A DNA stretch of 35,194 bases, taken from a virus. The notes below the pieces were generated by a model. The model searched no databases. It had not been told where the DNA came from and saw only the letters and a list, made by a program, of their open reading frames with translations. The position numbers and the translations under genes were made by a program. The DNA is taken from IMG/VR virus record IMGVR_UViG_3300031565_000183, positions 1 to 35,194 of that record, one strand, 5' to 3'. Shown piece by piece: positions 1 through 35,194 of this stretch (the first letter of the stretch is position 1; each line of letters opens with the position of its first letter).

Positions 1-2
1 TA

Positions 3-1403
3 CAATGGATGTTCGTATTAGATGAATATGGCGTAGCAGCAAAATATAAACTAAAATTTAAGGGTGACATGAAGTCAGGTACTAGCGTTGACGCTGCTGG
101 AACCAAATTAGAATGGGAACGAGATGTTACTTCGGCCCAACCTATGATTGATGCATTAAGTCAAGGTCAAGCTGCTGACGCACAACAAAAACAACAAGCC
201 GCAGCTAATAGAATTCCTAGTAAACATTTAGGAAATATAGGTGATAGAATAAAAGGACAGGCGGTTGACGTATTAATGTCGTTTGGCCCACGTTCCGGTC
301 AATTTGGTGATTACTATATCAATAAACTAGTAACTCCTAATGGGGAAGAATTACTTTACTTCGGAAACAAAATGGGAAACAAGGGAGATAAACTTGTTAT
401 CTCATTTACTGTTGGTAAGCATGATATTGATAGTAAGACACAAGAACCTATTACATTAATTAAGCGTCCTAAAAAACTAGCAACACCTGCAGCAGTACCA
501 GCAGCACCAGCAGGCGAACCAAAAATGCTGACGCCTGCAGAATTACGACAAAAGGATTTTGATTCTGGTACAACTAGAGAATCAGTATATGATTCTAAAA
601 AACAATATGGTGTTCGATATAAAATGTTCGCAGGTAAAGAAGGACGTCTTACTACTAAGGAAGCCTGGTTTTCTAGTCCTCAAGCATTAGAAAAAGCTGT
701 TGCAAGAATTCAAAACATGGGAAATTTTTATGAGATTGACGGTTATTCATATCCGCAGGGATTGAGTGATGAAAAGGATGGCGAACGAATAAAAGAACAA
801 AAGAAGAAGAATAAAAAACATGATTTAAAATCAGAGTTCAACCAAAAAATGGACGCTCTTGGTTATCTTCGTGATTTGCGTCTATCTGGTTTAAGGATGA
901 ATAAAAGTGAACAGTCCCAGTGGATTGATCTTGAGCGATGGTACGATTCATTAAAAACCAAAACCAATGAAGATAGGACCGTTTGGGTTAAAGGTCCAGG
1001 TGGCTCTTTAAAGAAAAAGGTTATTCCGGACACCGATGCACAAAAGGCCAGTAAACTTAAAACAATGCAACGCCAGCAACAAAAAGCAGAAGAAGAATTT
1101 GATTATAAGCGTATGGCTCCTATTGAAGATAATGAATTAGATTGGGGTAGGTTACAAAAAATATTTACAACTGGCGAATATCCTGGTCCAGGTGGAGAAA
1201 TTATTGATATTGTTTCGAGAAAAGATACTACTCTTACAATTAATGGTAAGCGAGTGGCAGGCAAAAAATTAGGAGTTTATTTTGCATTTGATCCAACAGA
1301 ATTTGGATTGCCTGGACAGACTGAAGCTATGTCAGATCAAATTGATATTACAGTTTATAGAGATCCACAAAAACCTAATAGATTAAAGGCAACATATGGA
1401 TGA
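3..1403 (+). CDS. Unknown phage protein, 5' end outside window
   Basis: The reading frame is open to the window edge, so the ATG at 9 is probably internal and at least 466 residues of the C-terminal part are visible. I do not recognise the family. A Gln/Ala-rich stretch (about residues 53-66 counted from the ATG at 9) and a Pro/Ala linker (about 157-170) separate possible domains. The middle section, around KEAWFSSPQALEKAV and NFYEIDGYSYP, resembles a small module I associate with T4-like marine phage proteins. There is no signal peptide or membrane segment in the visible part. The end overlaps the next gene by 8 bases, which suggests translational coupling. Coding status is secure from length and composition; function is unknown. 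Confidence 0.8.
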   Translation, partial: QWMFVLDEYGVAAKYKLKFKGDMKSGTSVDAAGTKLEWERDVTSAQPMIDALSQGQAADAQQKQQAAANRIPSKHLGNIGDRIKGQAVDVLMSFGPRSGQFGDYYINKLVTPNGEELLYFGNKMGNKGDKLVISFTVGKHDIDSKTQEPITLIKRPKKLATPAAVPAAPAGEPKMLTPAELRQKDFDSGTTRESVYDSKKQYGVRYKMFAGKEGRLTTKEAWFSSPQALEKAVARIQNMGNFYEIDGYSYPQGLSDEKDGERIKEQKKKNKKHDLKSEFNQKMDALGYLRDLRLSGLRMNKSEQSQWIDLERWYDSLKTKTNEDRTVWVKGPGGSLKKKVIPDTDAQKASKLKTMQRQQQKAEEEFDYKRMAPIEDNELDWGRLQKIFTTGEYPGPGGEIIDIVSRKDTTLTINGKRVAGKKLGVYFAFDPTEFGLPGQTEAMSDQIDITVYRDPQKPNRLKATYG

Positions 1404-1617
1404 TCTAGAAAAACTTAAAGAGCTTGCTGGTATTACTGGTAAAGAAACTGTAGAAGATAACCTTGGACAACGTGCAAGTGATGCACATCAAAAACGTATT
1501 ACTGAACGTGAACAAAATATTAAGCCAGGTACTAATGAATGGTTTAATTTGTGGTTCTCACAAAAACAACAATTAAATTTACCCACCGGATTCAGAGGTA
1601 GGACGAAGAAGCGATAA
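1396..1617 (+). CDS. Small 'ELAGI' phage protein
   Basis: This is a 73-residue, highly charged protein starting MDDLEKLKELAGI. Short N-termini of the form 'LxxLxELAGI' recur in small proteins of T4-like marine phages (from memory). The C-terminal half has an aromatic patch (EWFNLWFSQK) followed by a basic tail (GRTKKR). It overlaps the upstream gene by 8 bases. Its last 39 bases overlap the 3' end of the PP-loop gene on the opposite strand, so the two transcription units converge here. No function can be assigned. Confidence 0.7.
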   Translation: MDDLEKLKELAGITGKETVEDNLGQRASDAHQKRITEREQNIKPGTNEWFNLWFSQKQQLNLPTGFRGRTKKR

Positions 1618-2559
1618 TAAATCTAGATACTTGTATCGGTATCTATTATTCATTTGTACATTTATTCCTTTAACTACATTATTGTATTCGATAACATTTG
1701 GAATATATTCTGATCCCATGTATTCTTCTCGATTTTCTAAATCAGTATAATAAGAAGAATATATTTGATATTTTTCTTCGCCCTTAAGCACAAATTTCAT
1801 TCTATCCTTAAACGCATTTATAATTTCATCCCTCATTAAATACGAATAAATCTGTTCTGGCATATATGAAAAATAATTGTATACTCCAGCTATGTTATTG
1901 AACAACATAAATCTAGTATTTGCGTATCCGGGCCCCTCGGTAAAATGAACATACCAATCATCAATTTGATGTCCGCCATGTGTATCAAATTTATACATTA
2001 TTTCACGTCCTGCGGGCCGCAAGGAATTAAAATCACCCGGAATTGCTCGCACTATAACTTGGTCACCATTACCACAAATAGGAAAACCACCAGCATTAGC
2101 AATTTGAAGAATTAGATATGCATGAAGTAATAAGGTAACACTTGAAACTTGAGATGTTTTGATAAAATCTTTTATTTTATTGGATTTAAATAATTTTTCT
2201 ACATCTACCTTATATACTTGATACGGAATATTCCGTTCTTTGCAAAATTTATAAGCGTATCCAATATCATGTTCATTATAGCCATTATCTAGTATAGCAA
2301 TCTTTATATCAATATTAGCTTCTAAAAATGTCCGCACCATAAACTCGCTATCAATCCCACCACTAAACGCTAGTACCAATTCTTTATTAGTATCATTTCT
2401 AATTGCGTGGCATGCAGCAAGACAAGATTCTTTAAATCCAAGATCGACCTTACATCGTTCAATCTCTACATAAAATTGATCGGTAATTGATTTCCTTTGG
2501 CTAAACGGAACAGAATTGTATCCAAATTTGAGGTAATTTTTATAAGTGTAATTGAACAT
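1579..2559 (-). CDS. PP-loop ATP-pyrophosphatase family protein (asparagine synthase-like)
   Basis: A 326-residue protein with a clear PP-loop, FSGGIDS at about residues 65-71, in the pattern SGGxDS that binds ATP and adenylates a substrate carbonyl. A second element, GNGDQVIVR near residue 165, fits the nucleotide fold of asparagine-synthase-like and other N-type ATP pyrophosphatases. There is no glutaminase domain at the N-terminus, so it is not a full asparagine synthetase. The C-terminal cysteine cluster of QueC is also absent. The gene is alone on the minus strand. It starts 85 bases from the divergent DsbA-like gene, and its 3' end overlaps the small plus-strand gene. The family is fairly sure; the substrate is unknown. 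Confidence 0.75.
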   Translation of the reverse strand: MFNYTYKNYLKFGYNSVPFSQRKSITDQFYVEIERCKVDLGFKESCLAACHAIRNDTNKELVLAFSGGIDSEFMVRTFLEANIDIKIAILDNGYNEHDIGYAYKFCKERNIPYQVYKVDVEKLFKSNKIKDFIKTSQVSSVTLLLHAYLILQIANAGGFPICGNGDQVIVRAIPGDFNSLRPAGREIMYKFDTHGGHQIDDWYVHFTEGPGYANTRFMLFNNIAGVYNYFSYMPEQIYSYLMRDEIINAFKDRMKFVLKGEEKYQIYSSYYTDLENREEYMGSEYIPNVIEYNNVVKGINVQMNNRYRYKYLDLLSLLRPTSESGG

Positions 2560-2594
2560 AGAATTGCGCTACCTAAGTTAATTTGTAATAACTA

Positions 2595-2623
2595 TTGATA
2601 TATGATACAATTTCATATATAAT
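2595..2623 (+). promoter_or_regulatory. Sigma-70-like promoter for dsbA-pol
   Basis: TTGATA (2595-2600), a 17-base spacer and a perfect TATAAT (2618-2623). It is followed by a ribosome site, AGGAGA at 2635-2640, before the ATG at 2645. It sits in the 85-base divergent gap and should drive the replication block. Eleven of twelve consensus positions match. Confidence 0.75.
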
Positions 2624-2644
2624 ACTTATTCCATAGGAGATACC

Positions 2645-2905
2645 ATGAGCAAAAGTTTTAACCCAGACCAAAAAGCCAAACTGACTACATTAATAAACGA
2701 AGGCATTCAAGTACTATCAGAAATTGAAGACTTAAATGGCAGTTTAAATGATACAGTGAAAGCTGTTGCGGAAGAACTAGAAATTAAACCAAGCATTCTT
2801 AAAAAGGCAATTAAGATCGCACAGAAAAGCCAGTATACACAACATAGTCAAGACAACGACACATTACACGATATTCTCACAGTAACCGGAAAAATTAATA
2901 ATTAA
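2645..2905 (+). CDS. dsbA: DsbA-like small dsDNA-binding protein
   Basis: An 86-residue, helix-rich protein. Its core, TVKAVAEELEIKPSILKKAI, resembles phage DsbA, the T4 double-stranded DNA-binding protein that binds near late promoters. Length is close to the 89 residues of T4 DsbA. It has its own promoter and a good ribosome site. Its stop codon overlaps the polymerase ATG (TAATG), so the two are likely translated as a pair. The family assignment rests on remembered similarity and size. A generic helix-turn-helix protein is the alternative. Confidence 0.6.
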   Translation: MSKSFNPDQKAKLTTLINEGIQVLSEIEDLNGSLNDTVKAVAEELEIKPSILKKAIKIAQKSQYTQHSQDNDTLHDILTVTGKINN

Positions 2906-5625
2906 TGAGTTACGTTGATGCATATATAGATCGCGAGCACGATCGAATTCATGTTGTTGAACGAAAGGATGGTAATCGTGAATTTAAAGAATTTCCTACG
3001 AACTATATCTTTTATTACGATGATGCGGCAGGCAAACACACAACCATTTTTGGAACGCCGGTGGCCAGATTTGCTAGTAAAAGCATCAGAGAATTTAAAA
3101 AAGAGACAAAACTCCATAGTAACAAACGAACCTGGGAGACAGATATAAATCCTGTGTTTCGGTGCCTGGAAGAAAATTATCTAGGCGTTAATTCACCTAA
3201 GCTTCATACAGCATTCTTTGACATTGAGGTAGACTTTGATCCTGAACGTGGATATAGTAGTCCAGAGGATCCATTTAATTCTATCACTGCTATTAGTATC
3301 TATTTCGATTGGTTGGATCAATTAGTTACATTAGTCAAACCACCAAAGACATTAACTCTAGCAGAAGCAGAAGAAATAGCATCTGGTTTTGAAAACACAT
3401 TTGTTTTTGAAGATGAAAAAGATCTATTAAATACATTTCTAAATCTAATAGAAGATGCTGACGTATTAAGCGGGTGGAATTCAGAAGGTTATGATATACC
3501 ATATTGCGTAATGCGTGTAAACAAAATAATGAGCAAGGATGATACTAGACGTTTTTGCTTGTGGGGACAATATCCTAAGAAACGAACATTTGAACGATAT
3601 GGAGTAGAGCATTTAACATTCGATTTAATTGGTCGAGTACATTTAGATTACATGCAAGTCTATCGTAAATTCACATATGAAGAAAGACATTCTTGGGCGT
3701 TAGACGCTATTGGTGAATATGAACTTAATGAACGTAAAGTAGCGTATGAAGGAACATTAGATCAACTATACAATAATGACTTTAGAAAATTTATTGACTA
3801 TAACAGACAAGATGCAATAATTTTACATAAACTAGATAAGAAATTACGTTTTATGGATCTAGCTAACGAACTTGCACATGATAACACAGTATTGTTACCA
3901 ACCGTGATGGGAGCAGTAGCAGTAACAGACCAGGCAATTATCAATGAGGCCCACCAATTAGGTTTTGTAGTTCCTAGTAGAAAACGACATGGTTTCAATG
4001 ACGATAAAGATGAAGGACACGAAATTGGGGTTGCTGGTGCATATGTTGTTAATCCTAAAAAAGGAATGCATGATTGGATCGGATCTATCGATATAAAAAG
4101 TCTATATCCTAGTACGATTAGAGCTTTGAATATGGGTCCAGAAACTATTGTCGGACAATTAAAACCAATAATGACCAATCAATATTTAACAGAAAAACAA
4201 AGAGTTGGATTAAAGGGATCCACAGGATGGGACGGATTGTTTGGCAGTTTAGAATATACTGCGGTAATGAATAAGGATGTTGGTACAGAAATTACAATTG
4301 ATTGGGAAGATGGTGAATCTTCGACTCATTCGGCATCTGAAATTTGGAACATTATATTTGATAGTAATAGGCCTTGGATTCTTAGTGGAAATGGAACTAT
4401 TTTCTCATATGAGAAGCAAGGCATTATTCCAGGATTGCTAGCTAAATGGTATGTAGAACGACAGGTATTACAAAAAAAGGCCGGTTCAGCAAATACGGCT
4501 GAAGAAATTAGTTTTTGGGATAAAAGGCAACATGTTAAAAAAATTAACCTAAATAGTTTATACGGTGCATTACTAAATCCAGGTTGTAGATTCTTTGATG
4601 AACGTATTGGACAAAGTGTAACTCTTAGTGGTCGAATAATTGCCAAGCATATGGCTGAGGAATTAAATGAAGCGATGACTGGAGTTAAAGATGCCATTGG
4701 AGAAGCAATTATATATGGCGATACAGATAGTTGTTATTTTAGTATTTGGCCAAAAATTAAAGATGAAGTAAACTTAGGTAAGATGGAATGGAATAAAGAT
4801 ATTTGTGTAGAAATATATGACCAATTAGCTGAAACTGTAAATGAGAGTTTTCCAAAATGCATGGCTGAGAATTTTCATTGCTCACCAAATTTAGGAAAGT
4901 TAATTAGTGGCGGTAGAGAATTAATTGCCTTAAAAGGATTGTTTATTAAAAAGAAACGCTACGGGGTATTAATTTATGATTTAGATGGAAAACGATTAGA
5001 TAAGATGTCGGCACAAGAAGCTAAAGCTAAAGGCATAGTGCCAGGTGTCGGAAAAATTAAAGCAATGGGATTAGATCTTAAACGATCAGATACTCCAAAG
5101 GTTGTGCAAGATTTTTTAAGTACGTTATTGGTGGAGGTACTTCGAGGTGGTCAAAAAGATGAAATAGTAGATATGATTAGAAAGTTTAAAATTGAATTTA
5201 CTGAACGTCCTGGTTGGGAAAAAGGTACTCCTAAACGTGTCAACAATTTAACTAAGTATACTAAGGAAGAAGAACGCTTAGGTAAAGCAAATCTTCCAGG
5301 TCATGTTAGAGCATCTATGAATTGGAACAATTTGAGGCGCATGAATAATGATAATTACAGTATGAAAATAGTTGATGGTATGAAAGTTATTGTATGTAAG
5401 CTAAAGAATAATCCAATCGGATTTACTAGCGTAGCATATCCGACTGATGAAGTACATTTGCCGTCGTGGTATAAACAGTTACCGTTTGATGATGCTGATA
5501 TGGAAGATACAATTATAGATCAAAAAGTAAATAACTTATTGGGAGTCCTTGGTTGGGAATTATCTAAATCAACTCAAATAAAGAGCACATTTAATACGTT
5601 GTTTAGTTTTGAGGATGATGAATGA
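2905..5625 (+). CDS. 43: Family B DNA polymerase, T4 gp43-like
   Basis: Replicative DNA polymerase with 3'-5' proofreading, 906 residues against 898 in T4 gp43. Exonuclease motif I is DIEVDF at 106-111. Polymerase motif A is DIKSLYPSTI from about 396. Motif B is KKINLNSLYG at about 543-552. Motif C is YGDTDS at 604-609, with both catalytic aspartates present. The C-terminus ends in a short acidic-aromatic tail (TLFSFEDDE), as expected for clamp-binding polymerases. The start is fixed by the TAATG overlap with the preceding gene, and the stop overlaps the next ATG (ATGA). Unlike T4, no clamp-loader or regA gene separates it from the clamp. Confidence 0.98.
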   Translation: MSYVDAYIDREHDRIHVVERKDGNREFKEFPTNYIFYYDDAAGKHTTIFGTPVARFASKSIREFKKETKLHSNKRTWETDINPVFRCLEENYLGVNSPKLHTAFFDIEVDFDPERGYSSPEDPFNSITAISIYFDWLDQLVTLVKPPKTLTLAEAEEIASGFENTFVFEDEKDLLNTFLNLIEDADVLSGWNSEGYDIPYCVMRVNKIMSKDDTRRFCLWGQYPKKRTFERYGVEHLTFDLIGRVHLDYMQVYRKFTYEERHSWALDAIGEYELNERKVAYEGTLDQLYNNDFRKFIDYNRQDAIILHKLDKKLRFMDLANELAHDNTVLLPTVMGAVAVTDQAIINEAHQLGFVVPSRKRHGFNDDKDEGHEIGVAGAYVVNPKKGMHDWIGSIDIKSLYPSTIRALNMGPETIVGQLKPIMTNQYLTEKQRVGLKGSTGWDGLFGSLEYTAVMNKDVGTEITIDWEDGESSTHSASEIWNIIFDSNRPWILSGNGTIFSYEKQGIIPGLLAKWYVERQVLQKKAGSANTAEEISFWDKRQHVKKINLNSLYGALLNPGCRFFDERIGQSVTLSGRIIAKHMAEELNEAMTGVKDAIGEAIIYGDTDSCYFSIWPKIKDEVNLGKMEWNKDICVEIYDQLAETVNESFPKCMAENFHCSPNLGKLISGGRELIALKGLFIKKKRYGVLIYDLDGKRLDKMSAQEAKAKGIVPGVGKIKAMGLDLKRSDTPKVVQDFLSTLLVEVLRGGQKDEIVDMIRKFKIEFTERPGWEKGTPKRVNNLTKYTKEEERLGKANLPGHVRASMNWNNLRRMNNDNYSMKIVDGMKVIVCKLKNNPIGFTSVAYPTDEVHLPSWYKQLPFDDADMEDTIIDQKVNNLLGVLGWELSKSTQIKSTFNTLFSFEDDE

Positions 5626-6569
5626 AAATTGAGAATATAGAAACGCAACAACTACTTAAAATGGTTGAAGTAATAATAGACTATCGAAATAAGTTACAAA
5701 TTAACAGCACAAATTTAGCTGACTTAATTGCATTTATTAGTATGATTTCAGATGATCGAGAAAGCCAAGAAAAAATATTAAATGAAATGTTAAAATTAGA
5801 TAGTATTTTATCTAAGGCACAGATGCATTATAGTAATCTAATAGAAGAAATGATTACAAAATCTAGAACATTATATAATATTAGAAATAACTCAGCCCAT
5901 CAATCATATGCTCCGTGGATGAATGAAATATTAGAAAATGATGTTGATGCCTTTAATCATGTAATGTCAGTAATTGAACACAAGGTTGATCATCGATTTC
6001 CAGTATTAAATGTAGATAGTCATAGTAAAAAATTAGGAATAGCTATGTCACCTGGTGACCCGTATTACATAATTTCAAAGCCAGATGAATTTAATGAACA
6101 AAATGAATATAATGATGGTCTTTTTAAATCGTTAAAAAATTATACTACAAAAGGTAGATTCCTAGAAGCATCATCGAAACTTCCGCAAGATCAATTTGGT
6201 TTAATTCTATCAACCCAAAATTTCAATTCCATAGGCGTAAGCGTATTATCAACCCACCTAATTCAATGTTACAAACTTCTTAGACCGGGCGGTATTTTAT
6301 TAATTTCGTTTATTGATGTATTGAGTGAGGGCGGATTTGAAATGCTAGCACGTTATAAAAATGGTGCAGCATCCCCACAAATAAGTTGTTTAACTAAAAA
6401 TTATTTTTTCGAATACCTATTAAAACCAATTAAAGATCGCGCGCCGTTTATAATACATGATGAACAAACATTTTTAACACACACCGTTTTATCACTTAGA
6501 AAACCTGGAGAATTGAAGACCGTTAAAAATAGAAAAACGATTGGCGCAATTAAAACCGTTACGAACTAG
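5622..6569 (+). CDS. Coiled-coil protein with methyltransferase-like C-terminal part
   Basis: A 315-residue protein. Residues 1-120 are predicted helical, with heptad-like stretches. Residues about 190-235 read like the second half of a Rossmann methyltransferase: an acidic entry (QFGLIL), a helix, then KLLRPGGILLISFI at 218-231, the 'LkPGG.l..s' signature common in class I SAM-dependent enzymes. I do not see a convincing glycine-rich SAM-binding motif upstream, so it may be a degenerate or non-catalytic member. It is coupled to the polymerase by a 4-base overlap and precedes the clamp, so a role in replication or DNA modification is possible but not shown. Confidence 0.65.
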   Translation: MKIENIETQQLLKMVEVIIDYRNKLQINSTNLADLIAFISMISDDRESQEKILNEMLKLDSILSKAQMHYSNLIEEMITKSRTLYNIRNNSAHQSYAPWMNEILENDVDAFNHVMSVIEHKVDHRFPVLNVDSHSKKLGIAMSPGDPYYIISKPDEFNEQNEYNDGLFKSLKNYTTKGRFLEASSKLPQDQFGLILSTQNFNSIGVSVLSTHLIQCYKLLRPGGILLISFIDVLSEGGFEMLARYKNGAASPQISCLTKNYFFEYLLKPIKDRAPFIIHDEQTFLTHTVLSLRKPGELKTVKNRKTIGAIKTVTN

Positions 6570-6595
6570 ACTTTTCCGTTGTAATACTGTATAAT
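6567..6595 (+). promoter_or_regulatory. Sigma-70-like promoter for the sliding clamp
   Basis: TAGACT (6567-6572), a 17-base spacer and a perfect TATAAT (6590-6595). The -35 box overlaps the stop codon of the upstream gene. A ribosome site, AGGAGA at 6604-6609, precedes the ATG at 6616. The clamp would thus have extra transcription independent of the polymerase, fitting its higher copy need. Confidence 0.65.
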
Positions 6596-6615
6596 TTCAA
6601 GTTAGGAGAACATTT

Positions 6616-7347
6616 ATGAAAGACCACTTACAGGATTTAGTAGATCATATTCACGCATTAGGAACAGTAGATTTTATCAAAATAATTGGCGGGGCAAAAG
6701 AAACTAAGTTTGCTGCAATGGCTGAGGACAATTCAGTTATTATTGCAGGCAAATTTAAGAAGGCCGTGTCAGAATTTGATGGAACCTTTGGGATGCCAAA
6801 TTTAACCAAACTTAGTGTAATTTTGGGAATTCCGGAATACGATGAGAATTCAACTATTACGGTAGAAACTGCAAAACGTAATGGTGAGACAGTTCCAACG
6901 TGTTTGCATTTTAAGAATGAAGCAGGTGATTTTAAAAATGATTATAGGTTTATGTCAACAGAAATCGTTAATGAAAAACTTAAAACTGTAAAGTTTAAAG
7001 GTGTTACTTGGAATGTAGAAGTTGAACCGACGGTTTCGAGCGTTAATAGATTCAAATTTCAAAGCCAGGCGAATAATGAAGAACCATTATTTACAGTGAA
7101 AACTGAAAATAAAAATCTCATGTTTTACTTTGGTGATGTTAGTAGCCACGCCGGTAACTTTGTATTTGAGGCTAAGGTCACTGGCGTTTTAAGTAAAGGT
7201 TGGCAATGGCCAGTTGCTCCTGTGATTGGAATTTTAAATCTAGTTGGCGATAAGGTTATGAAATTTAGTGATCAAGGTGCATTGTTAATTACAGTTGACA
7301 GCGGAGTTGCTGAATACGAATATATTCTCCCAGCACAAAGTAAATAA
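6616..7347 (+). CDS. 45: DNA polymerase sliding clamp, T4 gp45-like
   Basis: A 243-residue protein, close to the 228 of T4 gp45, the trimeric processivity clamp that tethers gp43 and also activates late transcription. The beta-rich pattern, the acidic N-terminal half, the paired-domain feel and the position after the polymerase support the call. The C-terminal segment with SHAGNFVFEAKVTG and VDSGVAEYEYILP looks like clamp-domain strands. The last base of the stop codon is the first base of the next ATG (TAATG), tying clamp expression to the DpdA-like gene. Identification is by overall resemblance; there is no single catalytic motif to check. Confidence 0.85.
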   Translation: MKDHLQDLVDHIHALGTVDFIKIIGGAKETKFAAMAEDNSVIIAGKFKKAVSEFDGTFGMPNLTKLSVILGIPEYDENSTITVETAKRNGETVPTCLHFKNEAGDFKNDYRFMSTEIVNEKLKTVKFKGVTWNVEVEPTVSSVNRFKFQSQANNEEPLFTVKTENKNLMFYFGDVSSHAGNFVFEAKVTGVLSKGWQWPVAPVIGILNLVGDKVMKFSDQGALLITVDSGVAEYEYILPAQSK

Positions 7348-8825
7348 TGGAAAACGAATTTACCACATTCAATAAGAATCATGCCATCTTTTTACCAGCT
7401 ATAAGTAGCTTCTATGCTACTTTTATTGGTAAACAAAGATTTGGTGAATATATTGCGCATTCACGTATTCCTAAATCATTTAAACATGGCGTCGAAAGTA
7501 TCAATTTTCTTAATAAGGATGAAGGTATTTTTTATTATCCATATGCGTTATACAGTGCGGGCCACGCCAAATTAGACCTAAATAAGGTAGAACACAAAGA
7601 AGATATGATTCGAAATAGAGATCGAAGCTCAAGCCTATTAGTAGGCGATAGTGGGGGATTTCAAATCGGGAAAGGAGTGTGGGAAGGTGATTGGACTGAT
7701 TCCAATTGTCCCAAGGCTAGCAAACAACGTGAAACAGTTCTCCATTGGTTAGAAGGAATATCTGATTATGCTATGTGTTTAGATATTCCTGTGTGGACTA
7801 GGTACACAGAAAAAGCTAGAAAAACAACAAAAGTAAAAACATATCAGGATGCAGTTAACGGAACAAAAATTAACAATGAATACTTTATAAAGAACAGACA
7901 CGGTAATACTAAGTTCCTAAATGTTCTTCAAGGTGAAAATCATACTGAAGCGGAAGATTGGTATGAACAAATGAAACAATATTGTGATCCTAAAAAATAT
8001 AAAACTAATCACTTTAATGGATGGGCAATGGGTGGACAAAATATGTGTGATTTGCACCTAGCTCTTAAACGAGTAATTACATTAAAATTTGATGGGTTGC
8101 TAGAAAAAGGTGTGCATGATTGGATGCACTTTTTAGGAACCAGTAGATTAGAGTGGGCAATGGCATTATCAGATATTCAACGTGCTGTTCGTAAATATCA
8201 TAATTCGAATTTTACTATTAGTTATGATTGTGCCAGTCCATTTTTAGCTACAGCAAACGGTAGAATTTATACTAGTTTAGATTTAAATCCGGGTGAGAAA
8301 TGGATATATAGAATGGAATTTGGACCCGATAATAAAAAATATGCGACCGACAATAGAAAATTTAGCCAAGCATTATTAGAAGATTTAAAACGTAAAAAAA
8401 CAACAATTGATAATTTTATTGATAGTCCAGTCACAGAAGATTTATTGATTAGTGATGTTTGTATATACAAGGAAGGCGACGTAAATAAAATTGGTAAAGA
8501 AGGTAAAACAAGTTGGGATAGTTTTAGTTATGCGATCCAGATGGCTCATAATGTTTGGATGCACTTGATGGCGGTGAGACTTGCTAATGAATTATATGAT
8601 AGCGGAACATACCCAACAATGTTGGTTGAAGATAGCATTAGTCAACTAATGATGAAAGACTTAATTACTGAGGCAATTAGAATTGATAGTAAACCAAAAG
8701 CATTAAAGTTTTTAGATGATCATAGTAAATTTTGGATGCGTTTGGTTGGTACTAGAGGATTTAGCGGTAAAAAGGCCATGAATGCAACGACCCAATTTAA
8801 CAACCTTTTTGAAATTATAGAATAA
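7347..8825 (+). CDS. dpdA: DpdA/TGT-like DNA or tRNA guanine transglycosylase
   Basis: A 492-residue TIM-barrel transglycosylase of the queuine tRNA-ribosyltransferase superfamily. Motifs run in family order: GDSGGFQIGKG (substrate aspartate, about residue 100), AMCLDIPVW (matching the base-binding Asp region), FLNVLQGE (matching the GxxQG loop), GWAMGGQN, and YDCASPFLATANGRIYT, which aligns with the nucleophile segment FDCVLPTRSGRNGQAFT of bacterial TGT. The C-terminal CxCxxC zinc site of tRNA-acting TGT is absent. In phages this zinc-less group (DpdA) exchanges guanine in DNA for a 7-deazaguanine such as preQ0. Translation is coupled to the clamp. FolE and a QueD-like gene lie within 4 kb. 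DNA rather than RNA as substrate is inferred. Confidence 0.85.
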   Translation: MENEFTTFNKNHAIFLPAISSFYATFIGKQRFGEYIAHSRIPKSFKHGVESINFLNKDEGIFYYPYALYSAGHAKLDLNKVEHKEDMIRNRDRSSSLLVGDSGGFQIGKGVWEGDWTDSNCPKASKQRETVLHWLEGISDYAMCLDIPVWTRYTEKARKTTKVKTYQDAVNGTKINNEYFIKNRHGNTKFLNVLQGENHTEAEDWYEQMKQYCDPKKYKTNHFNGWAMGGQNMCDLHLALKRVITLKFDGLLEKGVHDWMHFLGTSRLEWAMALSDIQRAVRKYHNSNFTISYDCASPFLATANGRIYTSLDLNPGEKWIYRMEFGPDNKKYATDNRKFSQALLEDLKRKKTTIDNFIDSPVTEDLLISDVCIYKEGDVNKIGKEGKTSWDSFSYAIQMAHNVWMHLMAVRLANELYDSGTYPTMLVEDSISQLMMKDLITEAIRIDSKPKALKFLDDHSKFWMRLVGTRGFSGKKAMNATTQFNNLFEIIE

Positions 8826-8827
8826 AT

Positions 8828-8856
8828 TTGCAATTTGAATTATAATCTGTTAATAT
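8828..8856 (+). promoter_or_regulatory. Possible weak promoter upstream of the QueD-like gene
   Basis: The 44-base gap holds TTGCAA (8828-8833) and TAATAT (8851-8856) with a 17-base spacer, each four of six to consensus. A perfect TATAAT at 8841-8846 also occurs, but its -35 (TAGAAT) is poor. A ribosome site, AAGGA at 8857-8861, precedes the ATG at 8870. One of the two -10 boxes may be used. Confidence 0.35.
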
Positions 8857-8869
8857 AAGGACATACGTT

Positions 8870-9298
8870 ATGATTGACGATCAAATACATCAGGCTCAAT
8901 TAGATAATATTAATCACACAGTCGACGGGGCGATGAAAAGAATTTGGATAACTTTCCAAAAAGAAGGCATCCATAAATTTCCAGAAGCGTTAGAAGATCC
9001 AAATCTTGAAGATGTGTCCTTTTTAGGATATCCACATAGACATATTTTTCATTTTAGAGTTTGGATCACTGTTCAACACAATGATAGAGAAATTGAATTT
9101 ATTCAATTTAAACGATGGGTAGAAGGTCTTTACCTTAACAAGGCATTAGATCTAAATAACAAAAGCTGTGAAATGATTTCCGATGATTTATTTAAAATGA
9201 TTTCTTCTAAATATTATGGGCGGGAAATATGGATAGAGATTAGTGAAGATGGTGAGAATGGTAGTTTCGTAAAATATAACGATCCACGGATTAGATAA
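8870..9298 (+). CDS. Divergent QueD / 6-pyruvoyl-tetrahydropterin synthase-like protein
   Basis: A 142-residue protein. Its centre, GYPHRHIFHFRVWITV (about 53-68), matches the second zinc-ligand region of QueD/PTPS enzymes, where an HxH pair is followed by a long strand. The next element, EIEFIQFKRWVEG, matches the family's 'ixDFxxLK'. The end (EIWIEISEDGENGSF) matches the final strand carrying the family's glutamate. The first zinc histidine (the 'FxAAH' element) and the DHxxLN segment are not recognisable, so it may be a degenerate T-fold protein. QueD converts the FolE product to carboxy-tetrahydropterin in preQ0 synthesis, and FolE and DpdA are nearby. The family is an inference from alignment by eye. 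Confidence 0.5.
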   Translation: MIDDQIHQAQLDNINHTVDGAMKRIWITFQKEGIHKFPEALEDPNLEDVSFLGYPHRHIFHFRVWITVQHNDREIEFIQFKRWVEGLYLNKALDLNNKSCEMISDDLFKMISSKYYGREIWIEISEDGENGSFVKYNDPRIR

Positions 9299-9310
9299 AA
9301 AGGAAATATA

Positions 9311-9502
9311 ATGGCACAACCACTTTGGTTAAAAAAATATTTAATAATGAAACCGGAAGTTAAGAAGATTTACTCTGACTTAGAGGATTATTTAAATTTT
9401 TGTAGGATGGAACTTCTTCCATTTAATCCAGGAGATATGTACAATAACAAGAACAATACCTGGAAGCAATACACGAAAGAACAATCCAAACGTAGACGAT
9501 GA
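9311..9502 (+). CDS. Small basic phage protein, unknown
   Basis: A 63-residue protein with an N-terminal MAQPLWLKKY, a helical middle and a basic C-terminus (EQSKRRR). The pattern 'DLEDYLNFCR...FNPGDMYNN' resembles a short conserved protein of T4-like marine phages, without known function. A good ribosome site (AAGGA) lies just before the ATG. It overlaps the next gene by 4 bases. Confidence 0.7.
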   Translation: MAQPLWLKKYLIMKPEVKKIYSDLEDYLNFCRMELLPFNPGDMYNNKNNTWKQYTKEQSKRRR

Positions 9503-9996
9503 AAACCCTCAAAGATTTTATTGCTGAAGTTGAAGCTGAACACGTGGATGGTACATATGCAGCATTATATCCAGACGATGATACTAAGTCTAATGTAGCA
9601 GAATTAATAGGATCATTGGAACTTGGTGATTCTGCAAAGATTGATGACATCCATTGTACGGTTGCATATAGTCGTAAACCAATTGCTGATGCTGGAGAAT
9701 TTTCTACCTCTGTTAACATAGTTGCAAGAGTAATTGGGTATGAAGTTTTGAAACATGATACTAATACCCTTGTTTTAACTTTAGAGAGCAAAGAAATTAC
9801 TGATCTCTTTAATAAGTTTTTAAGCAAAGGGGCAACCTGGGATCATGAAAATTTTAAACCACACCTATCAATAGGATATAATTATCCGCATAATGATTTA
9901 TCTAATATTATACTTCTAGCTCCAAAATTTAAAACAGTAACATTTAATAAGCTTATTATATCTCCGTTAGAATTAGATTGGAAAGAAACTAGATGA
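9499..9996 (+). CDS. 2H phosphoesterase, Acb1-like (candidate anti-CBASS)
   Basis: A 165-residue protein with the two HxT/S motifs of the 2H phosphoesterase superfamily: DIHCTVAYSRKP (H52, T54) and FKPHLSIGYN (H122, S124). Spacing and the surrounding text (GTYAALYPDD near residue 18; GATWDHENFKPHLSIGYN) resemble T4 gene 57B protein, Acb1, which cuts cyclic oligonucleotide signals of CBASS defence. The first 12 residues (MKTLKDFIAEVE) are an N-terminal extension of a kind common in T4-like phage proteins. It overlaps both neighbours by 4 bases (ATGA), so it is part of a tightly coupled run. Alternatives are an RNA-end 2',3'-cyclic phosphodiesterase of the LigT type. Fold is sure; substrate is inferred. 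Confidence 0.8.
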   Translation: MKTLKDFIAEVEAEHVDGTYAALYPDDDTKSNVAELIGSLELGDSAKIDDIHCTVAYSRKPIADAGEFSTSVNIVARVIGYEVLKHDTNTLVLTLESKEITDLFNKFLSKGATWDHENFKPHLSIGYNYPHNDLSNIILLAPKFKTVTFNKLIISPLELDWKETR

Positions 9997-11075
9997 CATT
10001 ATACGTTGTAGATTTAGAGGCGGTAGAAACTCGTTATACTGGACAATGGAAGAAACACCTTCCAAAGCTATTGCAGAAGAACGGTATTAAAGCTGTGGTA
10101 ATTTCAGGTGTTGATGATATTCCAAAAGCAACAACTCCGGGCGCATTTTTGAACTTTGGCGGTACTAATGTTTATAAAGCATCACAAGTCGAAACAATTA
10201 GTCGACTATTTTGTGCGGGGAAAATAAAAAAAGGCGATCAATTTTTATTTACTGATGCTTGGCATCCGGGCATTATCAATCTCAAATATATGAGTGAATT
10301 ATTAGGCATTTCTGTTAATATTCATGCGCTCTGGCATGCAGGAAGCTATGATTCTGCCGATTTTTTAGGTAGGATTATAGGAGATGCTCCTTGGGTGCGC
10401 AACTTTGAAAAATCATTGTTTCATGCAATTAATTTTAATTACTTTGCATCAACTTTTCACATTGAATTGTTTAGCCAAATTTTATTTAGATCGACACCAA
10501 TCCAGATGTCAAAAACTTTTGGGGTTGACAAAATAGTAAGATCAGGATGGCCGTTTGAGTTTTTAAAAGCAGAAATATTGTCTGGACCAAAACAAAAGAA
10601 AAAGGATCTTATTGTATTCCCACATAGAATAGCAATAGAAAAACAAGTAGCTATTTTTAAAAACTTAGCTAAAGAGTTACCAGAATATGAATTTGTTATC
10701 TGCCAGGAAAAGCAGTTAACAAAGAAAGAATACCATAAAATTCTCAAACAAGCCAAATTGGTATTTTCAGCAAACCTACAAGAAACATTAGGTATTGGCT
10801 GTTATGAAGGGTTACTTGCTGATGCTAATGTTTTGGTTCCTCATAGGTTAAGTTATAAAGAAATGTATGTAAAAGATTCATTTGTTTATCCATCAGAATG
10901 GTCATCAAGTTATCAATTATATGATAGAAATAAAATTCAACTAATAGAAACTATTAGAGATTTAGTATCTAATTATGATGATTACGCTATTGATCGAGAA
11001 TTAACAGAACATCACTTAACAGAATTTTATTTCTCCTCTAATAAGTTGATTGAAAATATTAAAGAATGGCAATAA
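9993..11075 (+). CDS. GT-B type glycosyltransferase
   Basis: A 360-residue protein with the two-Rossmann layout of GT-B enzymes. The C-terminal donor-binding half shows KLVFSANLQETLGIGCYEGL, containing an E-x7-E motif at about 264-272 as in GT1/GT4 families. This is followed by a short hydrophobic strand and a loop (VLVPHRLSYKEMY). The stretch DLIVFPHRIAIEKQ, about 206-219, is where GT4 enzymes place the basic phosphate-binding residue. The acceptor could be modified DNA or a surface polysaccharide; the sequence does not decide. It is coupled to the 2H phosphoesterase upstream and overlaps the macro-domain gene by 10 bases. Confidence 0.75.
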   Translation: MTLYVVDLEAVETRYTGQWKKHLPKLLQKNGIKAVVISGVDDIPKATTPGAFLNFGGTNVYKASQVETISRLFCAGKIKKGDQFLFTDAWHPGIINLKYMSELLGISVNIHALWHAGSYDSADFLGRIIGDAPWVRNFEKSLFHAINFNYFASTFHIELFSQILFRSTPIQMSKTFGVDKIVRSGWPFEFLKAEILSGPKQKKKDLIVFPHRIAIEKQVAIFKNLAKELPEYEFVICQEKQLTKKEYHKILKQAKLVFSANLQETLGIGCYEGLLADANVLVPHRLSYKEMYVKDSFVYPSEWSSSYQLYDRNKIQLIETIRDLVSNYDDYAIDRELTEHHLTEFYFSSNKLIENIKEWQ

Positions 11076-11572
11076 TCTTAATTCAAAAAGATATTACCGA
11101 AATAACTAACGGGGTAATAGTTCATGGTTGTAACGCTAAGGGCGTTATGGGTTCTGGTGTGGCTAAAGCTATAAAGAAAAAATGGCCGGGTGCATACATG
11201 GCTTATAGAACTGTATATATTGAAGATGGCTTATTTCTTGGGGATACAATTTGGTATCAAGCTAACGAAAATTTGTTTGTTGTTAATGCGATCACACAAG
11301 AAACTTACGGTACAGATGGTAAGGTTTACGCTAACATTGACGCAATCGACAATGTCCTATATAATATTATTAGTGCTGTACGAGGAACCGATTTACAAAA
11401 CAAAATTTACATGCCGATGATTGGTTGTGGATTGGGTGGATTAGATTGGAATGACGCAGTTGAACCCGTTGTTAGAGATTTATTAGCTCACGAATCCGAT
11501 GACGTTGATATACGGGTTTGTAGTTTATCGTTATACAATTTTAATACAGGAAAATATGAAAACATCAGATAA
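11066..11572 (+). CDS. Macro domain protein (ADP-ribose binding/hydrolase)
   Basis: A 168-residue single macro domain. The nucleotide-binding loops are obvious: VIVHGCNAKGVMGSGVA (about 17-33) and MPMIGCGLGGLDW (about 116-128). Macro domains of this size bind or hydrolyse ADP-ribose derivatives, including ADP-ribosylated ends and Appr-1''-p. In a phage this may undo host ADP-ribosylation or consume an ADP-ribose-based alarm signal, but that role is inferred. It overlaps the glycosyltransferase by 10 bases, and the following GTP cyclohydrolase starts inside its last 17 bases. Confidence 0.9.
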   Translation: MAIILIQKDITEITNGVIVHGCNAKGVMGSGVAKAIKKKWPGAYMAYRTVYIEDGLFLGDTIWYQANENLFVVNAITQETYGTDGKVYANIDAIDNVLYNIISAVRGTDLQNKIYMPMIGCGLGGLDWNDAVEPVVRDLLAHESDDVDIRVCSLSLYNFNTGKYENIR

Positions 11573-12224
11573 AATAAGAGCAAGACTTAAACGGTTAGAG
11601 AAACGATATTTTAGTAACGACAATATTTCTGAGGTATTACTCCCAGGAGATGAACAACGGATTATTAATGAAGTTGCAGCAGAAATGGAAAATGTATTCC
11701 AAGCGTTAGTGATTGATACCAAGAATGATCATAATACTAAAGAAACTGCAATGCGTGTGGCTAAGATGTTTGTTACAGAAATATTTGCTGGACGATATCA
11801 AGATGCTCCGGCTATAACGGCATTTCCAAATGATTTAGAATACGACCAATTATATGTGACTGGACCTATTACAATAAGAAGTACATGCGCCCATCATATA
11901 ATGCCTATTGTAGGTAAAGCTTACGTTGGTGTATTTCCGGGACGTAAGGTAATTGGCCTAAGTAAGTTTAATAGAATTGCAGATTGGATTACAAGCCGTC
12001 CACAAATACAAGAAGAAATGACAATGCAATTAGCCGATGCTATAGAAAGTGAAACCGAGGCTGATGGCATTGCTGTATTAATTCAAGCAGAACACTTTTG
12101 TATGACGCATCGGGGAGTACGGGAACATCAAAGTGACATGACTACGAGTGTGCTTCGAGGTACAATGCGTGACACACCAGAACTTAGACAAGAATTTTTT
12201 AATATTATTGCTAGGATGAAATAA
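11556..12224 (+). CDS. folE: GTP cyclohydrolase I
   Basis: Converts GTP to 7,8-dihydroneopterin triphosphate, the first step of both folate and 7-deazaguanine (preQ0) synthesis. The zinc ligands are in place: C111 and H114 in TCAHHIMPIVGKAYVG, and C182 in HFCMTHRGV. The residue order is that of FolE rather than QueF. I chose the ATG at 11556 (222 residues, the usual size) because AGGA lies just upstream and a longer in-frame version would run back through the macro gene. The stop overlaps the next ATG (TAATG). With DpdA and the QueD-like gene it suggests precursor supply for DNA modification, but folate supply for ThyA is also possible. Confidence 0.95.
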   Translation: MKTSDKIRARLKRLEKRYFSNDNISEVLLPGDEQRIINEVAAEMENVFQALVIDTKNDHNTKETAMRVAKMFVTEIFAGRYQDAPAITAFPNDLEYDQLYVTGPITIRSTCAHHIMPIVGKAYVGVFPGRKVIGLSKFNRIADWITSRPQIQEEMTMQLADAIESETEADGIAVLIQAEHFCMTHRGVREHQSDMTTSVLRGTMRDTPELRQEFFNIIARMK

Positions 12225-12559
12225 TGAATGAATCGGCCCCTTGGCGCAATCCACGTAACATAATTGTTGATATATGCGTAAACAATGCCAAAGGATGGGA
12301 TGATAATTCTATCCGAAGTTTTGTACGGCAAGGATATACAATTTATAAAATACGCAAGCATTTTCTAACAATATCAGGAAAAGGAACATTTGGCGAGCAG
12401 GCTGGTAGTAATAGCGATACTATAAGCTACTATAGAATTAAATTTCCTTACTCTGAGCAAGGTAAACAGATGATTACATGGATGATGATGCAAATAGGAA
12501 CCGATTTTCAGATATTGGATACTACCCACAGGAAAGAGATATGTTTCGAAGATTCCTAA
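12224..12559 (+). CDS. Unknown 111-residue phage protein
   Basis: The start is fixed by a TAATG overlap with folE. The protein is mixed alpha/beta by eye, with an aromatic N-terminus (APWRNPRN) and a central GKGTFGEQAGSNSDTISYYR loop that could contact nucleic acid or nucleotide; no known motif is present. Its 3' end overlaps the cupin gene by 19 bases. I do not recognise the family. Confidence 0.7.
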   Translation: MNESAPWRNPRNIIVDICVNNAKGWDDNSIRSFVRQGYTIYKIRKHFLTISGKGTFGEQAGSNSDTISYYRIKFPYSEQGKQMITWMMMQIGTDFQILDTTHRKEICFEDS

Positions 12560-13035
12560 ACTGGTTGGAGCAACATGATCGTAAACGAGTTATTTTAGAT
12601 CGTCAAGGCGAATCACCATATTTAGAACGGTACTATATCTTTATTAAAGATCGAGTACATTGCCCATTCAATATTTTCTTGCATAAATTCCTACGATCAG
12701 ATCCAGACGATTTGCACGACCATCCATGGCCATATATGACAATAGTATTAAAAGGTGGATATTGGGAATGGATACCTAAGACCGCTTGGAATCCGATTAC
12801 TGGTTACGATATAATTATTGGGGAGCAACGACTATGGCGTGGGCCTGGACATTTTAGACTATGCAAAGCAACGTCACTTCATAGAATTGAATTAAATCCT
12901 GATGTTAGTGATTGTTGGACTTTGTTTATACCTGGCAAACGAAAAAGAGAATGGGGATTTTTAACACACAGAAATTGGAAAAACCAAAAATGGGTGGATA
13001 ATGAAACTTACATTTCAGAAGAATCAAACGTATGA
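12541..13035 (+). CDS. Cupin-fold protein
   Basis: A 164-residue single-domain protein with a cupin metal site. LHDHPWPYMTIVLKGGYWEW carries the HxH and the glycine turn of cupin motif 1, and a later LHRIEL carries the histidine of motif 2. Such small phage cupins are metal enzymes or sugar/amino-acid binding proteins, and no substrate can be read. I start it at 12541 because AGGAAAGAGAT precedes that ATG. An in-frame start at 12478 would lengthen the overlap with the previous gene to 82 bases. The 3' end overlaps the phosphoribosyltransferase ATG (ATGA). Confidence 0.75.
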   Translation: MFRRFLNWLEQHDRKRVILDRQGESPYLERYYIFIKDRVHCPFNIFLHKFLRSDPDDLHDHPWPYMTIVLKGGYWEWIPKTAWNPITGYDIIIGEQRLWRGPGHFRLCKATSLHRIELNPDVSDCWTLFIPGKRKREWGFLTHRNWKNQKWVDNETYISEESNV

Positions 13036-13577
13036 CTACTAAATTAGAAATTGTAACTTGGCCCCAGGCTAATTCATATATTGCTGAGATTGCTAGACAA
13101 ATGCATATTGGTAGTTGGAGGCCTGATTATATTGTTGGTGTTACTAGAGGGGGTGCAATTCCAGCAACGATGTTAAGTCATTATCTCGATGTTCCTTTAG
13201 AGACATTACGAATTTGTTTACGTGAGCATGAAGGATTAGAATCAAATACTTGGATGGCAGAGGAAGCATTTGGATATGTTAAGGAAGAAAATCGTTTATT
13301 CCCAACCCAATATACTGAAGCAAGACTTAGAAAAAATATTTTAATAGTTGATGATATTAATGACACTGGAGCAACATTGCAATGGATTAAGGATGATTGG
13401 ATGACCAGTTGTTTTAAAGACAATATTGCTTGGCAATGGATTTGGGGTGGCACTGTTAGATTTGCAACATTAATTAATAACACGGCCTCAAATTTTGATG
13501 TTAATTATAGCGCGTTGGATATTAACAAATTAGAGAACGATGTTTGGTTTAGATTTCCATGGGAACAATGGTGGTAA
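13032..13577 (+). CDS. Phosphoribosyltransferase (purine type I PRTase)
   Basis: A 181-residue type I PRTase. The PRPP-binding motif ILIVDDINDTGATL lies at 103-116, and the substrate loop YIVGVTRGGAIPATMLSHYL is near 33-52. The form is close to xanthine/hypoxanthine-guanine phosphoribosyltransferases, which make purine nucleotides from PRPP and a base. The specificity hood cannot be read with confidence. In this setting it may salvage purine bases or handle a deazapurine, but this is inference. It overlaps the genes on both sides by 1-4 bases. Confidence 0.85.
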   Translation: MTTKLEIVTWPQANSYIAEIARQMHIGSWRPDYIVGVTRGGAIPATMLSHYLDVPLETLRICLREHEGLESNTWMAEEAFGYVKEENRLFPTQYTEARLRKNILIVDDINDTGATLQWIKDDWMTSCFKDNIAWQWIWGGTVRFATLINNTASNFDVNYSALDINKLENDVWFRFPWEQWW

Positions 13578-13798
13578 TGTCTAAAATTTATTTAGAATGT
13601 GATTCTGATACCGCTGATATTTTATATACCAAATTGATCGAAGATAATCATGTTTTAAAAATACGGCATCTTGGTCCGGAGACTGTCAGAATTATATTAA
13701 CAGATCTGAGTAAAGATGAGTTTGAACGTTATAAAGCATTTATTTTACTAGCTGGATTGAATGTTTATTTTCCTCTTAATGAGCCGAAATATGAATGA
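13577..13798 (+). CDS. Small unknown protein (73 aa)
   Basis: I start it at the ATG that overlaps the preceding stop (TAATG at 13575-13579). The two earlier in-frame ATGs lie within the PRTase gene. The sequence alternates acidic and hydrophobic residues and looks like a small alpha/beta fold (KIYLECDSDTADILYTKL...). It overlaps the HIT gene by 8 bases. No family is recognised. Confidence 0.65.
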   Translation: MSKIYLECDSDTADILYTKLIEDNHVLKIRHLGPETVRIILTDLSKDEFERYKAFILLAGLNVYFPLNEPKYE

Positions 13799-14333
13799 TT
13801 TAGAAAAAGCATTAGCACATAAAATAGTTCCGTGGACTGAAATACAACACCGGACTAAAAACTATTGGGTGTTTAAAGATGGTTACCCGGTAAATCCTGG
13901 TCATCAATTATTTGTTCCAACTAATAATAATGATATGGCATGTTTGATGGAATGCTATGAAGCAGCTTATAAATTTGGATTCATGTTAATGTCGAGCGAT
14001 AAATGTAATGGATTTAATGTAGGACAAAATATAAGTCCAGCTGCTGGTCAAACTGTAAATTATCCACATGTACATATGATTCCTAGATTTAATGGTGACA
14101 TGGATGACCCGACAGGCGGTATCAGGAATGTTGTTCCTAACATGGGAAATTATAAGAACCCACATAAATTATTAAATGATGAGGATCATAAACAATTAAA
14201 AGAAACATTTAGATTACTTTCAAAATTGTGGGCAGATCCAAAAATGATGGATGAATCGGCAACCCCGTTAATCAGACTTGAACGTGTATTACATAAATTA
14301 GGATCACAAAAACATGCCCGTTTACGATCTTAA
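13791..14333 (+). CDS. HIT-family nucleotide hydrolase/transferase
   Basis: A 180-residue histidine-triad protein. The signature GFNVGQNISPAAGQ then YPHVHMIPRF (91-100) aligns with the HIT consensus. Tyr91 stands where the first histidine of the triad usually is, and the catalytic middle and last histidines (H93, H95) are kept. HIT enzymes cleave nucleoside phosphoramidates, dinucleoside polyphosphates or nucleotidyl-sugars. A longer C-terminal tail (residues 130-180) is helical and not typical. The start at 13791 gives the usual length; an ATG at 13779 is possible. The gene overlaps FmdB by 20 bases. Confidence 0.85.
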   Translation: MNDLEKALAHKIVPWTEIQHRTKNYWVFKDGYPVNPGHQLFVPTNNNDMACLMECYEAAYKFGFMLMSSDKCNGFNVGQNISPAAGQTVNYPHVHMIPRFNGDMDDPTGGIRNVVPNMGNYKNPHKLLNDEDHKQLKETFRLLSKLWADPKMMDESATPLIRLERVLHKLGSQKHARLRS

Positions 14334-14598
14334 ATGTAAAAATTGCAATATGATTTTCGAAGCCTTAGTTAAAATATCAGAATTCGAAAATAGCGAAGTA
14401 CCTTGTCCTAACTGTTCTAAAACTGATTTAGAAAAATTAGTTAGTAGCGCAAGCTTTAAATTAAAAGGAACCGGATGGTATGAAACAGACTTTAAACAAA
14501 AACCTCAAAAGCAAAAAAAGAAAAAAGAAAGCAGTCCAACAACACCAAATCCCAACGCTGCCGGTGCCGGCACTGGCACCAGAACGGACGATAACTGA
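14314..14598 (+). CDS. FmdB-type zinc ribbon protein
   Basis: A 94-residue protein beginning MPVYDLKCKNC, with CxxC pairs at C8/C11 and C31/C34 that form a zinc ribbon. The segment LVSSASFKLKGTGWYETD follows, matching the FmdB/CxxC regulatory family, whose members are small nucleic-acid or protein binders. The tail is very basic (several Lys runs), then Pro/Thr/Gly-rich. The last 40 bases contain GC-rich short palindromes coding the GAGTGT stretch. Function in phage is unknown. Confidence 0.85.
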   Translation: MPVYDLKCKNCNMIFEALVKISEFENSEVPCPNCSKTDLEKLVSSASFKLKGTGWYETDFKQKPQKQKKKKESSPTTPNPNAAGAGTGTRTDDN

Positions 14599-14605
14599 TT
14601 TTACT

Positions 14606-14935
14606 ATGGGTGTTACTAACTCCTCACGTTTACTATCAATCAATGCTCCTTCTAATAAAGAGATAGTAAGAATTACAAATGATGGTGATGTAATTTGGTA
14701 TGGAAAACCTTCAGAAGCAATAAAGACATTAACAACTTGTTTTCATTTATCAGTTGAGGCGATGGCTGGTGTTAATAAGGGCGCTAGAAAAAAATACCAA
14801 TATCATGCCTATAAAAATATCTTAAAGAAATCTCAATCAATGACTAAGAAACAATTAATATCAGATTTAACAAGAATCGTTAAAGAACACGAAGAAAAAA
14901 TAATTATGGACACGTTAACTAACGTGGATAAATAA
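14606..14935 (+). CDS. Unknown phage protein (109 aa)
   Basis: The ATG at 14606, 7 bases after the FmdB stop, is the likely start. The longer open frame from 14480 covers FmdB and its first 42 codons read as a Lys/Pro-rich shadow. The sequence contains IVRITNDGDVIWYGKPSEA, a beta-hairpin pattern seen in several T4-like phage proteins, followed by a basic helical part. The ribosome site is weak. No function is recognised. Confidence 0.65.
   Translation: MGVTNSSRLLSINAPSNKEIVRITNDGDVIWYGKPSEAIKTLTTCFHLSVEAMAGVNKGARKKYQYHAYKNILKKSQSMTKKQLISDLTRIVKEHEEKIIMDTLTNVDK
14927..14934 (+). promoter_or_regulatory. Possible T4-type late promoter box
   Basis: GATAAATA matches the T4 late promoter -10 box TATAAATA at seven of eight positions. 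A transcript would begin near 14941, just before the AGGAG ribosome site of the gene at 14953. A single box is weak evidence in AT-rich DNA. Confidence 0.3.
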
Positions 14936-14952
14936 TTAACTAGGAGTATAAT

Positions 14953-15342
14953 ATGAATTGGTTTAATAAATTATTTTCGAACAAAGAAATTAAGCTAGAA
15001 GCTAAGGTTAAAGAATTAGAAGAAAAATTAGAGGAAAAATCAAAACCAACTGCTAAAGAAGAAGCTACTAAAAAAGGTGAACCATATGTTAATATCTTAG
15101 AAATGGAAATTTCCAAAGGTAGCACTGGATTGGGGAGTTTTGAATTAGACTGGAATTCATATTTTATTGCCTATCTCAGAGAGCACGGTTATGAAGGTAG
15201 AACTGATGAATTGATTATTGATCGTTGGTTTACTGATGTATGTAGAAATGTTGTATTAGAAACATACGAACAACATGCTGCTAATAATACAGATTACGTT
15301 ACCCGTAAAAAATTAGACGATGGACGAACTGAAATTGGTTAA
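14953..15342 (+). CDS. Conserved phage protein with N-terminal coiled coil
   Basis: A 129-residue protein. Residues about 10-45 are a strongly charged coiled coil (Lys/Glu heptads). The globular part begins GEPYVNILEMEISK and includes FELDWNSYFIAYLREHGYEG and IIDRWFTDVCRN. This matches a protein I remember as widely kept in T4-like marine phages, with no assigned function. A strong ribosome site (AGGAG) precedes the ATG. Confidence 0.75.
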   Translation: MNWFNKLFSNKEIKLEAKVKELEEKLEEKSKPTAKEEATKKGEPYVNILEMEISKGSTGLGSFELDWNSYFIAYLREHGYEGRTDELIIDRWFTDVCRNVVLETYEQHAANNTDYVTRKKLDDGRTEIG

Positions 15343-15349
15343 CTAGTTT

Positions 15350-15378
15350 TTGACTTAGTTCTAATTAACTGCTATTAT
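15350..15378 (+). promoter_or_regulatory. Promoter for rnh, nearly leaderless
   Basis: TTGACT (15350-15355), 17 bases, then TATTAT (15373-15378). Transcription should start near 15385, only about 3 bases before the rnh ATG at 15388. No ribosome site is present in the gap. An overlapping TATAAT at 15376-15381 would need a 20-base spacer. Confidence 0.6.
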
Positions 15379-15387
15379 AATTCAACT

Positions 15388-16362
15388 ATGAAATATCTAT
15401 TGGTCGATACCGCAAATACATTTTTTAGAGCACGTTATATTTCGGGTCGACATTCTACTTTGGATGAGCGCACTGGAATGGCTATCCATATTACATTAAC
15501 CTCTATTTCCAAACTTTGGAGAGAACAAGATCCAGAACATGTTGTTTTTTGTTTGGAAGGTACAAGTTGGAGGCGAGGAACATATCCGCCATATAAGAAA
15601 AACAGAGATGTAGCCAAAGTTGCACTGACTCCAGCTGAGGTAAAAGAAGATCAAGCATATTGGGATGCATTCAATCAACTAAGTGAATACCTAAACAATA
15701 AAACAAATTGTTCAGTTCTCCATAGTCCCAACGCTGAGGCGGATGACCTCATTGCCCGATTCATTGCACTTCATCCTCATGACGAACATGTAATACTGAG
15801 CAGTGATTCAGATATGTTACAATTAATTGCTGAAAATGTTACTGTATATAACGGCATCACCGGAGAGTTACATTCCCTCAAAGGAGTGTTTAATGGTGGA
15901 AGTAAACCAGCAATAGATAAGAAAACTAAACTACCAAAAGAGGCACCAAATCCTGCGTGGTTATTATTTGAAAAATGCATGAGGGGTGATTCTAGCGACA
16001 ATGTGTTTAGTGCATATCCTAGAGTGAATGTTAAAAGATTGAAAGAAGCATTTAATGATCGTGAGAAAAAAGGATATAGTTGGAATAATGTTATGTTGCA
16101 ACGTTGGACTGATCATAATAAAAAAGAACACAAGGTAGTAGATGATTATGAACGGAATAAAGTTTTGATTGATTTGACTGCACAACCTGACAAAATTAAA
16201 AAAGAAATAGATACAGATATTATTTCTCAGTTAAATAGAAAAACAATTTCACAAGTAGGAACACATTTTATTGTGTTTTGTGGAAAACACGAGTTAGTAA
16301 AGTTATTAGATTTTACTGATTCTTATGTCTCGATTCTGAATCGACCATACAAGGTGAAATAA
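15388..16362 (+). CDS. rnh: RNase H / 5'-3' flap exonuclease, T4 Rnh-like
   Basis: Removes RNA primers and flaps from lagging-strand fragments. The 324 residues compare with 305 in T4 Rnh. The metal-binding acids of the FEN family are present: D7 in LLVDTANTFFRAR, the AEADD set (E117, D119, D120), SSDSD (D140, D142) and GDSSDN (D201, D204). The basic PPYKKNRD loop fits the DNA-binding arch base. The expected promoter lies so close to the ATG that the mRNA may lack a leader. The stop overlaps the next ATG. Confidence 0.93.
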   Translation: MKYLLVDTANTFFRARYISGRHSTLDERTGMAIHITLTSISKLWREQDPEHVVFCLEGTSWRRGTYPPYKKNRDVAKVALTPAEVKEDQAYWDAFNQLSEYLNNKTNCSVLHSPNAEADDLIARFIALHPHDEHVILSSDSDMLQLIAENVTVYNGITGELHSLKGVFNGGSKPAIDKKTKLPKEAPNPAWLLFEKCMRGDSSDNVFSAYPRVNVKRLKEAFNDREKKGYSWNNVMLQRWTDHNKKEHKVVDDYERNKVLIDLTAQPDKIKKEIDTDIISQLNRKTISQVGTHFIVFCGKHELVKLLDFTDSYVSILNRPYKVK

Positions 16363-17102
16363 TGAATTATAGCATTTACGACAAAATGTCATCATTAATA
16401 ACAAAACCAAAACGTCCTAAGTTATCAACATTTGTATCTTCGGCGGATTTATTTACCTATGTCTATCCGAGAGGAAATATGGATCTTCATTCTTTCTTAC
16501 ATTTAATCGGAGTGGGAAAGGACGGACCTTGGATTGCCGGTGGAGCAGCATTAGCATGGTATAAGGGAGAAACGATTGATTCCTTAACGGACGTTGATAT
16601 ATTTTTTGCTAATAAGGATAATTTTGATTGGGTTGACAAAATTTTTAATGATGTATTAACGAATCCCAATGATAAATTAGACGATTTTAGTAAATTATTT
16701 TCAAAAGATGTGTTGGTAGGTACCAACCCGTATATTCATAGATCACACAATGCAACTACAATTAGATTTAGCATTCAAACAAAAATATATACGATACAAT
16801 TAATTAAAGCTAGGTTTCATGACAATATTCAATCAGTAATTGATAGTTTTGATATTAGTGTTTGTAAAGTAGCGACTGACGGTAAACATTTTTATTTAGG
16901 AGAAAATACTGCACACGATATAAACAATAAAATATTAAGGTATGAAGGTGAATTTAAAATGAATTCATTACCTAGAATTTTAAAATACCAAACCTATGGT
17001 TATAAACCCACAGACGAATTAGTTCAACGAATGAGAGATAGTGAGAGTTTATATACCGAAATTGATATTGAGGATGTAAATGGATACAACAACATCGCCT
17101 AA
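16362..17102 (+). CDS. Nucleotidyltransferase-fold protein
   Basis: A 246-residue protein with the Pol beta-type nucleotidyltransferase signature: WIAGGAALAWYKG (GG at 60-61), then SLTDVDIFFA with the two metal-binding aspartates D77 and D79. A third acidic strand is likely FDISVCKVA near 164. Such proteins transfer NMP to RNA, protein or small molecules, and some phage or toxin members modify tRNA or proteins. The target is unknown. It overlaps rnh by 1 base (TAATG) and the next gene by 23. Confidence 0.75.
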   Translation: MNYSIYDKMSSLITKPKRPKLSTFVSSADLFTYVYPRGNMDLHSFLHLIGVGKDGPWIAGGAALAWYKGETIDSLTDVDIFFANKDNFDWVDKIFNDVLTNPNDKLDDFSKLFSKDVLVGTNPYIHRSHNATTIRFSIQTKIYTIQLIKARFHDNIQSVIDSFDISVCKVATDGKHFYLGENTAHDINNKILRYEGEFKMNSLPRILKYQTYGYKPTDELVQRMRDSESLYTEIDIEDVNGYNNIA

Positions 17103-17556
17103 CGAATACAAAGAAAGAACTTGGAGCCTGTTCTCCAAGAAGCCTATGCTAATGTATTCTAAAAAGCATGATCAATATATTGTCCTTTGGGATGGCATTA
17201 TAATGACTAGGAATGATGCAATTTATATTTTGTTTCATGCATTTCATCGAGTCTTTCCAGGACAAAAAGTTAAACAGAAACTATTAGATGACTATATGCG
17301 CTGTCTACGCAGTGGCGTATTTAAAGAATTTACCGATGAAGCGGGCGAAAGATTTATGGAAAATAGGTGCCGATTGTCTGACATGGCGGTGGAAGATATG
17401 ACTAAGATTGAAGTCGCTAATAATATGAGAAATACTCGATTTCAATATTTAATACAAATGTTTTCTGCACTTCTTTATGATTACGAGAATAACGGAACAA
17501 CTTTTAAACAGGCTATGGATTGGTTAGATTTAGGGCAGGCAAACGAATATGATTAG
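17080..17556 (+). CDS. Unknown phage protein (158 aa)
   Basis: A helix-rich protein with a conserved-looking aromatic middle (YILFHAFHRVFPGQK) and an acidic C-terminus. The ribosome site GAGGA sits inside the upstream gene, supporting the start at 17080. It overlaps neighbours on both sides (23 and 8 bases). No motif is recognised. Confidence 0.7.
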   Translation: MDTTTSPNEYKERTWSLFSKKPMLMYSKKHDQYIVLWDGIIMTRNDAIYILFHAFHRVFPGQKVKQKLLDDYMRCLRSGVFKEFTDEAGERFMENRCRLSDMAVEDMTKIEVANNMRNTRFQYLIQMFSALLYDYENNGTTFKQAMDWLDLGQANEYD

Positions 17557-17890
17557 AGATGTTAACATAGTCGGAAGTACCTTTTTCGTATCCTCGACTC
17601 AAATGCCAATATATGCTATTGGTGAGAACCAAGTTCGATATAATAATCGAAAAAATGCATTAGAGCAATGGGTTGCATCGAATAACAGCTGGCAAGAAAT
17701 TGCTGGCGCGGTAGACATTCGTATCAATCCAGAAATTGATGCATTATTAAATTGGGTTCGAGAAAAACAACAAGAAGAATTTAAACTAACAAACATATAT
17801 AAAAAATATCCAGAACTTCGTAAAATGAAAGAACAGCATGATATAATGCTTGCACTTATAAAGGAATATGTAGATGAGCCTAATCGCTAA
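17549..17890 (+). CDS. Unknown phage protein (113 aa)
   Basis: The N-terminal third is beta-like (STFFVSSTQMPIYAIGENQV); the rest is helical and charged (INPEIDALLNWVREKQQEEF). It could be a small structural or assembly protein, but there is nothing diagnostic. It overlaps the next gene by 17 bases. Confidence 0.7.
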   Translation: MIRDVNIVGSTFFVSSTQMPIYAIGENQVRYNNRKNALEQWVASNNSWQEIAGAVDIRINPEIDALLNWVREKQQEEFKLTNIYKKYPELRKMKEQHDIMLALIKEYVDEPNR

Positions 17891-18365
17891 AACAGTAGTA
17901 AAGAATAAATTTTGGATCGTGGAAGAAGATGGCATTAAGGTCGCTACTATTCAAAAAAGCCCCGGCGGTGTTGCGTTTGTAAAAGATGCTAATAGAGAAC
18001 TTTTTCCTAGCATTAAAAACCTAGGTAGTACTCACAATATTATCTTTGATAAAATTGAAAAGAAAAAGAAAACCTTAGAAAAGAAAGAGCATGTTTCTGA
18101 AATTAACGGATATCCAACGAATACTACACCATACAATGTTCTTCACAATGTACAGAACAATAGTTACATTTATACAAAGAAACCTAAAAGCAAAAGTTAT
18201 TTTTGTGCGGGATATTATATCGTACAATTTTCAGTCACCTGGGTGCGAGGATTTTGTCCTAAACTCATTACGCTTGAACGATACAAATTTAAAGGTCCGT
18301 TTAAGACAAAAACAGAAATGCAAGCAGTTTTACAAAAGACAGTTAATGAACCCGATATTGACTAA
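17874..18365 (+). CDS. Conserved phage protein, unknown (163 aa)
   Basis: Begins MSLIAKTVVKNKFWIVEEDG, a pattern I associate with a conserved family of T4-like marine phages of unknown role. A lysine-rich segment (KIEKKKKTLEKKEH) separates an N-terminal beta domain from a second part with YFCAGYYIVQFSVTW. It overlaps neighbours at both ends. Confidence 0.75.
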   Translation: MSLIAKTVVKNKFWIVEEDGIKVATIQKSPGGVAFVKDANRELFPSIKNLGSTHNIIFDKIEKKKKTLEKKEHVSEINGYPTNTTPYNVLHNVQNNSYIYTKKPKSKSYFCAGYYIVQFSVTWVRGFCPKLITLERYKFKGPFKTKTEMQAVLQKTVNEPDID

Positions 18366-18558
18366 GTTTAATACAAAGGTTCAAACCCTTAGTCAAAGTG
18401 GCGGGAAACAACTTCTATTAAGTGCTAGAGAAGCCCGAGATCTACAATCAGAAATTTTCGTCCTTCTTCGACAAATTGCTACATTAGAAGCTAATTTACG
18501 CAGGGCTGAATCGGGTGAAGTTCCTGCTTCTATATCTGCCGACGGTGGCAAGTTTTAA
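18346..18558 (+). CDS. Small helical phage protein (70 aa)
   Basis: The real start is most likely the ATG at 18346, 20 bases inside the previous gene. The frame is open further upstream, but that part is the out-of-frame image of the preceding gene. The sequence is a helical hairpin: KVQTLSQSGGKQLLLSAREA then LRQIATLEANLRRAES. It resembles small conserved proteins of T4-like marine phages. No function known. Confidence 0.65.
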   Translation: MNPILTKFNTKVQTLSQSGGKQLLLSAREARDLQSEIFVLLRQIATLEANLRRAESGEVPASISADGGKF

Positions 18559-18566
18559 CATAAATA
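18559..18566 (+). promoter_or_regulatory. Possible late promoter box, very close to ATG
   Basis: CATAAATA matches seven of eight bases of the T4 late box. It ends 7 bases before the ATG at 18574, and there is no ribosome site, so any transcript from it would be leaderless. Confidence 0.3.
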
Positions 18567-18573
18567 CTATGTT

Positions 18574-18870
18574 ATGAGTAGACCCAAGCCCACCGTCATT
18601 TTAGAGAAAGTAAATAAGACAACCTACAAATGTGATCAGGTACTGCATAGTGATGGCATTTGGGCTGTGTACTTTAACGGCAAACCTATTAACTTAAAAA
18701 CTAGTAATCTACTAGTTAACTATCCAGGACCTAAATATAAAAAGGTTAGTTTTAGTAATAAAGGTCATGCTATTAACCTAGCTAAAAAATTAAATGAAAC
18801 TTTTCAAACAGATAAATTTACCGTTGTGTTCTTGACTCAAGGAGAACAGGTATTCCCAACCAAGAATTAA
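18574..18870 (+). CDS. Conserved small phage protein (98 aa)
   Basis: Starts MSRPKPTVILEKVNKTTYKC and contains YPGPKYKKVSFSNKGHAINL, a strongly patterned segment that I recall from T4-like cyanophage proteins of unknown function. A small mixed alpha/beta fold is likely. There is no Shine-Dalgarno sequence near the ATG. The next gene starts 20 bases downstream. Confidence 0.75.
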   Translation: MSRPKPTVILEKVNKTTYKCDQVLHSDGIWAVYFNGKPINLKTSNLLVNYPGPKYKKVSFSNKGHAINLAKKLNETFQTDKFTVVFLTQGEQVFPTKN

Positions 18871-18890
18871 AGGCAATTAAAAAGAAAAGA

Positions 18891-19229
18891 TTGACCAGAG
18901 AAATGTGTGTGCAGTATAACGCCCAGGGCGGCGATTGCGACACAAAGGTCTTTTCTAATTCAATATGGCAGCATCCAGATGCTTGGACTTTGCAACTAAG
19001 AAAAAATGGACGTAAGATACTTGATCAGATGGGGATGAAAAGTTATCTAATCAAGTTAACCCATCAAGATTTTACATCAAACGTTTATTTAAAATTATAC
19101 AAATGTCTCGAAGGACCATTTTATATTAATACTCCACAATTGTGGCTTTATTTAGAAAAAGACTATATTATGATGACATTACTTGATAACGATTTAAAGA
19201 AAATTATCAGGAACTGTTCGGATAAGTGA
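18891..19229 (+). CDS. Unknown phage protein (start uncertain)
   Basis: Between 108 and 112 residues depending on start: a TTG at 18891 or the ATG at 18903; neither has a good ribosome site. The frame is open further upstream into the previous gene and reads as sensible basic protein (codons ELKAIKKKR just before 18891). The true start could therefore lie earlier at a rare codon. The sequence CVQYNAQGGDCDTKVFSNSI is cysteine-bearing but not a known motif. The C-terminal half is hydrophobic-helical. Confidence 0.6.
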   Translation: MTREMCVQYNAQGGDCDTKVFSNSIWQHPDAWTLQLRKNGRKILDQMGMKSYLIKLTHQDFTSNVYLKLYKCLEGPFYINTPQLWLYLEKDYIMMTLLDNDLKKIIRNCSDK

Positions 19230-19242
19230 TGATCATAATAGC

Positions 19243-19587
19243 ATGACAACCGTTAACACTAGATTGGTTTGGATCAATCTCCCATCCAAATTTTGGGAAG
19301 AAACCGATGATGGTACGAAGCAAGAGAAATTATCAATAATTGCTATTGTAGCATTTTTCAAAAAATATACACCGATGGCCGAAATCCATTTGTTACACGA
19401 TCATCCTCAAATTGAGAAGGAACTTCGACATTGGTTGAGAGCGAATTCTATTCAATTACCTGGTGCGGTAATTCCGGTGGTAATTCCAAACGATGCAGAC
19501 TTTTTAGTATTCCAATTAAAATGGTTTGATTATATAAAATTTATTACCTATACTGATATTAATCCCTCGGTAATCACTACTGACTAA
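19243..19587 (+). CDS. Unknown phage protein (114 aa)
   Basis: A compact alpha/beta protein (TRLVWINLPSKFW at the start, VIPVVIPNDADFLVF in the second half). It has no ribosome site in the 13-base gap before its ATG, and no known motif. It ends 45 bases before the papain-like gene, in which a new promoter lies. Confidence 0.6.
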   Translation: MTTVNTRLVWINLPSKFWEETDDGTKQEKLSIIAIVAFFKKYTPMAEIHLLHDHPQIEKELRHWLRANSIQLPGAVIPVVIPNDADFLVFQLKWFDYIKFITYTDINPSVITTD

Positions 19588-19595
19588 TATAACAT

Positions 19596-19624
19596 TTGAC
19601 TTTGGAAAAGCTTTAACGTAAAAT
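19596..19624 (+). promoter_or_regulatory. Promoter for papain-like gene, nearly leaderless
   Basis: TTGACT (19596-19601), 17 bases, TAAAAT (19619-19624). The predicted start of transcription is near 19631, about 2 bases before the ATG at 19633. There is no ribosome site. The -35 sequence is identical to that of the rnh promoter. Confidence 0.6.
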
Positions 19625-19632
19625 AATTAAAT

Positions 19633-20148
19633 ATGAGACCATATACTCAAGGGCTTTTGGACGGTATGTGTGGCGTCTATTCGGTTATCAACGCAATGCA
19701 CGCCATTGATCATATGCCTGAAAAACGAGCAGAAACAATGTTTCGGATAACAATTAAAAAGTTTTCTAGCATATTTCCCACAGCATTCTATGACGGGATT
19801 AAATTCGATGAACTTCTTACAATTACACGCTGGATTGCAAAAAAATATGTCAAAAATAAGCTAAAATGTTACAAACCTGTTAGAAAAAAAGTCGATATTA
19901 GAGGTTGGTTCGATATACTGGAACAAGTATTAGATAAAGATAAAACTGCCGTTATTATCGGCCTAGGATATCCGGAAGATCATTGGAGCGTCTGTGTCGC
20001 TGTAGAACGCAAAGGAAATGGACGTTATCTTGTACTGTCAGATTCATATTTTGGTTTAAAGAGATTTAGAGAATCCAAATTCTCTATGTTTAAGAAAAAA
20101 GACAAAATTCAAATTGACCCATTCGAAACTATTGTAATTGGAAAATAA
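19633..20148 (+). CDS. Papain-like cysteine peptidase candidate
   Basis: A 171-residue protein whose N-terminus QGLLDGMCGVYSVINAM has the cysteine-helix look of papain-fold enzymes (Gln6 for the oxyanion hole, Cys13 nucleophile). The usual partners follow in order: His117 in PEDHWSVCVAV and Asp137 in LVLSDSYFG. There is no signal peptide, so it would act inside the host cell. Possible jobs include cleaving a host or phage protein, or transferase activity, since the fold also makes crosslinks. The catalytic triad is by eye; the family is not identified more closely. It probably has its own leaderless transcript. Confidence 0.7.
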   Translation: MRPYTQGLLDGMCGVYSVINAMHAIDHMPEKRAETMFRITIKKFSSIFPTAFYDGIKFDELLTITRWIAKKYVKNKLKCYKPVRKKVDIRGWFDILEQVLDKDKTAVIIGLGYPEDHWSVCVAVERKGNGRYLVLSDSYFGLKRFRESKFSMFKKKDKIQIDPFETIVIGK

Positions 20149-20149
20149 C

Positions 20150-20380
20150 ATGAATACGGAAAAAGAAAATATGATGCGAACATTAGCCGATAAACCTAGG
20201 CTTGCATCAGCTTGGTGTAGTATAGGAATCCACCGATGGCAGCGTTGGAGAAGTTATAAAGAAGATATAATTGAAACTGATAAGCTTGGATATTCTGTAA
20301 TCCAACAACTTCGAGAATGTGATGATTGTGGATTGAAACAATTATCATATACTAACGCTAGTCACAAAAAAATCACCTAA
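20150..20380 (+). CDS. Small zinc-binding-type phage protein (76 aa)
   Basis: Contains C23-x4-H28 followed by WQRW, and then C57-x2-C60-G, a spacing fit for a small zinc knuckle. I start at 20150, right after the previous stop; an in-frame start at 20138 lies inside the upstream gene. The pattern 'WCSIGIHRWQRW...ECDDCGL' recurs in small phage proteins, as far as I remember. It closes the operon before the hairpin at 20384. Confidence 0.65.
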   Translation: MNTEKENMMRTLADKPRLASAWCSIGIHRWQRWRSYKEDIIETDKLGYSVIQQLRECDDCGLKQLSYTNASHKKIT

Positions 20381-20383
20381 TCT

Positions 20384-20425
20384 AAATCAATGACTTATAA
20401 GACCCCCAACATAAGTCATTGATTT
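20384..20425. repeat. Hairpin A upstream of moxR-like gene
   Basis: A perfect 15-bp inverted repeat (AAATCAATGACTTAT at 20384-20398, its complement at 20411-20425) with a 12-base loop. A near-identical stem occurs at 22634-22678. The right arm runs into a short T-rich stretch, so it could end transcription of the upstream genes. The AT-rich stem could equally be a protein-binding operator. Confidence 0.75.
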
Positions 20426-20443
20426 TATTAATGTTAATTGGGC

Positions 20444-20472
20444 TTGACACTAACTTCAAACTCCAGTAAAAT
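20444..20472 (+). promoter_or_regulatory. Strong sigma-70-like promoter for moxR-like gene
   Basis: TTGACA (20444-20449, full consensus), 17 bases, TAAAAT (20467-20472). A short leader of about 34 bases with AGGAG follows. It sits 18 bases after hairpin A. Confidence 0.8.
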
Positions 20473-20512
20473 ACTAGGGTATTAAACGTTAACCTACTAG
20501 GAGAATAAACGT

Positions 20513-21607
20513 ATGGCTCAAGCACAAGAATCCACCCGCACAGTAAATCCCAAAGAAGCTGAGGCGGCAATTATGACTTGTTTTAAGTCGAAGCGTCCGC
20601 TGTTTCTGTGGGGACCTCCGGGAATCGGTAAAAGCGAAGTGGTAGACACTATTACTACGCGCCTCGAAGGCTTTATGATTGACCTGCGTTTGGGTCAAAT
20701 GGAGCCGACGGATTTGCGTGGAATTCCGTACTTTAACAAAGAGCTGGGGCTCATGGACTGGGCACCGCCCATCGACCTTCCTTCGGAAGAACTTGCTGCA
20801 AAATATCCGATCATTGTATTGTTCCTCGACGAGATGAACGCGGCAGCGCCGTCGGTGCAAGCGGCTGCCTACCAGCTTATTCTTAACCGTCGTATCGGAA
20901 AATACTTTCTCCCCAAAAACGTTGTTATTGTTGCAGCGGGTAACAGGGAATCGGATCGAGGCGTTACTTATCGCATGCCTAGTCCGCTTGCCAACCGTTT
21001 TGTTCACCTCGAAATGAGGCACGATTTTGATTGCTGGCAGGAATGGGCAATTCATCATCGCATCAACAACGACGTTATTGGTTACCTCAGCCACAATAAA
21101 CAAGATTTGTTCGACTTCAAAGCGACGTCGGCGAGCCGGGCGTTTGCTACTCCGCGTTCGTGGGTCTTTGTAAGTGACCTCATTGACGACGGTGTCGGCT
21201 ACGATGTCCTGACCAATCTGGTTGCTGGTACTGTTGGCGAGGGCCTTGCTGTTAAGTTCATGGCGCACCGGAAATTGGTCGAAGACCTTCCGATGCCGAT
21301 GGACATTCTTGAGGGCAAGGTTACGGAACTCAAAGTCAAGGAGATCAGCGCAATGTATTCGCTTACGATTTCCATGTGCTACGAACTGAAGGATGCCAGG
21401 GAGAAAAAGGTCTCCGACGACAAGTGGCACAAAATGATCGATTGCTTCTTCGCGTTCATGATGAAGAATTTCCAAAAGGAAATCGTGGTTATGGGCGCGC
21501 GTACTGCGCTCACCACGTATGACCTTCCGATTAACCCGAAGAAGATGAAGTCCTTCGACGAGTTCCATAAACTGTACGGCAAATATATTATTGCCGCTAA
21601 CCAGTAA
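20513..21607 (+). CDS. MoxR-type AAA+ ATPase
   Basis: A 364-residue AAA+ ATPase. Walker A is GPPGIGKS at 34-41 and Walker B is IVLFLDE at 101-107. Sensor 1 is in VIVAAGNRESDRG (N144), and an arginine-finger-like PLANRFVHLEM lies near 157-168. MoxR-type ATPases work as chaperones with a VWA-domain partner, here encoded 1.1 kb downstream. Its DNA is markedly richer in G and C than the phage background (one 60-base line at 20821 is about 63% GC against about 30% in the polymerase gene). It also has its own promoter and terminator. Target complex unknown. Confidence 0.92.
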   Translation: MAQAQESTRTVNPKEAEAAIMTCFKSKRPLFLWGPPGIGKSEVVDTITTRLEGFMIDLRLGQMEPTDLRGIPYFNKELGLMDWAPPIDLPSEELAAKYPIIVLFLDEMNAAAPSVQAAAYQLILNRRIGKYFLPKNVVIVAAGNRESDRGVTYRMPSPLANRFVHLEMRHDFDCWQEWAIHHRINNDVIGYLSHNKQDLFDFKATSASRAFATPRSWVFVSDLIDDGVGYDVLTNLVAGTVGEGLAVKFMAHRKLVEDLPMPMDILEGKVTELKVKEISAMYSLTISMCYELKDAREKKVSDDKWHKMIDCFFAFMMKNFQKEIVVMGARTALTTYDLPINPKKMKSFDEFHKLYGKYIIAANQ

Positions 21608-21614
21608 ACGGTTT

Positions 21615-21667
21615 AGGCTAGTTGGGATGGCGTCCTAGTCGCCGGCAGTACCCAACTAGCCTTTCTT
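21615..21667 (+). terminator. Intrinsic terminator after moxR-like gene
   Basis: A 12-bp GC-containing stem (arms 21615-21626 and 21651-21662) with a 24-base loop that can form a second small stem (GGCG/CGCC), followed by TTCTTATT. It begins 7 bases after the ATPase stop codon and leaves a new ribosome site, AAGGAG, for the next gene. Confidence 0.75.
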
Positions 21668-21681
21668 ATTAAGGAGACAAA

Positions 21682-21927
21682 ATGAACCGCAAATCAAAAT
21701 ATATTGTTGTAAAACACGAAGGTTTTGAGATGCCGATTGTCTTTTCTGACCTAATGCAGCATACGCAGGCGGCGGGCCTGCGCGAGGTTATTGGTGCAGG
21801 TTTTTGCTATGTCGAAGCTGGCGAATATGTTTGTTATGGTGAAAGCATTGGTCTACATGTTAAAAGCCGAGGCGAAACAGATGCATCGGTACTGAATGAA
21901 ATGCTTGGAATGATCCGTGAAGAATAA
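21682..21927 (+). CDS. Small unknown phage protein (81 aa)
   Basis: Good ribosome site (AAGGAG) after the terminator. The protein is a likely small beta-rich fold (KYIVVKHEGFEMPIVFSDLM, then GAGFCYVEAGEYVCYGES), with no known motif. Similar short proteins are frequent in tailed phages. It lies between the two cassette enzymes and may be an accessory of them, but nothing shows this. Confidence 0.7.
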   Translation: MNRKSKYIVVKHEGFEMPIVFSDLMQHTQAAGLREVIGAGFCYVEAGEYVCYGESIGLHVKSRGETDASVLNEMLGMIREE

Positions 21928-21928
21928 T

Positions 21929-22201
21929 ATGAATAAAGACAAACCAATGACCGCTGATGAATTTCTAAGTTATTGGTTGGATCCAATTGACGATGAAGGT
22001 CCTCACATGTCTGCGTTGGATGCATTTGAGGAATCTCTTTTTGAGCATGAATCCCAATATTATAGTGAGTGCGCGATGTTTGGTGATGCCGGTCCAGGAC
22101 AAGGATTGCACGTTTCTAATGGACAACGCGAACTTGAAAATGTTCGTCGTCAAATTAACCGTATCAAAACCTTAAAAGGTGAACTGCATGGCAATGACTA
22201 A
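21929..22201 (+). CDS. Small acidic unknown protein (90 aa)
   Basis: I start at the ATG at 21929, 1 base after the previous stop; the longer in-frame start at 21917 lies inside that gene. The N-terminal half is acidic (LDPIDDEGPHMSALDAFEES); the C-terminal part is a charged helix (RELENVRRQINRIKTLKGEL). It overlaps the membrane-protein gene by 14 bases. Not recognised. Confidence 0.65.
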   Translation: MNKDKPMTADEFLSYWLDPIDDEGPHMSALDAFEESLFEHESQYYSECAMFGDAGPGQGLHVSNGQRELENVRRQINRIKTLKGELHGND

Positions 22202-22631
22202 AAACGAACGTCGATTTTATTGGGCAGTTCAAGACTCATTATTTCTTACCATGACCTATTTGGCTGTGGTTGATGGTATTGGTTGGGCTAACGTTGTTCT
22301 CAATGTGTACCTTTGGATAATGATCGTGTCAATGGGTCTTATTGCATTGGGTACCTGGGCGCATAATTTTCTAGTAGCACAAGGTCATCGGGACAAAAAC
22401 GAACTAACAGTGCTTGATCAACTTCGAGCAAAAGGAGTATCAGTGCCCCCACTGCTTATGGCTTTTGTTGACGCTATTGTTTTCGGTGCTGCATTATCAG
22501 TCGGTTGGTATTGGACCGCTGCCGCCGCATTTAGCATGATTATTTTTGAAATTGTCGTATTTGATAAACGTGCTGTCGCTGCCGCTGTGGCGCGTAAAAA
22601 TGAATTTGAGATGATGGCTGAAAAAAACTAA
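22188..22631 (+). CDS. Small membrane protein, about four TM segments
   Basis: A 147-residue protein with two hydrophobic hairpins: roughly residues 14-60 (SLFLTMTYLAVVDGIGWANV onward) and 88-125 (MAFVDAIVFGAALSVGWYW onward), about four membrane spans. Start chosen at 22188 because AGGTG lies upstream at the right distance. It resembles neither a classical holin nor a transporter clearly. The charged loop between hairpins (HRDKNELTVLDQLRAK) would be on one face. It lies within the moxR-VWA cassette and could anchor that system in the membrane, which is speculation. Confidence 0.7.
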   Translation: MAMTKNERRFYWAVQDSLFLTMTYLAVVDGIGWANVVLNVYLWIMIVSMGLIALGTWAHNFLVAQGHRDKNELTVLDQLRAKGVSVPPLLMAFVDAIVFGAALSVGWYWTAAAAFSMIIFEIVVFDKRAVAAAVARKNEFEMMAEKN

Positions 22632-22633
22632 AC

Positions 22634-22678
22634 AAATCAATGACTTACAAAACCAGTACCGATGTAAGTCATTGATTT
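22634..22678. repeat. Hairpin B upstream of VWA gene
   Basis: A perfect 15-bp inverted repeat (AAATCAATGACTTAC at 22634-22648, its complement at 22664-22678) with a 15-base loop of different sequence from hairpin A. Only the innermost pair differs from hairpin A (T-A there, C-G here), a compensatory change. It lies 2 bases after a stop codon and 16 bases before a consensus promoter. Confidence 0.75.
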
Positions 22679-22694
22679 ACAACAGGATATTTGG

Positions 22695-22723
22695 TTGACA
22701 CTATACCAGATCCACCATATAAT
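22695..22723 (+). promoter_or_regulatory. Consensus sigma-70 promoter for VWA gene
   Basis: TTGACA (22695-22700), exactly 17 bases, TATAAT (22718-22723), a full 12 of 12 match to the bacterial housekeeping consensus. A ribosome site, AAGGA at 22740-22744, precedes the ATG at 22750. Confidence 0.9.
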
Positions 22724-22749
22724 ACTGTTATAACCAATTAAGGACTTAT

Positions 22750-24042
22750 ATGAGCCAAGACACCACAGCAAACAAAAAGATCAAGCTCAACACCTTGTCC
22801 GATACGTTTGATGCAAAGTTGGACGAGAAAGTGCGCGAGCAAATTGTTACTGCGCGAATCAGTATGTTACTGAAAATGCCCTTCCTGGGCAATATTGCTA
22901 CCCGACTTATTCTTGTACCTGCCGATAAATGGCTGCCTACTGCGGCGGTTGATGGTCGGCATTTGTTTTACAATTCCAAATTTTTCCAAATGCTTTCGTT
23001 GCCGCAAACCATTTTCGTAATCGGCCACGAAATTCTCCACGTTATTTACGAGCACATGGATCGTCGCGCACACCGCGATCCTGGGTTGTGGAATATTGCG
23101 GCTGACTTTGCTATTAACGGTGATTTGGTTGAGCACCGAATCGGTGAAAAAGTAACACAATTTCCAATCTGTCTTGATCCGAAATATACCGGTCGAACGG
23201 CAGAAGACATTTATAATGAGCTGTATGAAAACGCCGACAAAATTAATATCCAGGAATTGTTAGATCAATTGTTGGATGAGCATTTAGATCCCGACGGCGA
23301 AGATCCGAGTAAGGGCAAGGGTGGAAACGGTAATGATGATGGTGATGGTGCGGGTAGGCCAGTTCTTAGTCCTGAGGAGCGCCGTAAGGTGCGCGACGAG
23401 ATTAAAGAAGCAATTATGCAGGCATACCAGGCGGCAGGGGCAGGTAATCTTCCGGCGGGTGTAAAGCGATTGCTCGACGAGATGATGGAGCCGAAAATGA
23501 ACTGGCGTGAATTGTTGCGCCAGCAAATTGAAAGCACGTTCAAAAACGATTTTACCTGGATGCGGCCTTCACGTCGAGGCTGGCACCTGGATGCAATTCT
23601 TCCTGGCATGGTGACGGATCCGATGATCGATATTTGTGTATCCATCGATATGAGCGGATCGATTTCCAACGAACAAGCTAAAGATTTCCTTTCAGAAATC
23701 CAAGGTATTATGTCGCAGTTTATGAACTATAAATTACATGTTTGGAGTTTTGATACGCAAGTGTACAATCCGAAAATCTTCACAAGCGATAACGCTGAGG
23801 ACATGACCACATACGAACCTAAGGGCGGTGGTGGCACGGATTTCATGTGTAACTGGGAATGGATGAAAGAGAATGATGTCGAACCCAAAAAGTTCATCAT
23901 GTTTACGGATGGTTATCCGTGTGGTGAATGGGGCGAAGAAAACTACTGCGACAGCATTTTCCTTATCCACAGTGCGCCAGAAATTCACGCACCGTTTGGA
24001 ATCACTGTTCATTATGACGGGGATGTAGGCCAGGTCGATTAA
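22750..24042 (+). CDS. VWA-domain metallopeptidase-like protein, MoxR partner
   Basis: A 430-residue protein. The N-terminal part carries an HExxH zinc motif (GHEILHVIYEH, H93 and H97) with NIAADFAINGD near 115-125 as the likely third-ligand region. A Gly/Asp-rich linker follows (about 190-206). The C-terminal VWA-like domain has a MIDAS, SIDMSGS with D300, S302 and S304, plus GGGGTDF and FTDGYP for the remaining metal contacts. This architecture pairs with MoxR ATPases in bacteria and phages. It shares with the ATPase a high GC content, its own promoter and an upstream hairpin. The 3' end overlaps the next ATG, and its terminator lies inside that next gene. Confidence 0.9.
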   Translation: MSQDTTANKKIKLNTLSDTFDAKLDEKVREQIVTARISMLLKMPFLGNIATRLILVPADKWLPTAAVDGRHLFYNSKFFQMLSLPQTIFVIGHEILHVIYEHMDRRAHRDPGLWNIAADFAINGDLVEHRIGEKVTQFPICLDPKYTGRTAEDIYNELYENADKINIQELLDQLLDEHLDPDGEDPSKGKGGNGNDDGDGAGRPVLSPEERRKVRDEIKEAIMQAYQAAGAGNLPAGVKRLLDEMMEPKMNWRELLRQQIESTFKNDFTWMRPSRRGWHLDAILPGMVTDPMIDICVSIDMSGSISNEQAKDFLSEIQGIMSQFMNYKLHVWSFDTQVYNPKIFTSDNAEDMTTYEPKGGGGTDFMCNWEWMKENDVEPKKFIMFTDGYPCGEWGEENYCDSIFLIHSAPEIHAPFGITVHYDGDVGQVD

Positions 24043-24380
24043 TGAAATATGATGTAATCGAATCCTATGGCATGAGGCGGGTTAAGTTTCTCCCGCCTCA
24101 TTTTTTTGTTTGGAAACTACCTCCAAATACAACTATTAGCTGGAACTATTCCGAAGAATTTAGCAAAGCAAATCCAGATTTTATCGAGAAGGGTAAATAC
24201 AAAAATAAAATAAAAAACCTAATCCATTTTATCGATGAACGTCTTGCTGGTCGATATTATATTAATACTGAGGACAAACCAGATGAATCGGCTAAAGAAG
24301 TAATAATTGGATTCGAAGAGGAAGCTGATCTTACTATGTTTACGTTGTTAACCTCAGTCGATCTTAATAAAGTTTTTTGA
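24042..24380 (+). CDS. Unknown protein containing a terminator in its 5' end
   Basis: A 112-residue open frame that starts on the last base of the VWA stop codon (TAATG). The first 22 codons contain a strong intrinsic terminator (24072-24107), so most VWA transcripts should stop inside it. The remainder (KLPPNTTISWNYSEEF, then LIHFIDERLAGRYYINTED) reads like genuine protein with normal phage codon use. Its 3' end overlaps the ClpP-like gene on the other strand by 17 bases. Expression would require read-through. No family is recognised. Confidence 0.65.
   Translation: MKYDVIESYGMRRVKFLPPHFFVWKLPPNTTISWNYSEEFSKANPDFIEKGKYKNKIKNLIHFIDERLAGRYYINTEDKPDESAKEVIIGFEEEADLTMFTLLTSVDLNKVF
24072..24107 (+). 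terminator. Strong intrinsic terminator inside a coding frame
   Basis: A 10-bp GC-rich stem (arms 24072-24081 and 24092-24101), a 10-base loop and a run of seven T ending at 24107. It lies 30 bases after the VWA stop codon and is the clearest terminator in the window. Confidence 0.9.
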
Positions 24381-24933
24381 TTTTATCCGCGATGTGGTAT
24401 TTCACTGCATCCTTAGCATTCAACCAAACATCATTAGCAGGAAGAAGAATTTTCCGTATTGTTGCCTCTGGCAATCCAGTACAGGCTTTGTAATGCATAA
24501 GCATTCGTTCAGTAGTCATTTCAAATTCTTTTACTGTAGCGAATAGTTCGTGTTCTTTTCCGGACGATCCCCAACTGTATTGGTGAGAAAGAATACTAGT
24601 ATTTGGAGTTATTGTTCTAGTACCTTTTGTTCCAGACATAAACGTTAATAATCCGCAGCTGGCAATCATTCCTATTCCAATTGTTCTTACGGGGATCGCA
24701 CTTCCCTTCATTACATCTATTAGGGCAAATGCACTACCTACTTCTCCGCCTGGACTATTAATAAACAAAGTAATTTCTTCCGGTCGATCTACTTTAGGTA
24801 ATAAATTTTTTTCTAAAATAAATTCTATTACCGGCTTAGTTGATCGATTATTAAAATCATCACAAAAATAAATCATATTATGTTTCCATAATAATTGACC
24901 TGGTTGTGGAAAGTCTGTAGTTGGCTTATTCAT
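24364..24933 (-). CDS. clpP: ClpP-like serine protease
   Basis: A 189-residue ClpP-fold protease. The family order is clear: ITLFINSPGGEVGSAFALID (oxyanion region), GMIASCG with Ser92, ILSHQYSWG with His117, and LPANDVWLNAKDAVKYHIAD with Asp168. The triad is complete. I prefer the ATG at 24933 over the earlier TTG because AGAGAA lies just before it. In phages ClpP-like enzymes can act as head-maturation proteases or alter host proteolysis; no capsid gene is near, so the second is at least as likely. It is the last gene of the minus-strand block. Confidence 0.9.
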   Translation of the reverse strand: MNKPTTDFPQPGQLLWKHNMIYFCDDFNNRSTKPVIEFILEKNLLPKVDRPEEITLFINSPGGEVGSAFALIDVMKGSAIPVRTIGIGMIASCGLLTFMSGTKGTRTITPNTSILSHQYSWGSSGKEHELFATVKEFEMTTERMLMHYKACTGLPEATIRKILLPANDVWLNAKDAVKYHIADKIKKLY

Positions 24934-24965
24934 TATTTTTCTCTGATTCAATAAAATTTTCCATA

Positions 24966-25811
24966 CTAAACCGCCATCGGTGCCACTATTGCTGCATGAG
25001 ATTGGTAGCCATGCAATACAACATCTTTCATTGTAAATGCATCTATATCAATTACATGTGAATTAATCCAAAGAATTGGACTAGGAAATGGATCCCGTAG
25101 CATTTGTGCCTTAGCATGTTCTATATGGTTAACATATAAATGAAGGTCTCCGGAGGTATGAATTAACTCTCCTACCTCCACATTGCACACTCGCGCCAAC
25201 AAGTGGGTAAACAATGCATAGGAAGCAATATTAAATGGCAAGCCTAAAAACGCATCAACCGACCTCTGATACATTTGGCAACTAAGTTTTCCGTTTGCTA
25301 CATAAAATTGTGCAAAACAATGACATGGGGGTAGCGCCATCTGTTCAATCTCACCAGGATTCCATGCGGTAATAATATGGCGCCTGCCGTGGGGATCTTT
25401 TTTAATCCCATCTATTAGATTTTTAAGCTGGTCAACATTCCTACCATCAGCAGCTTTCCACTGTCTCCATTGTACTCCGTACACCCGTCCTAGGTCGCCG
25501 GGAAATTGTGCCCTATCTTGCCAGTACACTGACTCTGCATTAGCGGTCCAAATTGTAGTCTTTTCAGAATCTCTATGACCATGTAAAATTTCTCTAAGTT
25601 TTCGTTCATCTCCGGAACCGGAAATCATCCAAAGCAATTCACTAACTATCGCGTTCCAAGCTAATTTTTTAGTTGTTACCGCTGGGAACCCGTCAGCTAA
25701 ATCAAATCGCATTTGATAGCCAAATACGCTTATGGTGTTAGTGCCCGTCCTATTAGGCGTCTCTACTCCATTGTCTAAAATATGTTGTAAAGTATCTAAA
25801 TATTTTTTCAT
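24966..25811 (-). CDS. thyA: Thymidylate synthase
   Basis: Makes dTMP from dUMP with methylene-tetrahydrofolate. The 281 residues show nearly all ThyA landmarks: RTGTNTISVFGYQMRFDL, DLGRVYGVQWRQW, the nucleophile Cys163 in ALPPCHCFAQFYV, the dUMP-binding segment QRSVDAFLGLPFNIASYA, and DLHLYVNHIEHAKAQ. Asn194 in LPFNIASYA is the residue that selects dUMP; dCMP hydroxymethylases have Asp there, so this is a true thymidylate synthase. A TATAAT-like box lies upstream (25823-25828) without a good -35. FolE on the other strand could support folate supply. Confidence 0.97.
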   Translation of the reverse strand: MKKYLDTLQHILDNGVETPNRTGTNTISVFGYQMRFDLADGFPAVTTKKLAWNAIVSELLWMISGSGDERKLREILHGHRDSEKTTIWTANAESVYWQDRAQFPGDLGRVYGVQWRQWKAADGRNVDQLKNLIDGIKKDPHGRRHIITAWNPGEIEQMALPPCHCFAQFYVANGKLSCQMYQRSVDAFLGLPFNIASYALFTHLLARVCNVEVGELIHTSGDLHLYVNHIEHAKAQMLRDPFPSPILWINSHVIDIDAFTMKDVVLHGYQSHAAIVAPMAV

Positions 25812-25838
25812 ATATGCTCGCTATTATATAGTACTTAT

Positions 25839-26162
25839 CTATTCACGCGGAGTAATAATATTCAACGTATTTTCGTTAATTACTTTAACAACCTTCTCTT
25901 TAACAATGTGAAAATCCACATCCTTAATGATATCTGACATTGAATGTAATTTGTCATTGATCTTTTGTTCGATCTCTAACGGATTGGTGCCAGTTGCTAA
26001 TAGCTGCTGAATATTAATCTCGATACTATGTCCACTAATCAAATTGATAATTACTGTTTCTAATAGTTCTACAGGAATTTCTTTTTTATCTATGTTAGCT
26101 AATATATTATCCCAATCCGTACTTTTTATAGTATCAAACTTGGGTTGTTTTTTGCGCGGCAT
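25839..26162 (-). CDS. Unknown phage protein (107 aa)
   Basis: Basic N-terminus (MPRKKQPKFD) followed by a small alpha/beta region: VELLETVIINLISGHSIEIN, then EQKINDKLHSMSDIIKDVDF. The pattern looks familiar from small proteins of T4-like marine phages, without known role. It overlaps the upstream gene by 29 bases. The following thyA starts 27 bases after its stop. Confidence 0.7.
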   Translation of the reverse strand: MPRKKQPKFDTIKSTDWDNILANIDKKEIPVELLETVIINLISGHSIEINIQQLLATGTNPLEIEQKINDKLHSMSDIIKDVDFHIVKEKVVKVINENTLNIITPRE

Positions 26163-26682
26163 CAGCGTTAGGTTTTAATTGAGCCTGTAATGACTTAGCC
26201 GTATCCATAAGTTGAGTAGCTGCTGCCGTTAATTCTGCAATCTGCTCTTCAACTGTCTTAGGCGTTACATCTGACATTTTGCCTGGATCTCTAAAACCTT
26301 GCGACTCAGCAATCTTAGTAATCTCTGCGGTTTTGCCATCTGCAATTTTGTCGAGTAATTTATTAAGCTCATCTAACCTAATTCTATCTTTACCTGTCGG
26401 AGTAACTATTATCTGAATAGTTGGGACTTTTTTAATAAAGCCTTCACTATGGAGGGCAGTTAATAAATTACGTCCATCATCTGCAACCGTTCTAAACAAC
26501 ACATCATCTAAACTTAATGTCTGTTGTCCAGCATCGCTCTCTAATGCCTTCATTAAAGTATCATGAAATGTCTGTGGTAGACTTTCCGAATATACAATCA
26601 ATGCATTGGTTTCTTCTTTTGGAACGGTTCGTCGAACTATTACTATTTTCTTTTCACCGTGTCTTCCAATATGTTTAATCAT
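26134..26682 (-). CDS. Unknown protein with C-terminal coiled coil (182 aa)
   Basis: Start placed at 26682, where AAGGAAA precedes the ATG; the frame is open upstream through the neighbouring gene. The N-terminal domain (HIGRHGEKKIVIVRRTVPKE) looks like a small alpha/beta fold. The middle holds LDELNKLLDKIADGKTAEIT. The tail (about 140-182) is an Ala/Gln-rich helix likely to form a coiled coil. Size, composition and neighbours suggest a virion-associated or regulatory protein, but nothing proves it. Confidence 0.65.
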   Translation of the reverse strand: MIKHIGRHGEKKIVIVRRTVPKEETNALIVYSESLPQTFHDTLMKALESDAGQQTLSLDDVLFRTVADDGRNLLTALHSEGFIKKVPTIQIIVTPTGKDRIRLDELNKLLDKIADGKTAEITKIAESQGFRDPGKMSDVTPKTVEEQIAELTAAATQLMDTAKSLQAQLKPNADAAQKTTQV

Positions 26683-26695
26683 AAAATTATTTCCT

Positions 26696-27052
26696 TTAGT
26701 TTGGTATTGTTGCTGCTTGTTCAACAGTTTCATTTTCTACTGACTGTTGAGTTCGTGCTTCTAGTGCTGGCTCTGGGAGCGGCTCTGGTGCCGGCTCTGG
26801 ATCTGTTGGCGGCTGTTGTTTTAATTCTGCATTTGGTGCCGGCGTTTGTGATGTAACAAACGCAACCAATTTATTATATGTAGCCCCCACTGCAACCATT
26901 TCTGCTGCTTGAAATGATCCTCGATCTGCACAAGTTTCAATTATTGAAATAATAACCCTAAGATCATTAAGAGTCAACCCCTGAGGCGGTACGCCGGGTT
27001 GAGCTTGTGCTGGTCCAGATTGTGCTGGGGTCTCGTTGCTAATCTCTGTCAT
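26696..27052 (-). CDS. Unknown Pro/Gln-rich small protein (118 aa)
   Basis: A structured core (LTLNDLRVIISIIETCADRG, then AAEMVAVGATYNKLVAFVTS) sits between a Pro/Gln-rich N-terminus and a long Pro/Glu/Ala tail. The helical core with conserved-looking Asp and Cys is typical of small phage proteins of unknown role. GGAGA is a good ribosome site. A perfect TATAAT on this strand (27073-27078) without a clear -35 may give a local transcript start. Confidence 0.65.
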   Translation of the reverse strand: MTEISNETPAQSGPAQAQPGVPPQGLTLNDLRVIISIIETCADRGSFQAAEMVAVGATYNKLVAFVTSQTPAPNAELKQQPPTDPEPAPEPLPEPALEARTQQSVENETVEQAATIPN

Positions 27053-27072
27053 AGTATCTCCAAAGTCTACTA

Positions 27073-27078
27073 ATTATA
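27073..27078 (-). promoter_or_regulatory. Possible -10 box upstream of small-gene trio
   Basis: TATAAT on the minus strand in the 44-base gap between 27053 and 27096, with transcription expected near 27066, ahead of GGAGA and the ATG. The best -35 at 17 bases (TTTAAT) matches only three of six positions. Confidence 0.35.
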
Positions 27079-27096
27079 TATGCTTTTAAAAATCAA

Positions 27097-29139
27097 TTAA
27101 ATTATTTCTTTGTACCCAAGTTTGATAAATTTATCATCTAGCCACGTCCAAGAATAACTCAATTTGAGTTGGTTTAAGTCGCCGTGCACCTCATTAAAAT
27201 ATCCAATTGCATCATCAACGCCGCGCTTAACCCAGTCAGCATTCGCGCCATTTATTCTGTTTTTCCATGTACTCAATCTAAATTCAGTTTGCTTATTTGG
27301 TTGTATTTTTTGATAATACATTAATTTGATGATCTCTCTAAATGCTGTTCTCCAAGCAATAATTGGATCTATATTAAATCGTCCAATTCCAGAAATAATT
27401 GGAAGTACTTCATGTGGTTTTGTTTGTGTAAAATCTAAATCGACTTGATCGGTTTCTAATACTAATTTCTTATTGTAGGCTACTAACGCCATGTGCCCAT
27501 ATACTAATTTATTAACTGGATTAATAGCGGAAAAGATATAATGCTTTGGATTTTCTAGGTAGTCGGGTTGCCAAGACCAATCAAAACCCTTATCTACTTC
27601 CAGCTTGGCGTTAACCCCAAAGAACCATTCAGTTTGGCTTTGCTGAGCTGCTTTCTTTAATGCTTCACTTCTACCGTCGATATTAGAAATACAAGAAACG
27701 TTTCTATTAGAGGTCTTTATTAAATGTGCTAGTAATTCTTCTGCATTAGGTTCATTATTGCTGATATAAATTATATCTAATTCTTGTTCTTTTAATAAGG
27801 TATCAGCTTTAACAATATACGGATAATCATATATGTTCGTAATGTTGTATTTCTTTATTGCTTTAGGGATTAACATTGTACTACCTGCGTCACTTAAAAT
27901 AACAACATTCTTACTATCCCATTCGTTTAAATTTTTAACTATATTATCATAATCTACTTTTAAAGCATGTGGATGAACCACGGCATGATTGTTTGTAATT
28001 GCCAATTCATTAATTGTGGAAACTAAATCATCTTTACCGTGATAAATTAGCACGTTTATTTTATCCTGCACTAACTCTGTTGTAGTTATGTCCTTAACAA
28101 AATTTATGTTTGGTAATTTAAATACGTCATTACACCAACTACTATTCATTAAGTCATATTTGTTTAAGAAACAAGTTTCAGACCAATTATTCCATTGGGA
28201 TCCGAATATATGATTCATATGTTTTTGCCAGGTATCTCCGTGCCAAGTAAAATCAAAATCATCATAACATGTCTCAGAACTAATATACCAAAACTTGTCT
28301 GTAGCTGATTTACTGGCACAACGTCGCATAGTATCTAGCGTCGTATTAATAAATCTAGTTCGTTGTATATACGGAAAACGTTCCTTAAGCATACTAAAAT
28401 GGTATTCATTGCTAGCATTCCCTTTGTCAACATAGAAAATATCCGCTGCATGACTAACTTTAGTTCTCATTATATCTACGTATTTCACCTCTGTTGCACC
28501 AGGCATCACATAACGGGGGCCGCCATCTTTTTGCCATTGCGAACTAAATTGATAAATGTATGGTTGGTCGTCGTATCTAGTTGGTAACCAACTAAAGTCA
28601 AAGTCGTCCGATACTCCGTCGGGAATTTCCCAATTAGTTTTATCTTGTTTTAACCTACACCGAAGTTCATTAATATATTTTCTATTAGTAGCACCCAGTA
28701 CATGATATTCTAATGTTGGCATTACTTCAGCAGGATACCATTGGTTGCCGAACACATAGATATATGGCTCGGGATCATCTAAACTAGGATGCCAACTAAA
28801 ATCGAAACTGTAAGTATCAATATCGTGTAGCACTCGCCAATTGAAAAATGTGGGTGGCGTTCTAACCTCATTCCAAGCAAATACTTCATCTACCTTTTCA
28901 GTCAGGTATAGGTAGACACCTATATCTCTACTCCATTGATCTGAAAATCCATGATTATAGGTACGTTGTGAAACTATAGGCTTCCAATGGAAATCAAAAT
29001 TTTGTAAATCATAATAGCATCTATCAATAATCCAAAATCGTTCTGTTTTACTTTTTTTTGCTGCGTCAGAAATTGAATTTGCCTTTGTTTCAAATTCGAA
29101 TAGATTAGGCTTTTCATTTAGATAAAAAATGTCGTACAT
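27097..29139 (-). CDS. Multi-repeat glycosyltransferase-like phage protein
   Basis: A 680-residue protein built of repeated units. The core 'FWxI...DFDFxWxP...YIYxFxxQW' recurs near residues 36-69, 111-134, 179-202, 283-316 and 505-546. Units including 'DIFY...AAKKSKTERFWIID' and 'DIIYISNNEPNAEELLAHLI' with KKAAQQSQTEWFFGVNAK resemble GT-A nucleotide-sugar-binding folds of a family I recall from marine phages. The last unit continues with NPVNKLVYGHMALVAYNKKL and a C-terminal helical domain. A clear DxD metal motif is not visible. It lies downstream of a sugar-activation pathway, which fits a sugar-transfer role, but catalytic activity is inferred. There is no ribosome site. Confidence 0.7.
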   Translation of the reverse strand: MYDIFYLNEKPNLFEFETKANSISDAAKKSKTERFWIIDRCYYDLQNFDFHWKPIVSQRTYNHGFSDQWSRDIGVYLYLTEKVDEVFAWNEVRTPPTFFNWRVLHDIDTYSFDFSWHPSLDDPEPYIYVFGNQWYPAEVMPTLEYHVLGATNRKYINELRCRLKQDKTNWEIPDGVSDDFDFSWLPTRYDDQPYIYQFSSQWQKDGGPRYVMPGATEVKYVDIMRTKVSHAADIFYVDKGNASNEYHFSMLKERFPYIQRTRFINTTLDTMRRCASKSATDKFWYISSETCYDDFDFTWHGDTWQKHMNHIFGSQWNNWSETCFLNKYDLMNSSWCNDVFKLPNINFVKDITTTELVQDKINVLIYHGKDDLVSTINELAITNNHAVVHPHALKVDYDNIVKNLNEWDSKNVVILSDAGSTMLIPKAIKKYNITNIYDYPYIVKADTLLKEQELDIIYISNNEPNAEELLAHLIKTSNRNVSCISNIDGRSEALKKAAQQSQTEWFFGVNAKLEVDKGFDWSWQPDYLENPKHYIFSAINPVNKLVYGHMALVAYNKKLVLETDQVDLDFTQTKPHEVLPIISGIGRFNIDPIIAWRTAFREIIKLMYYQKIQPNKQTEFRLSTWKNRINGANADWVKRGVDDAIGYFNEVHGDLNQLKLSYSWTWLDDKFIKLGYKEII

Positions 29140-29193
29140 AAATATTATTTACGCTGCATCTAAAACCACATATAAAAATCAATTCGTAGATTA

Positions 29194-29319
29194 TTATCTA
29201 TAAATGAATGGATCACGTTTACGCATCTCTTTAAGACGTTTGCGATACCTAATTTTTCTAGTAATTTTTCCAAATAATCGCTCAACAATGAAATGGCGAA
29301 GTCGTTTCAAAATAATCAT
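29194..29319 (-). CDS. Very small basic phage protein (41 aa)
   Basis: A 41-codon frame starting 2 bases after the aldolase stop codon: MIILKRLRHFIVERLFGKIT, then RKIRYRKRLKEMRKRDPFIY and R. The basic helix and the 'KRDPFIYR' ending match a tiny protein I remember as frequent in marine T4-like phages. It is too short for standard ORF thresholds, but its composition (Arg/Lys with hydrophobic spacing) is unlike random AT-rich DNA. It may bind nucleic acid or membrane. Confidence 0.6.
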   Translation of the reverse strand: MIILKRLRHFIVERLFGKITRKIRYRKRLKEMRKRDPFIYR

Positions 29320-29321
29320 GT

Positions 29322-30335
29322 CTAGATCAATCCTATTCTATATTTATCTAATGCGGCAAACACCACTGGTCGCATTTGCTCAATTATCTTGTTTCCTAAT
29401 ACATCTTGTAGTTCGATACCATATATTGAATTAAAGCAATAGTGACCACTTGCAATAAACTTGGTTTGATCATCAATTACCTCGGGGGTGACCCAACGTT
29501 TCCAATATTCTTTAGATAATACATAGTCCCTAAAATTATTATATATTAATCCTAAATCTTTTCCTAAATCATGAATTATCGATGTTTGAATGCTTCCTAG
29601 TTGTGGGGCTATATTCATGGCATCAATACCATGACGCTTATGCCGTGCTATCTGCTTCTGACTCAGATAATCTGCATTGTGTTCTTTAAATAATAAATTA
29701 TAACTATGAATTAAGTCTGCGGTGCCTCTAGCAATAATTTCATTAAATTGTCCTACCTGAGTATGTTTAGTTAGACTTCCTGTCTGACTAACAAAGAATT
29801 TTACATTAGGTTTAAAGCGCAATGCAAAATCGAGTTGTGCTTTTAAACGGGCTAGACTATCTTCTAAGTCTTCACCTGTATTATCTTCACTACCAAATTC
29901 AATCATAATATTCGGATTTGCTGTCTTAGTAATATTAATTAAAGTGGCAGCTATCCTTTCTTGATGTTCGGCATTAACCTTACTTATATCAATATGAATG
30001 AGGTCGAAACCGTGTTTGATGTCAGCTAAAATAGTCTCAATACAACGATCAGTCGCATATTGTAGAGAGTGATTTTTATCTAAATCACTGAAAAATGGTC
30101 CACAATGGTCACGACATATTAAGACTCGGTCTGGATCATACCATTTATGATTTTTTACATGCGCGGTCAATGAACCAATCGTATACGCATATCCACTATT
30201 CACATCAACTTGATTCCTGCTAGCAATCAACATAATGGGAAAATTGTGAAGATAACTATATTCTAAACACAACTCTACAATACTCGGACTCATTGTGCCA
30301 ACACCTAACTTAAATTTTGCAAATTGCATTAGCAT
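29322..30335 (-). CDS. GatZ/KbaZ-like class II aldolase family protein
   Basis: A 337-residue TIM-barrel protein. LIASRNQVDVNSGYAYT (about 36-52) aligns with the 'EATxNQVNQxGGYTG' signature of tagatose-1,6-bisphosphate aldolase subunit GatZ/KbaZ, and RVLICRDHCGPFF (about 70-82) with the 'LxGDHLGP' strand. IHIDISK (near 114) and IMIEFGSED (near 148) are further barrel strands. Known members act on keto-sugar phosphates or support the catalytic GatY/KbaY subunit; no such partner is in the window. Its neighbours are a KdsC-like phosphatase and a nucleotidyltransferase, so here it may form or cleave a C-C bond in sugar synthesis. It overlaps the phosphatase gene by 26 bases. Confidence 0.8.
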   Translation of the reverse strand: MLMQFAKFKLGVGTMSPSIVELCLEYSYLHNFPIMLIASRNQVDVNSGYAYTIGSLTAHVKNHKWYDPDRVLICRDHCGPFFSDLDKNHSLQYATDRCIETILADIKHGFDLIHIDISKVNAEHQERIAATLINITKTANPNIMIEFGSEDNTGEDLEDSLARLKAQLDFALRFKPNVKFFVSQTGSLTKHTQVGQFNEIIARGTADLIHSYNLLFKEHNADYLSQKQIARHKRHGIDAMNIAPQLGSIQTSIIHDLGKDLGLIYNNFRDYVLSKEYWKRWVTPEVIDDQTKFIASGHYCFNSIYGIELQDVLGNKIIEQMRPVVFAALDKYRIGLI

Positions 30336-30798
30336 TAATTACCGTTTCAATATACAAACATGCATCTAATACTGCCCCGGATCCGGCGGCACTTTCTGTT
30401 ACATAATTAGCAGCAGCTTTTGCTTCTTTTCGAGCACTTATTGGTGCGATTCCTAATTTAACTTTGGCCAATATTGGGGCATCATTATATCCATCCGCGA
30501 TATAAGCAGTAGTATCAAACTCACAATTCTGTTCAAACCAATGCATTCTAGTTTCTTCAGGAACGAGTTGTAATTGTTCTTTATTAAAGTTCCAATCTAC
30601 TACAATCCTAGCATAAGTAATGGGCCAACCAGTTATATCTGCGGTGATAAATGTGATGTCAGTAAGATATTGCTTGATGATCTTGATTCCATCTTTATCA
30701 TGCGGGCCAAATACCTTGAACATTTTACCATGTTTATTGTACAAGATATGCCCGGTATTAAGAACTCCGTCTACATCAATCACTAATTTGTTAATCAT
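30310..30798 (-). CDS. KdsC-like HAD phosphatase
   Basis: A 162-residue HAD enzyme without a cap domain, as in KdsC (KDO-8-phosphate phosphatase), a tetramer. Motif I is VIDVDGVLNTG (D8, D10). The KdsC-like segment KVFGPHDKDGIKIIKQYL is followed by FITADITGWPI (motif II region). Motif III/IV is YIADGYNDAPIL (D102, D106). The tail YVTESAAGSGAVLDACLYI also matches the family. It would dephosphorylate a sugar-acid phosphate made by the neighbouring aldolase. The start overlaps the preceding stop (ATGA). Confidence 0.9.
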   Translation of the reverse strand: MINKLVIDVDGVLNTGHILYNKHGKMFKVFGPHDKDGIKIIKQYLTDITFITADITGWPITYARIVVDWNFNKEQLQLVPEETRMHWFEQNCEFDTTAYIADGYNDAPILAKVKLGIAPISARKEAKAAANYVTESAAGSGAVLDACLYIETVINANAICKI

Positions 30799-31496
30799 AT
30801 AGAATTGATTTCTTCCTGTGTAAGTTTGATGCCAGTAAACAATTCAAATTGATATTTGAACTGATGCCTATAAAATTCTACACCTGCTACATATTTAATA
30901 TTATTTACTTCACACTGTTTTTTTAATTGATTAGACGTGGAAGATATTGCTAAATCTATTACACACGATACATTAGGCAATAATTTAAATGGACTGTCTG
31001 GCACAGAAGTACCAAAACTAGTACAATTAATTACAGTATTAACAATCTTATGGCGGTCCGCCCAATTACCATTAGTTCTACTAAAAACAGTGGCTCGAGA
31101 ACCTAAAAGTTTTTTGAACATCGAACCCATGGCGCCGTCTCCTAAAATTGATATTCCTTCTGTTTCAGAAATACCTTCAATAACACCAATAGCTCCATAG
31201 TAATCGGTGTTGTATCCGATCATCTTATTCTTAATAATCGTAACCGTATTACAACTTTTAAATTTTACAACTAAAGGAAAAACTTCATCTAGATAGTCTA
31301 TAATAGTTTTCTTAAAAGGCATACTAATACTAAAACCATCTATATTGCTATTCTTAACTTCAGCTATACACCCAACTATATCCTCGCATTTTTTAGCCGT
31401 ATAAGTATAAGGCAATCCTTTGAGTTTAAAAAATTTACTGTAATTAGTCTCCCCAAATGTACCAGGATATTGACTTAAACTAATAAAGGTTTTCAT
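30795..31496 (-). CDS. Shikimate dehydrogenase (AroE)-like oxidoreductase
   Basis: A 233-residue two-domain protein. The N-terminal substrate domain ends with GFSISMPFKKTIIDYLDEV (matching 'GxNVTxPxKxxxxxxLD', Lys62) and SCNTVTIIKNKMIGYNTDYYG (matching 'AVNTxxxxxxxxxGxNTDxxG', Asp98). The NAD(P) domain follows with ISILGDGAMGSMF. Both catalytic residues are kept. The 'SLS' serines that hold the shikimate carboxylate are replaced (GTFGETNYSKFF at 12-23), so the substrate probably differs. I chose the ATG at 31496, 17 bases inside the preceding gene; an earlier start at 31547 would lie fully within it. The stop overlaps the phosphatase ATG. Confidence 0.8.
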   Translation of the reverse strand: MKTFISLSQYPGTFGETNYSKFFKLKGLPYTYTAKKCEDIVGCIAEVKNSNIDGFSISMPFKKTIIDYLDEVFPLVVKFKSCNTVTIIKNKMIGYNTDYYGAIGVIEGISETEGISILGDGAMGSMFKKLLGSRATVFSRTNGNWADRHKIVNTVINCTSFGTSVPDSPFKLLPNVSCVIDLAISSTSNQLKKQCEVNNIKYVAGVEFYRHQFKYQFELFTGIKLTQEEINSI

Positions 31497-32994
31497 GTAA
31501 TAATTTGAGTCCCATGTACCAAAGAATTTGATCAAACGGCTGTTCATGTAATGGAGCCATATTCAGAAAAATAATAGGAACAAGTAGTTCTATTTTATTT
31601 ACGTCATGTCCATTAGATATTGCATATTGAATCAAATCATTTTGATAGATTAATTGATTTGTGATGCTTGGTATTTTCAATGAAACCTCTGTTCCAGAAA
31701 TAGACATATCAAATTGGCCGTCTTTGATCTTGGAATAATCAATGACTAACCCCCCATACAGTTTAGCTAGATCATAGTATTTGTCCCCTAGAAATATTAA
31801 ACCACTAAAGTCTGGTCGCCAATCAATTAGAACAAATTCTCCAGCAGGATTAATAATAATATTGTCAAACTGTAGATCCCCGTGCATCACGGTTGGTGTC
31901 ACTGTTGTTGCCAGATAGTTCCAATCAATTTTATCAATAAGTGTTTCACTAATTTGAATACCATCTATACAATCAATTTTAGGTAGATTGGGATATTTCT
32001 TTTTGAATTGCTGAATGCGTAATAGTGTCTTGTCACGATAAAATGCAAACGATTCTGCGCGTATGTCACCTGACCTAGGAAGCCATAGATTTGAATTTAA
32101 CCAATCTAACAATTTGGGAAATGTGTTCGAATCATCATGTGCATACATTGTTTTACCGGGAAATAAATCATATGCTAACCAATTATGAGACTGCTCACAA
32201 CAGTTGGGAAAAACTGCCGGTGACGCCATATACTTTGCTAATTTTATAGGCGCAATTGAATCATTTTTCCACCATTTCACAACTCGATTATTGCAAATGT
32301 AAGTAATCTCATCCTTTTTAGCAAAGTCAAATTTTTGACTACTATTAAATGTTTCTCTGTAAATATCTGGGTTGCCAAAATCTAGCCAAGAATAAAGAAA
32401 CGCGACATCACTGTGTTTACGAAAAGCATAGACAATCTCATTACTATTAGAAAGAATAAGACGATTAAAAAATTCCTCATGATCATGAATATACATTAAT
32501 CCAGTAAAGGCGACGCAGTGTTCTGTTGCAGCAACTTTGAACATGATGTCTAAAATCTTAGAGTTCTCATCAATCTTAAACGTTGTATACAAAGAAGAGA
32601 GTGATTTATCTACTTGTCTAACAAAATAGCAATCAGAATCCTTAAAGGTTATAGGCTCATCGAAGTATGTGTCACATGGTACATACCAAAATGATTCATT
32701 TACTATTGAAGCGCATTTTTTTAGGGTGTATCCCGGTCCACTCTTTTCACTTGACCAATCATCAATTGGTACAAACACAATATTATGATCTGCAAATGCA
32801 AGATTACAAAAATCTACAATCTGTTCTCCAAAGTGTCCAATTGGAATTAAAAACTGTGTATCAACTGGAAATTGATTAATGATATGGGCTAATATTGGTT
32901 TTCCTTTATATGGGAGCAAAGCTTTATTAAGATCCGTTGTAAACGGATTCATTCTGCTCCCCACTCCAACCGTAGGAATGATAACAGTTGTCAT
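31480..32994 (-). CDS. Sugar nucleotidyltransferase-kinase fusion
   Basis: A 504-residue two-domain protein. Residues about 1-225 are a sugar-nucleotidyltransferase: IIPTVGVGSRMNPFTTDLNK with the GxGxR...K signature, then ALLPYKGKPI, and an acidic metal site in WYVPCDTYF. Residues about 255-504 form a choline/aminoglycoside-kinase-like phosphotransferase, with the Brenner motif VMHGDLQFDNIIIN (near 368-381) and VLIDWRPDF (near 387). The protein would phosphorylate a sugar or cyclitol and then attach a nucleotide, as a two-step activation. It is translationally coupled to the cupin upstream (ATGA overlap) and to the AroE-like gene downstream. The substrate cannot be read. Confidence 0.85.
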   Translation of the reverse strand: MTTVIIPTVGVGSRMNPFTTDLNKALLPYKGKPILAHIINQFPVDTQFLIPIGHFGEQIVDFCNLAFADHNIVFVPIDDWSSEKSGPGYTLKKCASIVNESFWYVPCDTYFDEPITFKDSDCYFVRQVDKSLSSLYTTFKIDENSKILDIMFKVAATEHCVAFTGLMYIHDHEEFFNRLILSNSNEIVYAFRKHSDVAFLYSWLDFGNPDIYRETFNSSQKFDFAKKDEITYICNNRVVKWWKNDSIAPIKLAKYMASPAVFPNCCEQSHNWLAYDLFPGKTMYAHDDSNTFPKLLDWLNSNLWLPRSGDIRAESFAFYRDKTLLRIQQFKKKYPNLPKIDCIDGIQISETLIDKIDWNYLATTVTPTVMHGDLQFDNIIINPAGEFVLIDWRPDFSGLIFLGDKYYDLAKLYGGLVIDYSKIKDGQFDMSISGTEVSLKIPSITNQLIYQNDLIQYAISNGHDVNKIELLVPIIFLNMAPLHEQPFDQILWYMGLKLLHENLY

Positions 32995-33437
32995 TCGCCA
33001 TGCTCACTTAAAATTTTTCCATGAGCACGCCCAGAATCATCTTGTAAACGAATTACGTCATCAAGCTCAGGAGTGCTAACTTCAATAAATTCCAGATTCG
33101 TTTCAGATACCATCCTATGAACATAACAAGCATCGATATTTACAACTACGCCTGGCGTTAACGAAATCTTCGCCATAAAATATTTTTCATACGCCCTTAC
33201 AGTGTCGATGTGCATTCCTACCCCATCAAGAAAAGCTTGTACATCTAGTGGCTTATAGCTTTTAAGTAGGTATCCGGAGCCAGATAAAATATAGTTTGTT
33301 TCACTTTTGAAACGATGTACTTGCAAACTAGTTTTATTATTAGCAAGGAGCGTAATATGTTTGATAGCATACGGAGTTTCTTGACCGTCTGCGATCCACA
33401 ATTCATTTCCCCACGGTTTAGATACGATCTTAGCCAT
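32991..33437 (-). CDS. Sugar-phosphate cupin (mannose-6-phosphate isomerase type II-like)
   Basis: A 148-residue cupin. KPWGNELWIA opens it like type II phosphomannose isomerases and related sugar cupins. QVHRFKSETNYILSGSGYLL carries motif 1 (His, Glu-type metal ligands), and VHRMVSETNLEFIEVSTPEL carries motif 2. I start at 33437, where GGAGA and GAGG precede the ATG; an earlier ATG at 33452 is possible. It overlaps the SGNH gene by 8 bases. As the first enzyme of the sugar run, an isomerase or epimerase role is likely but inferred. Confidence 0.8.
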   Translation of the reverse strand: MAKIVSKPWGNELWIADGQETPYAIKHITLLANNKTSLQVHRFKSETNYILSGSGYLLKSYKPLDVQAFLDGVGMHIDTVRAYEKYFMAKISLTPGVVVNIDACYVHRMVSETNLEFIEVSTPELDDVIRLQDDSGRAHGKILSEHGE

Positions 33438-34188
33438 GAACCTCATCTCCATATATTTCTATCAATTTACCATATAGATATTTCGCCCATTCAGAATGAC
33501 CCTGAATCATTGGATGTAAACAAGAACTCAGAGGGATTTTATTCTCATTCATGAAATTACTAAATGTAGGATTAGTAAGCATTTTATTGGTTCGAATTTT
33601 ATTAATTGTGAATGTATGTGGTTCTTCATTGGTGGGATGCCACATTGTGGATAAACTATCAAAAAATAAGTACTTTACTCCTAAATTATCTAATGTATTG
33701 GATAGGAGAAATTTTTGCTGGAGACAATACATAATTGCAATTTGCTCATCGTACATATTAGCTACATAAGTTTCATGAAATTTATCCAGGTCCTGTAAAA
33801 TTCCAGTAGATGCCTGAGAGTTGCTTTGATGCTCTGAGAATTTTTGACTAACATTAAACCTATACCAGCCCGTGGTGTTTTCATCAGCATTAACGTATAC
33901 CTCATTACGACATGGGGTTGTCCAGCCAATAACAATTAGTAAACTGGATAACTGTTCGGGATCTTGCCTCATTAAATAATCACAAGTAGTACGCACTATT
34001 CTAGCATTACTGCCGCCTCCCAGTGAATCATTTAGGCAAGTATATTTTAGAAGTCTCGCCAGCTTAGCTGGCCATGCAAAATGGACTTGGTCTGTTAATT
34101 TTCTTGAATGGTGTTTGAGGATCGGATCTTTATTTATTCCATTTCCGTAAGTCCAACTACACCCATTAGCATATAAAATTTTACTCAA
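33430..34188 (-). CDS. SGNH-hydrolase-like protein, second of three
   Basis: A 252-residue protein. ILYANGCSWTYG puts the nucleophile serine at residue 11, followed by GGGSNARI (glycine/asparagine blocks) and HPMIQGHSEWAKYLYG near the end with the His of the SGNH dyad. The first ATG is too far inside (residue 73), so the TTG at 34188 is the necessary start; it overlaps the previous gene's stop by 8 bases. SGNH enzymes remove or transfer acyl groups, often on polysaccharides. The gene sits beside sugar genes, fitting polysaccharide decoration. Target unknown. Confidence 0.75.
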   Translation of the reverse strand: MSKILYANGCSWTYGNGINKDPILKHHSRKLTDQVHFAWPAKLARLLKYTCLNDSLGGGSNARIVRTTCDYLMRQDPEQLSSLLIVIGWTTPCRNEVYVNADENTTGWYRFNVSQKFSEHQSNSQASTGILQDLDKFHETYVANMYDEQIAIMYCLQQKFLLSNTLDNLGVKYLFFDSLSTMWHPTNEEPHTFTINKIRTNKMLTNPTFSNFMNENKIPLSSCLHPMIQGHSEWAKYLYGKLIEIYGDEVHG

Positions 34189-34978
34189 GATTCATACTCT
34201 CTATTTTTGCAATAAGGCGCAGAGCAGTATCTTGATGTCCTTCTTCGGATGTATGCTTGCTGCCGATTGAGTCTGGAAAACGCTCAGTCAAATCTCCCCA
34301 ATCCTGAAACATCAAGTCATTGCTATCTATGAATCTTTCAAATTCTTTAATATCAGTGGTTAAAACTAAACAGTTAATTCCCCTGCGTTTAATATACATA
34401 TATGCCTGCAAGATCATTCCTATATCATAGTTCTTTTTGATTGAATGGTCAAAGATTTCTAAATAATAATCCAAGATCAATTTTAGCTTTCTATTAGATT
34501 CAGAATCGAGTCTAGCATAATATGTATTATTAGGGAATAGAGTTCTTGTTTTAATACAATCATCGATTCCTCCTATCTGTTCGGATAGCATCCTGGGATT
34601 ATATTTTGGATTTCCGTGTAAAAAATAATGCATTGGTGAATTATGATGTGGGAGAGTCTCATGATGTGGTGGATATTGATGATAATTCAAATTTTCCAAT
34701 GAGTGAGGTAGAATATGCTTTGGTGACCCCTCAGAAAACCATTCAATGCGATCATACGAGGTTAGTCCAAGCACGATCAAATGTGGTTTTTCTGGCATGT
34801 CTGCCGCATACATTCCCTGTAAAAATGTCGTGTAATTGCTCGCGCTACCCCTAGCCAATCTGATCAATTCCCAACTGAAATGATTTGCTACAAGCACGCC
34901 ATACGGTTGGGTATGTAGGTTTACACAACCTATTCCATAGTTGTAACTGTCGCCACACACCACTAATTTCTTAGACAT
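34181..34978 (-). CDS. SGNH-hydrolase-like protein, first complete copy
   Basis: A 265-residue protein. LVVCGDSYNYGIG (GDS with Ser11), GSASNYTTFL (block II/III) and KHTSEEGHQDTALRLI (C-terminal His) match the SGNH layout. It is divergent from the next copy, so the pair is not a recent duplication. Start at the ATG at 34978. A GTG at 34999 is in frame and overlaps the preceding stop; the ATG has no ribosome site but the protein fold begins right there. CTAAATA, a T4-late-like box, ends 8 bases before the ATG. Confidence 0.75.
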   Translation of the reverse strand: MSKKLVVCGDSYNYGIGCVNLHTQPYGVLVANHFSWELIRLARGSASNYTTFLQGMYAADMPEKPHLIVLGLTSYDRIEWFSEGSPKHILPHSLENLNYHQYPPHHETLPHHNSPMHYFLHGNPKYNPRMLSEQIGGIDDCIKTRTLFPNNTYYARLDSESNRKLKLILDYYLEIFDHSIKKNYDIGMILQAYMYIKRRGINCLVLTTDIKEFERFIDSNDLMFQDWGDLTERFPDSIGSKHTSEEGHQDTALRLIAKIESMNLE

Positions 34979-34989
34979 GAGATATGTAT

Positions 34990-35194
34990 TTAGTTGCACT
35001 GGGAAGACCTAATATAATTGGCTAAAAATTTAGCCCACGATTCGTGGCTTTCTGGACTAGGATGTATGCCGCATAATCTGATTTTTTCGTCCACGTTGTC
35101 ATAAATGTAACTCTTGAATGATCCATTGGTAAGGTCTTTGTTTACATACTGTAATGGATCCACACTATCCCATTGCATAAGCAGAGTATCTTTA
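34990..35194 (-). CDS. SGNH-hydrolase-like protein, C-terminal fragment at window edge
   Basis: Only the last 67 residues are inside the window; the frame is open to the edge. CGIHPSPESHESWAKFLANY matches the C-terminal His block of the two SGNH genes downstream, so this is a third member. The rest lies beyond the window. Its stop is 11 bases before the next ATG. Confidence 0.7.
   Translation of the reverse strand, partial: KDTLLMQWDSVDPLQYVNKDLTNGSFKSYIYDNVDEKIRLCGIHPSPESHESWAKFLANYIRSSQCN

Follow-up and report, generated by a model that had tools for sequence, protein, structure and literature searches.

The minus strand of a virus carries five overlapping genes that are genuine and intact and that recur elsewhere as a conserved cassette. 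The probable product of this cassette is a nucleotide-activated rare sugar, or a polyol based on such a sugar, which a glycosyltransferase would then receive. The genes lie in a stretch of 35,194 nucleotides that makes up IMG/VR record IMGVR_UViG_3300031565_000183 (called the window here). The ORF listing of the window confirmed the five intact ORFs and their overlaps, as first described in an earlier note on this DNA. Pfam assignments were judged against the gathering score. The families named in that note also held: PF08013, PF08501, PF01636 and PF01050 all score above gathering, and the KdsC-like protein was recovered through TIGR01670. The genes and their neighbors are as follows.

27097–29139, minus strand: 680-aa protein with a GT-A-like C-terminal region of ~230 residues, candidate transferase (AlphaFold and Foldseek)
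29322–30335, minus strand: GatZ/KbaZ-like (PF08013) TIM-barrel enzyme, 337 aa (PF08013, E=4.6e-10)
30310–30798, minus strand: KdsC/YrbI-like HAD phosphatase, 162 aa (TIGR01670, E=8.5e-17)
30795–31547, minus strand: AroE-superfamily dehydrogenase of the HI0607 (SDH-L) type, 250 aa (TIGR00507, E=4.4e-25)
31480–32994, minus strand: nucleotidyltransferase (NTase) – APH-type kinase fusion, 504 aa (PF01636, E=7.5e-6; PF12804)
32991–33452, minus strand: PMI-like sugar cupin, 153 aa (PF01050, E=1.5e-5)
33430–34188, minus strand: DUF6071 protein with SGNH-like motifs, recurrent neighbor (PF19547, E=9.3e-15)
34181–34999, minus strand: SGNH-like protein, recurrent neighbor (own profile; without a Pfam match)

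The cupin ORF has its 5′ end at 33452, and the likely start is the second ATG at 33437, which matches the start of its relatives. The family start of the AroE-like protein is probably M18 (31496), inside the ORF. The part of the fusion gene that also gave a tRNA-Arg call is conserved coding sequence, and the call was dismissed as a chance match.

Conservation of the cassette

A viral search seeded solely with the last gene of the cassette (29322–30335, called the epimerase gene here) yielded 35 distinct viral loci whose upstream sequence was long enough for comparison. The NTase-kinase fusion and the AroE-like gene were present in all 35, the cupin in 34 and the KdsC-like gene in 13. The order cupin, fusion, AroE, (KdsC), epimerase and the strand were invariant. 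The KdsC-like gene is therefore dispensable to the cassette, and no other KdsC gene was found in 13 records lacking it, all of which are fragments. The reverse search, with the fusion as the sole seed, covered 60 loci and returned the same order in most of them; AroE was missing in 13 loci, all from one clade. In these AroE-less loci, a 363-aa gene without a Pfam match lies 3′ of the epimerase gene. Dozens of divergent contigs carry these genes in an unchanged order, far beyond what chance would give. Co-occurrence outside the window, on which the earlier note had staked its proposal in advance, was thus seen from both seeds.

The set is not specific to phages. All five genes are found together in surface-polysaccharide loci of archaea and bacteria as well, and complete copies occur in Woesearchaeota, Omnitrophota and Buchananbacteria. 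The range of the set extends from Woesearchaeota to Pelagibacter, and the phage contigs reach 453 kb. Close relatives are nearly absent from GenBank phages: the AroE-like protein has three matches, all weak, and the epimerase matches Marine virus AG-345-E15 and four records labelled Listeria. Epimerase copies in Bacteroidota (L100, L108 and L115 were examined) have unrelated neighbors, succinate dehydrogenase among them, and shed no light on the pathway; L113 is the exception.

The GatZ/KbaZ-like protein

The protein encoded at 29322–30335 scores 39.2 bits against PF08013 (gathering 26.7) and 17.9 bits against the class II FBP/TBP aldolase family PF01116 (gathering 25.5). The AlphaFold model (pLDDT 94.7) is closest to the GatZ-type structures 2fiq and 3txv (Z 32.2 and 30.1), followed by tagatose 4-epimerase (Z 27.2) and UxaE (Z 26.0). 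The FBP/TBP aldolases rank below these epimerases, at Z ≤23.2. GatZ/KbaZ proteins have C4 epimerase activity between fructose-6-phosphate and tagatose-6-phosphate (PMC11907403). From the fold ranking and this activity, we predict a metal-dependent ketose(-phosphate) epimerase, which is a better reading of the protein than an aldolase. The earlier note had called it a GatZ/KbaZ-like aldolase; the family stands, and the aldolase part gives way to the epimerase side of the superfamily.

Residues D76, H77, E146 and H219 are invariant in 40/40 relatives, archaea included. In the profile alignment to 2fiq, D76 aligns with the catalytic Asp87, and H77 and H219 with the metal ligands His88 and His257. 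E146 is a candidate counterpart of the metal ligand Glu171, placed by its position on the predicted strand 144–148 and not by residue-level superposition. Glu44 and Lys279, which are conserved in the GatZ/KbaZ family (PMC11907403), are not kept: their equivalents are I37 (I/V) and N241 (40/40). This replacement points to a substrate other than fructose-6-phosphate, or to one bound differently, and to a related but distinct subfamily rather than a GatZ. The phage protein shares the Pfam family, the fold and the Asp-His and His metal-site residues with GatZ/KbaZ, but it is ~80 residues shorter, is 16–18% identical to solved relatives, and sits in a biosynthetic rather than a catabolic context. 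PF08013 proteins thereby gain a likely biosynthetic role.

The AroE-like dehydrogenase

The AroE-like protein scores 44.1 against PF08501 (gathering 27) and, at 88.3 bits, lies far below the TIGR00507 equivalog cut-off of 200.2. Its best PDB match is HI0607 (1npy). Residues K79, N100, N113, D115 and Q233 are invariant in 56/56 family members, and K79 and D115 correspond to the catalytic Lys/Asp of shikimate dehydrogenase. The carboxylate-binding motif of shikimate dehydrogenase is SxS. Here it is replaced by an SLSxxPGxxG segment of the HI0607 type; HI0607 shares the N-terminal SLSxxPxxFG motif. The 5-ketofructose reductase structure 7cok is also among the PDB matches, and this enzyme is a precedent for keto-sugar reduction in the AroE family (PMC7954740). 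The AroE-superfamily fold and the catalytic Lys/Asp pair are common to the phage protein, HI0607-type proteins and 5-ketofructose reductase; the phage protein differs in its setting, a nucleotide-sugar cassette. SnoaL-like proteins adjoin AroE in many loci.

The fusion, the phosphatase and the cupin

The kinase domain of the fusion scores 26.3 against PF01636 (gathering 23.2), and the NTase domain scores 21.4 against PF12804, below the Pfam cut-off of 27. The NTase profile matches RmlA, LicC and HddC structures (3hl3, the LicC-type 1jyk and the HddC 5xhw) as well as the inositol-1-phosphate cytidylyltransferases 2xme and 4mnd. NTase residues G10, G12, R14 and K24 and kinase residues H371, D373, N378 and D391 are invariant (22/22). 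The kinase-nucleotidyltransferase supports the activation step inferred in the earlier note. The KdsC-like protein falls below the KdsC cut-offs (TIGR01670, 61.5 vs 106.95; NF007019, 53.4 vs 208), and its HAD catalytic residues D8, D10, T52, D102 and D106 are invariant (15/15). The cupin scores 25.6 against PF01050 (gathering 23.6); its metal set QxH..E..H (Q44, H46, E51 and H112) is invariant in 19/19. Judged by catalytic residues, then, none of the five families appears degenerate. Fusions are seen of the cupin to the NTase-kinase (L113 and L116), of the cupin to a GT2 (L084), and of KdsC to a second NTase (L078 and L081).

Operon variants and neighbors

In most variant operons, the kinase-nucleotidyltransferase is retained together with a phosphatase. 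An SDR or DegT replaces AroE in some; in Sinorhizobium, DegT follows the epimerase and cupin genes. Elsewhere, with the same NTase-kinase kept, the epimerase and AroE are replaced by a (split) transketolase and a GmhA-like phosphoheptose isomerase, or by a ribulose-phosphate 3-epimerase and a SIS isomerase. Both two-gene front ends are ketose-phosphate enzymes. The transketolase/GmhA-like arrangement is that of locus L206, which also carries a cupin; a search for viral relatives of its NTase-kinase found none.

The C-terminal half of the protein at 27097–29139 has mostly GT-A glycosyltransferases as top Foldseek matches, with some GT-A-like nucleotidyltransferases, and its GT-A profile match is 7e-28. 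A GT-A gene lies within 8 kb downstream of the cassette in 39 of 47 viral loci. Together with the cellular copies in polysaccharide loci, this supports a transfer context such as the earlier note had inferred. The DxD-like motif is lost in the window GT-A domain and kept in shorter relatives, which counts against the proposed pathway. Profiles of the DUF6071 protein and of the SGNH-like protein (34181–34999) occur near the cassette in 29/34 and 24/34 viral loci. Phage neighbors also include carbamoyltransferase, radical SAM, SGNH and GT-A repeat genes, which look like glycan work.

Proposed pathway and alternatives

We infer the substrates, reaction order, product and acceptor as follows. A ketose phosphate such as fructose-6-phosphate would be epimerized by the enzyme at 29322–30335 through zinc-dependent retro-aldol/aldol chemistry, and the AroE-like reductase (30795–31547) would handle the remaining or shifted carbonyl. 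The KdsC-like phosphatase (30310–30798), or a host phosphatase in loci lacking it, would remove the original phosphate. The kinase domain of 31480–32994 would phosphorylate another position, and the NTase domain would then add the nucleotide. The PMI-like cupin may work at the late end, in isomerase, epimerase or anomer control; if it were an aldose-ketose isomerase, it would be redundant beside the GmhA-like isomerase of L206. The GT-A protein (27097–29139) would transfer the activated unit. The rare-sugar reading draws on the invariant gene order, the clustering in polysaccharide loci, the fusions, the front-end swaps, the fold ranking of the epimerase, the keto-sugar reductase precedent in the AroE family, the downstream GT-A gene and the RB69 homology described below. 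Against it, KdsC is missing in 22/35 viral loci and AroE in the one clade of 13 loci, and the epimerase has I37 and N241 in place of Glu44 and Lys279 of GatZ. A simple KDO-type pathway was rejected, as no KdsA/KdsB-type genes were seen at the locus.

The nearest phage parallel is RB69, in which ORF053c and ORF052c are proposed to make UDP-arabinose and the arabinose-donor genes are already described (PMC6024577). The two domains of the fusion are remote homologues, in matching order, of the NTase ORF053c (hmmsearch 1.3e-5) and the kinase ORF052c (7.4e-13), and hhalign shows them to be co-linear. The RB69 pair adjoins a SIS isomerase gene (ORF055c) and, by motif, a HAD gene (ORF051c) (PMC6024577); ORF051c as a cupin was rejected, as it has HAD motifs and no cupin-profile match. 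The cassette could supply a sugar to be attached to a modified base in the phage DNA, in line with the proposal for RB69 and its arabinosyl-hydroxymethylcytosine. We consider this unlikely: the cellular copies lie in polysaccharide loci, the phage neighbors resemble glycan work, and the window, itself a fragment, has a thymidylate synthase with the canonical PFNI asparagine, which gives no sign of a dCMP hydroxymethylase. The modules differ too. The NTase and kinase are separate genes in RB69, where the front end is an arabinose-5-phosphate isomerase-like protein and the acceptor is DNA; no GatZ-like epimerase, AroE-like enzyme or cupin was seen beside the RB69 genes, and the annotated ORFs that surround the cassette in the window, a fragment, include no SIS-type arabinose-5-phosphate isomerase.

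Reduction of a ketose phosphate to an alditol phosphate, activated as a CDP-alditol in the manner of CDP-ribitol, would suit the reductase (AroE-like or SDR) that nearly always accompanies the epimerase, the LicC-type resemblance of the NTase (1jyk) and the APH kinases, a family that takes alcohols as substrates. It is nonetheless improbable, in that an alditol phosphate could be activated directly, which makes the phosphatase and kinase superfluous, and the cupin is left without a clear role.

A cyclitol route seems rather improbable. Here, the class-II-aldolase-fold enzyme would close or open a ring, the AroE-like enzyme would reduce (or DegT aminate) the ring ketone, and the fusion would activate the cyclitol. 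AroE relatives act on cyclic acids, and the Sinorhizobium DegT, the SnoaL-like neighbors and the matches to 2xme and 4mnd fit such a route. However, the SxS motif is replaced, cyclases of known type, whether DHQ synthase or inositol synthase, were not seen, the epimerase relatives use open-chain ketoses, and the front ends of the variant operons consist of ketose-phosphate enzymes rather than cyclases. A catabolic tagatose/galactitol-type operon and degenerate remnants were rejected as very improbable. The use of tagatose and galactitol is the role for which PF08013 proteins are best known, and plasmid relatives adjoin sugar transporters. But the cassette has no transporter gene and nearly always includes a nucleotidyltransferase, its active sites are all conserved, and the overlapping ORFs are intact across deep viral divergence.

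Relation to known pathways

The preferred rare-sugar pathway shares with the GDP-heptose pathway (GmhA, HddA, GmhB and HddC) the logic of ketose phosphate, kinase, HAD phosphatase and NTase. HddC is among the NTase matches, and L206 pairs the NTase-kinase with a GmhA-like isomerase and transketolase. It differs in its fused APH-type kinase, its front end of epimerase and reductase, and its extra cupin; GmhA is absent from the window cassette and present only in the L206 variant. The proposal also suggests a modular activation unit whose ketose-phosphate front ends can be exchanged, with the RB69 arabinose genes as one of its versions.

Literature searches brought up nothing relevant on the five-family combination or on phage links between carbamoyltransferase and GatZ, and no description of the route was seen in the literature searched. 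Its nearest phage parallel, RB69, is described (PMC6024577). An undescribed pathway to a nucleotide-sugar (or nucleotide-cyclitol) is possible, although somewhat short of an even chance. A sugar so far not known from phages would be built by an epimerase of the GatZ fold and a reductase of the AroE fold, and large phages and ultrasmall archaea and bacteria would share this pathway and use it to coat virions or to remodel the host surface. One hypothesis now covers genes that carry the annotations ‘tagatose kinase’, ‘shikimate dehydrogenase’ and ‘KdsC’. Contigs with lipopolysaccharide-type islands were left out of at least one large marine survey of metabolic genes in viruses (PMC11360552), and this may be one reason why such cassettes were overlooked.

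Gene content and conservation of the cassette

The cassette is real, conserved and intact. The five open reading frames claimed in the earlier note were confirmed in place on the minus strand, with overlaps between adjacent frames that range from a few bases to a few dozen. Their Pfam and NCBIfam identities are as follows:

32991-33452, minus: PMI-like cupin
31480-32994, minus: nucleotidyltransferase (NTase)-APH kinase fusion
30795-31547, minus: AroE-superfamily protein
30310-30798, minus: KdsC/YrbI-like HAD protein
29322-30335, minus: GatZ/KbaZ-like protein

The PHROGs labels were uninformative ("cysteine dioxygenase" for the cupin and, beyond that, an unspecific hydrolase and a weak match to a kinase). 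Judging by the starts of relatives, the cupin and the AroE-like protein likely begin at internal ATG codons, at 33437 and 31496, respectively. A tRNA-Arg (CCT) called by ARAGORN at 32039-32115 (minus) lies inside the conserved NTase-kinase coding sequence and is probably a false positive.

Scanning viral contigs with the GatZ-like protein as the sole query gave 71 loci, and tblastn with the other cassette proteins recovered the remaining genes in almost every locus that extends far enough upstream. Thirty-five distinct viral loci have 4.5 kb or more of upstream sequence. All 35 contain both the fusion and the AroE-like gene, 34 contain the cupin and 13 contain KdsC; the genes share one strand and keep the order cup-ntk-aroE-(kdsC)-ald throughout. 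A further scan used the fusion profile as its seed and yielded 60 distinct loci: 27 with cup-ntk-aroE-ald, 13 with KdsC in addition, 13 with cup-ntk-kdsC-ald and no AroE, two with ntk-aroE-ald at contig ends, one with the epimerase (the GatZ-like protein) on the opposite strand, one cut off, and three with the fusion alone. In 13 records that have no KdsC at the locus and may be fragments, no copy turned up at another place. Many KdsC-less records carry a SnoaL-like gene between the fusion and AroE, as do the cellular loci L090 and L113; this small protein occurs at L022:8933-9268 and about 55 other loci, mostly without KdsC. In AroE-less viral loci, a family of about 363 residues without a Pfam match follows the epimerase (L184:9024-10115, L180:8985-10076), and a cellular relative lies near the L116 cassette (L116:13776-14918).

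The cassette is not confined to phages. When 84,980 species genomes were scanned using the GatZ-like alignment, 43 loci emerged, including complete five-gene clusters in Woesearchaeota (L083), Omnitrophota (L084) and Buchananbacteria (L082). A Pelagibacteraceae locus (L088) clusters four of the genes, and other archaea and bacteria have partial sets. The co-occurrence of the five families thus extends beyond the window to both viral contigs and cellular genomes. Glycosyltransferases, flippases, methyltransferases and nucleotide-sugar dehydratases surround the cellular copies. The cassette is rare in cells: a strong fusion match is present in 5 of 279 genomes from a single archaeal phylum and in 2 of 197 Pelagibacter-family genomes. 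The GatZ-like tree places 56 viral rows in one supported group together with a single Pelagibacter row on a long branch; this main viral group adjoins a Woesearchaeota/CPR/Omnitrophota/Pelagibacter group. Two viral rows (L077, L153) fall on the Bacteroidota side, so viruses acquired the gene at least twice, or it was exchanged.

Predicted enzyme functions

The AlphaFold model of the GatZ-like protein is confident (pLDDT 94.7). The top structures found by VIA-align are of the GatZ/KbaZ type (Z 32.2, 2.8 Å over 327 residues; Z 30.1), followed by tagatose 4-epimerase (Z 27.2) and the tagaturonate epimerase UxaE (Z 26.0). FBP/TBP aldolases rank below these epimerases (Z at most 23.2), so the earlier reading of a GatZ/KbaZ-like aldolase holds for the family, whereas an epimerase is the better reading of the activity. 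GatZ and KbaZ have been shown to epimerize fructose-6-P/tagatose-6-P at C4, with a proposed zinc-dependent retro-aldol mechanism involving Asp87, His88, Glu171 and His257 (PMC11907403). In the present family all 40 viral, archaeal and bacterial relatives compared share D76, H77, E146 and H219, and R75 is also invariant. Compared with GatZ, Glu44 is replaced by I37 and Lys279 by N241 in the window protein. We infer a ketose-type epimerase with a substrate differing from that of GatZ.

The catalytic K79 and D115 of the AroE-like family are kept in 56/56 sequences; together with the invariant GatZ-like residues, this leaves no sign of the degenerate dehydrogenase or aldolase that the earlier note had considered. 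An N-terminal motif of the HI0607 type replaces the SxS carboxylate site, so shikimate is an unlikely substrate. There is precedent for a keto-sugar reductase in the AroE family (7cok; PMC7954740). The active sites of the HAD, cupin, NTase and kinase proteins are conserved throughout the relatives, and the NTase domain resembles RmlA, LicC and HddC.

The front ends around one fusion type are exchangeable. An SDR replaces AroE beside the same fusion in three loci (L078, L208, L209). A phosphoheptose-isomerase-like protein with a split transketolase forms the front end in a Pelagibacteraceae genome (L206), and a ribulose-phosphate 3-epimerase with a SIS isomerase in an archaeon (L207). The epimerase replacements handle ketose phosphates, which supports both a similar role for the GatZ-like protein and the view that phosphatase, kinase and NTase together form an activation module, comparable to that of the GDP-heptose route. 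The cupin is joined to the NTase-kinase in one protein in L113 and L116; other fusions join KdsC to a second NTase, or the cupin to a GT2 glycosyltransferase. In Sinorhizobium, DegT and HAD genes come after those for the epimerase and cupin, and the fusion is absent there.

Transfer context and relation to RB69

The 680-residue neighbour at 27097-29139 has a C-terminal GT-A fold by structure prediction, and 39 of 47 viral loci encode a homologous domain no more than 8 kb downstream. A carbamoyltransferase (PF02543/PF16861) is found within 3 kb downstream in 19 of these 47 (e.g. L015:11053-12525 and relatives), close to the cassette in the cellular loci L078 and L102, and near L077. A DUF6071 protein (29/34 loci) and an SGNH-like protein (24/34) also stand beside the cassette. 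The neighbourhood looks like one in which a glycan unit is made, transferred and decorated, with virion, host surface or DNA as candidate acceptors. The cassette itself is probably an activation pathway for a rare sugar (or polyol). The activated-compound pathway of the earlier note is retained in its predicted activation module and GT-A transfer context.

RB69 DNA carries arabinosyl-hmC, and an eight-gene module has been proposed for UDP-arabinose synthesis (PMC6024577). The NTase half of our fusion profile matches RB69 ORF053c (1.3e-5) and the kinase half ORF052c (7.4e-13), in the same order; both adjoin a SIS isomerase gene and a HAD-motif gene. On this basis, the cassette in the window is most plausibly a novel version of a phage module that supplies a sugar donor. 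The thymidylate synthase near the glycan cluster (24966-25811, minus; PF00303) is canonical, with a PFNI motif, and thus nothing at the window points to hmC.

Other observations

Relatives of the 27097-29139 protein can be very long (1385-2014 residues; L006:12634-16791, L009:12662-17614, L069:12619-18663) and are made up of numerous divergent repeats carrying DFDFSWHP-like motifs. Radical SAM proteins are frequent neighbours of viral cassettes (L046:11123-13306, L015:15823-18119), one with a B12-binding domain. Within the window, the G+C content at 20001-25000 is about 0.44, up from about 0.34, across a block that includes:

20513-21607: MoxR-type AAA ATPase
22750-24042: DUF2201 putative metallopeptidase/VWA protein (PHROGs label, HNH endonuclease)

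Together with the adjoining genes, this block appears to have been acquired separately.
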